Positions 1-64,000 of a stretch of DNA of 64,000 bases are shown piece by piece. This stretch comes from Amycolatopsis sp. EV170708-02-1 (GTDB lineage: Bacteria > Actinomycetota > Actinomycetes > Mycobacteriales > Pseudonocardiaceae). The stretch is from positions 1,302,001-1,366,000 of the forward strand of contig NZ_CP092497.1 of assembly GCF_022479115.1 (NCBI RefSeq), given 5' to 3'. The notes under the pieces are model-generated. The model did no database searches, was not told where the DNA came from, and saw nothing but the letters and a program-made list of their open reading frames with translations. Both the position numbers and the translations under genes were made by a program. How positions within the stretch are numbered: position 1 is the first letter of the stretch; each line of letters starts with the position of its first letter.

Positions 1-612
1 ACCGAGGCCGGCGAGCCCGGCGACGGTGACCTTGCCGGGCAGGAACAGCAGGTTCACCGGCACCCGGACGGCCTTCACCAGCCGTTCGACGTCCTGGGCT
101 TCGGAAAGCCCCGGCACGAACACCCCGTCGGCGCCAGCGTCCACATAGGACAGACAGCGGTCGATCGCGGTGCCGATCTCGGGCTCGCCCAGCCAATGCG
201 TGTCCGTGCGGGCGTTGACGAACAGACCGGGAGCGCGGTCCTTCGCGGCCGCGATCTTGGCCGCGTGCCGCACGGGGTCGCCCAGGGCGTCTTCGAGATT
301 GATGCCCGCGACACCGGCTTCAGCGAGCTCCGCCGCCAGCGCGCCGACCTCGCCCGGGTCTTCGCTGAACCCGTCGGCGAGGTCGACGCTGATCAGCGCG
401 TCCAGCCCGGCGAGCCGCCGCGCCAGCCGGACGGTGGCGTCCTTCGAGGACGGGGCGCCGTCCGGCTCGCCCTCGGCGGCCGAGACCCCGAGGCTGGTCG
501 TGCCGAGCGCCGGGAAGCCTTGCGCGGCAAGGAAGGCGGCCGAGCCGAACTCCCAGACGTTCGGCAGGAGCAGCGGGGAACCGGGGACGTGCAGGGCGGC
601 GAATGCGGTCAT
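1..612 (-). CDS. Isocitrate lyase/PEP mutase-family protein (partial)
   Basis: The reading frame runs from an ATG at 612 off the left edge, giving 204 residues that lack the C-terminus. The alpha/beta-barrel family signatures are visible: VDLADGF at residues 76-82 in the metal-binding position, GINLED at 103-108 and NARTD at 133-137. The family cleaves or forms C-C or C-P bonds in 2-oxo or 2-methylcitrate-type acids; the substrate cannot be assigned. The SVDLADGF form, rather than the lyase KKCGH motif, suggests the short PEP-mutase-like branch. An integrated element now lies about 70 bp upstream, so its original upstream context was separated at 682. Confidence 0.88.
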   Translation of the reverse strand, partial: MTAFAALHVPGSPLLLPNVWEFGSAAFLAAQGFPALGTTSLGVSAAEGEPDGAPSSKDATVRLARRLAGLDALISVDLADGFSEDPGEVGALAAELAEAGVAGINLEDALGDPVRHAAKIAAAKDRAPGLFVNARTDTHWLGEPEIGTAIDRCLSYVDAGADGVFVPGLSEAQDVERLVKAVRVPVNLLFLPGKVTVAGLAGLG

Positions 613-658
613 GGCACGACGGTAGCGAGTGGACGCTTCGGTGACGGCCGAAGCATGG

Positions 659-700
659 GCCTCGTGAGTGGCAAGGACGGTTAGAGCCAACTAGCTTTTG
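659..700. other. attL: left junction of the integrated element
   Basis: Positions 659-682 are the left arm of a chromosomal hairpin and are identical over 24 nt to the left arm of the intact hairpin at 37694-37717. The match stops at the core TAGA (682-685), after which element sequence starts with GCCAAC (686-691). Joining the left arm, core and the right arm found at 13832-13855 rebuilds a palindromic attB. Joining the element ends gives GTTGGCTAGAGCCAAC, a perfect inverted repeat around TAGA. The core assignment is inferred from sequence. Confidence 0.82.
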
Positions 701-857
701 GTTACCTACTTGTGACGTGCGCTTTTGTGGGTACCTGCTCTCGGTGCAGGGTCTATTCCGCTAGTGCGGGCCCGTACCGTGCGGGACGAGTCCGCACTAC
801 CCGTCCCACCACCGGGACGGGTCGAATGTGCCTTTTCACCTGCACGAACGTTGGTTC

Positions 858-901
858 GGGCCAGGTGGGCCAGGTTTCAGTCAACCCGGCCCACCTGGCC
901 C
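858..901. terminator. Hairpin near the left element end
   Basis: Perfect 14-bp inverted repeat: 858-871 pairs with 888-901, with a further GGTT/AACC pairing inside the loop. It lies about 60 bp beyond the stop of the minus-strand regulator ending at 963, so it could end that transcript. No U-tract is evident. The rest of 613-962 holds the upstream region of the first gene, attL and no gene that I can support. Confidence 0.5.
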
Positions 902-962
902 ATTTCAGCGGTGCACCGCCATTTTCGAGACGCAGCGTGGGCGTGGCCGGTCCGACTAGTTA

Positions 963-1895
963 TCAGGCGGCAGGGTCTTCCCCGTTCCGGGAATGTGCTG
1001 AGCCGGTCAGTAGCGTGAACACTTCAGTCCGCTGCCGCATGTCGCCGGGCGTGTTCTGTTCGAGTTCGCCGGTTCGATTGACGATCCAGTTCCGGGACTG
1101 GTCGCGGTCAAGCGCTGTGGTCGTGAGGCGGCGGAGGAACTCCTGGTAGTAGGCGATCACACTGTCCTCTTCCAGGAAGAGGCTGGCCGTGAAGGCATCG
1201 ACGTGGAACACGGGTTGGTTCCCCTCGTGCTGGAAGACGCTGAACTCGGGCCCGTCGCCGGGTTCTTCAGCCGTGGCGGGTACGACGTGTATGTGACATT
1301 GCGGGAGCGACGACGCTAGCTGGAGCTGAACCAGTTGCTCGTTCATGACGGTCGAGTCGCCGACCACCGCGTTGAGGACGTTTTCGTGGATGTAGAAGTT
1401 GAGTAGTGGGCGTGAGCGCCGGTTGAAGAGGGAGTGGCGGGCGAGCCGGGCTTCGACGCCACTCTCAAGGTCGGGGCCGGTGTAGCCGCACCGTCGCAGA
1501 ACGGCCCGGATGTACGGCTCGGTCTGGAGCAGGGCGGGAATGACTTTTGGGCTGTAGGTAGTGATTGCGACGCTGTGGGCTTCCAGCAGAGTGAGGGTGC
1601 GGAGCTGGTCGGGTAGTCCTGGACTGTGGAATTGCAACTGGTGGCCGTGGGGTTCGCTGGCCAGCGCGACGAGGTCTTCGAGTTCCTCGGGGGTCGCGCG
1701 AGCGCGCGCGAGGTAGATCGCGACATCTCCGGGCGGGACCGAGCGTTGGCCGCTTTCCAGTCGGGAGACCTTCGGGAAGCCCCAACCCAGCATCCGTGAC
1801 ATGTCTGCGCCGCTATAACCGTTCCGTTTACGGACTTGCTGAAGCTCATGGCCCAGTTCCCGTGTGTGCGCGGTCGACGTTTCGGGCTGCTTCAT
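963..1895 (-). CDS. XRE-family regulator with DUF5753 domain
   Basis: The 310-residue protein has an N-terminal helix-turn-helix (about residues 12-65, with an SGADMSRMLGW-type recognition region and a RLESGQR segment). A DUF5753 effector-like domain follows, with typical LLQTEPYIRAVL and YIHENVL stretches. The family is abundant in actinomycetes, often regulates neighbouring genes, and in some cases pairs with DUF397 proteins; no DUF397 partner is present. The ATG at 1895 is preferred over one at 1925 because it overlaps the TGA of the upstream gene as ATGA, suggesting translational coupling. Likely a regulator of element functions; the target is unknown. Confidence 0.85.
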   Translation of the reverse strand: MKQPETSTAHTRELGHELQQVRKRNGYSGADMSRMLGWGFPKVSRLESGQRSVPPGDVAIYLARARATPEELEDLVALASEPHGHQLQFHSPGLPDQLRTLTLLEAHSVAITTYSPKVIPALLQTEPYIRAVLRRCGYTGPDLESGVEARLARHSLFNRRSRPLLNFYIHENVLNAVVGDSTVMNEQLVQLQLASSLPQCHIHVVPATAEEPGDGPEFSVFQHEGNQPVFHVDAFTASLFLEEDSVIAYYQEFLRRLTTTALDRDQSRNWIVNRTGELEQNTPGDMRQRTEVFTLLTGSAHSRNGEDPAA

Positions 1896-2401
1896 GGGTG
1901 CCGCCGAGCCGCGACAGTCGTACATGAGCTGCTCAGCCCTTCACATCCTCGTGCCTCCCGAAGCGTGTGGCGACCGGCGGAGACAGGCGCGGGCGAAGCG
2001 CAGCCTGTCTCCGCCGGAACCGGTGGGCGCCGTGAGCATGTGTCTCTGGCCAGCTGTCCCGCTCGGATGATGACGTCGCACAACGCGTCAAGGTGATCGG
2101 CGAGCCGGTCATGCCCGTAGTCGGTGAGTCGCCAGTGGGTGCGACTACCGTCCCTGCGCACTTCCAGGTATCCGGCTCGCCGGAGCCTGCGGAAGTTGGT
2201 CGATAGGGTTGCACGGTCGACGCCGATCGTGTCCGCGATCGTGGCGAAGTGGCGCCATTGCAGATCGGCGAGCATCGTTGCGCCGAGCAAACGGACCGGG
2301 TGCATGAGCAAGGGGTCCAGACTCTCGACAGAGTTCGGCATCGTCCGCTGCGGCTCGCCGCTCAGGCCGTCATCCTTCCTCGGTCGTGTTTCGTCGCTCA
2401 C
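1892..2401 (-). CDS. Winged-helix (MarR/ArsR-like) transcriptional regulator
   Basis: About 169 residues. The core HPVRLLGATML...ATLSTNFRRLRRAGYLEVRR...THWRLTDYG is a winged-helix DNA-binding domain of the type in which a dimer responds to a ligand. The GTG at 2401 is chosen because GGAGG lies 5 nt upstream; a longer ATG frame lacks such a site. The C-terminal 40 residues are Arg/Pro-rich and unlike the family. Its stop overlaps the next gene's start, so the two regulators form an operon. The promoter region is shared with the divergent gene at 2548. Confidence 0.75.
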   Translation of the reverse strand: MSDETRPRKDDGLSGEPQRTMPNSVESLDPLLMHPVRLLGATMLADLQWRHFATIADTIGVDRATLSTNFRRLRRAGYLEVRRDGSRTHWRLTDYGHDRLADHLDALCDVIIRAGQLARDTCSRRPPVPAETGCASPAPVSAGRHTLREARGCEGLSSSCTTVAARRHP

Positions 2402-2547
2402 GATTCCTCCGCTACCTACCGGCTGACCAGCCACAACGAGTTGTACGATGTGAAATCAATATCTCTCGTGCGCTCATTTCATCGCGAGGCCACCGAGAGG
2501 CCAAAGCGGGGACATTCGAGCTGGCGACGACCGGAGAGGGGCGCGGG

Positions 2548-3750
2548 ATGGCAGCCGATGAGGTGCACGAGTCGCCGCCGCGAACGGTGCTCGAACAGAA
2601 GCTGCGTGAGAGAAGCGAGACTCACGTCGAGTTCGTCAGGGCGGCCGAGGAGTTCGCGCGGAACTTCGGAGAAGCGGGAACGGTCAGTGAACGCAACCTG
2701 AAACGGCTTGTGGCGGGACGGAACCGGGACGGTTCGCGGGTCCGTCCGCGCCCGGCAACCGCTCGCCTGCTCGAACGGATGCTCGGACTCACTATCGATG
2801 AGCTGCTGTCGCCGCCGGACATGGTCCGCTCGGTTGAGACCGGGGAGCAGGAACTACGGCAGATGCTCAGTGCCGCGCGACGCGTGAACACCGAAGTCCT
2901 TGCCTTGCTGCATGAGCAGCTCACCGCAGTACGCCGTCTTGATCGGCAATTGGGCGCGGCAGTCGCGCACGATGAGGTGGCGACCAAGATCCGTCAGGTA
3001 GTGCGTCTGCGGTCGCACAGTCTGACGCCGGACACCCGGGCGGAACTCGCGGCGCTGCTTGCCGAGTTCGGCACCCTCGCCGGATGGCAAGCCCTGGACA
3101 TGGGGGCCGTCGCCGAGTCGTGGCAACACTACGAACGCGCCAAGGAATCAGCCCACGAATCCGAAGACGTGGCGTTCGAGGTACACAGTGCGGCCGAACA
3201 AGCCTTTGTGCTGATCGAGGTGAACGAGACGGCGACCGCCGTCGAGCTGTTGCGAACGACTGAGCAGCGCGCTTGCCGGGCTACGGGAAGGTTGTTGCGC
3301 TCTTGGCTTGCGGCCGCCTATGGCGAAGCGCTCGCCGCGCACGGGCAGCGTTCGGAGAGCTTGCGCGCGTTCGACCGCGCAGCATCCTTGCTGCCCTCTG
3401 ACGCGTCCACTCCGGACGGGCCTTACGTGGTTCTTGACCCCGTGCACCTCGCCCGGTGGCGCGGCCACGCTCTTGCACGCGTCGGCGAACCGGAAGCCGT
3501 CGACGTGCTGTCTTCGGCGCTCAGCCGCCTTGACCCGACGTTCACTCGCGCCGAGACGGGCTTGCGCGTCGACTTGGCAACCGCGTTCTCGGCCATGGGC
3601 GAACGTGAGCAGGGCCGACTACACGCAGACCGCGCAGCCGTGCTAGCGGCCGAGATCGGTTCGGCACGTCAGCAGCGACGAATCGACCACCTTCGTTCGT
3701 CGCTCAAGAGTTCCGACACAGTGCAACCGGGACGGGTCAGCAGGCCGTAG
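2548..3750 (+). CDS. Regulatory protein with TPR-like helical repeats, paralogue of the product at 4295-5428
   Basis: A 400-residue protein. The N-terminus (about residues 15-75) resembles an HTH-type DNA-binding region with an ERNLKRLVAGR segment. The rest is an Ala/Leu-rich helical array (AEFGTLAGWQALDMG, SWQHYERAKESA, AAEQAFVLIEV, LRSWLAAAYGEALAAHG), matching the C-terminal two-thirds of the product at 4295-5428 nearly motif for motif. The start is the ATG after GGAGAGGGG; an upstream in-frame ATG at 2386 has no ribosome site. A NUDIX hydrolase follows 10 bp downstream, so the two are probably cotranscribed. The helical array may sense a small molecule or peptide; this is inference. Confidence 0.75.
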   Translation: MAADEVHESPPRTVLEQKLRERSETHVEFVRAAEEFARNFGEAGTVSERNLKRLVAGRNRDGSRVRPRPATARLLERMLGLTIDELLSPPDMVRSVETGEQELRQMLSAARRVNTEVLALLHEQLTAVRRLDRQLGAAVAHDEVATKIRQVVRLRSHSLTPDTRAELAALLAEFGTLAGWQALDMGAVAESWQHYERAKESAHESEDVAFEVHSAAEQAFVLIEVNETATAVELLRTTEQRACRATGRLLRSWLAAAYGEALAAHGQRSESLRAFDRAASLLPSDASTPDGPYVVLDPVHLARWRGHALARVGEPEAVDVLSSALSRLDPTFTRAETGLRVDLATAFSAMGEREQGRLHADRAAVLAAEIGSARQQRRIDHLRSSLKSSDTVQPGRVSRP

Positions 3751-3760
3751 GCTGCCCGGC

Positions 3761-4309
3761 GTGGCTGACGAACATGGGTCGTGGAAGACGTTCGGTGAGC
3801 GGCTGGTCTACGACAACCGGTGGGTCAAGGTCGGGCTGACCGACGTGGAAGCGCCGAATGGCGAGCGGTGGGACTACCACGTCGTGCACCTGGCGCGGAT
3901 CGCCATAGCGCTCATCGTGAACGACCGAGACGAAGCGCTCATGTTGTGGCGCTATCGGTTCGCTACCGAGCAGTGGGGCTATGAGCTGCTTGGCGGCATG
4001 GTCGATGACGGGGACGACTCCGCCAACACTGCCGCGCGGGAAGCGGCGGAGGAAAGCGGCTGGCGCCCGGTTGGCGAGCCCGAACTCCTGGTGAGCTTCG
4101 AGCCGTTGCCGGGACAGGTAACAGCCCCGGTCGACGTGTACCTATGGCGCGACGCGGAGCACATCGGCGACCCGACAGACACCGAAGAAGTCGGGCGAAT
4201 CGAGTGGGTGCCGCTGTCGCGGGTTAACGAGCTTGCGCAGCGGCAAGAGCTTTTGGGGTCAGGCACGCTGGTGTCCCTGCTGTACTTCCTCAACTCACGC
4301 CGTACGTGA
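3761..4309 (+). CDS. NUDIX hydrolase
   Basis: 182 residues from a GTG start. The NUDIX box spans residues 79-101 with the REAAEESGW core that binds divalent metal. The early Glu of the consensus GX5E is Asp85. The family hydrolyses nucleoside diphosphates linked to another moiety, such as ADP-ribose, NADH or dNTPs; the ADP-sugar-like YELLGGMVDDG context fits ADP-ribose pyrophosphatase relatives, but substrate cannot be fixed. It lies between two paralogous regulators and overlaps the end of the convergent one by 15 bp. This suggests a sensing and nucleotide-hydrolysis module on the element. Confidence 0.9.
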   Translation: MADEHGSWKTFGERLVYDNRWVKVGLTDVEAPNGERWDYHVVHLARIAIALIVNDRDEALMLWRYRFATEQWGYELLGGMVDDGDDSANTAAREAAEESGWRPVGEPELLVSFEPLPGQVTAPVDVYLWRDAEHIGDPTDTEEVGRIEWVPLSRVNELAQRQELLGSGTLVSLLYFLNSRRT

Positions 4310-5428
4310 GTCGCCGGGCAACACGAGACCTTCAAGCCGTCGTCGCAGCCGGACTGATCCGACTTGCGAGATGATCCGCCGCGCCTGCTGAGCGTAGGTG
4401 CGGGCCGCTTCGCGGTCACCGGCCGCGCTGTAGGCAAGGGCAAGATCGACGTAGATTGACGCGCTTGCGCGGACGAACGACGGCTGCATTCCGTCGGCGA
4501 GTCCTTCAAGCTGGGCGATCGCTTGTGGATCGCCGAGCAAGACGAGTGCGTTTCCTCGCCAGCGGTCGAGATGCGTGCCACCGAGAAACAGGAACGGCAA
4601 CTCCGGGTGCACGACCTCGGAAGGACGTAGCGCGTCTGCCTCATCGAACGCCCGGCGGGCATCACCATCGTTTCCGGCACGCGCGTATCCCTCGCCTTCC
4701 GCTGCGGCGAGCCATGCGCGCAGCAGGCGCGGTGCTCGCTGGCCGATCTCGCGTGCTTCGGCGAACAGAGACAGGGCGTCATCGACGTTGCCCGCGTCGA
4801 TCAGGACGAAGGCCTGTTCAGCGGTCGCGTGGGCAAGCAATGCCGATGATCCGGATTCCAGGGCGGCCGACTTGGCGCGGTCGTAATGAGTCCACGCTTG
4901 CGCAAGCGAGCCGATGTCGAGCGCGTTCCAACCGGCCAATGTGGACGCCTCGGTGAGGACACCGGCCAGTGGCGCCCGGTCACGGCGCAACAGGGTGTGC
5001 CGTAGCAAGTCTTCTACCTCGGTGATCTGACCTCGCAGTCGTTCAAGACGTGCGGCGGAACCGAACCTCCGGTCCGCGTGCCTGACGCCGTCGACCTCTT
5101 GCCGGAACAACGCGATGGTCTGGGAGTCGACGCGGCGAGCGATGACGAGTCGTTCGGCGAGTTCCTCGCCGATGCCCCTGTCAGCGCCCTCGTCCGGGAA
5201 TCCGAGTTCAGCGTTGGTTCTGCCGTAGATCTCACGCAGGATGGCGCGCATCGGCGGTTCCGGCACGATGCGCCCGTTTTCCCACCGCGATATTTCGGTC
5301 TTCCTGCTCGCGACCGGGAGCACGGGCAGATCACGCCCCGGACAGCGGTCATTGATCGCCCGCGCGAGCTTTTCCTGGCCCCATCCGAGTGCATGCCGCG
5401 CAGCCTGCAAGAGGCTTTTCGAGGTCAT
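4295..5428 (-). CDS. XRE-family regulator with TPR-like array
   Basis: 377 residues. The N-terminal HTH (residues 1-75) carries GWGQEKLARAI and KTEISRWENGR, a clear Cro/C1-type fold. Residues 130-370 form a helical repeat array of the kind used by actinobacterial peptide- or ligand-responsive regulators. It shares this array with the product at 2548-3750, implying duplication; here the HTH is better preserved. The gene converges on the NUDIX gene, overlapping its last 15 bp. The 175-bp upstream region holds the direct repeat ATAACAC in a short AT-rich stretch, possibly promoter or operator. Confidence 0.82.
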   Translation of the reverse strand: MTSKSLLQAARHALGWGQEKLARAINDRCPGRDLPVLPVASRKTEISRWENGRIVPEPPMRAILREIYGRTNAELGFPDEGADRGIGEELAERLVIARRVDSQTIALFRQEVDGVRHADRRFGSAARLERLRGQITEVEDLLRHTLLRRDRAPLAGVLTEASTLAGWNALDIGSLAQAWTHYDRAKSAALESGSSALLAHATAEQAFVLIDAGNVDDALSLFAEAREIGQRAPRLLRAWLAAAEGEGYARAGNDGDARRAFDEADALRPSEVVHPELPFLFLGGTHLDRWRGNALVLLGDPQAIAQLEGLADGMQPSFVRASASIYVDLALAYSAAGDREAARTYAQQARRIISQVGSVRLRRRLEGLVLPGDSRTA

Positions 5429-5602
5429 GAGCTAACACTCTCGGGCGCGCGATGACCTGCGGAAATAACACGGGATAACACAGGTCGTGTCATCCTCTGC
5501 CCGCTCCCGGCGGCCGATGAAATGCCGTTTCTTAGAGGCATGACATACGACACGAACCCTTGCCGGACGGCTATTCGAGCCGACCGGAAAACGGAACTCC
5601 CG

Positions 5603-6022
5603 CTACACGCCGGAATTCCTGTCACGGCTGACCAGTTCGGCGACGTCGGTCCGCAGATCCGCGAGCTGCTCGGTGATCTCGGACAACCGTCGTTCGATCA
5701 CTGCCAGCCGGGCCGATACCGCGTCTTCCATGTCCTCACGGGGCTGCCCCAACGCTGGCGGTATCCGTCCATGCAAGACGGCCAGCAGGTGTTGCGGGTG
5801 CAGGCCAAGGGCCAACGCGAGCGCTTCAAGCGTGCGATCGCTGCGCTTGCGCTCGACAGTGTGGTTCTGGATTTCGCGGACGATCGCCTGCGAAACCTGC
5901 GAGCGTTCGGCCAGTTCGCGTTGTTTCCATCCGAGTTCGCTGACGCGCTCGTTGATGGCCTTCGCGACCGCCGCCCAATCTTCCGACACCCATTCCTCCG
6001 TGGTCCGCCTCAGCGCCGACAT
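5603..6022 (-). CDS. Small XRE-family regulator with coiled-coil tail
   Basis: 139 residues from the ATG at 6022, or 128 from a GTG at 5989 that has GGAGG 5 nt upstream. Residues 20-80 are a helix-turn-helix (WKQRELAERSQVSQAIVREIQ). The C-terminus (SARLAVIERRLSEITEQLADLRTDVAEL) has heptad spacing for a coiled coil, probably the dimer interface. The gene is divergent from the transfer operon, with a pair of 14-bp direct repeats between them. By analogy with transfer repressors such as KorSA it could repress transfer; that role is inferred from position only. Confidence 0.8.
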   Translation of the reverse strand: MSALRRTTEEWVSEDWAAVAKAINERVSELGWKQRELAERSQVSQAIVREIQNHTVERKRSDRTLEALALALGLHPQHLLAVLHGRIPPALGQPREDMEDAVSARLAVIERRLSEITEQLADLRTDVAELVSRDRNSGV

Positions 6023-6094
6023 TAGCGCTTAAGGCGATTCCGCGGCGCCGGCGACGGGCCGTGGCGCTCATTCGGACCATTCTCACGCCATTGT

Positions 6095-6131
6095 GCGACT
6101 AAATCAGCTCTTTTTTCGCGACTAAATCAGC
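6095..6131. promoter_or_regulatory. Paired 14-bp direct repeats, candidate operator
   Basis: GCGACTAAATCAGC occurs at 6095-6108 and again at 6118-6131, start-to-start spacing 23 bp (about two helical turns). The pair lies between the divergent XRE gene (start 6022 or 5989) and the excisionase-like gene (start 6157). This is the position expected for an operator controlling transfer and excision. Confidence 0.55.
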
Positions 6132-6156
6132 GATCTCACGTTAGGACTTCATTCTG

Positions 6157-6351
6157 ATGAAAAAGACAACTCACGGCGCCGGGCATCCGGCGTTCTACTC
6201 GGTAGCGGACGCGGCGTGGATTCTGGGCGTCGACCGCGACCAGATCCACCGCGCTATCCGGCTCGGTGTACTGCCTCTCGTCCGGCGCCGCTCCCGTCTG
6301 GTGATTCCGGCCGCCGCTCTCCGGCGCGTGCTCGACGGCGGTGCGCGATGA
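6157..6351 (+). CDS. Excisionase-like helix-turn-helix protein
   Basis: 64 residues consisting of one MerR/Xis-type HTH: FYSVADAAWILGVDRDQIHRAIRLG followed by a basic wing (RRRSRLVIPAAALRRVL). The family binds bent DNA and often acts as a recombination directionality factor; in serine-integrase systems such proteins may instead be transcriptional activators. It is first in the transfer operon and its TGA overlaps the next ATG. The upstream ribosome site is weak (AGGA 11 nt away). Confidence 0.75.
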   Translation: MKKTTHGAGHPAFYSVADAAWILGVDRDQIHRAIRLGVLPLVRRRSRLVIPAAALRRVLDGGAR

Positions 6352-6680
6352 ACCACGACGAATACACGGAGATGACCGCCCGGCTTGACCGCTACGCCAG
6401 CGTCCCGGACGACGTCCTGGCCGAAGCGGTGACCAGGGATGGCCTGTGTTTCTGGGCGTTCGACAGGACCGACATGCCGGAACTGACCGGAGACGACCCG
6501 CCAGACCGGGAGCTAGCCGCACGACTGTGCGCGGGATGCCCGGTGATCGACGAGTGCCTTGAACTCGACCTGCGGACGGCTGGAGCGAACACGGTCGGAG
6601 TGTGGGGCGCGTTGCCGGACACGGATCGACGGGCCCTGTATCCGGTCTGGCGCCGCAGCCGGGGCGGTGAGGTGCGATGA
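6348..6680 (+). CDS. WhiB-family transcription factor
   Basis: 110 residues with the four Wbl iron-sulfur cysteines: Cys34, Cys61, Cys64 and Cys70. GVWGALPDTDRRAL follows, corresponding to the family's G(V/I)WGG turn and basic tail. Wbl proteins bind a [4Fe-4S] cluster and sigma factor region 4 to control transcription. Start and stop both overlap neighbours by ATGA, so it is embedded in the transfer operon. A WhiB within an integrative element suggests that the element couples transfer to the redox or developmental state of the host. Confidence 0.88.
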   Translation: MNHDEYTEMTARLDRYASVPDDVLAEAVTRDGLCFWAFDRTDMPELTGDDPPDRELAARLCAGCPVIDECLELDLRTAGANTVGVWGALPDTDRRALYPVWRRSRGGEVR

Positions 6681-7009
6681 CGGTCAACCTCACGCCGACA
6701 CAGATCCTCGCCGGAATCGGTGTCCTGCTCGTCCTGTTCGTGGTGTGGCGGTTCAGCGCCCGGAAAGCACGGCAGGCGGCCGACGTGGCCAGGGCAGGCG
6801 TCCGGGTCGTCTCGCTTGCCGGACGCGTCCTGTTCACGGGCGCCGCGTTCGTGGGCGTTCAGTGGCTGGTGATCACCCACCCCGGCAATCCAACGCTGCT
6901 GCTCGTGGTGCTCGCAGTGCCGGACTTGATCGCGGCACACGTGCTGACTCGCGCGCTCACCGTGACATCGCTGGACACCACATCCCGTGGTGGTGGTGGT
7001 CGCCGATGA
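6677..7009 (+). CDS. Small membrane protein of transfer operon (Spd-like)
   Basis: 110 residues with two or three hydrophobic helices: about 10-25 (ILAGIGVLLVLFVVW), 45-65 and 72-95. A basic Gly/Arg tail (RGGGGRR) ends the protein. Actinomycete conjugative elements carry small membrane 'spread' proteins next to the Tra translocase; similarity here is by size, topology and position, not by a diagnostic motif. The start overlaps the WhiB stop and its stop overlaps the translocase start. Confidence 0.65.
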   Translation: MTVNLTPTQILAGIGVLLVLFVVWRFSARKARQAADVARAGVRVVSLAGRVLFTGAAFVGVQWLVITHPGNPTLLLVVLAVPDLIAAHVLTRALTVTSLDTTSRGGGGRR

Positions 7010-9186
7010 ACGCGGACGACAAGACCGTGAACGGCACGTCTGCCTTGGCACACAAGGATTCAGGAGAGCTAGAACACATCGGGCCAGTGCTCGACGCTGA
7101 GCTGATCGATGACACGTTGCCGCAGCCTCGCGGCCGGACGGTCCGGCGCCGGTTGGTGCGGTGGTGGCTGCATTCGCCTCTGGTGCCGTTGTGGCTGAAG
7201 AGCAAGCCTCAGGCGGTACAGGCCCTGAAAGACGCGGTCGTGGCGGTGCTGAAGTCGCCGTGGCGCTATCTCCGCGCGGTCGTACGTGGTCTCGTGGCCG
7301 GTGCCCGGTGGTGGCGCACGTGGGTCACGGTGCGGGACTACCGCACGGCGGCCGAAGAGTCGGACAAGCTCGCCGACAAGTTCACGGACATCCGTGAACT
7401 GACCTTGTTCCGATGGAAGGTCACCGGCGCGGTACTCGTCGTGGCGGCTGTCGCGGTCGCGATCGTCCATCTCGTGTACGGGAGCGATCCACTGTGGATA
7501 GCCGGAGCCGCCGCATCGGTGACGCTGGCGATCCTCGGTCGCCGTAAGGACGGCACACCGGGCCGAAAACCGGCGCTGGCGGGTCCGCGCTCGCTGACGT
7601 GGACGATGGACCCGCAAGTGCTGGTGGACGCGTTCCGGGACGCGAAGCTGATCGGGAAGGACGAGAGCCTGCGTCTGGTGGAGCGAGCGCACCGGATCGG
7701 TGACGGCTGGGCGATCACGGTCGACCTTCCGGCCACGCGCAAGGCGGCCGACGTGGTGAAGAACCGCGAAGCCCTCGCGTCAGCGCTGGCGGTCGATGAG
7801 GTACAGCTCATCGTGGAACGTGTCCGGGGTAACGGCGGACACGCCGGGCGCGTGTCGATGTGGGTCGCCGATGAGGACCCGTACGCATCCCCTCCATTGC
7901 GGACACCGTTGTTGGGTGTGACGAGATGGGATGCGTGGCGGGCGGTGCCGTTCGGTCGTGACGCACGGGATCGACGGATCGATCTGCCGTTGGTGTGGAC
8001 GTCGCTTCTGATCGGCGCGATTCCGAGACAGGGAAAGACATTCGCGGCACGCCTCGCCGCAGCAGGCCTGATCTTGGACGCGTGGGTCCGGCTGTACGTG
8101 GCGGATTTCAAGGGAGGTAAGGACTGGGACGCAGCTGGCCAGCTGGCGCATCGGTTCATGTCCGGCGACGAACCCGAGCACGTCTTGTCGCTAGTGGACT
8201 GGCTCGTTGAGCTGGTCGCGGAGGTTCAGGGCCGATACCGGCGGATGCGGGACCTTGACGACCTGACGTGCCCGGAATCCAAGGTCACCCCGGACATGTC
8301 CCGGGACAACGCTCTGAACATGCCGATAACAGCGATCATCATCGATGAGGTCCAGCTACCGCTAGAGGACCGGACACCTGTTGTCGTGCAAGGAAAGAAG
8401 GTCCCTGCGGGTGAGTACATCGGCGAGTTGCTGACCTGGTTGGCGAAGAAAGGACCAGCCGCCGGAATCGTGCTTGTCCTCGCCACACAACGGCCGGACT
8501 CCAAGACCATCCCGTCCGGTCTGCGCGCGGTACTCGGCTCACGGTTCGCCCTGCGGGTGATGGACTGGCGAGACTCCAACATCGTGCTCGGAGAGCAGAT
8601 GAACACCCGGGGCTACGACTCCAGCCGTCTCCTCCCGTCGCACAAGGGCGTGGGCATCTTGCGGCCGGACGGGGACACTGCCGCCGGGGCCGATGTGCTC
8701 GCGATGACGGTCCGGACCTACTACATGCCGAACGAGGATTGGCAGGCGATCTGCCAACAAGGCCGCGCGCTGCGCGAAGCGGCCGGGACACTGTCCGGAC
8801 ACGCGGCGGGGCACGACACCACACCCACACTCGATCACGCCGCCGTCGCTCGCGCGATCGGCACGGGGGCCACCACCGGGCGGACACCGGCCCCGGCGGA
8901 CGTCGTGGAGCTACCGGAACCGCTCGCGTCCGTCGTCGCCTACCTCGGTGACGACCTGGATGACGGCGGCAGGGCGTTCGTGCCGACGTCCGAACTGGTC
9001 GATGCGCTCGACGTCGAACCGACCGCGTTCGGGCGAGCGATGGGCGACTACGGATGCCGCCCAAGCAGGGAACGCGTACCTGGTATTGACGGGGAGACCA
9101 AACGCGTACGCGGCTACCTCACAGCCGATGTCCGGGCCGCCATCGAACGTGTCACAGCGGGTGAGGCGGCGCCGGATGACGGCTGA
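7006..9186 (+). CDS. FtsK/SpoIIIE-type conjugal DNA translocase (TraSA/TraB-like)
   Basis: 726 residues from the ATG at 7006, which overlaps the previous TGA. A membrane segment lies near residues 139-180. The motor domain has a Walker A AIPRQGKT near 336-344 and Walker B TAIIIDEVQ near 442-450, then VLATQRPDSKTIPSGLRAVLGSRFALRV typical of FtsK motors. A C-terminal winged-helix-like DNA-binding segment (about 640-720) may recognise clt-type repeats. Single proteins of this type transfer double-stranded DNA between mycelial actinomycetes. A longer open frame upstream only overlaps the WhiB and membrane-protein genes. Confidence 0.92.
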   Translation: MNADDKTVNGTSALAHKDSGELEHIGPVLDAELIDDTLPQPRGRTVRRRLVRWWLHSPLVPLWLKSKPQAVQALKDAVVAVLKSPWRYLRAVVRGLVAGARWWRTWVTVRDYRTAAEESDKLADKFTDIRELTLFRWKVTGAVLVVAAVAVAIVHLVYGSDPLWIAGAAASVTLAILGRRKDGTPGRKPALAGPRSLTWTMDPQVLVDAFRDAKLIGKDESLRLVERAHRIGDGWAITVDLPATRKAADVVKNREALASALAVDEVQLIVERVRGNGGHAGRVSMWVADEDPYASPPLRTPLLGVTRWDAWRAVPFGRDARDRRIDLPLVWTSLLIGAIPRQGKTFAARLAAAGLILDAWVRLYVADFKGGKDWDAAGQLAHRFMSGDEPEHVLSLVDWLVELVAEVQGRYRRMRDLDDLTCPESKVTPDMSRDNALNMPITAIIIDEVQLPLEDRTPVVVQGKKVPAGEYIGELLTWLAKKGPAAGIVLVLATQRPDSKTIPSGLRAVLGSRFALRVMDWRDSNIVLGEQMNTRGYDSSRLLPSHKGVGILRPDGDTAAGADVLAMTVRTYYMPNEDWQAICQQGRALREAAGTLSGHAAGHDTTPTLDHAAVARAIGTGATTGRTPAPADVVELPEPLASVVAYLGDDLDDGGRAFVPTSELVDALDVEPTAFGRAMGDYGCRPSRERVPGIDGETKRVRGYLTADVRAAIERVTAGEAAPDDG

Positions 9187-9358
9187 CAAGCGGGAGAGCT
9201 ACGCCGAAGAGCAGGCGCGTTTGGACGCGGAAGCGGTCGACCGCTGGGCGGTAATCATGGCCGATTGGCCGCCGATGACAGACGAACAGATTCAGGCGAT
9301 CGCGATAGTTCTTAACCGAATCGAGACACGTCTTGCAGAAAACTGGAAGCAGGCCTGA
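9176..9358 (+). CDS. Small hypothetical protein downstream of the translocase
   Basis: 60 residues, acidic and helical (YAEEQARLDAEAVDRWAVIMADWPPMTDEQ), ending in a probable amphipathic helix (IAIVLNRIETRLAENW). The ATG lies 11 bp inside the end of the translocase gene. No family recognised. Small acidic proteins after the translocase are common in actinomycete integrative elements. The gene ends at an inverted repeat, suggesting the operon stops here. Confidence 0.65.
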   Translation: MTADKRESYAEEQARLDAEAVDRWAVIMADWPPMTDEQIQAIAIVLNRIETRLAENWKQA

Positions 9359-9401
9359 ATAGTGGCTCATTATTCTAAACTAGGGTGATGAGCCACTATT
9401 C
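9357..9401. terminator. Hairpin at the end of the transfer operon
   Basis: Perfect 14-bp inverted repeat, 9357-9370 with 9388-9401, overlapping the last codon of the small gene. The sequence that follows is AT-rich. It lies between convergent genes and marks where GC content drops into the cargo island, so it probably terminates both directions. Confidence 0.65.
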
Positions 9402-9490
9402 AATAAGTTTACTAACTTTACTTCCCGGAAGGTTCGCAGTAACCACTCGGTGTCAGCTTTTATTTAGAATAGCAAGGAATCCGATCTCGC

Positions 9491-10990
9491 CTAGGAGTCA
9501 CTTGGCCCATTGGTGTTATCACTGGAACTAACTTGCTCGGTTTCGACACCCTGGTCGCGAGTCGATTCAACCGCCTGCCCCCACAATGCCAGTGCGCCAG
9601 CAATTATTCTTGAATCGATATCATCCGTTGTGAGCTCTGGCCACTGCAATCTGGCACGGAGAAGATTCCGAAGAAAGTACCTGGCCGCTTCGATAGTATC
9701 TACTTGACGGCCGTGCAGGGTTACATTCACAGCCTTAGCGGGCCTCTTGCGACCGTGAACAATGGCAGATCGCAGGGAATATAGAGACTTGGACGCCTCG
9801 ATCACTTCGGCGGAATTGCTTATTCCAAGTTCAGCGAGGACTGCTGCTATACGTATGGCCACCTTGTATGTGGCGTCACCTGGATTGCCCGCAACTAAAG
9901 CTTCAATTCCAATGCAGAGGTCCAGAAGTCTGTCAACGTCACTCGGACGCCGCTCCGCGTCCAGTAAGCGCTGTGCCGCTACCGAAACAATATTCTCCTG
10001 CTGTCCCAGGGAGGTAAAGCCTTCTCGCAATAGCTCAATCTCTGATCCGCTTAGAGTCTTTGTGGGCTCGGTTGCGGCCTTTAAAGCGGTTGAATAATGC
10101 GGCAAGAATGGACCTGGGAGCACCTCGGGAAGTGGGCCCGTAAACTCATGACTCCATCCTACAGGGCGATATAGGACCTGCACATATCCGGTTGGCTCTT
10201 CGGCAAATGTTGATAAGACCTGAAAGAATCTATCTAGAACAGGGGCCTCGATTGGACTATCCTCCGGAGTCCATAGCCAAGTTAACGCAGTTGGGTTCGG
10301 GAGGGTCCATCCTTCCAGCACTATCGCATGTGTGGCCATGGGAATTAGCTCCTTATAGGCGCTCACGCGAGGGTTTCCAGATGCGCGCGCAAGCTGAAGC
10401 CCGTCATCCATTCGCTCAATAAATGTTTTCTCGTCTAATTCGATTCGATCGGATTCGAATGAAATATTGAGAATTGGTACCACTAGCCTTATCGGAACCT
10501 CATCAAGAACCCACCAGGCCGCTAACTTGAGAACATGCTCTCGAAGCGCCTCGGTGTTCAGTTCCCAGCCGTTCTCAAAGACATGCTTCTCGGCTGCAAT
10601 AACAGGAAGCTTTCCTACGTTAACACGTAGGACGTGTTCCATGAACTCGTCCCTGCCGCCAGCGAGGGAATGAAATCGCTTGAGGTCATCATGGTCAATT
10701 ACATAATTTATAAGGGCTTCGAATCCATCAAGCTCCGAGTACTGGTATTTCGTGCCCCACCTGTTATCGTTTGTGAAAGCGCCGTCGAGGTCTAGTGCGC
10801 GCTCCACGCTGGCGCCCGACTTCACGGTGCGATAATCGACGCGATCATCAACAAACGCAGGCAGTGAGATTGTTTTAAATTCGTGGCCAGACCTGTCTAG
10901 CTCAGCCGACTTTTGCAGCACATCCACTGCCACCCTGAACGCCAGGTCGACCAGTATGTCAAGTTCATCCAGATTGTTAATTCTTGTCAA
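9491..10990 (-). CDS. HEPN-domain protein, candidate defence RNase
   Basis: 499 residues from a TTG with AAAGGA 8 nt upstream. The C-terminal third resembles the Apea-like HEPN fold (LLDLCIGIEALVAG, then SLYSLRSAIVHG). It has the R-X4-H motif at Arg407-His412, the catalytic signature of HEPN ribonucleases. The N-terminal 300 residues match nothing I recognise. Many HEPN proteins of this size act in antiviral abortive responses or toxin systems, but no phage phenotype can be read from sequence. The gene is visibly AT-richer than its flanks and lies on an element, which suggests separate acquisition. It is divergent from the DUF6338 gene. Confidence 0.72.
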   Translation of the reverse strand: MTRINNLDELDILVDLAFRVAVDVLQKSAELDRSGHEFKTISLPAFVDDRVDYRTVKSGASVERALDLDGAFTNDNRWGTKYQYSELDGFEALINYVIDHDDLKRFHSLAGGRDEFMEHVLRVNVGKLPVIAAEKHVFENGWELNTEALREHVLKLAAWWVLDEVPIRLVVPILNISFESDRIELDEKTFIERMDDGLQLARASGNPRVSAYKELIPMATHAIVLEGWTLPNPTALTWLWTPEDSPIEAPVLDRFFQVLSTFAEEPTGYVQVLYRPVGWSHEFTGPLPEVLPGPFLPHYSTALKAATEPTKTLSGSEIELLREGFTSLGQQENIVSVAAQRLLDAERRPSDVDRLLDLCIGIEALVAGNPGDATYKVAIRIAAVLAELGISNSAEVIEASKSLYSLRSAIVHGRKRPAKAVNVTLHGRQVDTIEAARYFLRNLLRARLQWPELTTDDIDSRIIAGALALWGQAVESTRDQGVETEQVSSSDNTNGPSDS

Positions 10991-11265
10991 TCTGCAATCC
11001 TTTCGTGCACGGAATTTCCAGAGTGGCGCTTCTGGCTATGTCGACGTCCAGTATCTCTCATCTTCTGCGCGGCGGTAGCTAGGCTACCTCGCACGAGATG
11101 ACGGGGTGACAACCTGGAACCCTAAGCGTATTGTCGTTCGACAAGCCCAAGGTAACGCGCGCCAACCTGAATGACCTCAAGGAAGGGTGCCGTCACCGGG
11201 GGACGCAGGATGCTTGCCCGTGGAGGCGGATACGCGATGACGACTTCGGCGCGGGAGGTTGCTTT

Positions 11266-12012
11266 TTGATTCCGGGAACTTCGTACCAGTTAATAGTCGC
11301 CGTCGCCCTGGTACTACCGGGTATTGTCTTTGGTACAACCTTGCAGCGTCTACGCGGCCCAACCCCGGAAGACAAGGACGCTAGCACTCGCATCTTGCGC
11401 GCAATCGCAGTCGGCGCTGCACTTGACGTACTATACGCCTTGGCCTTTGGGCCCAAGTTAGTTCAACTCGCGCATCCTGCGCCGGGACGTCAAGCGTCGT
11501 TGCTTTCAATATTTACCGCAAATCCACGTGAGATCGCACTCTGGGTGGCTCTCTTGGCGGGAGCAGTGCCCGCACTGGCGGCATTCTGCGTACATTTTCA
11601 ATCGGCATTTCGTGAAACATCTCGCGAAATTTCCATAAAGAAGCGCCTTGCCGACGCGCTAAAAATCCACTACAGGACCACTCCGACCGCCTGGGATTAC
11701 ATTGCTCGTGAGGGCGGGTGCTTTATCCGCGTTCGCTTGTCGGATGGCGTATACTTCGGCGGATGGATTGACGAACAAAGTTTCGTGAGCGGCTACCCGG
11801 AGCCGAAGGATATTTTTATACGCTCTCAGTGGGCCCTGAATGAAAAGGGAGTCTTTCTTCATAAGATCCAGGGCACACGCGGGGTGTACATACCAGTGTC
11901 GGACGGTGTAGTTGTCGAATGGCTATCAATGCCAGATCAAGTTGAAGATGGGTCGTCGGTTGAACCCCTGAAACAGAGAAACAAGAAGTTAAGGAGTATT
12001 AATAGTGAGTGA
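11266..12012 (+). CDS. DUF6338 family membrane protein
   Basis: 248 residues from a TTG at 11266, with GGGAGG 7 nt upstream; an earlier TTG at 11131 lacks a site and adds a non-family extension. It has the family order: a membrane helix near the start (YQLIVAVALVLPGIVFG), RGPTPEDKD, further hydrophobic helices near 50-65 and 90-110, and a soluble C-terminus with TAWDYIAREGGCFIRVRLSDG, GGWI, SFVSGYPEPKDIF. The function of DUF6338 is unknown. It overlaps a small gene by 8 bp and is divergent from the HEPN gene. Confidence 0.82.
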   Translation: MIPGTSYQLIVAVALVLPGIVFGTTLQRLRGPTPEDKDASTRILRAIAVGAALDVLYALAFGPKLVQLAHPAPGRQASLLSIFTANPREIALWVALLAGAVPALAAFCVHFQSAFRETSREISIKKRLADALKIHYRTTPTAWDYIAREGGCFIRVRLSDGVYFGGWIDEQSFVSGYPEPKDIFIRSQWALNEKGVFLHKIQGTRGVYIPVSDGVVVEWLSMPDQVEDGSSVEPLKQRNKKLRSINSE

Positions 12013-12184
12013 CGATCAGCGGACAGGACGTCCTCAGCGGTCCGTTACGGGTGGTGGACATCCGCGTTCCAACACGGAGGAGCGTGGGCGTAATCCTTCG
12101 TCAGGAGGCTCAAAAGAGCCAACTGTTGGCCCGAAGACTCCGAGTGGTGCAAGCAGCGCAAACGCATCGTCGGAAGACAAGTAA
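12005..12184 (+). CDS. Small disordered protein paired with DUF6338
   Basis: 59 residues from a GTG with AGGAG 8 nt upstream. The composition (Ser, Gly, Pro, Arg, Lys, Thr) predicts a disordered, soluble protein with no domain. It overlaps the DUF6338 gene by 8 bp and should be translated from the same message. Such a short polar partner directly after a DUF6338 gene suggests a two-gene unit; this is inferred from arrangement and from my recollection of similar loci. Confidence 0.65.
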   Translation: MSDDQRTGRPQRSVTGGGHPRSNTEERGRNPSSGGSKEPTVGPKTPSGASSANASSEDK

Positions 12185-12244
12185 TAGCCTGGCCAGGCAG
12201 CATAAGCCTTAGTCTTTGCAGGCTCTGGCATGAATGCTGCCTGG

Positions 12245-13795
12245 TCAGTTCGTCTTGCTTCGGTTGCTCACATGGTTGCGCAACTCGACGCGAACTCGAT
12301 CTTTATCGAAAGTGCGAAACCCGGCTTTAGTAGATGGGTCTACTATGAGGGCGTCGGCACCGAGCGCGTCTAGCAGTAAGGCGCGTTTCTCGGAGACTTC
12401 GGCGCCATCCCACTTCTCGGCGGCTTCTTGGCGGGTCAAGGGTTCTGTGGGTCCTTCTGGATTTCCTCCGGTCAGTTCGTCGCGCTCGGCTTCCAGTCGC
12501 GCAAGTTCTTTCATGGCCGGTTCGTTGGCCTTGTCGTACGCCGCTTCGGTCATCTTGTCGGCCCCGAACTTCGCAGCGATCGCCTCAAGTCGAGCGTTGC
12601 ATTTGGTGAGTGCTTCTTGCACCTGCTTGAGCCGATCGGAGATTCGGGCCCGTGCTGCCTTAATCGCCGCTGCATGGCTCTTGTCCGACAAGCGAGCGAT
12701 CACGATGCCGCGAATCTCGCGATCAAGCATCCGCATGTCGGCTGCGACCTTGCCACACCCGCCACGCGCTTTCGTGCACGCGTACTGTCGTCGCCGTTGC
12801 CCATCCTTGTACTCCCCAACATGCGGACGGCCGGACAGCGACTTCCGGCATAGGGAACATGTCGCGATCCCCGAGCCGACATAGCTGTGCCCCGCCTGCT
12901 TGCCTCGCGTGCGTCCAGCAAACATCGCGCGCAACCGCTCGAACCTGATCGGGTCAATGATCGGCTCACCGGGCATGTGCCCTACGACCTCGCCGTCGTG
13001 CTCGATCAACCCGGCATTGCGAGGCCTCAGCAGTACCTCCCTGATCTGCACAGGCGAGAACACCTTTCCCGTGACCGTGCGCAGCCCGGCGGCCTTCCAC
13101 TCGTCGTGCAGCGCGATCAGTGTCACTTCCGCGAGCAAGGCATCAGTGCCGGACCGTAGCGCTGCGCGTTCCCGTTCCACCAGTTCCGCCGGAACCTGCT
13201 TACGGGTGTCTTTGCCGTTCTCGTCCAGTGCGTTGTCCTTCGACACCGTCCGGTCCAGCCCGGGGAACCCAAACGTTCTGCCCTGGTGATGCGGAACGCC
13301 CCGTTTGCGCAGCGTCTCGAACCGGCGCGAGATCCTCTGAGATGCCTCATCGGAGTTGCGCTGGTTGTGGGCGACCTCCTGCCGCAGCTGATAGCGATCG
13401 TTGTAGTCCGAGAGGTCATATCGCCCATGTGACGACGCCACAGTGAACGAGTCGAACCCCTCGATCACCTTGAACATGTCCTCCAGGTCGGGCGAGCGAC
13501 GCCACCCCCTGTCGGTGTTCCACAACACCACCCCGTCACACGCCCGCGCCGCAACTCGCTTCATGATCCGTTCCCACCCCGGACGACGAACCCTCGGGTT
13601 CCACGCCGAGAGCTTCGGGTCGGAAATCTCCTCGCCCAGCACGCCGCCCAACCGTTCGATCACCTCACGGTTGTCGGCGTGCTGGGTTTCGCACTTCTCC
13701 AGCTTGCCCGCTTGGTTGCGGGACAGTCGCGCGTACGAGTCCAATACCGGCTGCCGACCACCCTGACCTGCACTAACCTGATGATTGATCGCCAT
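12245..13795 (-). CDS. Large serine recombinase (integrase)
   Basis: 516 residues. The N-terminal resolvase domain has the catalytic SYARLSRN with Ser25 as nucleophile. The recombinase domain follows (FGFPGL near 180, then PVQIREVLLRPRNAGL). A zinc ribbon (CSLCRKSLSG...CTKARGGCG, about 320-365) and a long coiled coil (about 385-450, LKQVQEALTKCNARLEAIAAKFG) complete the architecture. These enzymes recombine short attP and attB sites without host factors. The gene lies 28 bp from the right junction, as is usual for this class, and is convergent with the cargo genes. It should catalyse integration at the hairpin attB described here. Confidence 0.95.
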   Translation of the reverse strand: MAINHQVSAGQGGRQPVLDSYARLSRNQAGKLEKCETQHADNREVIERLGGVLGEEISDPKLSAWNPRVRRPGWERIMKRVAARACDGVVLWNTDRGWRRSPDLEDMFKVIEGFDSFTVASSHGRYDLSDYNDRYQLRQEVAHNQRNSDEASQRISRRFETLRKRGVPHHQGRTFGFPGLDRTVSKDNALDENGKDTRKQVPAELVERERAALRSGTDALLAEVTLIALHDEWKAAGLRTVTGKVFSPVQIREVLLRPRNAGLIEHDGEVVGHMPGEPIIDPIRFERLRAMFAGRTRGKQAGHSYVGSGIATCSLCRKSLSGRPHVGEYKDGQRRRQYACTKARGGCGKVAADMRMLDREIRGIVIARLSDKSHAAAIKAARARISDRLKQVQEALTKCNARLEAIAAKFGADKMTEAAYDKANEPAMKELARLEAERDELTGGNPEGPTEPLTRQEAAEKWDGAEVSEKRALLLDALGADALIVDPSTKAGFRTFDKDRVRVELRNHVSNRSKTN

Positions 13796-13809
13796 AGATC
13801 AACCGTAGG

Positions 13810-13855
13810 TCGACAAGAGAGGGTTGGCTAGAACCGTCCTCAACACTCACGAGGC
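13810..13855. other. attR: right junction of the integrated element
   Basis: Element sequence ends with GTTGGC (13823-13828) and the core TAGA (13829-13832). Chromosomal sequence 13832-13855 is the right arm of the target hairpin. The right arm matches the complement of the left arm at 659-682 except for a 3-nt internal mismatch. The 85-residue gene that follows has its stop codon inside this arm, so the target hairpin was that gene's terminator. Confidence 0.82.
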
Positions 13856-14104
13856 TTCGGTGCGAGTCTCCAGTTTCTCCAGCCGCGCCTTGATCTCCTC
13901 AAGCTGGTAGACGATCTCCGGCAACTCGCCCGCGGCGAAGGTCGCCAGCCGCTCCGAGTGCTTGAGCGTCGCCCGTACGTCGTCGAGCGCGGCGGCGATC
14001 TTGGGGACCGCCTCGACGGCTTCGAGCGTCGAGACGAGCACGCGCCGCGCGACGGCGGTCAGCTGTCCGGGGATGGCGAATGCAGCGCCGAAAACGTCGA
14101 ACAT
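13847..14104 (-). CDS. Small hypothetical protein with C-terminal coiled coil
   Basis: 85 residues starting MFDVFGAAFAIPGQL. An amphipathic N-terminal segment is followed by helices and a C-terminal coiled coil (LPEIVYQLEEIKARLEKLETR). No named family recognised; small proteins of this form occur in actinomycetes near membrane-associated genes. The ATG at 14104 is preferred to one at 14170, whose extension is Arg-rich and non-conserved in character. Its stop lies within the attB hairpin arm, and the integrated element begins immediately downstream. Confidence 0.65.
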   Translation of the reverse strand: MFDVFGAAFAIPGQLTAVARRVLVSTLEAVEAVPKIAAALDDVRATLKHSERLATFAAGELPEIVYQLEEIKARLEKLETRTEAS

Positions 14105-14201
14105 GGCCCTCCGATCACGCGGCGAACCTCGGGTGCGGCCTCTTCGTACCCGACTCCGGCCCGTGAGCACGCGGTGGGCTCGCGCTTTGGGGCGCTTGTG
14201 G

Positions 14202-15613
14202 CTACAGGGACTCTTGGGGCTCCCGCGAGGCGATCAGCGCGGCCAGCACGGTGGTGACCGGGACCGCGGCGACGATGCCGACGCTTCCGGCCAGCGTCCG
14301 CACGATCTCCTGGGCGATCTCCTCCGCGCCGAGGATCGAGCCGAGCCCGACCCCGAAAGCGACGTGTACAGCAGCACCGGCAGCGCCGCGCCCGCGTACG
14401 CCATCACGAGCGTGTTGACCGCCGAGCCGACGTGATCGCGCCCGATCCGCAGGCCCGCGCCGTACAGCTCACGCCAGCCGAGCGCCGGGTTCGCGCGCCG
14501 GAGCTCCCACACCGCGCTCGTCTGCGTCACCGTGACGTCGTCGAGCACACCGAGCGCGCCGATCACGACACCCGCCAGCAGCAGGCCCCGCGCGTCGACC
14601 CCGTGCCCGAGCGAGCCGATCAGCTGGGAGGTGCTGTCGTCGAGCCCGGTCAGCGCCGCGGCGGCCGAGAAGATCGCCGACAGGACGCCGATCAGGACCA
14701 GGCTCACCAGGGTGCCCAGCACCGCCACCGAGGTTCTCGCGGACAGCCCGTGCGTCAGGTACAGCGCGACGAACATGATCGCGCCCGCGCCCGCGATCGC
14801 CACCAGCAGCGGACTTTCGCCGGCGAGGATCGAAGGCAGCACGAAGAACGCCAGCACCAGGAAGCTCAGCCCGAGCGCGATGAGCGCGGCGAGCCCCCGC
14901 CAACGGCCGAGGACGATCACCGCGAGCGCGAACAACCCGGCGAGCAGCAGCAGCGGCGTACCCCGCTGGAAGTCGACGATCTGGAACGACGCGGGGTTCG
15001 CGACGTCGCCGCCGTTGTAGGACAGCACCACCTCGTCGCCGGCGGCGAACCGCGGCGTGCTCGGTTCGATGGGGAGCGTGAGCTTCAACGGCTTCCCGGA
15101 CGCCGGCCCGTCGGTCATCGTGAGTTCGCTGGTGAGACACGGTTTCGCGTCCGGCGGTGGCTCGCCGACCTGAACCTGGCCTTCGGCGAGGCACGGTCCG
15201 GTGATCGTCCCGGTGACCGTCGCGCTCACCGGGGTCCCTTGGGGGAAGACGCTTTTCGCCGGATCCTTGCCCCACGGATAGAGGAAGACCATTCCGGCGA
15301 CGGTCGCGACGGCGAGTGGGATCAGCAGCCACATCAGCAGCAGCCTGACCCGGCGCGACGCGGGCGCCGCTGGTCCGTGACCATGCGAATGCCCGTGGCC
15401 GACCGGCTCGGGTTCGGGCTTCGGTTCGGCGGCGCGACGTCTGCCCGGTTCGGCCGTTCTCGGCCGCTGGGCCGGAGGGCGGGGGCGCCGCGTGCCTTCG
15501 GGCGGCGGCGTCCGGCGCGGCGAACGGGACGTTCCGGGCGAACGATCGGACGGGGTGTCCGTTACCCGGCGAATCGGGCCGGTGTCGTCGTCGGAGATGT
15601 CGCGGCGGTTCAC
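14202..15613 (-). CDS. YibE/F family membrane protein (apparent single-base frameshift)
   Basis: The N-terminus is a disordered Pro/Arg-rich and His-rich (GHGHSHGHG) cytoplasmic stretch. Then follow a membrane helix, a soluble domain and the seven to eight helices of the YibE/F family, with VLDDVTVTQTSAVWELRRANP as the conserved core. The frame is broken at 14351-14354: four C where five would be needed. Adding one restores EEIAQEIVRTLAGSVGIVAAVPVTTVLAALIA and a stop at 14202, for a protein of about 470 residues. The unrepaired frame ends at 14234 in junk. The GTG at 15613 has GGAGG 8 nt upstream. Function unknown; probably a transporter-like membrane protein. Confidence 0.8.
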
Positions 15614-15654
15614 CCGCACATCCTCCACAGTGCGCGCCGGCCGCCGCACACGGC

Positions 15655-16632
15655 CTAGCCGAACGCCTGCCGAAGGTGGACACGGCGATAGGCCGAAGGC
15701 GGGGTGTCGAAGTGGTCGAGGAAGGCTTGGCGAAGCGTCTCGGTCGAGCCGAAACCGCATCGCCTCGCGATCGAGGACAAGGGGAGTTCGGTGCCGCACA
15801 ACAGTTTCGCCGCGTTCTCGGTCCTCGCGGCCCGCACGTACCTGCTGGGTGTGGTGCTCAGATGCGCGTCGAACAACCTGGTCAGCTGCCGGGTGCTGAT
15901 CCCGGCTCGCTCGGCGAGGACGGCGGTGCCGAGGTCACCGGCGAGGTGTTCGGCGACGTACGCCGTGATGTCGCGGACCAGCCGGTTCTCCGGCGGCGGG
16001 CCGGAGAGGAACATGCTCACCTGCGCCTGGTTGCCCGGCCGCTGCAGGTAGGTCACGAGCATGCGGGCGACCTCCCTGGCGAGGCTCGGGCCGTGGTCCT
16101 CCTCGACGAACGCGAGGGTGAGGTCGATCCCGCTGGTGACCCCCGCCGCCGTGTAGACGTTGCCGTCGCGCACGTACAGCGGCACCGGATCGACGTTCAC
16201 CCGCGGGTAGTTCGTCGCGAGCCGGTTCGCGAACCGCCAGTGGGTGGTGGCGCGGCGGCCGTTGAGCAGCCCGCACGCGGCGAGCACGGTGGCGCCGGTG
16301 CACACGGAGGCGACACGACGGCTCTGCTGCGCGAGCCTGCGGACGTGGGTGACGAACCGCGTGTCCGCGGCGGCGGCCTCGTGCCCGGTGCCGCCCGCGA
16401 CGATCAGCGTGTCGAGTTCGCCGGTGATCTGGTCGAGCCGGTGCTGTGCCTGCAGGGTCAGCCCGGACTCGCAGCGGATGCCGCGTCCGTCGACGCTGGC
16501 GAGCATGATCTCGTACCCCGGCTTGCCGCCGAGTTTGGTCGCGGCGTCCAGGACGTCCGACGGGCCGGCGATGTCGAGCAACTCGGCGTTGCTGTAGCCG
16601 ACGATCAACACTCGTCTGGGTGAACCCGGCAT
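15655..16632 (-). CDS. GlxA-family transcriptional regulator (DJ-1/PfpI plus AraC HTH)
   Basis: 325 residues. The N-terminal DJ-1/PfpI domain (residues 5-175) keeps the nucleophile elbow SVCTGA with Cys111. The C-terminus carries a two-HTH AraC module (about 215-320: ERAGISTRQLTRLF, then IARRCGFGSTETLRQAF). Members regulate amine, arginine or osmoprotectant genes. It is divergent from another DJ-1/PfpI gene at 16732 across a 99-bp gap, a common pairing in which the regulator controls the enzyme. Confidence 0.92.
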   Translation of the reverse strand: MPGSPRRVLIVGYSNAELLDIAGPSDVLDAATKLGGKPGYEIMLASVDGRGIRCESGLTLQAQHRLDQITGELDTLIVAGGTGHEAAAADTRFVTHVRRLAQQSRRVASVCTGATVLAACGLLNGRRATTHWRFANRLATNYPRVNVDPVPLYVRDGNVYTAAGVTSGIDLTLAFVEEDHGPSLAREVARMLVTYLQRPGNQAQVSMFLSGPPPENRLVRDITAYVAEHLAGDLGTAVLAERAGISTRQLTRLFDAHLSTTPSRYVRAARTENAAKLLCGTELPLSSIARRCGFGSTETLRQAFLDHFDTPPSAYRRVHLRQAFG

Positions 16633-16731
16633 GATCGAACGCTACCAGTAGTGCCCGGCCGTCGGACGTTGTTCGCAGGAATCCGGACATCCGGGCCACC
16701 GCGGGCCCGCGCCTGCGACACCGTTGTCCCC

Positions 16732-17442
16732 ATGACAGACGACAAGAAGACGATCGCGTTCGTGGTGTACCCGGGGATGACCCCGCTCGACATGGTCGGG
16801 CCGCTGACCGTGCTGGACGGGATGGCGAGCACGACGCAGGAATACCGGACGGTCGTGGTCGGCGAGACGAAGGACCCGGTCACCACCGACAACCCCTTGA
16901 GGCTCGTGGCGACCCACACCTACGACGAGGTCCCGTCGCCGTACGCGCTGCTCGTCCCCGGCGGCGCCGCGCCGACGCTGAAGGCGCTCGCCGACGAGAA
17001 GCTGGTCGGCTACCTGCGTGGCGCCGCGGCGAACGCGGAGCTCGTGACCTCGGTATGCACGGGGTCGCTGTTGCTGGGGCAGGCGGGACTGCTGAAGGGC
17101 CGGAAGGCCGCGACGCACTGGATGTTCCGCGAACTGCTGGGCGCGTTCGGCGCGGAACCGGTCGCGGAGCGCTGGGTCGAGGACGGGAACGTGATCACCG
17201 CCGCCGGGGTGTCGGCGGGGATCGACCTAGCGCTGCATCTGGTCGAGCGGCTCGCCGGGGCCGAGATCGCCCGGACGATTCAGTTCGTCATCGAGTACGA
17301 CCCGGAGCCGCCGCAGGGGCCGCTCGACTGGTCGAAGCGTCCGTACGGGGACCTCAAGCCCTTGCTGGAGCACACGCTGAACGACGCGCTCGCCAACGAG
17401 CCCGAGCTGCGGGACAGGCTCCTCGCCCACACCGGGAAGTAA
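16732..17442 (+). CDS. DJ-1/PfpI family protein (isonitrile hydratase-like)
   Basis: 236 residues. The start is the ATG at 16732; the 27-residue upstream extension has no ribosome site. The elbow SVCTGS holds Cys109, and Asp20 lies in TPLDMVGP. Both residues correspond to the catalytic Cys and Asp of isonitrile hydratase, which hydrates isonitriles to N-formamides. The closely related fold is also used by chaperones and amidases, so the substrate is not certain. Probably controlled by the divergent GlxA-type regulator. Confidence 0.85.
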   Translation: MTDDKKTIAFVVYPGMTPLDMVGPLTVLDGMASTTQEYRTVVVGETKDPVTTDNPLRLVATHTYDEVPSPYALLVPGGAAPTLKALADEKLVGYLRGAAANAELVTSVCTGSLLLGQAGLLKGRKAATHWMFRELLGAFGAEPVAERWVEDGNVITAAGVSAGIDLALHLVERLAGAEIARTIQFVIEYDPEPPQGPLDWSKRPYGDLKPLLEHTLNDALANEPELRDRLLAHTGK

Positions 17443-17528
17443 GGGGGCGGCCATCCGGGTGAGAAATCGCCGACTCGGGGACAGCACCGGGTTACATTCG
17501 GGTCATCCGTCCAGGTGATAGGTGGTTC

Positions 17529-20495
17529 GTGGAGTTCAAGGTGCTCGGCCCGCTCGCGGCCTCGGTCCCGCTGCCGTCGGCGGCTCAGCCCCGTCGGGTG
17601 CTCGCGGTGCTCCTGACCCGGCCGAACGAGGTCGTCCACCGGGACACGCTCGTGGACGAACTCTGGCCGCAAGGGCCGCCGTCGAGTGCCGCGGCGGTCG
17701 TGCAGATGGCGATTTCCAAGCTGCGCAAGGCATTGTCACCCGGCGTGCCGGTGGACGACGAGCGGCAGCGGCTCAGGTCCGGCCGGAGCGGCTATCGGCT
17801 GACGGTGTCCGAAGGCGAGCTGGACGTCACCGATTTCTCCGAGCTGACGGCCGCGGCCGCGAGGGCGACCGGTGACGAACGCAAGGCCTTGCTCGAACGG
17901 GCTTTGGGGTTGTGGCGTGGCCGGGCCTTCGCCGACGTGCCGGTCGGTCCGCTGGTGGAGGCGCACCGGCTGTGGCTCGAGGACCGGCGCTGTTCGGTGC
18001 TGGGGAAGCTCGTGGAGCTGGACCTGGCCGCCGGTGACCACAAGGCGGTCGCGGACCGGTTGGGTCCGGAGCTCGTCGCCCGGCCGGGCGACGAGCGTCT
18101 CGCCGGGTGGCTGGCCGAGGCGTTGCACGGTCTCGGCAGGCGGGACGCGGCTCTCGCGGTCCTCGACCGCTGCCGCCAGGCGCTGTGGGAACAGTCCGGA
18201 GTCTCGCCGGGGGACGGCCTGCTCGCGGTCCACCGCCGGATCTCCGGAACCGGCTGGTCGGCGGGTGGCGCGCCGTGCCGTCTGCCCGCGGCGACACCGG
18301 ATTTCACCGGCAGGGCGGCGGAGCTGGCGGAGGTGGGACGCGCGTTGCGGGCTCCCGCGCCGATCGTGCTGCACGGGGCGGCGGGAGCGGGGAAGAGCAC
18401 GCTGGCCGTCCAAGCCGCGTGGCGCGTGCGCAAGCGGTTCCCGGACGGCCAGCTCGTCGCCGATCTGCGTGAACCCGGTGACGTCCTCGCCGGGTTCCTT
18501 CGCGCGCTCGGTCTTGCGGAAGCGGAACTCCCCGCGGACCGGGCGGGGCTGATCTCGTTGTGGCAGAGCCACTCCGCCGACCGGCGGCTGCTGGTGATCC
18601 TCGAGAACGGCCGGTCCGAAGCCGAGGTACGGCCGTTGCTGCCGAGTGGCCCCGGCTGCGCGACGATCGTCACGACACGGCGGCGGCTGGCCGGTCTCGC
18701 CGGTGCCAGGCCGGTCGAGGTCGGGGCGCTGCCCTACGAGGACGCGCGGACGCTGCTCGGCGAGATCGCCGGAGAAGCCCGGTTGTCCGCCGAACCCGAT
18801 GCCGTCCGCCGGGTGCTGGCCTGCTGCGACGGTCTTCCGCTGGCGGTGCGGGCGGCGGGGACGAAGCTGCTGCAGCGGCCACGGCTGAGCGTCGCCGAGT
18901 TCGCGACACGCCTGGAGAACGAGCGGCTGCGCCTCGACGAGCTCGCCGTCGGCGACCTGGCCGTGCGCCCGGTGCTCGCCGAATACCTCGCCGAGCTGTC
19001 GGCGCGACAGCGGAATTCCCTGCGGTTGCTGGGTTTTCCCGGTTCCACCGAGATCGCCGACTGGTTCGCGACGGCCATGCTGGGGTGTCCGCCCCGCGAG
19101 GCGGCGGAACTGCTCGACGAACTCGTGGACGACCATGTGCTCCACGCCGAACCGGATCAGGCCGGTTCTCTCAGGTACCGGCTCCCGGGGCTGATCCGGC
19201 TCGCGCTCCGGGAACCGCCGGAGCCCGCGGCTCTCAGACGCGCGCTGACGGTGATGGCGGCGTTGGCCGAACACGCTTCCGCCGCGCTCGGCGCCGGGTA
19301 CCCGCCCTCCCGGCGCGCGGACGTCCCGGCGGCTGTTTCGGATCGCGTCGCGGCCGACCCGATCGGCTGGCGGGTCGCGGAAACCGCGAATCTCGCGCTC
19401 GCCGTCCGTACCGCGAAGAACCATGGCTGGACCGGGCTGGCCATGCGGCTGGCCGACGCCTACAGCGATCTCGTCGGACCGCGGAAAGGCGGTTCTCCCG
19501 CCTGGCTCGGATTCGGCATCGTGCGTGATCGCCTCGATCTCCCCGCGGAGGCGGAGAAACTGCTGAAGCTCGGGCACGCCCACGCCGACGCGGGGGATCT
19601 GGCCCGGGCGAGGACCAGTTTCTCGTTGGCGGAGGCCAGGTTCCGCTCCGTGGGTGATCAGCCGGGCACCGGGGCCGCGCTCGTCGCGCTCGCCGACGTC
19701 GACGCGGACTCCGGCCGGACCGGCGCGGCGGTCCACGCGCTGCGCGAGGCATTGGACCTGTTGCGGGACTGTGGTGACCTCGCCGGGCAGGCCATGGCGT
19801 CGGCCCAGTTCGGCTCGCTGTGGGACGACCTCGGCGACTTCCGCCGGGCCAAAGAATGCTTCGACGCGAGCCTGCTCCTTTCACTCCATTGCGAAGACGG
19901 GCACCAGCACGACAGGTCCGCCAAGCGGTACGCCGACGTCCTGCGCCGGAACGGACGCGTCGACGAGGCCGGTGCCCTGCTGACGAGCGCCCTGATCGGC
20001 ACGCGCAGCTCGCGTGAACGGCATTGGGAGGCGCACGTCCTCCGGAGCCTCGGTGACCTCCACGCGAAAACCGGTGACGCGGGGGAGAGCGAACGATGTC
20101 TCTCGCGCTCACTGGAACTGTTCGAGGATGTCGGGCACCGTCACGCCGCCGCGTACACGCATCGAAGCTTCGGCGAGTCGTTGCGTCTGGCGGGTGAACA
20201 CAGCCGTGCCGCGGAGCACCTGAGCCTGGCGATGAGTACCTTCCGTGAGCTCGGAGACCGCCGGGGCGGCGGATACGCCTTGCTCAGCTTCGGGCGCCTT
20301 CGGTCGGACGAAGGCATCGTGACCGAAGCCGCCCAAGGGCTCCGGACCGCGGCAGGACTGTTCCGGGAACTGGGATTCCCGGTGTGGGAACTGCGTGCGC
20401 TCCAGGGCCTTTCCGCCGTCGACGGGAGCGGGCGCCAGCGGGATCGGGCTCGTGAAGCCTTGACGAAGATCCGCTTCGGGGTGACCCCGGCATAG
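17529..20495 (+). CDS. AfsR/SARP-family regulator with BTAD, NB-ARC and TPR domains
   Basis: 988 residues from a GTG. Order: OmpR-like winged helix (1-95, with HRDTLVDELWP and AAVVQMAISKLRKAL); bacterial transcriptional activation domain (95-245); NB-ARC-type ATPase (about 255-540) with Walker A GAAGAGKST near 283-291 and GLPLAVRAAG near 445; TPR array (about 680-975). Proteins of this build activate antibiotic and developmental genes as ATP-regulated switches. No biosynthetic cluster is adjacent, so the target is unknown. It stands alone, convergent with an erythromycin esterase-like gene and closed by a strong hairpin. Confidence 0.92.
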   Translation: MEFKVLGPLAASVPLPSAAQPRRVLAVLLTRPNEVVHRDTLVDELWPQGPPSSAAAVVQMAISKLRKALSPGVPVDDERQRLRSGRSGYRLTVSEGELDVTDFSELTAAAARATGDERKALLERALGLWRGRAFADVPVGPLVEAHRLWLEDRRCSVLGKLVELDLAAGDHKAVADRLGPELVARPGDERLAGWLAEALHGLGRRDAALAVLDRCRQALWEQSGVSPGDGLLAVHRRISGTGWSAGGAPCRLPAATPDFTGRAAELAEVGRALRAPAPIVLHGAAGAGKSTLAVQAAWRVRKRFPDGQLVADLREPGDVLAGFLRALGLAEAELPADRAGLISLWQSHSADRRLLVILENGRSEAEVRPLLPSGPGCATIVTTRRRLAGLAGARPVEVGALPYEDARTLLGEIAGEARLSAEPDAVRRVLACCDGLPLAVRAAGTKLLQRPRLSVAEFATRLENERLRLDELAVGDLAVRPVLAEYLAELSARQRNSLRLLGFPGSTEIADWFATAMLGCPPREAAELLDELVDDHVLHAEPDQAGSLRYRLPGLIRLALREPPEPAALRRALTVMAALAEHASAALGAGYPPSRRADVPAAVSDRVAADPIGWRVAETANLALAVRTAKNHGWTGLAMRLADAYSDLVGPRKGGSPAWLGFGIVRDRLDLPAEAEKLLKLGHAHADAGDLARARTSFSLAEARFRSVGDQPGTGAALVALADVDADSGRTGAAVHALREALDLLRDCGDLAGQAMASAQFGSLWDDLGDFRRAKECFDASLLLSLHCEDGHQHDRSAKRYADVLRRNGRVDEAGALLTSALIGTRSSRERHWEAHVLRSLGDLHAKTGDAGESERCLSRSLELFEDVGHRHAAAYTHRSFGESLRLAGEHSRAAEHLSLAMSTFRELGDRRGGGYALLSFGRLRSDEGIVTEAAQGLRTAAGLFRELGFPVWELRALQGLSAVDGSGRQRDRAREALTKIRFGVTPA

Positions 20496-20624
20496 CCCGG
20501 CGAGGGATCGACGGCCTCGGCGTTTGGCGAAGTTATGGCGACGGTGTGTTGACTGCTGCTCAAGTGAGCGGACTTCGCGCCGCCCCGAATTCGCGGAACT
20601 GGGGGTGGCGGCGCGTGCTCGTGG

Positions 20625-20662
20625 CCGGGTGACGCCTTCAGAGGGCAGGAGGCGTCACCCGG
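20625..20662. terminator. Bidirectional terminator hairpin
   Basis: Perfect 13-bp inverted repeat, 20625-20637 with 20650-20662, loop 12 nt. It lies between the convergent SARP gene (ends 20495) and erythromycin esterase-like gene (ends 20671). No U-tract, as is usual in high-GC actinobacteria. Confidence 0.7.
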
Positions 20663-20670
20663 TTCGCAGG

Positions 20671-21783
20671 CTAGCCCCGGACGTGCAGGATCACGTCCGC
20701 GTCGTTCAGCATCCCTTGGTCGAGCGGGAAGTAGCCCTGCCGAGGGGTGGGATCGGTCCGGACGCTCGCGGTCGGGACGTCGGAGGCGGGGAGCAGCCCC
20801 CAAGCCGTCGTGACGTGCTTCTGCAGGAACCCTTCGTAGGTGTCGGGTTCCGGCTCCTTGAGCGCGATGTCCTCGCTTTCGCCGAGACTGGTCGCGACGA
20901 AGGTGTAGCGATCGCCGAGCAGCGGCGCCACCAGCGCGCCGGCGGGGAACCAGGTCGTCTCGGTTCCGGCGACGTGCATCGTGCTCGCTTGGCGCCGCAG
21001 ATGGAGGTTGTGGGCGAAGACCAGCGTCCGCCCGCGACCCGCTTCGGCGGCGCGGATGTCCAGCAGGTTCCGCGCCATGAAGGCGTCCCTGGTCGCGACG
21101 AGGGGCGCGTAGCGCTCGTGCGGCGCGAGAGGCTCGGCGCACTGCCGGTGGTAGCGCAGCAGATCGATGCCCGCCATGAGATGGAGCTCCGCCCGCGACC
21201 ACGCGTCCGCTTGGGGCTGCCGAGAGCGAAGGACGGTGAGCAGTTCGGCGGCGATCGCGCGCAGGCGGTAGGCATCGGCCGTGGCGCCGGGCGAGGAAGC
21301 CGCGTCCAGGACGGCTTCCGTGCGGCTCCAGCGTTCGTCGTCGCCCGCCGGGCCGGCGATGTCCACGTCGAGCCCCAGGAAGTCGCGGGCGTACTCGAGG
21401 TAGCGCCGTGGGCTGGGCGCGGACGTGTTCTCGGTCTGCGTGTCGAAGCCGTGGAACGAAAGCCGCTCCTCGGGCGGCCGGGTTTCGTTGTACTCGCGCA
21501 TCCAGGCGATCAGCCGCCTGTTCGCCTCCACGGCACCGAAGACGTGCGAGAAGCCCTCGCTCATCGCGAGGTCGAGGCTTCCGGTGCCGTCCTGGACGAA
21601 GTCGTTCGCGACGAGCGCGGCCACGCGATCCGTTTCGAGGGCGATCGAGCGGAAGCCGCGCTCGACCAGCTGGGCGAACAGCTCGTTGCGGACCTCCGCG
21701 AAGACCGGGGTCGCGTGCGTCGGCTCGCCCAGTGCCAGCAGGTCGCAGGAGGGGGTCACGAAGTCTCGGATGTCTTGACTCAT
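20671..21783 (-). CDS. Erythromycin esterase family protein
   Basis: 370 residues from the ATG at 21783. Family residues are visible: LGEPTHAT near the N-terminus (catalytic Glu/His), ALETDR, and FAHNLHL near residue 260. The fold hydrolyses macrolide lactones in Ere proteins and succinoglycan-type esters in others; chromosomal actinobacterial copies have mostly uncharacterised substrates. A resistance role is therefore only possible. No strong ribosome site precedes the start. Long in-frame upstream ATG extensions run through an intergenic hairpin and are rejected. Confidence 0.85.
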   Translation of the reverse strand: MSQDIRDFVTPSCDLLALGEPTHATPVFAEVRNELFAQLVERGFRSIALETDRVAALVANDFVQDGTGSLDLAMSEGFSHVFGAVEANRRLIAWMREYNETRPPEERLSFHGFDTQTENTSAPSPRRYLEYARDFLGLDVDIAGPAGDDERWSRTEAVLDAASSPGATADAYRLRAIAAELLTVLRSRQPQADAWSRAELHLMAGIDLLRYHRQCAEPLAPHERYAPLVATRDAFMARNLLDIRAAEAGRGRTLVFAHNLHLRRQASTMHVAGTETTWFPAGALVAPLLGDRYTFVATSLGESEDIALKEPEPDTYEGFLQKHVTTAWGLLPASDVPTASVRTDPTPRQGYFPLDQGMLNDADVILHVRG

Positions 21784-22208
21784 GAGGTTCAAGCATATCA
21801 TTGATGTACCGGTTGAAACTTCTGTCGACTTGACCTGGAGATCCGGTGTTGAAGCTTCAAACCGGGCGTCAGGTGATGACTGTGGCTCGCCGAGGCGCGG
21901 CCGCCGTGACTGCGAGTCCCTTGCCGACGCGGAGTCCGTGAGGGCCTCCTTCACTACCTTCAAGGTAGGCAAGGAGGCCCTCACGGACCGAACCCGATTC
22001 TGCGGTACCGCAAGAAATCCACTGACGAATAGCTGGATCTCTTTTCTTTCTTCCGCTATAAAGCTTTAAAGAACCCTTCGCGCGCGAAGGCGCTTCGCTC
22101 GCGAAGCAGCCTTTCGCATAGGTGCGCGAGTGCAAGTTATCAGCAGTTGAGGTGAATCACCGCGTGGCAATCGCCGCGCGGCCGAAGTTCGGCCCTACTT
22201 TGTCCCGC
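21784..22208. other. Intergenic region with hairpins and AT-rich stretch
   Basis: 425 bp between two divergent genes. It contains the large hairpin at 21934-21988, a second set of Ser-codon-free palindromes around 22078-22115 (CTTCGCGCGCGAAG and GCTTCGCTCGCGAAGC), and an AT-rich stretch with TATAAAGCTTTAAA near 22058-22071 that could be promoter. I see no protein-coding gene here. Confidence 0.5.
21934..21988. repeat. Long nested intergenic hairpin
   Basis: Perfect 18-bp outer stem (21934-21951 with 21971-21988) enclosing a second 6-bp stem TACCTT/AAGGTA. It starts with GTCCGTGAGGGCCTCCTT. It is one of several long-stem hairpins in the window and resembles the others in its purine/pyrimidine blocks. 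It lies between divergent genes, so a terminator role is unlikely; a mobile hairpin or regulatory element is possible. Confidence 0.65.
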
Positions 22209-23066
22209 ATGGTTGAGAAGGATTCGACGGCGCGGACCCGGGAGCTGGGCCACCGCATGAAGGCGTTCCGGCAGCGCAGGCACTTCAGCGGCGCCGACGT
22301 CAGCCGCCGTAACGGCTGGTTGCAGAGCAAGGTCACGAGGTGGGAACAAGGGCTGCGCGAGCTGTCCGTGGTGGACGCGGCGCTGTATCTCGCGACCTGC
22401 GGCGAGGCGGAGCCCGAACGCGATCTGCTGCTGGAGCTGACCCAGCCCGGTGGCGACCTGTACTGGGTCCGGCCGTACTTCGACGAACTCGTCGACCCGA
22501 TGAAATCCCTGGAAATACAAGAAAACCTCGCGCATACGCTGGTGCGCTACGAGTCGTTGACGCTCCCCGGGCTGCTGCAGACCGAACCGTACGCCCGCAC
22601 CGCCTTCGAGCTGATCGGCAACCGCGACCAGGCCCGGCTGGACCAGGTCGTGAGCGCCCGGATGGAACGGCAGCGGTTGCTGCAGCGGGATCGTCCGCCG
22701 CGCTGCCGGTTCTACGTGCACGAGCGCGCGCTGCGGTCGGTCGTCGGCGGTCCCCGGATCATGCACGAGCAGCTGCTCCACCTCGTCCTGTCGGCGAACC
22801 TGCCTTATTGCTCCATTCGCATCGTCCCCGAAAGCGACGGAGTGGGCCGGGTGATCGAGAATTCGTTCACCATCATGGAATTCGCGGAACATCCGGCGGT
22901 GGTGTACACGGATTCCTACGCGGCCGGAGTGTTCATCGACGACCGGGTCGCGGTCGAGGCCTATTATTCCCTCGTCGCGAGGTTGGAAAGCGAGACGCTG
23001 ACCGAGGAGAGATCTCGGCAAATGCTCGCCGAATGGGCGGACCGGTACGACCGGATGGAGGAATGA
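22209..23066 (+). CDS. XRE-family regulator with DUF5753 domain
   Basis: 285 residues from the ATG at 22209, preferred over 22122 because family members start just before the TRELGHRMKAFR helix. The HTH lies at about residues 10-65 (SGADVSRRNGWLQSKVTRWEQG) and the DUF5753 domain follows (LTLPGLLQTEPYAR, FYVHERALRSVVGG, ANLPYCSIRIVP). It is a distant paralogue of the element-borne product at 963-1895. No DUF397 gene follows. It stands alone and its regulon is unknown. Confidence 0.87.
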   Translation: MVEKDSTARTRELGHRMKAFRQRRHFSGADVSRRNGWLQSKVTRWEQGLRELSVVDAALYLATCGEAEPERDLLLELTQPGGDLYWVRPYFDELVDPMKSLEIQENLAHTLVRYESLTLPGLLQTEPYARTAFELIGNRDQARLDQVVSARMERQRLLQRDRPPRCRFYVHERALRSVVGGPRIMHEQLLHLVLSANLPYCSIRIVPESDGVGRVIENSFTIMEFAEHPAVVYTDSYAAGVFIDDRVAVEAYYSLVARLESETLTEERSRQMLAEWADRYDRMEE

Positions 23067-23133
23067 TCCGTCCGGGGTTTCCCGCCGCCTCCGTACGGGG
23101 TAATCCTTCCTGGTAGCCGAGCAGAAGGAGTTC

Positions 23134-24645
23134 GTGGTGACGAAGACGCAGGGTGGTGCCCCGGTCGCCGAGGCGGAGATCGAGCGGAAGTACGACCTGG
23201 CGGCCGACCGGCCGATCCCGCCGCTGGTCCCGGCCGGTCCGGTGACGAACCAGGCCGAGCCGAGGGTCGACGTCCTCGACGCCACGTACTTCGACACCGC
23301 CGACTTCCGGCTCGCGCAGGCGGGCATCACACTGCGGCGGAGGCTCGGCGGGACCGACGAGGGCTGGCACCTCAAACTCCCGGTCGGGGAGGACAAGCGG
23401 GAGGAACTCCGCCTCCCGCTGGCGGGGAAGCCGGACAAGGTGCCCGGCGCGCTGGCGAAGCTGGTCCGGTCGCACACGCTCGGCGCCAAGCTGGTCCAGG
23501 CCGCGCATCTGCGCACCGAGCGCACGTCGTACGCCTTGCTCGACGCCGAGGGCCGCGAGCTCGCGACGCTGACCGACGACGTCGTCACCGGAGAGGCGGG
23601 TGGAGACAAGGCGCATCTCGACCGCTGGCGGGAGATCGAGATCGAACTCTCGCCCGGCGCCGATCCCGAAGTGCTCCAGAGCCTGGAACGGGCGGTCGTG
23701 GAAGGGGGCGCCGAGCGGTCGAGGTGGCCGTCGAAGCTCCGGCGGCTCACCGACGAGCTCGTGCCCCCGGTCACCGGGGCTTCGGGCTCGGTACTGGCGG
23801 ATTACCTCGCCGCGCAGCTGGACGCGCTGCGCCGCAACGACATCGGGGTCCGCCGGGACGTCGAGGACGCGGTGCACCAGATGCGCGTCGCGAGCAGGCG
23901 GTTGCGGAGCGGCCTGAAAACCTTCCGTCGCTCGCTCGACGCCGACGTCGCGAACCGGCTCGCCGACGAACTCCGCTGGCTCGGCGGCGAGCTCGGTCCG
24001 GCGAGGGACAGCGAGGTGATGGCCGCGCGCCTTCACGACGAGGTCGAGGCGCTCCCGGCCGAACTCGTGCTCGGGAACGTCGAGCAGCTGATGACGCGGC
24101 ACTTCGCGCGCGAGGCTGAAGAGGCCAAGGCGCGTGCCGTCCGGGCGCTCGACAGCAAGCGCTACACGAAGCTGTTGCAAGCACTGGAAAAGCTCGTCGG
24201 GAAGCCGCGGAAGATCAAGGATGGCACCAAGGAGCTGCGCAAGGCCGTCGCGCGGTCGGACCGGAAGCTGCGCGAGGCCGTGGCCGCGGCGACTGCGCTG
24301 AAGCCCGGCGCGGAGCAGGACGCGGCCTTGCACGAGGTGCGCAAGAAGGCCAAGCGAGCCCGCTACGCGGCGGACGCGGTCCGGCCGGTGACCGGCAAGA
24401 AGCTTCGAAAATGGCGAAAGAACGTCAAGGCGGTGCAGAGCACCCTCGGCGAGCATCACGACATCGTGGTCAGCCGGGAGGTCCTGCGGCTCCTCGGCCT
24501 CCGCGCCTACGCCGAAAACGAAAACGCGTTCACCTACGGGCTTCTGCACGGTCGTTCGGTCGCCGGCGCCGAGGCCGCGCACCGGCGCTTCGCCGGGGAA
24601 TGGCAAAAGGTGGGTAAAGGTTCTCGTCCGAAATGGCTCAAATGA
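23134..24645 (+). CDS. CYTH and CHAD domain-containing protein
   Basis: 503 residues. The N-terminal CYTH (triphosphate tunnel) domain shows the EIERKYDL signature at 15-22 and paired charged strands to about 200. A linker and a CHAD domain (about 220-500) follow, with VHQMRVASRRLRSGLKTFRR and a second conserved His/Arg helix (HEVRKKAKRARYAADAV). CYTH domains bind or cleave triphosphates, and CHAD domains bind polyphosphate, so a polyphosphate-related role is likely. AAGGAG precedes two consecutive GTG codons; the second (23137) has the better spacing. Confidence 0.93.
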   Translation: MVTKTQGGAPVAEAEIERKYDLAADRPIPPLVPAGPVTNQAEPRVDVLDATYFDTADFRLAQAGITLRRRLGGTDEGWHLKLPVGEDKREELRLPLAGKPDKVPGALAKLVRSHTLGAKLVQAAHLRTERTSYALLDAEGRELATLTDDVVTGEAGGDKAHLDRWREIEIELSPGADPEVLQSLERAVVEGGAERSRWPSKLRRLTDELVPPVTGASGSVLADYLAAQLDALRRNDIGVRRDVEDAVHQMRVASRRLRSGLKTFRRSLDADVANRLADELRWLGGELGPARDSEVMAARLHDEVEALPAELVLGNVEQLMTRHFAREAEEAKARAVRALDSKRYTKLLQALEKLVGKPRKIKDGTKELRKAVARSDRKLREAVAAATALKPGAEQDAALHEVRKKAKRARYAADAVRPVTGKKLRKWRKNVKAVQSTLGEHHDIVVSREVLRLLGLRAYAENENAFTYGLLHGRSVAGAEAAHRRFAGEWQKVGKGSRPKWLK

Positions 24646-24720
24646 GGTAGCCCGGGTTGACCTGTCGCCGTCGCCGAGTAACGTCGAGGGAACTTGGTGG
24701 TCTGGAGAGAGGCGCCCCCA

Positions 24721-25074
24721 ATGTTGCCTGGTCAGCGCGTACCCGGCGAACAGCCGGCCCTGGCCGTGACCACCTGCCGCCGCAAGGACGGCGTCTTCAT
24801 CCTCACCGCGGTGGGGGAGATCGACGCGGCGACGGTCGGGCGCTTCCGCACCGAGCTCAGCGGCGCCTGCGTCAAAGGAAAGCACGTGATCCTCGACCTC
24901 TCCGGCGTCGGATTCCTCAGCTGTGCCGGATTGCAGGCGCTCGAAGAGGCCAACGCGACGTCACCCCGGTTCTCGGTGATCGTGAAGACCGCTTTGGTGT
25001 CACGGATTCTCGACGTCAGCGGGGTCGGCGCCGACCTCGACGTCCGGTGGGACGTCGAGGACGTGCGAATCTAG
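24721..25074 (+). CDS. STAS-domain anti-sigma factor antagonist
   Basis: 117 residues starting MLPGQR, after GGAGAGAGG. The STAS fold is marked by GEIDAATVGRF and DLSGVGFLSCAGLQAL, whose conserved Ser next to Cys is the kinase-phosphorylated position in SpoIIAA-type proteins. It would bind and release an anti-sigma kinase. No partner kinase or sigma factor lies next to it. An earlier ATG at 24694 is possible but less likely. Confidence 0.9.
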   Translation: MLPGQRVPGEQPALAVTTCRRKDGVFILTAVGEIDAATVGRFRTELSGACVKGKHVILDLSGVGFLSCAGLQALEEANATSPRFSVIVKTALVSRILDVSGVGADLDVRWDVEDVRI

Positions 25075-25110
25075 GCGCTGTCCTGCAAGTCTTGTCCGCG
25101 GTGGTGGGAT

Positions 25111-25153
25111 GAAGGCTCCCTTCGCCGCGTCTAATGCGGTGAAGGGAGCCTTC
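25111..25153. terminator. Hairpin, copy 1 of a repeated family
   Basis: Stem 25111-25123 with 25141-25153 (13 bp, perfect) plus inner CCGC/GCGG. The reverse complement of the whole 43 nt matches 49133-49175 at 42 of 43 positions. It lies between the STAS gene and the convergent LigD-like gene, so it can terminate both. Confidence 0.75.
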
Positions 25154-25208
25154 GGCCCTGGTCAAGCGCGGGCCACATTTGCCTCACCCCTCGATACAGG
25201 ACAGCGGT

Positions 25209-26645
25209 CTAGCCGAGTTCGACCTCGTCGGCGTCGACGTCCGGCAGCAGGCCACGCCACCGCGGATTGCGCAGGCAGCCCGCCTCGGTCCAGCCGCCGA
25301 AGACGACCTCTCCGACGATGGTCGGCCGCGACCAGCGCGCGTCCCGCGCCTGTTTGTCCGGTACGGAGTGGAACGGGGATGTCTTGCGTTCCAAGCGGAA
25401 CAGCTGCTTGGAGAGCGTCTCCAGTTCGTCGCTCGCGAAGCCGACACCGACGTTTCCGATGTACCGCAAGCCGTCCTCGTGCGGGACGCCGAGCAACAGC
25501 GAACTGAACGTGCCCGCCCGGCTGCCGCCGCCCGGCCGCCAGCCGCCCAGGACCACTTGCTGCACCAGGGTTCCGGTGATGGAAAGCCATTCACCGGTGC
25601 GCTTTCCCGGGTGGTACGCGGAGTCGGCCCGTTTGGCGACGACACCGGCGAGCCCGTGTTCGCGGGCCGCCCTGGCGACCGCGCCGCCGTCGCCGAGGTA
25701 GTACCGGGGGACCTGCCAATGCGGACCGGCGAGCCCGAGTTCGTCGAGGAGTTCCCGCCGTTCGACGTAGGGCGTCCCGACACAGGAGCGGCCGTCCAGA
25801 TGCAGGAGATCGTTCACCAGGTAGAACGCCGGATATCGGGAGGTGAGCCGTTTCGCGGAGTTCTTCGTCGCCCGCGCGCGGTGCCCGAGCCCTTCCGGAC
25901 TCGGTTTCCCGCCGTCGAAGACGACGATTTCACCGTCGAGAAAGACTTCCGTGGCACCGAGTTGTTCGCCGAGGCCGCGGAATTCGGGATACAGCCCGGT
26001 GACGTCGTCGCCCGAATCGTCGTAGGCGGTGATCCGGCCGCCGGACACGCGAACGAGGGTGCGGCGCCCCGACCAGTCGAATTCGTAGGCCCATTCCGGG
26101 TCTTCGCCGGTCGACGGGAGACGGCCCGGTTTGGTCAGCATCGGGGCGAGGAAGGAGGGGAGTTCCTTCCGGCCGGGGTCGGCGGGGTCGAGCCGTTTGA
26201 GCAGCCAGCCGTTGTCGCGACCGTCCTTCTTCACGTTGAGGAACAGGTATTTCCCGCGTGCCCGCGTCCCGTGGAAGACCACTTCGACCTTGTGGTCGTT
26301 GAAGTGCAGCGTTTCGTACCGGCCGGTGTCCCAGATGGTCATGGTGCCGCCGCCGTATTCACCCGCCGGGATCTCGCCTTCGAAGGTGAGGTATTCCATC
26401 GGGTGGTCTTCGGTGTGCACGGCCAGGCGTTCTTGGTCCGGTGACATCGGCAGGCCCTTCGGCACCGCCCACGAGACGAGCACGCCGTCCCGTTCGAGGC
26501 GGATGTCCCAGTGCAGGCTGCTCGCGTGATGTTCCTGGATGACGAAGAGATCGTCGGCCCCGGTCTTCCCGTCGTGGTCCGGAAGGGGTTCGGGGGTTCG
26601 TCCCGGTCTGCGCTTACGGCGGTATTCGCCGAGTTTCTCCGCCAT
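25209..26645 (-). CDS. LigD-like protein: 3'-phosphoesterase domain plus degenerate ATP-dependent ligase
   Basis: 478 residues. Residues 1-160 form the LigD phosphoesterase domain (HHASSLHWDIRLERDG, SWAVPKG, DHPMEYLTFEGEIPAGEYG, IWDTG), apparently intact. The rest has the ligase layout, but the nucleotidyltransferase residues are lost. Motif I, normally KXDGXR, reads FDWSGRR, so the catalytic Lys is Asp and its partner Asp is Ser. Motif IV (EGVVAKR) reads AGVVAKR, and motif V (WLKXK) reads WLSIT. Motif III LDGEIV and the OB fold remain. The adenylation step therefore looks impossible; the protein may act as an end-cleaning esterase or scaffold in Ku-dependent end joining (Ku at 35661). The MAEKLGEYRRKR start is family-like. 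Confidence 0.88.
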   Translation of the reverse strand: MAEKLGEYRRKRRPGRTPEPLPDHDGKTGADDLFVIQEHHASSLHWDIRLERDGVLVSWAVPKGLPMSPDQERLAVHTEDHPMEYLTFEGEIPAGEYGGGTMTIWDTGRYETLHFNDHKVEVVFHGTRARGKYLFLNVKKDGRDNGWLLKRLDPADPGRKELPSFLAPMLTKPGRLPSTGEDPEWAYEFDWSGRRTLVRVSGGRITAYDDSGDDVTGLYPEFRGLGEQLGATEVFLDGEIVVFDGGKPSPEGLGHRARATKNSAKRLTSRYPAFYLVNDLLHLDGRSCVGTPYVERRELLDELGLAGPHWQVPRYYLGDGGAVARAAREHGLAGVVAKRADSAYHPGKRTGEWLSITGTLVQQVVLGGWRPGGGSRAGTFSSLLLGVPHEDGLRYIGNVGVGFASDELETLSKQLFRLERKTSPFHSVPDKQARDARWSRPTIVGEVVFGGWTEAGCLRNPRWRGLLPDVDADEVELG

Positions 26646-26711
26646 GGTCGGCCAGCGCGCCCCTTTCCGGATCGGGTCACGCAAGCCTAGCGCCGTTCAC
26701 GGTCCTTCCGT

Positions 26712-26764
26712 GCGCCGAAGGTCCCTTTTCCCACGGTAAAAGGAGGAAAAGGGACCTTCGGCGC
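26712..26764. terminator. Long terminator hairpin after the ABC exporter operon
   Basis: Perfect 20-bp stem, 26712-26731 with 26745-26764, loop 13 nt. It lies 10 bp beyond the stop of the ABC gene and about 65 bp upstream of the LigD-like start, on the same strand. Confidence 0.75.
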
Positions 26765-26773
26765 CGGTGCGGG

Positions 26774-28792
26774 TCAGTCGGTCTCGGCCAGCGCCTCCGC
26801 GAACTGGGCGGCGTAGAGCCGGGAGTACGCACCACCGGTGAGCAGCAGGGTTTCGTGATCGCCCTGTTCGACGATCGACCCGTTCTCCATCACCAGGATG
26901 ACGTCCGCGTCGCGGATGGTGGAGAGCCGGTGCGCGATGACGAAACTCGTCCGCCCCTCGCGCAGCGAGTTCATCGCCCGCTGGATCAGCACCTCGGTCC
27001 GGGTGTCGACCGAACTGGTCGCCTCGTCCAGGATGAGGATCGCGGGCTTCGCCAGGAACGCCCGTGCGACGGTGATCAGCTGTTTCTCGCCGGCGCTGAC
27101 CGTGCCGCCCTCGTCGTCGATCACCGTGTCGTAGCCGTCCGGAAGGGTGCGGACGAACCGGTCGACGTGGGTCGCCTTGGCCGCCGCCACGATCTCGTCG
27201 TGCGTGGCGCCCGCGGAACCGTAGGCGATGTTCTCCGCGATCGTGCCGCCGAACAGCCACGCGTCCTGCAGCACCATGCCGGTCTTGGCGCGCAGGTCTT
27301 CGCGGTCCATCCCGGCGATGTCGACGCCGTCGAGGGTGATCCTGCCGCCGTCGAGTTCGTAGAACCGCATGAGCAGGTTGACCAGCGTGGTCTTCCCCGC
27401 GCCGGTCGGGCCGACGATGGCGACGGTGTGCCCCGGTTCGACGGTGAGCGACAGGTCCTCGATGAGCGGCGTGTCCTCGGCGTACCGGAACGACACGTGC
27501 TCGAACTCGACCTGACCCCGCACCTGCCCGACCCGTGCGGGTTCGGCGGGCTCCGGCTCCTGCTCGTCCGCGTCGAGCAGCGCGAAGACCCGCTCCGCGG
27601 ACGCGATACCGGACTGCAGCAGGTTCGCCATGCTGGCGATCTGGGTGACCGGCTGGCTGAACTGCCGTGAATACTGGATGAACGCCTGGACGTCGCCGAG
27701 CGACAGCGTCCCGGACGCCACCCGCAGCGCGCCGATCACGGCCACCAGCACGTAGCTCAGGTTGCCGATGAACATCATCGCGGGCTGGATGGTGCCCGAG
27801 ATGAACTGTGCCTTGAAGCTCGCGCCGTAGAGTGTGTCGTTGTGCTCGCGGAAGACCTCCTCGGCCTCCTCGCGGCGGCCGAACACCTTGACCAGCGAGT
27901 GCCCGGTGTACATCTCCTCGATATGCGCGTTGAGCCGTCCGGTGGTGGACCACTGCTTGATGAACTGCGGCTGCGCCTTCTTGCCGATCTTGGCCGCGAC
28001 GAGCACCGACGCCGGCACCGAAAGCAGCGCGACCAGCGCCAGCACCGGCGAGATGACGAACATCATCACCAGCACGCCGACGACCATCAGCAGCGACGAC
28101 ACGATCTGCGCGAGGGTCTGTTGCAGTGACAGCGCGAGATTGTCGATGTCGTTGGTCGCCCGGCTCAGCACCTCGCCGCGTGGCTGGCGGTCGAAGTAGC
28201 TCAGCGGGAGTTTGGCGAACTTCTCCTCGATCCGCTCCCGCAGGTCGAACACCGCCCGCTGGACCAGGTTCGTGGTCAGCCTCGCCTGCAGCAGCGAGAA
28301 GAACGACGCCACGATGTAGAGCAGCAGCACCCACAACAGGACCTGGCCGACGGCGTCGAGATCGATGCGCTGACCCGGTACGAAGTCGATCCCCGAGAAG
28401 AGGTCGGCGAGTGTGTTGTCGCCTTCCGCCCGCAGGCCGGCGATGACCTGTTCCTTGCTGACCCCCGCGGGCATGTCCTTCGCGACGACGCCCGCGAAGA
28501 TGAGGTCCGTCGCCATGCCGAGGATCTTCGGCCCGATGACGCTCAGCGCGACGCTGACGACGCCGAACAGCAGGATGCCGTACAGCGTGGCGCGCTGCGG
28601 TTGGAGCAGCCGCAGCAGCCGTTTGAAGGATCCCTTGAAGTCCAAGGCCTTCTCGGCGGGCTGCCCGCCCATCAGGCCGGCGGGGCCACGGCCGAAACCG
28701 CCGCCCCCGCCCGGGCCCGGTCCCCGTGCCGCGCTCGCGCGCTCGCCGTGGGGTTTGGCCGGGGCGTTCGTCGTGGATTCGGGCGCGCTCAT
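26774..28792 (-). CDS. ABC exporter subunit, canonical ATPase (permease-ATPase fusion)
   Basis: 672 residues. A Gly/Pro-rich cytoplasmic tail (1-50) precedes six membrane helices and a nucleotide-binding domain. Walker A is GPTGAGKTT, Walker B LILDEATSSVD with catalytic Glu, and the signature is VSAGEKQ instead of LSGGQ. A long loop after helix 1 (about 100-145) is typical of the larger half of heterodimeric exporters. It starts one base inside the stop of its partner (TGATG), so the two are cotranslated and probably form a heterodimeric multidrug or lipid exporter. Confidence 0.92.
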   Translation of the reverse strand: MSAPESTTNAPAKPHGERASAARGPGPGGGGGFGRGPAGLMGGQPAEKALDFKGSFKRLLRLLQPQRATLYGILLFGVVSVALSVIGPKILGMATDLIFAGVVAKDMPAGVSKEQVIAGLRAEGDNTLADLFSGIDFVPGQRIDLDAVGQVLLWVLLLYIVASFFSLLQARLTTNLVQRAVFDLRERIEEKFAKLPLSYFDRQPRGEVLSRATNDIDNLALSLQQTLAQIVSSLLMVVGVLVMMFVISPVLALVALLSVPASVLVAAKIGKKAQPQFIKQWSTTGRLNAHIEEMYTGHSLVKVFGRREEAEEVFREHNDTLYGASFKAQFISGTIQPAMMFIGNLSYVLVAVIGALRVASGTLSLGDVQAFIQYSRQFSQPVTQIASMANLLQSGIASAERVFALLDADEQEPEPAEPARVGQVRGQVEFEHVSFRYAEDTPLIEDLSLTVEPGHTVAIVGPTGAGKTTLVNLLMRFYELDGGRITLDGVDIAGMDREDLRAKTGMVLQDAWLFGGTIAENIAYGSAGATHDEIVAAAKATHVDRFVRTLPDGYDTVIDDEGGTVSAGEKQLITVARAFLAKPAILILDEATSSVDTRTEVLIQRAMNSLREGRTSFVIAHRLSTIRDADVILVMENGSIVEQGDHETLLLTGGAYSRLYAAQFAEALAETD

Positions 28793-30525
28793 CAGGCGGC
28801 CTCCTGCTCGGTCAGCTGGGACAGCACGATCTCCCGGTAGGTTTCGTTGCCGTCCATGAGTTCGGTATGGGTCCCGGTCCCGACGACGCGGCCTTCGTCG
28901 AGTACGACGATGCGGTCCGCGTTGCGGATCGTGCTGACCCGTTGCGCGACGATCACGACGGTCGCTTCGGCGGTCTCGGCCACGAGTGCCCGCCGCAGCG
29001 CGGCGTCGGTCGCGTAGTCGAGCGCGGAGAACGAGTCGTCGAAAAGGTAGATCTCGGGGCGCCGCACCAGCATCCGGGCGATCGCGAGCCGCTGCCGCTG
29101 CCCGCCCGAGACGTTGGTCCCGCCCTGGGAGATGGGGGAGTCGAGCCCCTCGGGCATCCGTTCGACGAAGTCCTTGCCCTGCGCCACCTCCAGCGCGTGC
29201 CAGAGTTCCTCGTCGGTGGCGTCGGCCTTGCCGTAGCGAAGGTTGCTGGCGACCGTCCCCGCGAAGAGGTACGGCTTCTGAGGCACCAGCCCGACGGCGT
29301 CGGACAGCACGGTCGCGTCCAGTTCGCGGACGTCGACGCCGTCGACGCGCACCGAGCCGTCGGTGGCGTCCATCAGCCGGGGGATCAGGTTGAGCAGCGT
29401 GGTCTTCCCGCTGCCCGTGCTGCCGATGATCGCGGTGGTCTCACCGGGCAGCGCCAGCAGCGAGATGTCCTGCAGCACCGGCTTTTCCGCACCGGGATAG
29501 CGGAATTCCACATCGGACAGTTCGAGCCGCCCGTGCACCTCGCCGGGCGCCACCGGGTTCTCCGGGAGGACGACACTGGTGTGCGTGTCCAGCACCTCGG
29601 TGATGCGCTCGGCGCTCACCTCGGCACGGGGCACCATCATGAACATGAAGGTGGCCATCATGACCGCCATCAGGATCTGCATCAGGTACGACAGGAACGC
29701 GGTGAGCGCGCCGATCTGCATGCTGCCCTCGTCGATGCGCAGCCCGCCGAACCACAGCACGGCGACACTGGAGGCGTTCATCACGAGCATCACGATGGGG
29801 AACATCAGGGCCATCAGCCTGCCGACGATCAGCGAGACGTCCAGCAGTTCGGTGTTGGCCTTCGTGAACCTCCGCCGCTCGTGGGTGTCTTTGACGAACG
29901 CGCGGATCACCCGGATGCCCATGATCTGCTCGCGGAGGATCTGGTTGATCTTGTCGATGCGCTCCTGCATCAGCCGGAAGGCGGGCCGCATCTTCGCGAT
30001 GATGATCCCGACCGAGACGCCGAGGATCGGCACCACGAGCACCAGCAGCCACGAGAGGGTGACGTCCTGGTTCAGCGCCATGATGATGCCGCCGAAGCAC
30101 ATGATCGGCGCGGACACCATCAGGGTGAACGCCATCAACGTCAGCATCTGCACCTGCTGGACGTCGTTGGTCGTGCGGGTGATCAGGGACGGCGTCCCGA
30201 ACTGGCCGACCTCGCGGGCGGAGAAGTCCTGGACCCGGTGGAAGACCGCGGCGCGGACGTCGCGGCCGACCGCCATCGCGGTGCGGGCGCCGTAGTAGAC
30301 GGCACCGATCGAACACGCGATCTGCACCAGCGACACCAGCAGCATGACGCCGCCGACCCCGAGGATGTAGTCGATGTCGCCCTTGACCACGCCGGAGTCG
30401 ATGATGTCGGCGTTGAGGGTGGGGAGGTAGAGCCCGGCGAGGGTCTGGACGAACTGCAGCAGCACGATCAGCCACAGGTCTCGCCGGTACGGGCGCAGGT
30501 GAGTGCGCAACAACTTCGTCAGCAC
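28792..30525 (-). CDS. ABC exporter subunit, degenerate-site ATPase
   Basis: 577 residues with six membrane helices and an ATPase domain. Walker A is GSTGSGKTT and the signature NVSGGQRQ is intact. Walker B reads IYLFDDSFSALD, with Asp where the catalytic Glu belongs. Pairing with a neighbour that has an altered signature but a normal Glu is the hallmark of asymmetric exporters with one hydrolysing site. Encoded 31 bp after the TetR gene and just before its partner. The substrate is unknown. Confidence 0.92.
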   Translation of the reverse strand: MLTKLLRTHLRPYRRDLWLIVLLQFVQTLAGLYLPTLNADIIDSGVVKGDIDYILGVGGVMLLVSLVQIACSIGAVYYGARTAMAVGRDVRAAVFHRVQDFSAREVGQFGTPSLITRTTNDVQQVQMLTLMAFTLMVSAPIMCFGGIIMALNQDVTLSWLLVLVVPILGVSVGIIIAKMRPAFRLMQERIDKINQILREQIMGIRVIRAFVKDTHERRRFTKANTELLDVSLIVGRLMALMFPIVMLVMNASSVAVLWFGGLRIDEGSMQIGALTAFLSYLMQILMAVMMATFMFMMVPRAEVSAERITEVLDTHTSVVLPENPVAPGEVHGRLELSDVEFRYPGAEKPVLQDISLLALPGETTAIIGSTGSGKTTLLNLIPRLMDATDGSVRVDGVDVRELDATVLSDAVGLVPQKPYLFAGTVASNLRYGKADATDEELWHALEVAQGKDFVERMPEGLDSPISQGGTNVSGGQRQRLAIARMLVRRPEIYLFDDSFSALDYATDAALRRALVAETAEATVVIVAQRVSTIRNADRIVVLDEGRVVGTGTHTELMDGNETYREIVLSQLTEQEAA

Positions 30526-30555
30526 AACGGTTTCTCCCCAGTGGTGGGTAGGGTG

Positions 30556-31191
30556 TTACTGCTTGTTCGGTTTCTTCACCGGTTCGGGTCCGGTGAGGGA
30601 CGGGATGCCCGCGGCGGCCTCGTGCAGGAGGACCTCGAGCGTCTCCAGGAACGGCCCGGCGCCCTCGTTCATCAACCAGCTGAAGAACGCGGTCTTCACC
30701 GCGGACTCCACGATCGCCGCCATGAGCCGCGCGTTCAACGCGTTTTCCGCGCCCGCGCCCGCGCGTTCCAGGATGGCGTCCGCCAGCACCTGTTCGACCT
30801 TGGCGTGCGCCTTGAGGAACTCGCCCTGCACCGACGGGTGCAGCAGCAGGGACCGTGCCAGCTCCACCGAGTGGCGGTTCGGTTCTCCCAAGCTGCCGTA
30901 GGCTTCCAGTGTCGCGGTGCCGACCGCCTCCCACAGCGTCTCTTCCGAAGGCCTCTCGCGCAGGGCCTCCCGCAAGATCTCCTGCCGCTCGACGATGAAC
31001 GAGCAGATCGCCTCCTCCTTGCTGGAGAAGTAGTTGTTGAAGGTGCGCGGGGAGACGCCCACGGCGTTGGCGATGTCCTCGACGCGGACCTGCTCGACGC
31101 CCTTCTCCATGGCGAGCCTGAGCGCTGCCTCGCTCATGGCGCGCCGGGCCGCGCGCTTCTTGCGTTCACGCAGTCCCAAGGGTGCGGTCAT
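30556..31191 (-). CDS. TetR-family transcriptional regulator
   Basis: 211 residues with the TetR HTH at 15-62 (VEDIANAVGVSPRTFNNYFSSKEEAICSF) and a helical ligand domain. It is the first gene of an operon with the two exporter subunits 31 bp downstream. Autoregulated repression relieved by an exporter substrate is the usual arrangement and is inferred here. Confidence 0.93.
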   Translation of the reverse strand: MTAPLGLRERKKRAARRAMSEAALRLAMEKGVEQVRVEDIANAVGVSPRTFNNYFSSKEEAICSFIVERQEILREALRERPSEETLWEAVGTATLEAYGSLGEPNRHSVELARSLLLHPSVQGEFLKAHAKVEQVLADAILERAGAGAENALNARLMAAIVESAVKTAFFSWLMNEGAGPFLETLEVLLHEAAAGIPSLTGPEPVKKPNKQ

Positions 31192-31463
31192 ACCAGCAGA
31201 CTAGGGAAAAGTTGCGTGGCGCGCAAATTTCTGCGCAGTCCGCACTTTTCGGACATCACCCGTGGCGTGCAACACGCAAGATGCAGCCGAATGGCCTAGC
31301 GCGCCGCGCTCACCAGCCGTAACGCGTTCGTGACCACGTCACTGCCAGCGGTTGAACGGAAACCGACTGTGGACACGGATAGTGACTTCTGCTTGCATGG
31401 CCGTCGTTGTGCTGGGGAGTGCGACACGGGTCCGGGTATGCGAAGAGAAAGAAGTGGAAGCAC

Positions 31464-32690
31464 ATGGTGACGCGGGCTCGAGGCTTGCTTGACCGCTCAC
31501 GGGTTCTTCTGGACCGTTCCAGGGTCGCCGCGGCGCAGTTCCTCGCCGCACCGCCCCGGCACGCTCCGTCGGCTCCACCGGTCGAACCGGAAGCGGAGCA
31601 GCGGCCTGCCGTGGACGCGCCGGACGCCGGCGCGCTCGCCGGGGTCTGCTCCAATGTCGCGCTGCGCGACCTCAACCTGCTCGACCAGCTGCTCGCGCAG
31701 CTGGAGGCGATGGAGGCGGGGGAGGAGAACTCCGACCGGCTCGCCGAGCTCTACCGGCTCGACCACCTGGCGACCCGGTTGCGGCGCAACGCCGAGAACC
31801 TGCGCGTTCTCGCCGGTCGCGACGCCGACGACACGACGGCCGGTATCTCGTCCGTGCTCGACGTGATGCGGGCGGCGATGTCGTCGATCGACCACTACTC
31901 GCGGATCACGATCGGCCGCGTCGTTTCGCTCGGCGTGGTCGGGTTCGCCGCCGAGGACGTCAGCCGGATCCTCGCGGAGCTGTTCGACAACGCCGCGAAC
32001 CAGTCTTCGCCGAGCTCTCCGGTCAGCGTCAGCGCGCATCTCACCGAACAGGGGAGCGTGCTGATCCGGATCGAGGATGAGGGCATCGGCATGCCACCCG
32101 AACGCCTCGCGGCGCTGAACGAGCGGCTCGCGGCCGGTCCGGTGCTCGACGACGATTCCGTGCGGCATATGGGACTCGCGGTCGTCGGCAGGCTCGCCGA
32201 CCGGCACGAGATCACCGTGAAACTCGACCGCCGCACCCCGCACGGCACGGTCGCCACCGTGCTGCTGCCGGTCCCGGTGGTCTCGGAACTGGCCGAGAAG
32301 CAGTGGTCCGGTTCGCAGACGGTCGTGCTGCCGCAGGCCAGGATCACCAACGGCGCGCCCGTGGGAACCCCGGTCGCGACACCGTCCGGGCTGCCGCGGC
32401 GCCGCCCGGCCCCCTCGGCGGCACCGGAACCGGAACGGAAGCCCAGCCCGCGTCCGCGCACGGCCTTCGAGCCGCCCGCCGACGGTGGCACCACGGCCAG
32501 CGGTCTCCCGCGCCGGGTTTCCCGCAGTATCAGGACTTTGCCCGACGAACCGGCCCCGCCGACCACCCCGCCCGCCGACGCGGCGGACGGGCACGAGGCG
32601 CTGCTGGCCGACCTCGATGCCTTCACCGACGGCGAGCGTGCCGCACTCGACGACCGGCACGAGCGTGAGACCGGAGGAAACACCCAGTGA
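31464..32690 (+). CDS. Conservon CvnA-like histidine kinase ATPase, sensorless
   Basis: 408 residues from the ATG after GAAGTGGAAG. It keeps the dimerisation-like helices (residues 60-125, RLAELYRLDHLATRLRRNAENLRVLAG) and an HATPase domain (N box ELFDNAANQS, then DEGIGMPPE and HMGLAVVGRLA), then a Pro-rich tail. The usual CvnA N-terminal membrane and sensor regions are missing. It heads a cvnA-B-C-D set with a 4-bp GTGA overlap to the next gene. Conservons assemble at the membrane like a G-protein-coupled system. This version must get its input from elsewhere. Confidence 0.88.
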   Translation: MVTRARGLLDRSRVLLDRSRVAAAQFLAAPPRHAPSAPPVEPEAEQRPAVDAPDAGALAGVCSNVALRDLNLLDQLLAQLEAMEAGEENSDRLAELYRLDHLATRLRRNAENLRVLAGRDADDTTAGISSVLDVMRAAMSSIDHYSRITIGRVVSLGVVGFAAEDVSRILAELFDNAANQSSPSSPVSVSAHLTEQGSVLIRIEDEGIGMPPERLAALNERLAAGPVLDDDSVRHMGLAVVGRLADRHEITVKLDRRTPHGTVATVLLPVPVVSELAEKQWSGSQTVVLPQARITNGAPVGTPVATPSGLPRRRPAPSAAPEPERKPSPRPRTAFEPPADGGTTASGLPRRVSRSIRTLPDEPAPPTTPPADAADGHEALLADLDAFTDGERAALDDRHERETGGNTQ

Positions 32691-33121
32691 CCGCCCAGGA
32701 CGCGACCACGGATTTCACGTGGTTGCTCGACGACTTCGTGCGCAAGGTGCACGGCGCCAGCCATGCGCTGATCATGTCCGTCGACGGTTTCCCTTTGACC
32801 GCCTCGGAATCGGTGTCCAGTGACGACGCCGAGCAGCTCGCCGCCATCGCGAGCGGCCTGCTCAGCCTCGCGGGCAACAGCGCCGCGCTGTTCGGCAAGG
32901 GCAACTGCGAGCAGATCATCATCCGGCTCACCCGCGGGTACTTCCTGTTCATGGGGATCGGTGCCGAAGCGGGGCTCGCGGTGCTCACCGAACCGGACTG
33001 CGACATGAAGGTCGTCGCCTACGAGATGACCCAGTTCATCACCAACGCCGGTCACGCCCTCACCCCCGAGGTGCGAGCGGGGCTCCGGCAGGTCCTGACC
33101 GCCCGACGGCCGCAGGCCTGA
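32687..33121 (+). CDS. Roadblock/LC7 domain protein (CvnB)
   Basis: 144 residues, start GTG overlapping the previous stop. The Roadblock fold is evident from FTWLLDDFVRKVHGASHALIMSVDGFPL and AEQLAAIASGLLSLAG. CvnB proteins bind the GTPase CvnD and may act as its regulator. No unusual residue noted. Confidence 0.93.
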   Translation: MTAQDATTDFTWLLDDFVRKVHGASHALIMSVDGFPLTASESVSSDDAEQLAAIASGLLSLAGNSAALFGKGNCEQIIIRLTRGYFLFMGIGAEAGLAVLTEPDCDMKVVAYEMTQFITNAGHALTPEVRAGLRQVLTARRPQA

Positions 33122-33140
33122 GAATCCGGAGAAGGAAGGG

Positions 33141-33524
33141 ATGACCGTGTCCAGCGACCAATCTCCGGACCGGCCCGTCAAGATGCGCAGCCGCAGAATC
33201 CGGCCGTACGCGTTGACCGGCGGCCGGACCAAGAGCAGCCAGCTGCTGCTGGTGGAGACCCTGATCTCGGTCCCGCGTTACGACCCGTCGCTGGCCGAGG
33301 CGCTGATGCCCGAATCGCGCTCGCTGTACGAGCGCGCTCGCGAACGCTCGTCGATCGCCGAGCTTTCGGTGGGACTGGATCTGCCACTGGGCGTGGTCCG
33401 GGTGCTCATCGGCGACCTCGCCACCCAGGGCGCCGTCTTCGTGCACCCGACGGCCCACGCCTACAACCACGATACGAACGTGCTCGAGAGGATCCTCGAT
33501 GGACTCAAGCGCCTCCCGGTCTGA
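33141..33524 (+). CDS. DUF742 protein (CvnC)
   Basis: 127 residues, after GGAGAAGGAAGGG. The RIRPYALTGGRT start and the winged-helix-like C-terminal half (SIAELSVGLDLPLGVVRVLIGDLATQGAVFVH) define DUF742. It belongs to the four-gene conservon and probably links CvnB and CvnD. Confidence 0.92.
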   Translation: MTVSSDQSPDRPVKMRSRRIRPYALTGGRTKSSQLLLVETLISVPRYDPSLAEALMPESRSLYERARERSSIAELSVGLDLPLGVVRVLIGDLATQGAVFVHPTAHAYNHDTNVLERILDGLKRLPV

Positions 33525-33637
33525 CACAGGCGGAGCGGCGGAGCCTTCGGGTCTTCGGTCGCATCGGTACCCAGTTCGAACCCGCCCCGGCCGGCAGGCC
33601 CCGTTTTCGGGGTGTCAGGGCGCCATTCAGGAAGGGC

Positions 33638-34291
33638 GTGAGTGACGTCGTGAAAGAGCGCCCTGGCGACACGAATGCGGTCGCGGGTTCCGAATCGAAC
33701 ACCGATCTGCTGGCGATCTCCGCCAAGATCGTGGTCGCCGGTGGATTCGGCGTTGGCAAGACGACGTTCGTCGGCTCCGTCTCCGAGGTCCCGCCCCTGA
33801 GCAACGAAGCCTGGATGACCGAGGCCGGGGCCGGGGTCGACGAGCTGGTCCCGCCCGGAACCAAATCCACCACCACGGTCGCGATGGACTTCGGCCGGAT
33901 CACCCTGCGCGAAGACCTGCTCCTGTACCTGTTCGGCACGCCCGGACAGGCCCGGTTCTGGTTCCTCTGGGACGACCTCTCGCGCGGCGCGCTCGGCGCC
34001 GTCGTGCTGGTCGACACCAGCAGGATCGACCAGTCGTTCGCCGCGATCAACTACTTCGAGAACGACTCGGAGCTGCCGTTCATCGTCGCGGTCAACCAGT
34101 TCGAGGGCATGCCGGTGCACGACCTCGAAGAGGTCCGCGACGCGCTGGCGCTCTCTCCGGACATCCCGCTGGTCACCTGCGACGCCCGCGACCCGAAGTC
34201 GGCGGTCGCGACGCTGCAGGAACTGGTGTCGCACACGCTGTCCCTCGCGGTGGTCTCCGGACCGGGCCGCGAGTTCGCTTCACTCAGCTGA
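33638..34291 (+). CDS. Conservon GTPase-like protein (CvnD)
   Basis: 217 residues. The nucleotide-binding loop GGFGVGKTT (about residues 35-43), FGTPGQARFWFLWDDLSRGA and VNQF identify the Ras-like CvnD family. The GTG at 33638 follows an unusually long 113-bp gap after cvnC; the family normally starts close to cvnC, and an ATG at 33499 in another frame could be a remnant or a leader. The protein completes the conservon and precedes the flavoprotein gene by 24 bp. Confidence 0.9.
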   Translation: MSDVVKERPGDTNAVAGSESNTDLLAISAKIVVAGGFGVGKTTFVGSVSEVPPLSNEAWMTEAGAGVDELVPPGTKSTTTVAMDFGRITLREDLLLYLFGTPGQARFWFLWDDLSRGALGAVVLVDTSRIDQSFAAINYFENDSELPFIVAVNQFEGMPVHDLEEVRDALALSPDIPLVTCDARDPKSAVATLQELVSHTLSLAVVSGPGREFASLS

Positions 34292-34315
34292 ACGGTTCTG
34301 GGAGGAACGTCGAGG

Positions 34316-35542
34316 ATGCGCAAGGTTCTGATCGTCGGTGCCGGGCAGTCGGGGTTGCAGCTGGCCTTGAGCCTGCTCGCCCACGACTACGACGTCACGG
34401 TGATGTCGGCGCGGACGCCGGACGAGATCCGGTCCGGCAAGGTGATGTCGACCCAGTGCATGTTCCATTCCGCTCTGCAGCACGAGCGGGATCACAAGCT
34501 GAACCTGTGGGAGGAAGAGACCGTCAAGGTCGAGGGGCTCGGCGTTTCCATCGCGGGACCGGACTCCAGCCGCGTGCTGGACTGGTTCGGCCCGCTGGAG
34601 CACTACGCGCAGTCGGTGGACCAGCGGGTGAAGATGGCCGCCTGGCTGGAGCTGGTGGAGGACCGCGGCGGCAAGGTCGTCATCCACGGCGTCACCACCT
34701 CGGATCTGGCTCCGCTGGCGAAGCTGTACGACCTGGTCGTCATCGCGGCCGGCAAGGGCGAGCTGGTCCAGCTGTTCGACCGGATCCCGGAGCGCTCGCC
34801 CTACACCGAACCCCAGCGGGCGCTCTCGCTGGCGTACGTGCACGGCCTGGAACGCCGGCCGGAGCATCCGGACAAGGCGGCGGTGCGGTTCAACATCATC
34901 CCCGGCGTGGGTGAACTGTTCATGATCCCCGCGTACACGCTGAGCGGGAACTGCGACATCCTGTTCTTCGAGGGCGTCCCCGGCGGCCCGCTCGACTGCT
35001 GGGACGACCGGCCGTCGCCCCAGCAGCATCTCGACCGGATCCTGTCGCTGATGAAGCAGTTCCTCCCCTGGGAGTACGAGCGCTCGCGGAACGCCGTGCT
35101 GACCGACGACAAGGCGACGCTGGCCGGCGGGTACACCCCGGTCGTGCGGAACGCGGTCGGCAAACTGGGTTCGGGGACCGCGGTGCTCGGCATGGCCGAC
35201 GTCGTCGTCGCCAACGACCCGATCACCGGCCAGGGTTCCAACAACGCGAGTCACTGCGCGGCGTCCTATCTGGACTCGATCCTCGAACGCGGGGACAAGC
35301 CGTTCGACGAGGAGTGGATGACCGCGTCGTTCGAGAAGTACTGGGAGTACGCCCAGCACGTGACGACCTGGACGAACGCGATGCTGCAGCCGCCGCCCCC
35401 GCACGTGCTCCAGATCATCGGCGCGGCGGGGGAGAATCCCGCCGTGGCGAAGCGGTTCGCGAACGGGTTCTCCGATCCGACCGATTTCCAGCACTGGTTC
35501 CTCGATCCCGTGAAGGCGGAGAAGTACCTGGCCGAGGCCTGA
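34316..35542 (+). CDS. Styrene/indole monooxygenase-type flavoprotein (StyA-like)
   Basis: 408 residues with the FAD-binding GAGQSG at 8-13 and the StyA-specific features MSTQCMFHSALQ, FMIPAY and ANDPITGQGSNNASH. The family is two-component: an external flavin reductase supplies FADH2 and the oxygenase epoxidises styrene- or indole-like substrates. No reductase lies next to it. It is 24 bp after cvnD and probably in the conservon operon, replacing the cytochrome P450 that ends some conservons. An oxidative output of the conservon is possible but unproved. Confidence 0.88.
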   Translation: MRKVLIVGAGQSGLQLALSLLAHDYDVTVMSARTPDEIRSGKVMSTQCMFHSALQHERDHKLNLWEEETVKVEGLGVSIAGPDSSRVLDWFGPLEHYAQSVDQRVKMAAWLELVEDRGGKVVIHGVTTSDLAPLAKLYDLVVIAAGKGELVQLFDRIPERSPYTEPQRALSLAYVHGLERRPEHPDKAAVRFNIIPGVGELFMIPAYTLSGNCDILFFEGVPGGPLDCWDDRPSPQQHLDRILSLMKQFLPWEYERSRNAVLTDDKATLAGGYTPVVRNAVGKLGSGTAVLGMADVVVANDPITGQGSNNASHCAASYLDSILERGDKPFDEEWMTASFEKYWEYAQHVTTWTNAMLQPPPPHVLQIIGAAGENPAVAKRFANGFSDPTDFQHWFLDPVKAEKYLAEA

Positions 35543-35660
35543 TTCCGGGAGCGCGACGGTCCCGCGTCCAGGTGCGCGGGACTGTCGCGGTGCGCCGTTT
35601 CGGGCTACCGTTGTCACCGTGCGTGAGTACGGTCGGTGACGGCAGCGGAGGTGCGGCTCG

Positions 35661-36515
35661 ATGCGTTCGATGTGGAAGGGCTCGGTGTCCTTCGGGCTGG
35701 TGAGCATCCCGATCCAGCTCTACGCGGCCACCGAGAACAAGAACGTCTCGCTGCGCCAGGTGCACGAGGCCGACGGCGGCCGCATCCAGTACAAGCGGTT
35801 CTGCACGATCGACGGCGAGGAAGTGCCCTACGCCGAGATCGCCAAGGGCTACGAACTGCCCGACGGCGAGATGGTCGTCCTCACCGACGAGGACATGTCC
35901 GAACTGCCGCTGGCGTCGTCGCGGGCGATCGACGTGCTCGAATTCGTGCCGCTGGAGTCGATCGACCCGATCCAGTTCGACAAGACCTACTACCTCGAAC
36001 CGCAGAAGAACGCCGTCAAACCGTACGTGGTCCTGCGTGACGCGCTGCAGAAGGCGAGCCACGTCGCGGTCGCGAAGGTCGCCATCCGGCAGCGGGAGAC
36101 GCTCGCGATCCTGCGGGTGCACAGCGACGTCCTGACGATGACGACGATGCTGTGGCCCGACGAGGTCCGCGTCCCGGATTTCGGTTTCCTGCACGAGGAT
36201 CCGCCGCAGGTGCGGCCACAGGAACTGACGATGGCGGGTTCGCTGATCGACTCGCTGTCGGAGCCGGTGTTCGAGCAGGACAAGTACACGGACTCCTACC
36301 GCGAGGCGCTGGAGGCCATGATCGAGGCGAAGGCCGCGGGCAACGAGACGGCGAAACCGAAGGCCGTCGGAGCGAAGGCCGACGTCGTCGACCTCATGGA
36401 GGCCTTGCAGGCCAGCGTGAGCGAGGCGAAGAAGAGCAGGAAGCCCGCGGCGGCCAAGAAGGCCACCGCGGCTAAGAAACCCGCCTCCGGCAAGCGAACC
36501 CCGAAGAGCGCTTGA
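35661..36515 (+). CDS. ku: Ku protein for non-homologous end joining
   Basis: 284 residues. The bacterial Ku core is complete (MWKGSVSFGLVSIPIQLY, KRFCTIDGEEV, YYLEPQKNAVKPYVVL), followed by a Lys/Ala-rich tail (KKATAAKKPASGKRTPKSA) that binds DNA. Ku encircles DNA ends and recruits LigD. The start has GGAGG 9 nt upstream. The only LigD-related gene in this window (25209) has a degenerate ligase domain, so an active ligase must be encoded elsewhere. Confidence 0.95.
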   Translation: MRSMWKGSVSFGLVSIPIQLYAATENKNVSLRQVHEADGGRIQYKRFCTIDGEEVPYAEIAKGYELPDGEMVVLTDEDMSELPLASSRAIDVLEFVPLESIDPIQFDKTYYLEPQKNAVKPYVVLRDALQKASHVAVAKVAIRQRETLAILRVHSDVLTMTTMLWPDEVRVPDFGFLHEDPPQVRPQELTMAGSLIDSLSEPVFEQDKYTDSYREALEAMIEAKAAGNETAKPKAVGAKADVVDLMEALQASVSEAKKSRKPAAAKKATAAKKPASGKRTPKSA

Positions 36516-36648
36516 CCCTCCTTTGTGGACGGTTGTGCCCGGCGTCACCCCGCCGGGTGCCGCGACACGCCGCGCGGATGCCAGGATCTGTCGCCCCTCG
36601 GTGGTAGTAAGGCAATCGAGGAGAACTTTCCTGATCCCGGGAGGCGGT

Positions 36649-36861
36649 ATGAGCATGGAGTGCGCGTTCTGCGCCGTCGGACTCGACCACTGCCACGGCA
36701 CCCTGGTGGTCCACCTCGACGGCGGTTTCACGGAATGCAGCGAAGACGGCTGCGCCGACTTCGACTTCGCGCGGCACACGCTGACGATCGACTGTTTCGA
36801 CGTCGACGGCGGCTGCTCGTGCGCGGAGGTTCCGGCGCGGGTGCTGCTGCGGGCTTCTTGA
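36649..36861 (+). CDS. Small cysteine-rich protein
   Basis: 70 residues with CAFC and DHCHG near the N-terminus and further cysteines later (TECSEDGC, GGCSC). The pairs suggest a metal-binding or disulfide-bonded protein. GGGAGG lies 5 nt before the ATG. No named family recognised; compact Cys/His proteins of this kind are common in actinomycetes. Confidence 0.75.
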   Translation: MSMECAFCAVGLDHCHGTLVVHLDGGFTECSEDGCADFDFARHTLTIDCFDVDGGCSCAEVPARVLLRAS

Positions 36862-36969
36862 CCGGCGGTCAATACACCACTCCGGCCCGATTCGGGTGAT
36901 CGCGACCGATTGCCACTCGAAGGTGTAAGCGTTCGTGTACATCGCGGCCGGGAATGTGTTAACTATGAC

Positions 36970-37012
36970 GGGGTCCTCCGGCTCTCCCTCCCCCTCGGAG
37001 CCGGGGGACCCC
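36970..37012. terminator. Terminator hairpin after the DUF2795 gene
   Basis: GGGGTCC and CCGGCTC on the left pair with GAGCCGG and GGACCCC on the right with one bulge. It lies just past the stop of the minus-strand gene ending at 37019. Confidence 0.6.
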
Positions 37013-37018
37013 TTCATG

Positions 37019-37240
37019 TCACGGCGCTTCCTTCGCGGTGTCGTGGGTCGAAGCGCCGTCACAGGCGCACACCGCCTCCCAGACTCCGTCTCCATCCTGG
37101 TAGTCACGCGCGGGAAGGGCACCCAGCGGGCCGAGAACCTCGTCGCCCGCTCCGGCCGCGGCGGCGGCCCGCAGGAGCTCGTCGCGTCCGCACGGATAGC
37201 GTGCCTCCGTCAGATACGGGCGCGGGTCTGTTCCTGCCAT
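37019..37240 (-). CDS. DUF2795 domain-containing protein
   Basis: 73 residues starting MAGTDPRPY, after GGAGAAGGAGGGAG. The YPCGRDELLRAAAAAGAGDEVLGPLGALPARDYQDGDGVWEAV core fits DUF2795, a small helical domain of unknown function found in actinomycetes. Earlier in-frame ATG at 37309 runs into a hairpin and is rejected. Flanked by hairpins on both sides. Confidence 0.8.
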   Translation of the reverse strand: MAGTDPRPYLTEARYPCGRDELLRAAAAAGAGDEVLGPLGALPARDYQDGDGVWEAVCACDGASTHDTAKEAP

Positions 37241-37293
37241 CGGCTCTCCCTCCTTCTCCTTGTCCGGGGCGGATACCCGGCGGACGGAGGACG

Positions 37294-37346
37294 GAAACAG
37301 CCCGGGCACCCGGCGTGAGGGGAACGCCGGGTGCCCGGGCTGTTTC
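37294..37346. terminator. 22-bp hairpin between small genes
   Basis: The arm GAAACAGCCCGGGCACCCGG at 37294 onward pairs with its complement ending at 37346, giving about 22 bp with a 9-nt loop. It is upstream of the DUF2795 gene and beyond the stop of the DUF6131-like gene at 37388, so it probably ends the latter. Confidence 0.7.
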
Positions 37347-37387
37347 GGTGCCGGTACCGGGGGCTCGGTACCGGTTCGGTCCGGTGC

Positions 37388-37543
37388 TCAGTACCAGTGG
37401 GCGCGACCGCCGATGGCCTTCCCGGTGTTCCCGAGAACGGCCAGGATGATGCCGATGACCGCGAGCGCGATCCCGATCGAGTACAGAACGGGGATGCTGG
37501 CGATGACACCGACGACAATCAGGATGACGCCGAGAATGATCAC
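37388..37543 (-). CDS. DUF6131-like small membrane protein
   Basis: 51 residues from a GTG with GAAGGAGAAGG upstream. Two hydrophobic helices (IILGVILIVVGVIA and YSIGIALAVIGIILAVLG) are joined by a short turn and end with GGRAHWY. The size and the GRxHW end fit DUF6131. A longer frame upstream is not supported. Probably a membrane protein of unknown role. Confidence 0.8.
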   Translation of the reverse strand: MIILGVILIVVGVIASIPVLYSIGIALAVIGIILAVLGNTGKAIGGRAHWY

Positions 37544-37693
37544 GGGAACACCTTCTCCTTCGTAGTCGCCCGGCCCGGGTGCTGCCGAGGTGTGGCTACG
37601 CAAGGGATTCCCGCCTCGATTTCGTGAGAAACAGGGCCATCCGGCCGAAGTTTTCACGCATTCGGCCTATTCGGCCTAGTGGCTGCCCGCTCG

Positions 37694-37743
37694 GCCTCGT
37701 GAGTGGCAAGGACGGTTCTAACCGTCCTTGCCACTCACGAGGC
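37694..37743. terminator. Perfect 24-bp hairpin, same family as the element target
   Basis: 37694-37717 pairs perfectly with 37720-37743, with a 2-nt loop. It ends 10 bp after the stop of the S-adenosylhomocysteinase gene, so it terminates that transcript. Its centre, read on the minus strand, is exactly the reconstructed attB centre GGACGGTTAGAACCGTCC, and its left arm equals 659-682. It is thus an intact potential target for the element's integrase. Confidence 0.85.
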
Positions 37744-37752
37744 GTGAAGACC

Positions 37753-39228
37753 TCAGTACCGGTAGTGGTCCAGTTTGTACGGACCCTCGACGTCCACGCC
37801 GATGTACTCGGCCTGGCGCTTGGTCAGCTTCGTCAGCCGGACACCCAGCGCGTCCAGGTGCAGGCGGGCCACCTTCTCGTCGAGGTGCTTCGGCAGCACG
37901 TGGACGTCGGTGGTGTACTCGCCGGGCTTCGTGAACAGCTCGATCTGGGCGATCGTCTGGTTGGTGAAGGAGTTCGACATCACGAAGCTCGGGTGGCCGG
38001 TCGCGTTCCCGAGGTTCATCAGCCTGCCCTCGGAAAGCACGATGATCGAGTGCGCCTCGCGGTCCGCCGTCGCGGGGAAGACCCACTCGTGCACCTGAGG
38101 CTTGACCTCGATCTTCTGGATGCCCGGGATCTTCGCGAGGCCGGCCATGTCGATCTCGTTGTCGAAGTGGCCGACGTTCGCGACGATCGCGTTGTGCTTC
38201 ATCTTGGCCATCTGGTCGGCCATGATGATGTCGAAGTTGCCGGTGGTGGTGATGAAGATGTCACCGCGCTCGACGACGTCGTCGAGTTCCACGACGTCGA
38301 GGCCCTCCATCGCCGCCTGCAGCGCGCAGATCGGGTCGATCTCGGTGACGACCACGCGGGCGCCCTGGCCGCGCAGCGATTCCACCGCGCCCTTGCCGAC
38401 GTCGCCGTAGCCGCAGACGACCGCGACCTTGCCCGCGATCATCACGTCGGTGCCGCGGTTGAGACCGTCGATGAGCGAGTGGCGGATGCCGTACTTGTTG
38501 TCGAACTTCGACTTGGTCACCGAGTCGTTCACGTTCATCGCCGGGAAGAGCAGCTCGCCTTCCTTGGCGAGCTTGTAGAGCCGCTTGACGCCGTTGGTGG
38601 TCTCCTCGGTGACCCCGCGGACCTCCTTGGCGATACGGGTGAACCGGCCGGTGTCGCGGCCGAGGCTCTCGCGCAGGGTCTCCAGCACGAGGCCGTACTC
38701 TTCGCCGTCTTCCTCGGTCGCCTGCGGGACGGCGCCCGCGGCCTCGAACTCGACGCCCTTGTGGATCAGCAGGGTCGCGTCGCCGCCGTCGTCCAGGACC
38801 ATGTTCGGGACGCGGCCGTCGCCGAAGTCGAAGAGCTGGTCGGTGCACCACCAGTATTCGGCGAGCGTCTCGCCCTTCCATGCGAACACCGAGGAGCCCG
38901 ACGGGTTCTCGACGGTGCCGTCCGGGCCGACGACGACGGCAGCGGCGGCTTCGTCCTGCGTGGAGAAGATGTTGCAGGACACCCAGCGCACCTCGGCGCC
39001 CAGCGCGACGAGCGTCTCGATCAGCACGGCGGTCTGGACGGTCATGTGCAGCGAACCCGCGACCCGGGCGCCCTTCAGCGGCTGTGAGTCGGCGTATTCG
39101 CGGCGCAGCGCCATCAAACCGGGCATCTCGACCTCGGCGAGGCGCAGCTGCTTGCGGCCGGCCTCGGCGAGCGAAAGGTCGGCGACGGCGAATTCGATCC
39201 CGTTGACCTTGGACAGGGTGGGGCTCAC
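37753..39228 (-). CDS. ahcY: S-adenosyl-L-homocysteine hydrolase
   Basis: 491 residues. It converts S-adenosylhomocysteine to homocysteine and adenosine with bound NAD. NAD-binding [39 protein letters not shown] and the C-terminal KLDHYRY are present. The GTG at 39228 has GGAG 5 nt upstream; the ATG at 39243 has none, and still longer extensions run through the riboswitch. The leader carries an apparent SAH riboswitch with a terminator, so the gene should be switched on when its substrate accumulates. Confidence 0.96.
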
Positions 39229-39354
39229 TGGTTCTCCATTCATCAAGGAAGGCAGGGCGGAGCGGTCCTTCTCGCCGGTGGCGGGAAGGACGGTGTCAGT
39301 GCGGGGGTTCAGCGCGCGGCCTCGACGACGAAGGCCGGAAAAGGGTTCTGACGC

Positions 39355-39384
39355 AAGAAAGGCACCTCCACAGTGGGAGGCGCC
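39355..39384 (-). terminator. Intrinsic terminator, riboswitch expression platform
   Basis: Read on the minus strand, GGCGCCTCC pairs with GGAGGTGCC around CACTGT, followed by TTTCTT. Its left arm contains GCGCCT, which also closes the riboswitch's first stem. The two structures are therefore mutually exclusive: SAH binding should free transcription. Confidence 0.7.
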
Positions 39385-39446
39385 CTTACGTCTGTCGCGG
39401 CGGGCCGAGCGTGGCGGAAGAATTCCGTCGCAGCGCCTCTCGACCC
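39376..39446 (-). ncRNA. Probable S-adenosylhomocysteine riboswitch
   Basis: Upstream of ahcY on the same strand. The minus strand reads CGAG AGGCGC TGCGACGG, then GAATTC TTCCG, CCACGCTCGGC and finally AAGGGCGCCTC. AGGCGC (39434-39439) pairs with GCGCCT (39378-39383), CGAG with CTCG, and CGGAA with TTCCG. The order and sequence of these conserved stretches fit the SAH riboswitch, which activates ahcY in several bacteria. Overlap with the terminator described above supports the call. It was identified by eye only. Confidence 0.68.
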
Positions 39447-39478
39447 GGAACCAGAATGGCAAAGCGCCGCGAGCGCTG

Positions 39479-40528
39479 TCAAGGCGACGCGGGCGTGCCG
39501 AATTCGGCGCGGACTCCCAGCAGCCGGACGGGTCTGCCGAGGTCGAACATGCCGAGCACGGTCCGCGCCGCCTTCTCGATTTCGACGGGGTCGGCGGTCG
39601 GTGCGGGCAGGGTCACGCTGTGCGTATGGGTCTGGAACGGGGCGAACCGGACCTTGACCGCGACCCGTGCGGCGGGCCTGCCTTCCTCGGCGACGTCCTG
39701 TGAGACCCGTTTCGCCAGCGCGGCGATTTCGGTGGCCATGACCTCGGGATCGGTGAGGTTCTGCTGGAAGGTCGTCTCGCGGCTACGGGAACGTGCGACG
39801 TAGGGCGTCGCGGTGACTTCGGCGTCGCCGAGCCCGCCGGCGAGGATCCGGTACCAAGGGCCGAGCTTCGGGCCGAACCGGGCCGCGAGATCCGCCGGAT
39901 CGGCACCCGCCAGTTCCAGCACGGTGTGATAGCCGGCCTCGGCGAGCTTCTTCGTGGTCTTGGTGCCGATGCCCCAGAGCGCGTCCGTCGGCTTCTCGGC
40001 CATGACCTCCCACCAGTTGTCCTGGACGAGACGGAAGATCCCCGCCGGTTTGGCGAACCCGGTGGCGAGTTTGGCGCGCAGCTTGTTGTCCCCGATGCCG
40101 ACCGAGCAGGAGAGCCCGGTCTCTTCGGCCACCGCCAGCCGGATGTCGGCGGCGAGCGCTTCGGGATCGGCGGTGGTGACACCGAGGAATGCTTCGTCCC
40201 AGCCGAGCACCTCGACGACCACGGGGAATTCCCGCAGCGTCGCCATCACCCGATCGGAGACTTCTTGGTACGCGGGTGCGTCCGTGGCGAGGAAGATCGC
40301 GCCCACGCAGCGTTTCGCGGCGGTTCGCAACGGCATCCCGGACCGGATGCCGAATTCCCGCGCCTCGTACGACGCCGTCGCCACCACGGCCCGTTCGGTC
40401 GGATCGCCCGTGCCGCCGACGACCACGGGCTTGCCGCGCAGCTCGGGACGCCGGGCGACCTCGACCGCGGCGATGAACTGGTCGAGGTCGACGTGGAGTA
40501 CCCAGCGTATCCACTCCCGGTCGGTCAT
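39479..40528 (-). CDS. dinB: DNA polymerase IV (Y-family)
   Basis: 349 residues. [12 protein letters not shown] at the N-terminus carries the first metal Asp. The catalytic pair lies in GWDEAF (usually SIDEAY/F), which is a variant but keeps the Asp-Glu. RSGMPLRTA, a helix-hairpin region ([22 protein letters not shown]) and a little-finger domain follow. No C-terminal beta-clamp motif is obvious. The enzyme does error-prone lesion bypass. It ends 33 bp before the ahcY riboswitch and on the same strand. Confidence 0.92.
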
Positions 40529-40537
40529 GAGCCGAGC

Positions 40538-40963
40538 TTAGGACCGTTCCGCGATCTCGTCGCGCATCCGCTGCTCGTTCTCCTGCAGTTCGGGCGTGAA
40601 GTTCTCACCGAAATCCTCGGCTTCGAGGATCTTGCGGACCTCGAGCACGGTGTCGCCGGTCGGGGGAGTGGGACAGCGCTTCGCCCACTCGATCGCCTCG
40701 GCTCGCGACGGGACATCGACGATCCAGAAGCCGCCGACGAGTTCCTTGGCCTCGGTGAACGGGCCGTCGGTGACGGTGGCCCCGGCCGAGTTGAGCGTGA
40801 CGCGAGCGCCCTTGGAGCTCTCCTGCAGGCCTTCGCCGCCCACCAGTACACCGGCGTCGAGCATCTCCTGGTTGAACTTCGCCATGGCGGTCAAGGCCTC
40901 CATCGGCGGCATCTTCCCGGCTTCGGAATCCTCGTCCGCCTTGATGATGATCATGAACCGCAT
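40538..40963 (-). CDS. YCII-related domain protein
   Basis: 141 residues, ATG after GGGAGGAAGACGT. MRFMIIIKADEDSE, LVGGEGLQES, VTDGPFTEAKELVGGFWIVDV and EAIEWAKRCP fit the YCII/DGPF family often encoded beside ECF sigma factors. No sigma factor is present here. It is followed by dinB 10 bp downstream, a likely operon. Function unknown. Confidence 0.92.
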   Translation of the reverse strand: MRFMIIIKADEDSEAGKMPPMEALTAMAKFNQEMLDAGVLVGGEGLQESSKGARVTLNSAGATVTDGPFTEAKELVGGFWIVDVPSRAEAIEWAKRCPTPPTGDTVLEVRKILEAEDFGENFTPELQENEQRMRDEIAERS

Positions 40964-41023
40964 ACGTCTTCCTCCCAGTGAACCCGACGTTTCGCCCGGA
41001 CTCTACCGGCGGCGGGAAGACGA

Positions 41024-41290
41024 TCAGTCGCGGCCGAACCGGGAAAGATGCACGATCACCGCGGTGGTCACGGTGATCATCCCGGTCAGCAGCAGGGCCG
41101 GACTGTTCAGCATCAACCCCAGCAGCATCAACAGTGCCGCGGTGCTGTCGAGGCTCAGCAGGACGGCCAGCCGGAGCAGGGGCGGCCGGGCGGGCCTGCC
41201 GGCGCGGAGCCGGGCCGCCAGCGCCGGCTCGGTGAGCTCGAACCAGCGCTCGATCTTCTCCAGCTCTTGCCGGTCGTGATGGCTCAGCAT
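41024..41290 (-). CDS. DUF3040 small membrane protein
   Basis: 88 residues starting MLSHHDRQELEKIERWFE, the family's characteristic start. Two hydrophobic helices (about 38-58 and 62-80) follow. DUF3040 proteins are actinomycete membrane proteins of unknown function. The upstream extension is not supported. Confidence 0.85.
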   Translation of the reverse strand: MLSHHDRQELEKIERWFELTEPALAARLRAGRPARPPLLRLAVLLSLDSTAALLMLLGLMLNSPALLLTGMITVTTAVIVHLSRFGRD

Positions 41291-41544
41291 CGGTTTCTCC
41301 TTCGGCGCGCCCCGGCCGTCGACAACCACGGAATACCCAGGAGCAGGCCGGGATAAGCATCGAATTTCACCCTCCTTAGTATAACGGCCTATACGCTTGG
41401 GCGAAAGAAGATCGATTTCGATCGAATGGTTGCGCCATTAGGGGTTTCGGCACCGATAAAGATCGTCGAAGACGGGGGATCTCGGTAGCTTCTGCGCTTG
41501 TGGCCAGGGTGGCCGCGGTTGCGCCATCCGGGAGGACACGAGCG

Positions 41545-42603
41545 ATGACCATGCCCACCGAACCGATCGGCAGTATTCCCCGGCCCGGTTATCTCATCGA
41601 CGCGCTCGGTGAGCACGCGGCCGGACGGCTCGACGCCGACGGGCTCGGCGAGTTGCGGGAAAAGGCCCTGGTGGACACCATTCGGCGCCTGGAGGAGACC
41701 GGTTCCCCGGTCATCACCGACGGGGAACAGGGCAAGCCGAGCTTCGCCACGTATCCGTTGGCGGGCCTCACTTCGCTGGCGCCGGACGGTGTCGTGATCC
41801 CGTTCGCCGACGGGCACACCCGGCGGCTTCCGAGGCTCACCGCCGGGCCGTTCCGCTATCAGGCGTACGCCGACACCTATCTGCGCGAGGCGAAGAAGCA
41901 CACGACCAGGCCGGTGAAGCAGGCGGTGATCGCGGCCTCGGCGGTCGGTCTCGTCTATCCCGGTGAAGAATTGGCGGGCTACGCCAAAGAACAGTTCATC
42001 GCCGACCTGGTGAACGAGGCCGAGGCCGATATCCGCCGCAGCCTCGACGCGGGGGCGCACAGCGTTCAGATCGACTTCACCGAGGGCAGGTTGTCGCTGA
42101 AGCTCGATCCGTCCGGCGGCCTGCTCCGGTCCTTTGTGGACTTGAACAACGCGGTGCTGGATCGCTTCTCCGAAGAAGAGCGGAAGAAGATCGGGGTGCA
42201 CACCTGTCCCGGTGGGGACCAGGACTCCGTGCACAGCCTCGATGTCGATTACGCCGGCCTGCTGCCCACGCTGTTCCGGCTGAAGGTCGGCAACGTCTAC
42301 GTCCAGCTCGCCAGTGAGGCGGATCCCGAACGGGCGCTGCGAGTGATCGCCGAGCACGGGAGGCCGGACCAGCGGGTCTTCATCGGTGTGACCGACCCGA
42401 TCGACCCGCGGGTCGAAACCGCCGAGGAGGTCCGGGACCGGATTCTTCAGGCGGCGCGGTACCTTCCGCCGGACCGGCTGGGCACCTGCGACGACTGCGG
42501 GTTCTCCCCGTTCGCCGACGACACCTCGACCTCCCGGGACCTCGCGTTCGCCAAGATCGCCGCCCGCGTCGAAGGTACGCGCCTCGCCGCCGAAGCACTC
42601 TGA
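41545..42603 (+). CDS. MetE-like cobalamin-independent methionine synthase family protein
   Basis: 352 residues, matching only the C-terminal catalytic barrel of MetE. The zinc ligands appear to be present: His and Cys in GVHTCPGGDQ, a Glu in YVQLASE and Cys in DDCGFSPF. Start ATG after GGAGG. Single-barrel relatives may use methylated donors other than folate, so the substrate is open. It lies 7 kb from ahcY; the shared methyl cycle is noted, not evidence. Confidence 0.85.
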   Translation: MTMPTEPIGSIPRPGYLIDALGEHAAGRLDADGLGELREKALVDTIRRLEETGSPVITDGEQGKPSFATYPLAGLTSLAPDGVVIPFADGHTRRLPRLTAGPFRYQAYADTYLREAKKHTTRPVKQAVIAASAVGLVYPGEELAGYAKEQFIADLVNEAEADIRRSLDAGAHSVQIDFTEGRLSLKLDPSGGLLRSFVDLNNAVLDRFSEEERKKIGVHTCPGGDQDSVHSLDVDYAGLLPTLFRLKVGNVYVQLASEADPERALRVIAEHGRPDQRVFIGVTDPIDPRVETAEEVRDRILQAARYLPPDRLGTCDDCGFSPFADDTSTSRDLAFAKIAARVEGTRLAAEAL

Positions 42604-42625
42604 CGTCGCGCGATGGGCGCCTTCG

Positions 42626-43252
42626 TCAGTTCTGGACCGCGACCCGGATGCCGAGTCCGACCAGGAAGGTGCCCATCACCGCGTCCATCGTGCGCCGGAC
42701 GCGGCCGGAGCTGAAGAACCTCCGCAGCGAACCGACCAGCGTCGAGAGGACGAACGTCCAGACGACGGCCACCGTGGTGGCCAGGACGGCGAGTTGCAGG
42801 GTCTGCGCTGTCGAGGCCGAATGCGGGAGGAACTGGGGGATGAGCGCGAGGAAGAACATCGCGACCTTCGGGTTGAGCAGGTTCGTGAACAGTCCCTGCC
42901 GGAACGCCTCCTTGGGCGCGACGACCGGGGCGACCTTGTCCTTGAGCTCGCTGTAGTCGCCGCGGCGCACCGCGAGCCACGCCTTGACGCCGAGGAAGAT
43001 CAGGTACGCGGCGCCGATCAGCTTCACCACGGTGAACGCGATCGCCGACGCGGTGAGGATCGCCGCGACCCCGAGCGCGATCGCGACCACCCAGACGAAG
43101 ACGCCGAGCGCGATGCCGAGCCCGGCGGCGATCCCGGCCTTGCGCCCGCCGAGGATCGCGCTGCGGGTCACCACCAGGAAATCCGGGCCCGGTGCCATCG
43201 CGCCGAGCAGGCAGATCAGGACGAACGAAAGTGCGGTGGCCCCGGAGATCAT
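42626..43252 (-). CDS. LysE-family translocator
   Basis: 208 residues with six predicted helices. The conserved loop GPDFLVVTRSAILGGRKAGIAAGLGIALG at 20-50 identifies the LysE/RhtB exporter family. Its start overlaps the stop of the upstream GNAT gene (ATGA), a coupled pair. Probably exports an amino acid or derivative. Confidence 0.92.
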   Translation of the reverse strand: MISGATALSFVLICLLGAMAPGPDFLVVTRSAILGGRKAGIAAGLGIALGVFVWVVAIALGVAAILTASAIAFTVVKLIGAAYLIFLGVKAWLAVRRGDYSELKDKVAPVVAPKEAFRQGLFTNLLNPKVAMFFLALIPQFLPHSASTAQTLQLAVLATTVAVVWTFVLSTLVGSLRRFFSSGRVRRTMDAVMGTFLVGLGIRVAVQN

Positions 43253-43815
43253 GCTTCGATGCTATCCGGTTCGTCGATGTCCCTGGTCATGACGGCGCCC
43301 GGTACGTCCACCCCGTCGGGCGTCGTCACCGTGACTCGTTCGACCTCGGTGAAGCCGAACGAGAGGTACAGCGGGACACCGGGCAGCGTCGCCGTCAGGG
43401 TGAGCGAGCTGAAGCCCTCGGCCTTCGCCGCGAGACGGCAGGACTCGAGGATCGCGCGCCCGAGCCCGCGCCGGGTCCAGTCGCCGCGGACGAACATGGC
43501 GCGCACGCGGGCCGGCTCGGTGGCCGGATCGAGGGGACGGTCGTCGTCCGCCGCGTCGCCCGCGCCGGCGTGCGTTCGGTTGCGCCTGCTCCAGCCCCCG
43601 CAGGCGACGATCTCGCCGTCGGCCTCGTGTACGAAGTAGGTGCCGTCCTCGATCAACCGCAGATCGAGGCTCGCGATGTGTTCGGCCGCGCTCAGGGTCT
43701 GCCGCTCGTCGTAGAACCTGGGGAACAACTCCAGCACCGAGGCCCGCATCAGCGCCGCGATGGCGGGAGCGTCCGCGAGGGTGGCCGTCCGCTGCGGCGG
43801 TACGTAGGTCGTCAT
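43249..43815 (-). CDS. GNAT N-acetyltransferase
   Basis: 188 residues from the ATG at 43815. The acetyl-CoA loop is RGDWTRRGLGRAIL (R/Q-X-X-G-X-G/A variant). LPGVPLYLSFGF near the end is typical of the fold. Encoded in an operon with LysE. Substrate unknown. Confidence 0.9.
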   Translation of the reverse strand: MTTYVPPQRTATLADAPAIAALMRASVLELFPRFYDERQTLSAAEHIASLDLRLIEDGTYFVHEADGEIVACGGWSRRNRTHAGAGDAADDDRPLDPATEPARVRAMFVRGDWTRRGLGRAILESCRLAAKAEGFSSLTLTATLPGVPLYLSFGFTEVERVTVTTPDGVDVPGAVMTRDIDEPDSIEA

Positions 43816-43866
43816 GCCGCGGAAGATAGCCAACGAACGCGCCGTCTCCTATCGGATAATCCCGTG

Positions 43867-44640
43867 ATGATCACCGACGACGGACGTGAGCTGTGGACCT
43901 CGGCGACCGGCCGTGGCGAACCGATCCTGTGCTGCCACGGCGGTCCGGGCCTCTGGGACATGTTCGGCACGCTCGATCTCGGCCCGCGATTCCGGTCGAT
44001 CCGGTGGGACCAGCGCGGTGCCGGGCGTTCGGAAGCGCGCGGCCCGTACACGCTCGAACGGATGGTCGCCGACGTGGACGCCGTCCGGGAATGGCATGGC
44101 CTCGACCGTGTTCCGGTGCTCGGGCATTCGTGGGGCGCGCACCTCGCTCTCCTGTACGCGCTCGCGCACCCGGAACGGGTGAGCGCGCTCGTTTACGTGT
44201 CGGGTGTCGGCCTCGGTCACGAGTGGCACGCGGAGTTCAAGCGGAACTTCGAGCGTGTGCTGGGTGGGGAGCTTCGCGGTGAAGGCCGTGAACGCGCGGT
44301 ACGGCAATGGACGGCCGATTTCGTGACCGACGGCGAGCGCCACGCCGAAGCGATGGCGACGCCTTGGTTTCCGGTCAACTACGAGGCGAACGCGGCGCTG
44401 AGCGAGGAGATGCGGGCGGTGCCGGAGGCGGAGCTCGTCTCGGCCTGCCGCTCGCTGAGGGTGCCGACGCTGATCGTGGACGGGATGGCGGACAACCGGC
44501 CCCGGTGGGCCGTCGACTCGCTGGAGCAGGCCTTGCCTTCGGTGACCCGGGTGCGTTTCGACGGGGTCGGGCATGTGCCCTGGCTGGAGGCACCGGACGA
44601 GTTCCGGGCCGCGGTGACGGGCTTCCTCGCTGGTTCGTGA
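43867..44640 (+). CDS. Alpha/beta hydrolase (proline iminopeptidase-like)
   Basis: 257 residues. HGGPGLWDM forms the oxyanion region, WDQRGAGRSE and the nucleophile elbow GHSWGAH (Ser) follow, with an Asp in VDGMAD and His in GHVPWLE completing the triad. The WDQRG motif and GGPG are typical of prolyl iminopeptidases, but close relatives are generic esterases. A GTG at 43864 is an alternative start. Divergent from the GNAT gene. Confidence 0.88.
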   Translation: MITDDGRELWTSATGRGEPILCCHGGPGLWDMFGTLDLGPRFRSIRWDQRGAGRSEARGPYTLERMVADVDAVREWHGLDRVPVLGHSWGAHLALLYALAHPERVSALVYVSGVGLGHEWHAEFKRNFERVLGGELRGEGRERAVRQWTADFVTDGERHAEAMATPWFPVNYEANAALSEEMRAVPEAELVSACRSLRVPTLIVDGMADNRPRWAVDSLEQALPSVTRVRFDGVGHVPWLEAPDEFRAAVTGFLAGS

Positions 44641-44670
44641 CTGGACGGCCATCGACAAAGGTGTGGCGTC

Positions 44671-44765
44671 GCGAAAGCCACTTTCGCAACGCCGACGAGG
44701 CCGGGACGCGTGTCGCGAAAGCCACTTTCGCGACCTCAGATGTCCCGAAAGTGGCTTTCGCGACA
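44671..44765. repeat. Three copies of a palindromic GCGAAAG-CCA-CTTTCGC repeat
   Basis: Copies at 44671-44687, 44712-44734 and, inverted, 44743-44765. Each is nearly palindromic by itself; copies 2 and 3 also pair as one long inverted repeat. They lie between convergent genes, so they may terminate transcription. Confidence 0.75.
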
Positions 44766-44838
44766 CTGGCGCAGGCGGTCACGGCCTAACGCCTTTCCCT
44801 TACCCCTCAAGAGAACCGTCGCTCAGGCGAGCGAGGGG

Positions 44839-45653
44839 TCAGGCTTTGACGATCGGTTGCTGCAGCTCGGTCACCCACTGGTCCCCGTCGGCCGGGCATT
44901 CGAGGTAGAACTCCCGCGCCGGGCCGTTCGCGCGGTAGCCGTGCGCGTCCACCCACTTCGCCAGCGCCTGGTAGCTGGGAAGCACGGTCTCCATCGAGCC
45001 ACGGTGCAGGATCGTCGCCGCGGTCGCGACTTCGGCGAGGCGAACGGTCGAAAATCCTTCGGTGCCGTCGGTTTCGGCCGAGATCGGGACCGCGGCGTGG
45101 ATCAGCACCCGTTCGCCGTCGGCGTCGTCTTCGTAGTAGGCGATGAGCGGTCCGGACGGCGTGATCGGGCCGAGCGCGCCGAACAGTTCCTTGTAGAGCC
45201 CTTGCACGATGGGCCCGATCTCCTCGTTCACGTATCCGCCGGCCGTCGCGGTGAGCTCGGCGACGCGTACCGCGGGAGGCTTTTGACGACGACGTCTTCG
45301 GAAGGCATGGTTCCCTCGCTTTCGATCGACCGGAGCCTCGCTTCGACGGCCTTGAGCCGCGCCTCGTCGGCCGCGATGGCCGCTTCGAGTTCGGCACGCC
45401 GCAGCCGCAGCATCCCGCGCAACTCGTCGACGCCGATCTCCGCGTCGAGGATCTCCTGCACCTGGGTGAGCGTGAAGCCGAGATCCTTGAGCGCGATCAC
45501 CCGGTTGAGCCGGGCCAGCTGGTCGCCGGTGTAGGACCGGTAGCCGCTGAACGGATCGACATGGGCGGGCCGCAGCAGCCCGATGGCGTCGTAGTGACGC
45601 AGCATCCGGACCGACACCCGGCCGTGCTTGGCGAAGTCTCCGATACTGAACAT
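44839..45653 (-). CDS. MerR-family regulator with GyrI-like ligand domain (apparent single-base frameshift)
   Basis: The N-terminus (residues 1-115) is a MerR HTH plus coiled coil (MFSIGDFAKHGRVSVRMLRHYD). The C-terminal GyrI-like effector domain is in another frame. Adding one G to the GGG at 45274-45276 joins them (SLPAVRVAELTATAGGYVNEE), giving a protein of 271 residues ending at 44839. The unrepaired frame stops at 45228. The family is BmrR-like: it binds drugs in the C-terminal domain and activates transcription. ATG after GGGAGGACC. Confidence 0.82.
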
Positions 45654-45696
45654 GGTCCTCCCACCAGACAGCCTGACACGGTGTCACAGTCAACGG

Positions 45697-46851
45697 TCAC
45701 CGCACGAGCCGGAAGAACGAGCGCACCTCCTCGGTGAAGACGCCCGGCTGCTCGAAGGCCCCGAAGTGGCCGCCCCGGTCCAGCTCGTTCCAGTACCGGA
45801 TGTCGGTGAACCGGCGTTCGGCCCATCGGCGGGACGGGCGCGGGATCTCGCGCGGGAAGAGCGAACAGCCCGTCGGCACGGTGATCGTGTCCACGGTGGA
45901 CTCGGAGAACCAGCCCGACACCTCGGCGAAACTCTCCCAGTACAGGCGGGCGGACGAGGCGCCGGTGCCGGTCAGCCAGTAGAGCGTGATGTCGTCGAGC
46001 ATCGCGTCCCGGCTCAGCGCGTTCTCCGGATGGCCGTCGCAATCCGTCCACGCCTGGAACTTCTCGACGATCCACGCGCACAGCGCGACCGGCGAATCGG
46101 CCAGGGCGTAGCCGATCGTCTGTGGTCTCGTCGCCTGCTGGATCGCGTAACCCGAGCCGTCCGCCTTGGCGCTTTCGAGGTCGTCGAGCGATTTCTGCTC
46201 TGGCTCTGTCAGCTCGCCGAACGTCGCCGGATCCGGCGCGGCCAGCGGCGGGGTGAGGTGGATCCCCGCCAGCCGCTCCGGCGCCGTCCGCCCCATGAGC
46301 GTGGTGATGCTGGTGCCCCAATCGCCGCCCTGGGCGCCGTAGCGCTCGTAGCCCAGGCCGTCCATGAGGTGGATCCACGCTTCGGCGATGCGCTGGATCG
46401 ACCAGCCGGTGCGGGCGGGTTTGTCGCTGAAGCCGTACCCGGGCAGGGACGGGACGACGACGTGGAAGGCGTCCGCCGCGTCCCCGCCGTGGGCGACCGG
46501 ATCGGTGAGCGGGCCGAGCACGTCGAGGAACTCGAAGATCGAACCCGGCCAGCCGTGGGTGAGGACCAGCGGCAGCGCGCCGGGATGCGGGGAGCGGACG
46601 TGCAGATAGTGGATGCCGAGCCCGTCGATCTCGGCCCGGAACTGGGGGAACGCGTTGAGCCGGGACTCCGCGGCACGCCAGTCGTAGGCGTCCGCCCAGT
46701 ACGAGCACAGTTCGCGCAGATACGCGGCGGGAACGCCTTGTGACCAGTCTTCGACGGTCTCGTCCTCGGGCCAGCGGGTGCGGCGGAGCCGATCCCGGAG
46801 GTCTTCGAGATCGGCCTCCGGGATCCGGGCTCGGAAGGGCGTGGTGTCCAT
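45697..46851 (-). CDS. Epoxide hydrolase (alpha/beta fold, EHN domain)
   Basis: 384 residues. The N-terminal epoxide-hydrolase domain (1-110) is followed by HGWPGSIFEF, the nucleophile elbow GGDWGT (Asp) and a catalytic His region GGHFGAFEQP. Hydrates epoxides to diols. It ends 44 bp upstream of the MerR-type gene and starts divergently from the OFA transporter gene, with the oxalate operator between. Confidence 0.92.
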   Translation of the reverse strand: MDTTPFRARIPEADLEDLRDRLRRTRWPEDETVEDWSQGVPAAYLRELCSYWADAYDWRAAESRLNAFPQFRAEIDGLGIHYLHVRSPHPGALPLVLTHGWPGSIFEFLDVLGPLTDPVAHGGDAADAFHVVVPSLPGYGFSDKPARTGWSIQRIAEAWIHLMDGLGYERYGAQGGDWGTSITTLMGRTAPERLAGIHLTPPLAAPDPATFGELTEPEQKSLDDLESAKADGSGYAIQQATRPQTIGYALADSPVALCAWIVEKFQAWTDCDGHPENALSRDAMLDDITLYWLTGTGASSARLYWESFAEVSGWFSESTVDTITVPTGCSLFPREIPRPSRRWAERRFTDIRYWNELDRGGHFGAFEQPGVFTEEVRSFFRLVR

Positions 46852-46923
46852 GGCGGCCGACGCTAATGAGGGGGTCCGACAATTCGTGGACTTCCGCCGG
46901 GCCGAGTGCTATAACCAGACTAC

Positions 46924-46940
46924 ATACTGTATACAATCTG
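46924..46940. promoter_or_regulatory. Candidate GntR operator, site 1 (OFA transporter-fdhD operon)
   Basis: ATACTGTATACAATCTG at 46924-46940, embedded in a wider imperfect palindrome AGAC-TACATAC-T-GTATACAATCT. The same core recurs at 51830 and 59517. It lies 21 bp before the transporter start. Confidence 0.6.
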
Positions 46941-46960
46941 CCGTGAGCGGGGTGGGACCC

Positions 46961-48292
46961 ATGCCCGATCCTCGAATTGTGCGAGACCACTACGGCCGCC
47001 GGTATCGCGTCGGCGAAAGCGACGTGGACCTGCTCGGCAAGCCCCGGTCGTGGATGTCATGGCTCAGTTGGGCCGCGATGTTCGCCGCCGGGATCCAGCA
47101 GTACGGCTTCGGTGTCGTCGCACCGGTCTTGATGGCCACCTACGGATGGACGTTCCCCGAAGTGGTCGTCTCCTTCGCGCTCTGGACGGTGTGCCAGGCG
47201 TGCGTGGTGTTCCCGGTCGCCCGGCTGCGCGAGCGCGGGATGTTCCCGCCCGCGGTGGCGGTGATCGCCGGTGGAGTGCTCTGCTCCACCGGGATGTTCA
47301 CCCTGGGGCATGCGAGCACTCTGCTCACGATGTTCATCGGCTACTCCGTACTCGGCGGGATCGGGACGGGCGTCGTCTACGCGACTTGCGTCGGCACGGT
47401 GATGAACTGGTTCCCCGACCGTGTCCCGGCGCGGGTCGGCGCCGTCAGCGGCGCTTTCGCCTACGGGAGCGTGGTTTTCGTGCTGGCCGGGGGTTTCTGG
47501 CTGACGGAGGGCACTCGGCGGCCGATCCTGGACGTCGTCGCGGTGGCCGTGCTGATGATGATCGCGAGCACGGCGGTGCTGCTGCGCGATCCGCCGCCCC
47601 GGTGGTGGCCGGAACACCCGGATCCGCGCGTGTGGGCGGCCGACAAGGTGCGCAACCGCGGTGTCGCGGTCAACCGGCCCGCGCTGCGCGAGTACCGGCC
47701 GTCCGAAGTGCTCCGGTGCCCGACCGCGGTGGCGATGTACCTCATCGTCGTGCTCGCCGCCGCGGTCCTGCTCTTCGACGTCGCCTACCTCGCGACCTTC
47801 GTCGCCGCGCAGGGAGGCGGGCCGGTGCTCGCCGCCGTCGCGCTCGCGGTGCTCGCCGGGGTGACCGGCGCCGGACGGGTGCTGCTCGGCGGGCTGTCCG
47901 ACCGGCTCGGCCGTCGCCGGATCCTGCGCCTGGCACTGGTCACGGGCGGGATCGCCCAGTTCGTCCTCCTCTACTCGGGCCACAACGCGGCGGGGCTCGT
48001 CGCCGGTGCCGCGCTGGCGGGGCTCGGCAACGGGAGCTGCTACTCGCTGCTGGTGTCCCTCGTCCGCGACTACTTCGGCGAAGAGTCCGCGCTGCAGAAC
48101 TTCGGGGTGCTGTACAGCGCCAAAGCCGTCGGGGCACTGCTCGGGGTCGGTCTGGCCGCCTTCGTCGTGTCCACCCACGGCTATCTCGGCGCGTTCGCCG
48201 TCGCGGGGGCGCTCAGTGTGCTCGGGGCGTTGCTCGGCGGACGGCTTTCCCAGCCGGGACGGCCGAAATCGCTGCTGCCGGCGATCCGCTGA
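46961..48292 (+). CDS. MFS transporter of the oxalate/formate antiporter (OFA) type
   Basis: 443 residues with twelve predicted helices. The N-terminal [23 protein letters not shown] is shared with the transporter at 57115. [17 protein letters not shown] matches the OFA (OxlT-like) family. The start is the ATG at 46961 after a weak GGGGTGGG; a GTG at 46943 is possible. A candidate operator lies just upstream. Cotranslated with fdhD (TGATG). Probably moves oxalate or formate; substrate is inferred from context. Confidence 0.87.
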
Positions 48293-49134
48293 TGGGCAGG
48301 GTGACGAGCCGACGGCGGGTGGTCCGGGTCGTGGAAGGGGTGCCCGGTGCCCGTCCGGACACGCTGACCGTCGAGGAACCGCTGGAGATCCGCGTCGGCG
48401 GCAAACCCCTGACGATCACGATGCGCACCCCTGGCCACGACTTCGATCTCGCGGCCGGTTTCCTGGTGGGCGAAGGGGTTTCACGGTCGAGCGACGACAT
48501 CCGGTCGATCCGGTACTGCGCGGGCGCGACGGCCGACGGCGCCAACACCTACAACGTGCTGGACGTCGTCCTCGCCGACGGGGTCGCCCCACCCGACGCC
48601 TCCCTGGAGCGCAACTTCTACACCACGTCGTCGTGCGGGCTCTGCGGAAAGGCGAGCCTCGACGCGGTCCGGACGACCGCGACCTGGCCGGTGGACGGCG
48701 ACGGTCTGGTGATCTCACCGTCCACAGTGGCCGAACTGCCCGATCGGCTCCGCACCGCGCAACTGGTCTTCGATCGCACCGGTGGGCTCCACGCGGCGGG
48801 TCTGTTCAGCGCGGCGGGGGAGCTGTTGTGCCTGCGGGAGGACGTCGGCAGGCACAACGCCGTCGACAAGGTGGTCGGCTGGGCGGCACGCCGGGGGAGG
48901 CTGCCGCTGTCCGGGACGGTGCTGATGGTCAGCGGGCGGGCGTCGTTCGAGCTGGTGCAGAAGGCGGTCATGGCCGGGATTCCGTTGCTGGCGGCGGTTT
49001 CCGCGCCGTCGTCGCTGGCGGTGGACCTCGCCGCGGAGATGGGCCTGACGCTGGTGGGATTCCTGCGGGGCACGTCGATGAACGTGTACAGCCGGCCGGA
49101 CCGCCTCGGTTTGTCGGGTGACTGGCCGGGGTGA
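48292..49134 (+). CDS. fdhD: Formate dehydrogenase accessory sulfurtransferase
   Basis: 280 residues. The start ATG overlaps the preceding stop (TGATG). The FdhD loop CGLCGKASL carries the two conserved cysteines; [25 protein letters not shown] and [12 protein letters not shown] are family marks. FdhD transfers sulfur to the molybdenum cofactor needed by formate dehydrogenase (catalytic subunit at 60566). Ends at a hairpin. Confidence 0.95.
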
Positions 49135-49177
49135 AGGCTCCCTTCACCGCATTAGACGCGGCGAAGGGATCCTTCAC
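49131..49177. terminator. Hairpin, copy 2 of a repeated family
   Basis: 49131-49145 pairs with 49163-49177 with one mismatch. The 43 nt at 49133-49175 are the reverse complement of 25111-25153 except for one base. It terminates fdhD and the convergent carbonic anhydrase operon. Confidence 0.75.
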
Positions 49178-49193
49178 CCCACCTTCGACCCTC

Positions 49194-49682
49194 TCAACAG
49201 GACACTTCGGCGAGCTTCCCCGTCCGCTCGTCGTACACGAACCCGCGCACCGAGGCGGTGTGCAGCAGGAACGGCGAGGTCCGAAGGCGCGCGATGCACT
49301 GCCGGACGTCCTGGGCGGAGTCGGTGAACGTCTCCGCCGCCCACGGCGGCCGGATCCCCGTGCTCGCCTCGATCTGCCGGGCGAAATCGGTGTCGGTGAA
49401 CGTCCGCATCCCGCAGTCGTGGTGGTGGATGAGCACGATCTCGCGCGTGCCGAGCAGACGCTGGCTCACGGTCAGGGACCGGATCGCGTCCTCGGTCACC
49501 GCGCCGCCCGCGTTCCGGATGACGTGTGCCTCGCCTTCGCGGAGCCCGAGCAGCCGGTACACGCTGATCCGCGCGTCCATGCAGGCCACGACGGCGATCC
49601 GCCGCCGTGGCCGCCTCGTCGCGTCGCCCACGGTCTCCTTGTAGGCGCTCGCGTTCGCCAGCAAGGCGTCGATCTCGCTCAC
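49194..49682 (-). CDS. Beta-carbonic anhydrase
   Basis: 162 residues from a GTG overlapping the SucD-like stop. Zinc ligands are Cys in CMDARIS, His and Cys in HHDCGM, with the catalytic Asp-Arg pair in MDAR. It hydrates CO2 to bicarbonate. Placed behind a SucCD-like ligase in the oxalate locus, it may handle CO2 released by oxalyl-CoA decarboxylation and formate oxidation; inference from context. Confidence 0.93.
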
Positions 49683-50557
49683 CGGACGAGGGTTTCCCGG
49701 ACGATCGCCGCGGTCTCGCTCGGCGTGCGGCCGACCTGGATCCCGGCCGCCTCCAGGGCCTTCTTCTTCGCTTCGGCCGTTCCGCCGGTCCCGGACACGA
49801 TCGCGCCGGCGTGCCCCATCGTCTTCCCCGGTGGCGCGGTGAACCCGGCGATGTAGCCGACGACGGGTTTGCTCACCCTCGCCCGGATGTACTCGGCGGC
49901 CCGCTCCTCGGCGTCGCCACCGATCTCGCCGATGAGCACGATCACGTCGGTCTCGGGGTCCTTTTCGAACGCCTCGACGACGTCGATGTGCGTGGTGCCG
50001 ATGATCGGGTCGCCGCCGATGCCGACACACGTCGAGAACCCGTGTTCGCGCAGTTCGTGCATCAGCTGATAGGTCAGTGTGCCGGATTTCGAGACCAGCC
50101 CGATCCGCCCGGGTTTCGTGATCCCGTCCGGGATGATGCCGGCGTTGGACCGGCCGGGGCTGATCACGCCCGGGCAGTTCGGCCCGATCACCCGCGTGGG
50201 GCTTCCCTGCGCGTGGGCCCAGAAAGCGGCGGCGTCGTGCACCGGAACCCCTTCGGTGATGACGACCGCCATCCCGACTCCGGCGTCCACGGCTTCGATG
50301 ACGGCGTCCTTCACCGCGGGCGGGGGGACGAAGAGCACCGAGACGTCCGCACCGGTCGCCGCGACGGCCTCGGCGGTATCACCGAATACGGGCAGAGAAC
50401 GCCCGGAGAGGTGGACCTCCTGTCCGGCTTTGCGCGGGTTGATCCCGCCGACGACGTTCGTTCCCGCGGCCAGCATGCGCGCGGTGTGCTTGCGTCCTTC
50501 GGCACCGGTCATACCCGCGACGACGACCTTGCTGTGTTCGTCCAGGAAGATCGCCAT
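49679..50557 (-). CDS. sucD: Succinyl-CoA synthetase-type ligase, alpha subunit
   Basis: 292 residues. The CoA-binding region ([27 protein letters not shown]), [11 protein letters not shown] and the catalytic His in GHAGAIV are present. It follows the beta subunit with one base between. Most family members make succinyl-CoA, but malate- or oxalate-specific relatives exist; its place opposite oxalyl-CoA genes makes a dicarboxylate other than succinate possible. Confidence 0.9.
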
Positions 50558-50558
50558 C

Positions 50559-51722
50559 TCACGCCTCCGGTTCCGCGGCCGCCAGTTTCGCCGCCGCACC
50601 GGCGGCGTCGTCCATCGTGTCCACCAAGGTCACCAGGGGATGCGCGGCCGCGACGAGGATCCGCCTGCCTTCGGCGACGTTGTTGCCGTCGAGCCGTACC
50701 ACGAGCGGTTTGGCCGCGCGATCGCCGAGCAGGGCGAGCGCGCGGACGATCCCGTCGGCGACGGCGTCGCAAGCGGTGATCCCGCCGAAGACGTTGACGA
50801 AGACGCTGCGCACCTGCTCGTCGCCAAGTATGACACCGAGCCCGGCCGCCATGACCTCGGCCGACGCGCCGCCGCCGATGTCGAGGAAGTTCGCGGGCCC
50901 TCGGGCACCCGCTTCCGCGGCGGCCGCGGCCACGACGTCCAAAGTGGACATGACCAGTCCGGCGCCGTTGCCGATCACGCCGATGTCGCCGTCCAGTTTG
51001 ACGTAGTTGAGCCCGGCCTCCCGGGCCCTTCGTTCGAGCGGGTCCTCGTCCGGCGAATCGACGAGCCCGGCGTGGGACGGTTGCCGGAACGCGGCGTTCG
51101 CGTCGAGGGTGACCTTCCCGTCGACCGCGACGACCGTCCCGTCCGTGGTCAGCACGAGCGGATTGACCTCCACCAGCGTGGCGTCTTCTTCGGTGAAGAC
51201 CGTCCACAGCGCGACGATCGCGTCCGTCGCCGCGGCGGGCAGCCCGGCGGCTTCGATGATCCGGCAGGCCAGCGCGGTGTCCACACCGGTCAGTGGATCG
51301 ACCGGGATCCGGGCCAGCGCACCGGGTTTCGTGGCCGCGACCGCCTCGATGTCCATCCCGCCTTCGGCCGACGCCATCGCGAGGAAGGTCCGGGCCGCGC
51401 GGTCGAGCAGGAAGGAGAGGTAGTACTCCTCGGCGATCGCGCTGGCTTCGGTGACGAGCACCTTGTGTACCCGATGTCCCTTGATGTCCATTCCGAGGAT
51501 GTCCTCGGCGGCCTGTTCGGCGTCGTCGGGGGAGTGGACGACCTTCACCCCGCCGGCCTTACCGCGTCCACCGGTCTTGACCTGCGCCTTGACCACGACG
51601 GATCCACCCAGTTCGACGGCGATCGCCCTCGCCGATTCCGGTGTGGTGGCGACCTTTCCCCGGGGGACCGGGACACCGTGCCGCTCGAAGAGATCCCGTG
51701 CCTCGTGCTCGAAAAGGTCCAC
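50559..51722 (-). CDS. sucC: Succinyl-CoA synthetase-type ligase, beta subunit
   Basis: 387 residues. An ATP-grasp domain ([20 protein letters not shown]) and the C-terminal ligase domain ([36 protein letters not shown]) fit SucC. With SucD it forms a nucleotide-dependent acyl-CoA ligase. First gene of an operon sucC-sucD-carbonic anhydrase, divergent from the oxalyl-CoA decarboxylase operon with a shared operator region of 233 bp. Confidence 0.92.
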
Positions 51723-51829
51723 GTGAAGTCCTTTCTCCGCGGAAGAGGACGAGCCCCGGGGGCGGCCGGGAAAACCTTCTTGCGGCCCTGGACACCGGAG
51801 CGTTCGAAGAGTAACTATATGCCTACCTC

Positions 51830-51846
51830 ATACGGTATGCAATCTA
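51830..51846. promoter_or_regulatory. Candidate GntR operator, site 2 (between sucC and oxc)
   Basis: ATACGGTATGCAATCTA at 51830-51846, matching site 1 in 14 of 17 positions and site 3 in 15 of 17. Located between two divergent operons. Confidence 0.6.
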
Positions 51847-51954
51847 CAGTCTGCCGCGACCAGGGGCTTCGAACAGGGGCGGGCGGACGGAGCAGAACCG
51901 GAAACGAGCGCACGGATCAGAGAGGTCCGGCGTGCGAGAAAGAGGAGTTGAACG

Positions 51955-53694
51955 ATGGCGCCAACGACCGGCACCGCTGCGGGGGACACCGCGACGAAGG
52001 CCACCACCAACGGTTCCGAACCCGCCCCGGACCTGATCTCCGGCGGCCACCTGGTGGCCAAGGCGCTCAAGGCGGAGGGCGTCGACACGATCTTCACGTT
52101 GTGCGGCGGGCATATCATCGACATCTACGACGGCTGCGTCGACGAGGGCATCGAAGTCATCGACGTCCGGCACGAGCAGGTCGCGGCGCACGCGGCCGAC
52201 GGCTACGCGCGGATCACCGGCCGCCCCGGCTGCGCGGTCGTCACCGCTGGCCCGGGGACCACGGACGCCGTCACCGGTGTCGCGAACGCGCTGCGGGCGG
52301 AGAGCCCCATGCTGCTCATCGGCGGCCAGGGCGCGTTGACCCAGCACAAGATGGGTTCACTGCAGGATCTCCCGCACGTCGACATGATGGCGCCGATCAC
52401 CAAATTTTCCGCGACCGTCCCGCATACCGCGCGGGTCGCGGATCTGGTCTCGATGGCGTTCCGGGAGTGCTACCACGGCGCGCCGGGACCGTCCTTTTTG
52501 GAGATTCCCAGGGACGTTCTCGACGCGAAGGTCCCGGTGGACCAGGCGCGGATCCCCGCCGAAGGCCGGTACCGGGCGTCGACCCGCAACGCCGGTGACC
52601 CGGCCGACATCGAGAAACTCGCGGATCTGCTCGTCCACGCGAAGAAGCCGGCCATCCTGCTGGGCAGCCAGGTGTGGACGACCCGCGCCACCGGACCGGC
52701 GACGGAGCTGGTGCGCGGGCTGAACATCCCGGCGTACATGAACGGCGCCGGGCGCGGCACGCTGCCGCCCGGCGATCCGCACCACTTCCAGCTCTCGCGC
52801 CGGTACGCTTTCGACAACGCCGACGTGATCGTCATCGTCGGCACCCCGTTCGACTTCCGGATGGGCTACGGCAAACGGCTCTCGCCGGAGGCGACCGTCG
52901 TGCAGATCGACCTCGACTACCGCACCGTCGGGAAGAACCGCGACATCGACCTCGGCATCGTCGGCGACGCGGGGCAGGTGCTCGCCGCGGTCGCGGAGGC
53001 GGCCACCGGCCGGGTCGACAACGGTGCCGTCGCGCGCAAGGCCTGGCTGGAGGAACTGCAGGACGTGGAGGCGAAGGCGAAACAGAAGCGCCTGCCGCTC
53101 CAGCATTCCGACGCGAGCCCGATCCACCCGTACCGGCTGGTGCACGAGATCAACGAATTCCTCACCGAGGACTCGCTCTACATCGGCGACGGCGGCGACA
53201 TCGTGACGTTCTCCGGACAGGTCGTCCAGCCGAAGGCGCCGGGGCATTGGATGGACCCCGGCCCGCTCGGCACGCTCGGCGTCGGGATCCCGTTCGTCCT
53301 CGCCGCGAAGCACGCGCGGCCGGAGAAGGAGGTCGTCGCCCTCTTCGGCGACGGCGCGTTCAGCCTGACCGGCTGGGACTTCGAGACCTTGGTGCGGTTC
53401 AACCTGCCGTTCGTCGGGATCGTCGGCAACAACTCCTCGATGAACCAGATCCGGTACGGCCAGGCGGCGAAGTACGGCCTCGGCCGGGAACGCGTCGGCA
53501 ACACGCTCGGCGACGTCCCCTACGACGAGTTCGCCAGGATGCTCGGCGGGTACGGCGAGGCGGTGCGCGACCCCGCGGACATCGGCCCGGCGCTGCTGCG
53601 CGCCCGCGAGTCCGGAAAGCCTTCGCTGATCAACGTTTGGATCGACCCGGACGTGTACGCGCCCGGAACCATGAACCAGACCATGTACAAGTAG
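51955..53694 (+). CDS. ThDP-dependent enzyme, probable oxalyl-CoA decarboxylase or 2-hydroxyacyl-CoA lyase type
   Basis: 579 residues with the three ThDP-enzyme domains. Catalytic Glu74 is in [16 protein letters not shown]; the cofactor motif [15 protein letters not shown]...GNN is near residues 470-500. The N-terminus ([13 protein letters not shown]) and the C-terminus are unlike canonical oxalyl-CoA decarboxylases, which start near YGVVGIPITDLA; it looks closer to acetolactate synthase or 2-hydroxyacyl-CoA lyase groups. Immediate linkage to formyl-CoA transferase makes oxalyl-CoA the likeliest substrate. AGGAG lies 8 nt upstream of the ATG. Operator upstream. Confidence 0.78.
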
Positions 53695-53710
53695 CCGGGA
53701 GGGATCACCG

Positions 53711-54940
53711 ATGGGAAAGGCACTCGACGGCGTCCGCGTCCTCGACATGACGCATGTCCAATCAGGACCTTCGTCCACGCAGATTCTGGCCTGGCTCGGC
53801 GCGGACGTGATCAAACTGGAGACCCCCGGCCGCGGTGACATCACCCGCGGCCAGCTCCGGGACCTGCCAGGCGTGGACAGCCTTTACTTCACGATGCTCA
53901 ACGCCAACAAACGCAGCATCACCCTGAACATGAAGAGCGAGCAGGGAAAGCAGGTCTTCGACCAGCTCGTGTCCAGTGTGGACGTCCTGGTGGAGAACTT
54001 CGGGCCCGGCGTGGTCGACCGGTTCGGCTACCCGTGGGAGCGGCTGGCGGAGCTGAACCCGCGGCTGATCTACGCCTCGATCAAGGGCTTCGGGCCCGGC
54101 CGGTACGCGGACTTCAAGGCCTACGAGGTCATCGCTCAGGCGATGGGCGGGGCGATGAGCACCACCGGCTTCGAGGACGGCCCGCCCACCGCGACCGGTG
54201 CGCAGATCGGGGACTCGGGGACCGGCATCCACCTCGTCGCCGCGATCCTGGCCGCGCTCTACCAGCGGACGAACACCGGCCGCGGGCAGCGGGTCCAGGT
54301 CGCGATGCAGGACGCGGTGCTGAACCTCTGCCGGGTCAAGCTTCGCGACCAGCAACGGCTCGCGCACGGCCCGCTCAACGAGTACCCGAACGACGTCTTC
54401 GGCGACGAGGTCCCGCGTTCGGGCAACGCGTCCGGCGGCGGCCAGCCGGGCTGGGCGGTGAAATGCGCGCCGGGCGGGCCGAACGACTACATCTACGTGA
54501 TCATCCAGCCGGTCGGCTGGCAGCCCATCACCCGGCTGATCGGTAAACCCGAACTGGCCGAGGACCCGGACTGGGCCACCCCGGAAGCCCGGCTGTCCAA
54601 ATTGGACAAGGCCTTCGGGATGATCGAGGAGTGGACCGAGAAGCACACCAAATGGGAGGTGATGGAGGCGCTCAACGCCCACAACATCCCCTGCGGCCCG
54701 ATCCTGTCCACCAAGGAACTCGCCGAGGATGCCACGTTGGCCGAGCTCGGCTCGGTCGTCGAGGTCGACCACCCCGAACGCGGGGCCTTCAAGACCGTGG
54801 GCTGCCCGCTGAAGCTGTCGGATTCGCCGGTCGAGGTCGAACGCTCGCCGCTGCTCGGCGAACACAACGCCGAGGTCTTCGGCGAGCTCGGCTACGGCGC
54901 GGACGACCTGGACCGGCTGCGCGCGGCCGGCGTGATCTGA
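53711..54940 (+). CDS. frc: Formyl-CoA:oxalate CoA-transferase
   Basis: 409 residues, class III CoA-transferase. Catalytic Asp168 lies in [10 protein letters not shown], and the glycine-rich active-site loop SGGGQPG is present. Near-identical stretches to the well-studied enzyme occur throughout ([54 protein letters not shown]). It exchanges CoA from formyl-CoA to oxalate, releasing formate. 16 bp after the ThDP enzyme gene and directly before the acyl-CoA ligase. Confidence 0.94.
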
Positions 54941-54952
54941 GTGGAGAAACTC

Positions 54953-57081
54953 GTGGCAGACAAAGAGATCGTCGAGAAGATCCTCGAAAAGGTCGCCGCC
55001 GAGGGGCGGACGTCGCTCACCGCGCCGGAAGGCCGTCAGGTATGCGAGGCGTACGGCATCCCGACCCCGGCGGAACGGCTGGCGACCACCGAGGAGGAGG
55101 CCGTCGCGCAGGCGGAGGAGATCGGGCTCCCCGTGGTGCTGAAGATCGTCTCGCCGGACATCCTGCACAAGACTGAGGCCGGTGGGGTGCTGGTCGGCCT
55201 CTCGACCGCCGAGGCGGTGGCGGACGGCTTCCGGACCATCGTCGCCAACGCCGAGGCGTACGACGCCGAAGCCGAGATCACCGGCGTACAGGTGCAGCGG
55301 ATGCTCAGCAGCGGGCAGGAGGTGATCATCGGCGCCACCACCGACGCCACGTTCGGCAAGATCGTCGCCTTCGGCCTCGGCGGGGTGCTGGTCGAGGTGC
55401 TCAAGGACGTCACGTTCCGCCTCGCCCCGCTCGACCGCGACGAGGCGTTCTCGATGATCGACGGCATCGCCGCCGCCGAGATCCTGCGCGGCGTCCGAGG
55501 TGCGGAACCGGTGAGCCGGGACGCGCTGGCCGACGTGCTCACCCGCGTCGGCACCCTGGTCACCGACTTCCCGCAGCTGGCCGAGGTCGACCTCAACCCG
55601 GTGCTGGCCACCCCGGCGGCGCCACCGCGGTGGACGTCCGGATCCTGGTGGATCCCGAAGCGGCGCGGGAGCCGGTGCGGTTCACCCAGGAGGAGATCCT
55701 GGCGTCGATGACCCGGATCATGAAGCCGGCGTCGATCGCCGTCATCGGCGCGTCGGCCGAGGCGGGCAAGATCGGCAACTCGGTGATGAAGAACCTCGTC
55801 AACGGCGGGTTCGCGGGGGAGATCCATCCCATCAACCCCAAGGCGGCCGAGATCCTCGACCGCAAGGCCTATCCGAGCATTTCCGACGTTCCGGGCGACG
55901 TCGACGTCGCGGTGTTCGCCATCCCCGCGAAGTTCGTCCCCGCCGCGCTGGAGGAGGCGGGCCGCAAAGGGGTGGCCGGGGCGATCCTGATCCCGTCCGG
56001 CTTCGGCGAGACCGGGAACATCGAACTCCAGGACCAGGTCGTCGCGATCGCGCGGGAACACGGCGTCCGGATCCTCGGCCCCAACATCTACGGCTACTAC
56101 TACACGCCGGAGAATCTTTCGGCGACGTTCTGCACGCCGTACGACGTCAAGGGCGGTGTCGCGCTCTCCTCGCAGAGCGGCGGTATCGGGATGGCGATCC
56201 TCGGTTTCAGCCGATCGGCGAAAATGGGTGTCTCGTCGATCGTCGGGGTCGGCAACAAGGCCGATATCGACGAGGACGATCTGCTCACCTTCTTCGAAAA
56301 CGATGAAAACACCGACCTGATCGCCATGCATCTCGAAGATCTGAAAGACGGGCGATCGTTCGCGGAAACGGCGAAACGGGTTTCGGTGCGGAAACCGGTC
56401 GTCGTCCTCAAAGCGGGCCGCACTTCCCAGGGCGCGAAAGCGGCGAGCTCGCACACCGGCGCGCTGGCGGGTGACGACAAGGTCTACGACGACATCCTGC
56501 GGCAGAGCGGGGTCATCCGGGCACCCGGCCTCAACGATCTTCTCGAATACGCGCGCGGTATCCCCTTGCTGCCGACGCCGAAGGGTGAGAACGTCGTGAT
56601 CATCACCGGCGCGGGCGGGTCGGGTGTGCTGCTTTCCGACGCCTGTGTGGACAACGGGCTGAATCTGATGGAGATCCCGCCCGATCTCGACGCGTCCTTC
56701 CGCGAATTCATCCCGCCGTTCGGCGCCGCGGGCAACCCCGTCGACATCACCGGCGGCGAGCCACCTACCACCTACCGGAACACCATCGCGCTCGGTTTGG
56801 CGGACGAGCGAATCCATGCCTTGATCCTCGGCTATTGGCATACTATCGTCACCCCGCCGATGATCTTCGCGGAACTGGTTTCGGAAGTCGTTTCCGAATA
56901 TCGGGCGAAGGGGATCCACAAGCCCGTCGTCGCCTCGCTGGCAGGCGATGTCGAGGTCGAACAGGCCAGCAGTTTTCTGTACGAGCACGGTGTCGTCGCC
57001 TATCCCTACACGACGGAGAAACCGGTGGCCGTGCTCGGTGCGAAGTATCGCTGGGCACGTTCCGCGGGACTGCTCGGCTGA
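54953..57081 (+). CDS. ADP-forming acyl-CoA ligase, beta-alpha fusion (apparent single-base frameshift)
   Basis: The first part (to about residue 225) is an ATP-grasp beta-type domain (LPVVLKIVSPDILHKTEAGGV); the second has CoA-binding (IAVIGASAEAGKIGNSVMKNL) and ligase domains with the catalytic SSHTGALAG His. Frames change near 55615-55616, where GG needs one more G. With it, ATP-grasp runs into ATAVDVRILVDP without a gap and the protein has about 709 residues. Otherwise it is two overlapping genes (ends 55711; second from 55629). GTG at 54953 has GGAG 6 nt upstream. Probably activates a carboxylate such as acetate or oxalate. Confidence 0.8.
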
Positions 57082-57114
57082 TTCCGGCCCCAAACCGACC
57101 CAAGGAGAATGACA

Positions 57115-58497
57115 ATGACGTCATCGACCGCGGCTCAACCACCCGGAGCGTACAAGGAAGTAATCGATTCGAACGGCCGGATCTATCGCGTCGGCGAAAC
57201 CGATCGCGACATCATGGGCCGTCCACGATGGACGATGGTGATCCTGCCCTGGGTCGCCATGATGGCCATCAGTTCGTCGGAATACGCGTTCACGTCGGCG
57301 GAGGAGACGCTGTCGGCCGCACACGGCTGGCACGGCGCCACCATCTTCTGGCTGCTCGGGGTCTGGGTGTTCTTCCAGGCGATCGTCGCCTTCCCGGCGG
57401 GGAAGATGCGGGAGAACGGGACCTTGCCCGCCAAAGCGGCGATGCTGCTGGGTGCGGTGGGCACCCTGCTGGCGTACCTTTCGCTCGCGTACGCGCCCAG
57501 CGAGATCTGGGCGTACCTGGGCTTCGGGTTCTTCGGCGGCGGAGGGGCAGGGCTGGTGTACGCGACCTGCGTCAACATGGTGGGGAAGTGGTACCCGGAG
57601 CGCAGGGGTGGGAAGACCGGCTTCGTCAACGGCGGTTTCGCCTACGGTTCGGTGCCTTTCATCTTCCTCTTCACCTCTTATATGGACCTTTCCAACTTCT
57701 CGGGCGTCCTGCTCGTGGTCGGCATCTTCCTGGCGGCGGTGGTCGGGGTGAGCGGTTTCTACTTCCAGGACCCGCCGAAGAACTGGTGGCCGGCGCACGT
57801 CGACCCGTTGAAGGTGTCCGACGATCCCCGGGTCCGCCGTTCCCTGCAGAAGAATCCGCCGGCGGTGAAGCAGTACACGCCGAAGGAGGCGCTCAGGACC
57901 GGCATGCTGCCGCTGATGTGGTTCTGCCTGTTGTGCACGGCCGGGGTGAACATCTTCGGTATCGCGATGCAGGTCCCGTTCGGCAACGAGATGGGTTTCG
58001 CGGGCGGGATCGTCGCGCTCGCGATGAGCCTGAAGGCGATCATCAACGGCACCGGCCGCGGGGTGATCGGCTGGATCTCCGACCGCTACGGGCGGCGCCA
58101 GACCCTGTTCATGGTCTGCGTGGTGCTCGGCCTCGCGCAGGTGGCGGTGTACCTGTCCGGCTCGATCGGCAGCATGCCGCTGTTCCTGCTGGCCTCGATG
58201 ATCTCCGGTTTCGGCGGCGGCGCGATCTTCCCGCTGTTCGCGGCGATGACGGCGGACTTCTACGGCGAGAACAACAACGCCAGCAACTACGGCCTGGTCT
58301 ACAGCTCGAAGCTGATCTCGGGCCTGGTCGGCTCCGGTGTCGGCGCGATGGTCGTGGTGGCGTGGGGTTACGGCGGCGCGTTCTTCCTCGCGGGCGGGAC
58401 GAGCCTGCTGGCGGCCGCGCTCAGCCTGCTGCTCCGGCAGCCTGGGCGCTCGCGTTCGCGGACGCCGAAGCGTGAGCAGGAGCTGAACCCGGCCTAA
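57115..58497 (+). CDS. MFS transporter of the OFA type, second copy
   Basis: 460 residues with twelve helices. The N-terminal NGRIYRVGETDRDIMGRPRWTM parallels the transporter at 46961; VYATCVNMVGKWYPERRG is the family motif. The ATG at 57115 has AAGGAG 7 nt upstream; the first ATG at 57109 is too close. Last gene of the oxc-frc-ligase operon. Likely carries oxalate in exchange for formate; direction and substrate are inferred. Confidence 0.88.
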   Translation: MTSSTAAQPPGAYKEVIDSNGRIYRVGETDRDIMGRPRWTMVILPWVAMMAISSSEYAFTSAEETLSAAHGWHGATIFWLLGVWVFFQAIVAFPAGKMRENGTLPAKAAMLLGAVGTLLAYLSLAYAPSEIWAYLGFGFFGGGGAGLVYATCVNMVGKWYPERRGGKTGFVNGGFAYGSVPFIFLFTSYMDLSNFSGVLLVVGIFLAAVVGVSGFYFQDPPKNWWPAHVDPLKVSDDPRVRRSLQKNPPAVKQYTPKEALRTGMLPLMWFCLLCTAGVNIFGIAMQVPFGNEMGFAGGIVALAMSLKAIINGTGRGVIGWISDRYGRRQTLFMVCVVLGLAQVAVYLSGSIGSMPLFLLASMISGFGGGAIFPLFAAMTADFYGENNNASNYGLVYSSKLISGLVGSGVGAMVVVAWGYGGAFFLAGGTSLLAAALSLLLRQPGRSRSRTPKREQELNPA

Positions 58498-58556
58498 TGC
58501 CGCGTGCCGTCCGTCTGGACACGCGTGTCGTCCGTCCGATCACGCGAGATCGCCGT

Positions 58557-59285
58557 TCAGTCGTCCTTCGGGCGTTCGTGGAAGGCCTGCCTGGTGCGCT
58601 CGGTGTGCTGGTTCATGATCCGTTCGGCGGCGACGGGGTCACCGGTGGCGATGGCCTTGATCAGGTCCTCGTGCTCCTGCCAGGCGTCGTGGCTGCGCGG
58701 ACGGGCGATCGGGGTGTAGTACCAGCGGACCCGGCGGTCGACCATGCCGATCATCTCGGCGAGGACGGCGTTGCCGGACAGCTCGGTGATGAACGCGTGG
58801 AGTGCGGCGTTGGCCGCGACGAGGCCTTCGGTGTCGTCGGCGGCCAACGCCTCCAGCCCGGTCTTCTGCAGTTCCCACAGGCGTTCGACGTCTTCGCCGC
58901 CGGCCCTGTCGGCGGCGAGACGGGCGGAGTGCGCCTCCAGCACGGTGCGCACGCTGAGCAGTTGATCGGCTTCTTCGTCGGTGGGCATGTGCACGAAGGC
59001 GCCCTGCGCGGGGCGGAGGTCGACCCAGCCCTCGCTCTGCAGGCGCTGCAACGCTTCGCGGACCGGCTGGCGGCTGACGCCCAGGTACTCGGCGAGGTCC
59101 GCCTCGACCAGGTGCTGGCCGGGTTCGAGGGTCCGGTTGATGATCAGCTCCGCGAGCGCTTCGTAGACGACCTGGCGCAGGGGAGCGGGCCGCTCGACGC
59201 GTTTGGCCGTCGCCGGGTTGAGCGTGCCCTTGGCGCGGCGGCCGGTGGGGCCGCGGTCGGGCAGGGGTGAAACGGGCTGGCTCAC
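58557..59285 (-). CDS. GntR-family (FadR/FCD-type) transcriptional regulator
   Basis: 242 residues from a GTG with GGAGG upstream. The winged helix (about 25-95) shows VEADLAEYLGVSRQPVREALQRLQSEGWV. The C-terminal FCD domain keeps the metal-binding pattern (VRTVLEAHSARLAA, NAALHAFITELSGN, QEHEDLIKAI, MNQHTERTRQ). FCD regulators bind small acids. It is divergent from the panE-fdh operon. A variant of the shared operator lies in its own promoter. Best candidate for the regulator of the locus. Confidence 0.9.
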   Translation of the reverse strand: MSQPVSPLPDRGPTGRRAKGTLNPATAKRVERPAPLRQVVYEALAELIINRTLEPGQHLVEADLAEYLGVSRQPVREALQRLQSEGWVDLRPAQGAFVHMPTDEEADQLLSVRTVLEAHSARLAADRAGGEDVERLWELQKTGLEALAADDTEGLVAANAALHAFITELSGNAVLAEMIGMVDRRVRWYYTPIARPRSHDAWQEHEDLIKAIATGDPVAAERIMNQHTERTRQAFHERPKDD

Positions 59286-59322
59286 AGGACCTCCGGATGA
59301 CTCGTCCGGTTCAGGATACAGG

Positions 59323-59337
59323 TTTTGGTATGCAAAA
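59323..59337. promoter_or_regulatory. Candidate GntR operator variant in the gntR promoter
   Basis: TTTTGGTATGCAAAA at 59323-59337, a 5-bp palindrome arm each side of GTATG, with GGTATGCAAAATC resembling the GTATGCAATCT half of the other sites. CAGGATAC also precedes it, as before site 3. Suggests autoregulation. Confidence 0.45.
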
Positions 59338-59359
59338 TCCCGACATTCGCCCCTCTGCT

Positions 59360-59487
59360 CCGCATTTCGTCCTCTGAGTGCGGCCCGGTGCAGTGCTTGG
59401 AGGCGTAACTCGCGTGATCGGAGGCCGAACTCGCGTGCTTGGAGGCGTAACTCGCCGGACCTGGCGCATTGAGAGGACGAAATGCGG
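59360..59487. repeat. Inverted repeat enclosing three 21-bp tandem units
   Basis: A 16-bp inverted repeat (59360-59375 with 59472-59487) flanks tandem units at 59394-59414, 59415-59435 and 59436-59456. The unit core is GGAGGCGTAACTCGCG; unit 2 is diverged in five places. It lies between the divergent gntR and panE promoters. It resembles a small non-coding mobile or regulatory repeat; no gene is present. Confidence 0.75.
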
Positions 59488-59516
59488 GAGGGGTTGGCGC
59501 GACGACCATCTACAGG

Positions 59517-59533
59517 ATACTGTATGCAATCTG
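59517..59533. promoter_or_regulatory. Candidate GntR operator, site 3 (panE-fdh operon)
   Basis: ATACTGTATGCAATCTG at 59517-59533, identical to site 1 except for one base. It lies 27 bp before the panE start. Confidence 0.6.
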
Positions 59534-59559
59534 GTCTTCGGCTGAGCGGGAGGCACGTC

Positions 59560-60551
59560 ATGAAGGTCGCTGTTCTGGGTGCGGGCGCGATCGGCGCGTA
59601 CGCCGGCGCCGCGCTCCACCGAGGCGGGGCGGAGGTCCACCTCATCGCGAGACGGGCGCACGGCGAAGCGATGCGCGCGCACGGCGTGCGGGTGCTCAGC
59701 CCGCGCGGGAACTTCACCGTCCGCCCCCATGTCACCGACGATCCGGCGCAGGTCGGACCGGTCGACTTCGTCTTCCTCGGCCTGAAGGCGAATTCGTACG
59801 CCTCCTGCGGTCCGCTGATCGCGCCGCTGCTGGGCGAGGACACCGCGATCGTGGCCGCGCAGAACGGGATCCCGTGGTGGTACTTCCACGGCCTGACCGG
59901 GCATCCGCTGGAGAACCGCCGGATCGAGACGGTCGACCCCGGGGCGCGGTGAGCGAGGTCCTCGAACTGCGCCGCGCGATCGGCTGCGTCGTCTACTGCT
60001 CGACGGTGATCGAGGAGCCGGGCGTGATCCGGCATCTCGAAGGAACCCGGTTCGCTTTGGGGGAGCCGAAAGGCGGCGTCACGTCCCGGTGCGCGGCGCT
60101 CGCCGACGCGATGATCGCGGGCGGGCTGAAGGCCCCGGTCGAACTCGACCTGCGCGACGAGATCTGGGTCAAGCTCATGGGCAATGTCGCCTTCAACCCC
60201 CTCAGCGCGCTGACCAGGGCGACCATGGTCCAGATATGCGAGCATCCGGACACTCGCGAGCTCGTCGCCGCGATGATGAACGAGACCCTCGCGATCGCCC
60301 GTGCCGCGGGCAGCGATCCCCAGGTGTCGGTCGAGAAACGCATCAACGGCGCCTGGCGCGTCGGCCACCACAAGACGTCGATGCTGCAAGACCTCGAGGC
60401 GGGCAAGCCGTTGGAGGTCGACGCGATCATCGGCGCCGTCGTCGAGCTCGCGGAGCTGACCGGCGTACCCGCCCCCGCGTTGCGCCACGTCCACGCCGCG
60501 ATCGGCCTGCTCGGCCAGACCGCGAACGCCGTTCCCGTCGGAGCGCACTGA
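59560..60551 (+). CDS. Ketopantoate reductase-family protein (apparent single-base frameshift)
   Basis: NADP-binding GAGAIGAYAG at the N-terminus, then a middle region and the C-terminal helical domain (KLMGNVAFNPLSALTRAT, EKRINGAWRVGHHKTSMLQDLEAGKP, VELAELTGV). Frames change at 59941-59944, where GGGG needs a fifth G; the repaired protein has 330 residues. Without repair it stops at 59952. The reaction may be ketopantoate reduction (CoA precursor) or reduction of another 2-oxo acid. First gene of the formate dehydrogenase operon. GGGAGG before the ATG. Confidence 0.83.
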
Positions 60552-60565
60552 ATCGGAGGAACCCG

Positions 60566-62484
60566 ATGAAGCGCAAGAACACCGAGCCGTACGTCCGGCT
60601 CACCCAGCCCCTGGTCCGCGATTCGGGCGTGCTGCGCCCGGCGAGCTGGGAGGAGGCGCTGGAGCGCGCCGCCGCCGGGTTCCGGCGCACGCTCGACACC
60701 AAAGGGCCCGAAGCCTTCGGCATGTTCTCCTGTGCCAGGGCGACCAACGAGATGAACTACGTCGCACAGAAGTTCACGCGGTCGGTGATCGGCACCAACA
60801 ACGTCGACTCGTGCAATCGCACCTGTCACGCGCCGAGCGTCGCCGGGCTGGCGCGAGTGTTCGACAGCGGCGGCGGGACGTCGTCGTATCAGGAGATCGA
60901 GGACGCCGACGTCATCGTCGTCTGGGGCGGCAACCCCCGCGAAGCCCACCCGATCTTCTTCCAGCACGTGCTCAAGGCCGTCCACCGCGGCGCGAAACTG
61001 TTCGTGATCGACCCGCGCCGGACCAGCACCGCGAGCTGGGCGCACCGGCAACTCCAGCTGCACGTCGGCACCGACATCCCGCTGGCGCACGCGATCGCGC
61101 GCGAGATCATCCATTCCGGACTGGCCAACACCGCCTTCATCGAACGGGCCACCGAAGGGTTCGCCGAGTTCGCGGCCTCCGTCGAGCCATGGACGCTGGA
61201 AGCCGCCGAGGAGACGACCGGCGTCCCGGCCGAGCTGATCCGCGAACTCGCGCACACCTACGCCCGCGCCGACCGCGGCCAGCTGTCGTGGACGCTCGGG
61301 ATCACCGAGCACCACAACGGCACCGACAACGTCCTGTCCCTGATCAATCTCGCGCTGCTGGCCGGACACGTCGGCCGGTACGGCGCGGGGCTGAATCCGT
61401 TGCGCGGGCAGAACAACGTCCAGGGCGGCGGGGACATGGGCGCCATCCCGGACCGGATGCCGGGGTTCCAGAACATCCTCGACGCGGACGTCCGGGCGAA
61501 GTTCGACGCGGCCTGGGGTTCGAACATACCGCCACACAAGGGACTCAACCTCACGCAGATGCTCGACGCGATGGAACGCGGCGACCTGACCTGCGTCTAC
61601 ATCATCGGCGAGAACCCGGTCCAGTCCGAAGCGGACTGTGAGCACACGATCAAACGTCTGTCCAATGTGGAACACCTGGTGGTGCAGGACATCTTCCTCA
61701 CCAAGACCGCACAGCTGGCGGACGTCGTGCTGCCCGCTTCGGCCGCGTGGTGCGAATCGGACGGCACCTTCACCAACAGCGAACGCCGCGTCCAGCGGGT
61801 CCGCAAGGCGCTCGAACCCCCGGAGGGCGCGCGAGACGACATCCAGCTGCTGTGCGAGCTCGCCCGGCGCCTCGGCCACGACTGGGATTACCAGGGCGGC
61901 GAGGAGGTCTGGAACGAACTCCGGACGTTGTCGCCGATGCACGCCGGGATGAGCTACGCGCGCTTGGAGGAGCTCGGCGGCATCCAGTGGCCCTGCTATC
62001 GCGAGGACGAGCTCGAACCGACGTTCCTGCACGGCAGGCTCTGGGAAGAGGATCCGGCGAAACGCGGCAGGCCGGCGCCGTTCACCGTGATCGCCCACAG
62101 CCCGCCGGTGGACCTGCTGACCGAGGACTTCCCGATCCGGCTGACCACCGGACGGCGGCTGGACTCCTACAACACCGGCGTCCAGTCCGGCGGTTTTCCC
62201 TCGCCGCTGCGCCGAGGGAGACCCTCGACCTGTGTCCGGCGGACGCGATGCGGCTCGGGGTCGCCGAGGACGAGGTCGTGCGGATCTCGTCCCGCCGCGG
62301 CGAGATCGAGGCACCGGTCCGGATCGACGAGGGGCTGCGTCCCGGTCTGGCGTTCATGACCTTCCATTTCCCGGACGAGATCGACGTCAACGTCATCACC
62401 ATCGAGGCGACCTGTCCGGTCGCGGGAACGGCCGAGTACAAGGCCGCCGCGATCCGGGTCGAAAAGCTGCCCGTCACCGTGTGA
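60566..62484 (+). CDS. Formate dehydrogenase catalytic subunit, molybdopterin oxidoreductase (apparent single-base frameshift)
   Basis: Molybdopterin domain from the start; Mo ligand Cys87 followed by His88 (NNVDSCNRTCHAPSVAGL) sits where the E. coli enzyme has selenocysteine. LRGQNNVQGGGDMGAIPD holds the substrate Arg. The N-terminal [4Fe-4S] domain of related enzymes (about 50 residues) is absent; the frame starts at PLVRDSGVLRPASWEEAL. One G is missing at 62216-62218 (GGG); repair gives 639 residues and the C-terminal cofactor domain. Unrepaired, it stops at 62359. Oxidises formate to CO2; the NuoEF-type subunit follows. Confidence 0.87.
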
Positions 62485-62494
62485 GGAGTCCGGA

Positions 62495-64000
62495 ATGGAC
62501 CTGCGTTTCCTGAACGCCGAACCGACGGACGCCGAACGGCACGCCGTCGACGCGCTCGGAGCCGGAAGCCGCGATCAGCTGCTTCCCGCGTTGCACGCCG
62601 TGAACGACCGGGTCGGTTGGATCAGTCAGGGAGCGTTGAACCACATCTGCCGCCGGCTGAACGTCCCGCCGGCGGAAGCCTATGGTGTCGCGAGTTTCTA
62701 CGCGTTGTTCTCGCTCAAGGAACGGCCGCCGCGCGTGATCCACGTCTGCACGGACCTGGCATGCCGGGTCAACGGCGCGGAGGCGGTGACCGACACCTTC
62801 GACGCCGCGGGAATCGCCTGGCATCGCAGCCCGTGCCTGGGCGTCTGCGAACGCGCTCCGGCGGCGCTGGCCTTCGAGGCAGGCGATCCGGCCGAGCTGA
62901 GATTGCTCGCTCCGGCCACCCCGGGTGAGCTCACCCGCGAACCCTCCGGCTGGACGGAAGCCCCGGCTTCCGTTCCGCAGCAAGGGGAACCAGGGCTGCG
63001 CCTGCTGCGCCGGGTCGGGGTCGTCGGGCCCGGGAGCCTGGACGCCTATCGTGCGGCAGGTGGCTACGCGGCGTTGAGGAACGCGTTGCTGCTCGGACCG
63101 GCCGGGGTCATCCGCGAGGTGACCGATTCGGGGCTGATGGGCCGGGGCGGGGCGGCGTTCCCGACGGGCCGGAAGTGGGACGCCGCCGCCCGGCAGCCCG
63201 AACGGACCCGGTACCTGGTGTGCAACGCCGACGAGAGTGAACCGGGCACGTTCAAGGACCGCGTGCTGATCGAGGGCGATCCGTTCGCGCTCGTCGAAGC
63301 GATGACGATCGCCGCGTTCGCCATCGGGGCGCAAAAAGGATACGTCTACCTACGCGGCGAGTACCCGCGCGCGCTGAGGATGCTGAGCGACGCCATCGAC
63401 ACGGCTCGCGAAAGAGGATTCCTGGGCGAGAACATCCTGGGACGGCAAGGGTTCTCGTTCGACATCGAGATCAGGCGCGGTGCGGGCGCCTACATCTGCG
63501 GCGAGGAGACGGCGATCTTCAACTCGATCGATGGCTTTCGCGGCGAGCCGAGATCGAAGCCGCCGTTCCCGGTCGAGAAGGGGCTGTTCGGCAAGCCCAC
63601 AGTGGTGAACAACGTCGAGACCCTGGTCAACATCCCGCTGATCCTCACCGAAGGCTGCGAGGCGTATCGCCGCATCGGGACCGAACGTTCGACCGGGCCG
63701 AAGCTGTTCTGCCTGTCCGGCAACGTCCGGCGCCCCGGCGTGTACGAAGTGCCGTTCGGGACGACGCTGGCGGAGCTGCTCGAACTGGCCGGGGGAGTGC
63801 CGGAGGGCCGTGAACTGCGGGCCGTCCTGCTTGGCGGCGCGGCGGGTGGTTTCGTGCGCCCGGACGAAACCACCCTGCCGCTGACCATGGAGGACGCGCG
63901 CGCCGCGGGAACCACGCTGGGTTCCGGGGTCGTGCTCGCGCTCGACGACCAGGCCGACCTCGGCGGGTTCCTGTTGCGGATCGCGGCGTTCTTCCGGGAC
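62495..64000 (+). CDS. NuoE-NuoF fusion, NADH-linked formate dehydrogenase subunit (partial)
   Basis: 502 residues, cut off at the window end. The NuoE-like part (1-150) has the [2Fe-2S] cysteines in HVCTDLACR and CLGVCERAP. The NuoF-like part has NAD-binding GRGGAAFPTGRKW, FMN-binding CNADESEPGTFKDR, and GAYICGEETAIFNSIDG. The C-terminal [4Fe-4S] region lies outside. It passes electrons from formate to NAD. GAGGAG before the ATG. Fused E-F subunits are known in NAD-linked formate dehydrogenases and hydrogenases. Confidence 0.92.
   Translation, partial: MDLRFLNAEPTDAERHAVDALGAGSRDQLLPALHAVNDRVGWISQGALNHICRRLNVPPAEAYGVASFYALFSLKERPPRVIHVCTDLACRVNGAEAVTDTFDAAGIAWHRSPCLGVCERAPAALAFEAGDPAELRLLAPATPGELTREPSGWTEAPASVPQQGEPGLRLLRRVGVVGPGSLDAYRAAGGYAALRNALLLGPAGVIREVTDSGLMGRGGAAFPTGRKWDAAARQPERTRYLVCNADESEPGTFKDRVLIEGDPFALVEAMTIAAFAIGAQKGYVYLRGEYPRALRMLSDAIDTARERGFLGENILGRQGFSFDIEIRRGAGAYICGEETAIFNSIDGFRGEPRSKPPFPVEKGLFGKPTVVNNVETLVNIPLILTEGCEAYRRIGTERSTGPKLFCLSGNVRRPGVYEVPFGTTLAELLELAGGVPEGRELRAVLLGGAAGGFVRPDETTLPLTMEDARAAGTTLGSGVVLALDDQADLGGFLLRIAAFFRD

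Follow-up and report, generated by a model that had tools for sequence, protein, structure and literature searches.

The element near the start of the window (the whole 64,000-nucleotide stretch of the Amycolatopsis sp. EV170708-02-1 genome that we analyzed) very probably encodes a serine integrase specialised on a hairpin dispersed through the host genome, such that copies of the element would accumulate; the flanks of the copy in the window probably come from two different landing sites.

The Element and Its Attachment Sites

The element is 13,147 bp long and is bounded, as a sequence-only reading of this DNA had proposed, by attL and attR ends, both TAGA junctions being located in the window sequence (682-685 and 13829-13832). 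GGACGGTTAGAGCCAAC, at 675, and GTTGGCTAGAACCGTCC, at 13823, each occur once in the window. Joining the flanks gives a rebuilt attB, GGACGGTTAGAACCGTCC, which lies, as also proposed, within a long hairpin that is far beyond chance, and joining the element ends gives a rebuilt attP, GTTGGCTAGAGCCAAC. The two sites are distinct and have a common symmetry axis, the 2-bp AG (T-AG-A), which is the layout usual for large serine integrases; for the A118 serine integrase, for instance, a site that is pseudo-palindromic about a central dinucleotide has been described (PMC3783163). Around AG the perfect arms are 8 bp long in attB and 7 bp in attP (GTTGGCT-AG-AGCCAAC), and over 22 bp the two arms agree at 19 positions for attB (window copy) and at 15 for attP. 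The perfect inverted repeat previously ascribed to attP thus holds for its inner 7 bp and not beyond. TAGA itself had been taken for a 4-nt core, a proposal that we reject given the symmetry about AG and the perfect arms on either side of it; nor do we find support for the orientation puzzle seen in a palindromic attB, given that the 2-bp AG is a non-self-complementary centre.

Arm comparison places the left host half of the hairpin attB (CTCGTGAGTGGCAAGGACGGTT) at 661-682 and the right arm of attP, in attL, at 685-706, on either side of the left crossover dinucleotide AG (683-684, plus strand), which was assigned, like its right counterpart (13830-13831, plus strand), from the symmetry axis. 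At the other end, the left arm of attP, in attR, occupies 13808-13829 and the right host half of the hairpin attB (AACCGTCCTCAACACTCACGAG) 13832-13853, the latter, judging by relatives, derived from an original site other than that of 661-682.

The integrase gene stands at the right end of the element, as foreseen (12245-13795, minus strand). Between its start codon (13795) and TAGA lie 33 bp, and the 28 bp previously given as its spacing to the junction is approximately what separates it from the inner GTTGGC arm. The 516-aa product carries YARLS with Ser25, the active-site serine, kept in 32/32 aligned integrases, and matches the N-terminal resolvase catalytic domain (PF00239, 34.4 bits against a cut-off of 23.3). 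Both a recombinase domain and a zinc ribbon with coiled coil are recognizable: PF07508, for which the window protein scores 19.9, below the cut-off of 21.1, is matched by 45 of 47 relatives, and PF13408, which the window protein does not match, by 25 of 47, the four cysteines (Cys313, 316, 340 and 347) being kept in 31-32 of 32 integrases. A search of solved structures with the single sequence gave no match and a profile search did; the predicted structure (pLDDT 83, pTM 0.42) has serine integrase complexes as its top matches (E about 1e-16), with a whole-chain TM of only 0.2-0.4. By profile and fold, the product is a large serine integrase, which we presume to be active.

Three other genes of the element lie on the plus strand. 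The first (6157-6351) encodes an excisionase-like 64-aa protein (TIGR01764, 20.1 bits, below the curated cut-off of 28.8), and the second (6559-9186, with a true start probably further in) an FtsK/SpoIIIE-type DNA translocase (PF01580, 25.8 bits against a cut-off of 24) that is weakly TraB-like (plasmid_TraB, E 8.5e-6, far under the cut-off of the profile). The third (9176-9358) encodes a 60-aa protein that recurs at 11 of 12 further element loci searched in the hairpin clade (absent from L072) and lies on the strand opposite the integrase at each of the 11, an association that makes it a candidate directionality factor; the element would be excised with the aid of such a helper protein. A scan of seven ORFs for defence genes gave one marginal match for the NUDIX ORF and one, to LmuB, for the integrase.

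The Hairpin Is a Dispersed Host Repeat

A palindrome, CTCGTGAGTG-N12-AG-N12-CACTCACGAG, is present in 240 copies (up to 3 mismatches) in the genome itself, and the rebuilt attB is one of them; the pattern has 26 free bases, and a reversed control with 24 gave 1 chance match per strand. Of the genomes searched, 58 of 80 in the genus and 143 of 390 in the family contain the palindrome. The window has another copy, intact and unoccupied, at 37696-37741 (centre CT on the plus strand), with 0 expected in 100 shuffles. By a crude gene caller, 17 of 24 copies lie beside a stop codon, and the family is, like REP/RAYT repeats, a dispersed extragenic palindrome. A RAYT transposase was rejected as its spreader, Y1 (PF01797) having 0 matches in the genome and a control search being positive in 5/14 genomes. 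Rfam returned only miRNA-type and sRNA matches to the hairpin, far below gathering scores. The hairpin subsets used were non-random, comprising 85 among the matches listed of 240 in this genome and 60 among the matches listed of 184 in G032. In open-licence PMC literature, no title or abstract start among the matches listed concerned the palindrome or serine integrases with dispersed hairpins as targets, and literal 10-mers retrieved, among the matches listed, unrelated titles.

At 46 bp, the palindrome has roughly the length of a serine-integrase attB, which would fit a view of its copies as scars or seeds of the elements and not as a host repeat. We consider this view very unlikely: genomes with no integrase match are rich in copies (G079, 512; G015, 306; G035, 287; G026, 143), and a close integrase is present in just 10 of the 80 genus genomes.

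One Clade of Integrases Occupies the Hairpin

All 16 genus loci whose integrase is at least 68% identical to that of the window lie in the palindrome, and at all 16 the box CACTCAYG follows just beyond the integrase end, as compared with 0/10 loci at 43-47% identity. In a tree of 32 integrases, the hairpin users form one side of a single branch (support 97/94). Hairpin labels on this tree are text matches no more than 75 nt from where the integrase starts, weakest for L111; L046, L047, L050, L051 and L117 (<400 aa) were left out, as was L002, a duplicate of L001. One genome (G045) has three identical integrases, each in a different hairpin, and that of the window has identical integrases at 2 sites, while the criterion of Durrant et al. 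for multi-targeting (a 90%-identity cluster in >3 target gene clusters) is exceeded only across the wider clade. Copy counts are lower bounds, the relative searches having scored, in each genome, only some of the first-look candidates (about 18, 8, 3 and 8), with 30 loci fetched per search. The left ends of other elements were sought as the reverse complement of their right ends, an approach that favours palindromic pairs. Accepted left ends scored 35-45 and the next candidate 21-26, except at L063 (37), where the runners-up were shifted versions of the same place; this search found none for L053, L059-L061 and L062, and the left-end set does not include L064-L071.

An integrase of relaxed specificity, accepting any strong hairpin, would account for the variable inner arm sequences of the occupied sites and for the often palindromic-looking sites of other-clade integrases. 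It is nonetheless an unlikely explanation, as the outer box is kept at every one of the 16 close loci despite the presence, in the window outside the element, of 7 further long hairpins that lack it. Three genomes with 35, 18 and 66 hairpins (G022, G067 and G071) have other-clade integrases, and these sit elsewhere.

Copies with Apparently Exchanged Flanks

The genome has three integrase genes, and each element lies in a different palindrome copy. Copy 2 is whole, inverted and 3.35 Mb away; it has no substitutions relative to the window copy, and the only differences between the two are three indels of 1 bp each, all within runs of C. The third element is related to these two. The exact junctions and neat rebuilt site in the window would suit the arrangement first supposed, an element of the ordinary site-specific type whose one attB separates the 107-aa gene from the PEP-mutase-like gene and whose hairpin is a local terminator. 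This explanation is scarcely credible: as a single-site reading it is refuted by the second element copy, the palindrome is repeated throughout the genome, and the window flanks adjoin in none of the relative loci.

Among 29 such loci, the left flank of the window copy (L1) adjoins the right flank of copy 2 (R2) in 22, the left flank of copy 2 (L2) adjoins the right flank of the window copy (R1) in 3, and L1 occurs alone in 4. L1 next to R1 was seen in 0/29. This mismatch is a property of the sequences themselves, and because the joined flanks neighbour each other in none of the relatives, the rebuilt attB of the window is probably chimeric, its halves coming from two different landing sites. 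It had been claimed that attB can be rebuilt exactly from the two ends in the window, and this does not hold. Neither does the expectation of an uninterrupted hairpin at this locus in empty-site genomes, as relatives show other neighbours, and an intact hairpin of the family is absent from all 19 junctions that we inspected in relatives for copies 1 and 2.

The same comparison succeeded for the third element, with one true empty site (in G045; 95% identical over 502 nt) in which the palindrome is intact. Its centre is CT and copy 3 needs AG; therefore the ancestor's centre must have been the other way round. At this locus, 8 of the 9 closest relatives carry a different sequence, and in 7 further relatives the flanks are 6.5-8.5 kb apart, with no hairpin of the family and no related integrase between them in the 3 of 7 fetched.

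The flanks were exchanged either through recombination between copies or through misassembly. In the latter case, an assembly error across two identical 13-kb repeats, the real order would be L1-element-R2 and L2-element-R1, precisely the pairs seen in relatives, and the copies, distinguished only by the three C-run indels, could not be bridged by reads <13 kb. Such an error is a serious contender, though we lean against it: the genome is in one contig, which may mean long reads, and recombination of inverted identical copies is expected anyway. It bears on the swap only and leaves the targeting unaffected.

Proposed Mechanism and Significance

In the mechanism that we favour, the attB of the integrase clade would be a dispersed, sequence-specific host palindrome, CTCGTGAGTG-N12-NN-N12-CACTCACGAG, often situated by stop codons, and the circular element would recombine with a copy of matching central dinucleotide. 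Hairpin variants with CGTGAGTG boxes and centre AG would be substrates, and unoccupied copies would be used in the same way. As the two attB arms are nearly identical, the dinucleotide alone would set orientation, and because about 240 sites per genome leave the target unexhausted, element copies would accumulate. Flank exchange between two identical inverted copies would then explain why the attB halves to the left and right of the window copy stem from different sites. A broader proposal, offered tentatively and somewhat doubtful, is that one clade of Pseudonocardiaceae integrases has become specialised for scattered terminator-like hairpins. Its crossover dinucleotide would follow whichever hairpin centre is commonest in the host species, and its sister integrases would have specialised on further hairpin families in these genomes; the hairpins would be a genome-wide array of safe intergenic landing sites, and the landed copies would drive megabase inversions.

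Large serine integrases are valued for a single rare attB, and the hairpin clade appears to read a long specific sequence repeated up to hundreds of times. As these repeats often follow directly on stop codons, multiple insertions of an element could do little damage, which would offer natural multi-copy integration in Amycolatopsis and relatives. The system offers ready substrates for studying how an integrase follows a changing target, crossover dinucleotide included, and exposes a palindrome family with matched arms in 15 of 46 genera of one bacterial family. It also holds a warning for genome analysis, in that an attB rebuilt from two ends may look perfect yet be chimeric if the target is a repeat.

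Comparison with Known Systems

Classical large serine integrases typically use one main attB per genome, whereas the genome studied here holds hundreds of near-perfect palindromes. The domains are alike, by profile and fold, in A118, phiC31, Bxb1, TP901-1 and SPbeta, and pseudo-palindromic half-sites about a central dinucleotide are likewise common to both (PMC3783163).

With AICEs (actinobacterial integrative and conjugative elements) the element shares an integrase and an FtsK-type translocase, the TraB match itself being weak. We dropped AICE as a name for it because no replication initiator (RepSA, RepAM or Prim-Pol) was found among the 10 ORFs scanned with Pfam and the 10 with NCBIfam. 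A serine recombinase is present in 19 of 144 AICEs, and integration is described, in the part of that source available to us, into protein genes and tRNA genes and not into hairpin repeats (PMC3218068).

Insertion sequences that can target REP palindromes (PMC1525189) also have a dispersed extragenic palindrome as their target, but they rely on transposases, while the present element has a serine integrase in a genome without a Y1 (RAYT) match.

Among the closest are the multi-targeting large serine recombinases, in which one integrase uses several sites, as here, and for which evolution toward sequences present at multiple host sites has been allowed (Durrant et al. 2022, PMC10083194). Relatives of the window integrase (47 scanned) match 4 Pfam families; DUF4368, present in 63% of that multi-targeting clade (PMC10083194), is not one of them. 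Multi-targeting being already known, we read specialisation on a dispersed host hairpin as a variant of it: the worked example of Durrant et al. is a short, AT-rich, relaxed motif (PMC10083194), whereas here the target is long and specific, a palindrome of which there are hundreds of copies.

Integrase and Symmetry of the att Sites

The 516-aa protein encoded at 12245-13795, at the right end of the 13,147-bp window element, is, as judged from Pfam, its relatives, profile searches and predicted fold, a large serine integrase. Its resolvase domain scores above the Pfam cut-off and its recombinase domain slightly below it, Ser25 is kept in 32 of 32 relatives and the four zinc-ribbon cysteines in 31-32 of 32, and a profile built from 47 relatives matches the solved A118, TP901-1, phiC31 and SPbeta integrases. 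Serine integrase complexes are also the best structural matches to the predicted fold (mean pLDDT 83, pTM 0.42), at low whole-chain TM scores of 0.2-0.4.

Both element junctions are exact and each is unique within the window. Aligned with their own reverse complements, the rebuilt attB, GGACGGTT-AG-AACCGTCC, and the rebuilt attP, GTTGGCT-AG-AGCCAAC, have their axis on the dinucleotide, while attL and attR are not symmetric (4/8 and 5/8 matches). The TAGA at 682-685 and 13829-13832, which the sequence-only reading took for a 4-nt core, therefore reads T-AG-A, its outer T and A being arm bases. That reading also saw in the palindromic attB an unusual problem of orientation; because serine integrases are known to use pseudo-palindromic sites built around a central dinucleotide (PMC3783163), there is no such puzzle.

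A Dispersed Hairpin as the Probable attB

The pattern CTCGTGAGTG-N26-CACTCACGAG, which delimits the 46-bp palindrome, occurs 240 times in the own genome (at most 3 mismatches), and a pattern search places the only intact copy in the window at 37696-37741. With a related pattern, the palindrome is present in 58 of 80 genus genomes (0 to 512 copies per genome over the 80) and, at no more than 1 mismatch, in 143 of the 390 genomes of the family, from 15 of the 46 genera, while the reversed-pattern control gave zero in the own-genome, genus and family searches among the matches shown. Among the 85 own-genome copies listed, the centre is AG or CT in all 85, the 22-bp arms are perfect in 61, and in 70 the variable 4-nt blocks of the two arms match (20 on average and 33 at most when shuffled), so that the arms change together.

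By a crude gene caller, 24 copies lie between convergent (14), tandem (9) or divergent (1) genes; under a stricter test, a long coding frame has its stop codon next to 17 of the 24, with one on each side in 9. The folding z-score of the RNA is -9.7 on one strand and -10.1 on the other, and a role as terminator or 3'-end signal is plausible. Rfam holds no fitting family, and no Y1 (RAYT) transposase was found in the own genome. The window has six other long hairpins (21937-21985, 25108-25156, 26714-26762, 37296-37344, 44714-44762 and 49130-49178); some resemble those in the same intergenic slots of relatives, and the genus thus appears to harbour several families of dispersed hairpins that take one another's place.

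An Integrase Clade Tied to the Hairpin

Integrase relatives (E <= 1e-60) occur in 19 of 80 genus genomes, at no fewer than 26 loci. The motif CACTCAYG lies directly outside the integrase end at 16/16 genus loci with at least 68% identity and at 0/10 with 43-47% identity; beyond the genus it recurs at three loci about 48-54% identical (L110, L111 and L116), most weakly at L111. When 32 integrases are placed in a tree, the 16 that lie in the hairpin fall together on one side of a branch (support 97/94). Availability of the hairpin alone does not explain this use, because three genomes with 35, 18 and 66 hairpins (G022, G067 and G071) have integrases of the other clade, located elsewhere. Outside the integrase end, five other-clade loci (L039, L041, L044, L046 and L115) also seem, as read by eye, to have palindromes, of different families and with centres of the CCAA type.

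In G045 (probably A. roodepoortensis), three identical integrases sit in three different hairpins. Ten elements have both ends (the window element, L004, L005, L054-L058, L063 and L072), and their rebuilt attB palindromes match at 19-22 of 22 arm positions, a number biased upward because symmetry was used to search for all left ends but the window's; the exception, L072, matches at only 13 of 22 and has a broken integrase. The symmetry search found no left end for L053, L059-L061 or L062, the G045 contigs stopping earlier at L059-L061. Among 60 listed hairpins of genome G032, 41 have a GG/CC and 14 an AG/CT centre, and its element has a GG crossover. That the crossover dinucleotide tracks the host's hairpin centre is a suggestion, as this is one case.

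Copies of the Element and Their Sites in Relatives

The own genome (9.66 Mb, single contig) has two genes for the window integrase and one for a 71% relative, and the three elements sit in three different copies of one 46-bp palindrome. Copy 2 (L004) is the entire window element, inverted, 3.35 Mb distant and free of substitutions, its only differences being three 1-bp indels, all in C runs. One such deletion, at the place matching window position 8300, breaks the translocase frame of L004, and may be either real or a sequencing error. The third element, of 10.4 kb, matches the window proteins compared only in the integrase and the end of a 60-aa protein.

A genus search with joined flanks, from which 29 loci were fetched, allowed the left and right flanks of the window copy (L1, R1) and of copy 2 (L2, R2) to be mapped in relatives. 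L1 adjoins R2 at 22 loci, L2 adjoins R1 at 3, L1 occurs only by itself at 4, and L1 adjoins R1 at none, which argues that flanks were swapped between the two identical inverted copies. The window attB, held by the sequence-only reading to be rebuilt exactly from the element's ends, is thus probably chimeric as judged from these adjacencies. The swap, hidden by the repeat because every left half fits every right half, arose either by recombination between copies (a 3.35-Mb inversion) or by an assembly misjoin. Nor did the uninterrupted hairpin expected in related genomes appear at the loci of copies 1 and 2: it is intact at 0/19 relative junctions, and at several of them stands a hairpin of another family or a short remnant, so that one intergenic slot changes its hairpin between species.

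The third element's locus served as control, its flanks adjoining in 9 relatives (full-length match, at least 85% identity). Here a true empty site was found, at L122 in G045 (C5:1836854-1837355), 95% identical over 502 nt and with the palindrome intact; 8 of the 9 closest relatives carry other hairpin families or short remnants. A point against the hairpin as target is that the G045 site reads CT and copy 3 needs AG; the ancestral centre must therefore have been flipped, and the palindrome centre seems to flip between species. In seven further relatives (G014, G015, G026, G035, G038, G050 and G053) the flanks lie on one strand, 6.5-8.5 kb apart, and in the three fetched of these seven neither a hairpin of the palindrome family nor a related integrase was found between them. 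At L152, L153 and L154 the flanks are parted by a block of genes some 8 kb long, which is 91% alike between L152 and L153, the two compared.

Element Content

The window element encodes an FtsK-type translocase, an excisionase-like protein below the cut-off, two NsdA-family regulators, HTH regulators, NUDIX and DUF6338 proteins, and is like a small integrative element in its working. The name AICE was not adopted, a replication initiator being absent among the ORFs scanned. Association alone makes the 60-aa protein (9176-9358, strand opposite the integrase) a candidate directionality factor: it occurs in 11 of 12 other hairpin-clade element loci searched, always opposite the integrase, is absent from the broken L072, and has weak matches in 2 of 8 other-clade elements. 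Directly after the translocase and 60-aa genes lies a hairpin (9357-9402; 17/20 arm bases matched), perhaps their terminator.

Comparison with Known Systems

In the literature searched, we found no description of a clade of serine integrases that has a dispersed hairpin with co-varying arms for its attB. PMC10083194 already documents serine integrases with more than one site, a trait shared by the present clade, whereas here attB is a dispersed, co-varying hairpin. Dispersed palindromes as targets are likewise known, REP palindromes being used by insertion sequences (PMC1525189), whereas here the user is a clade of serine integrases.
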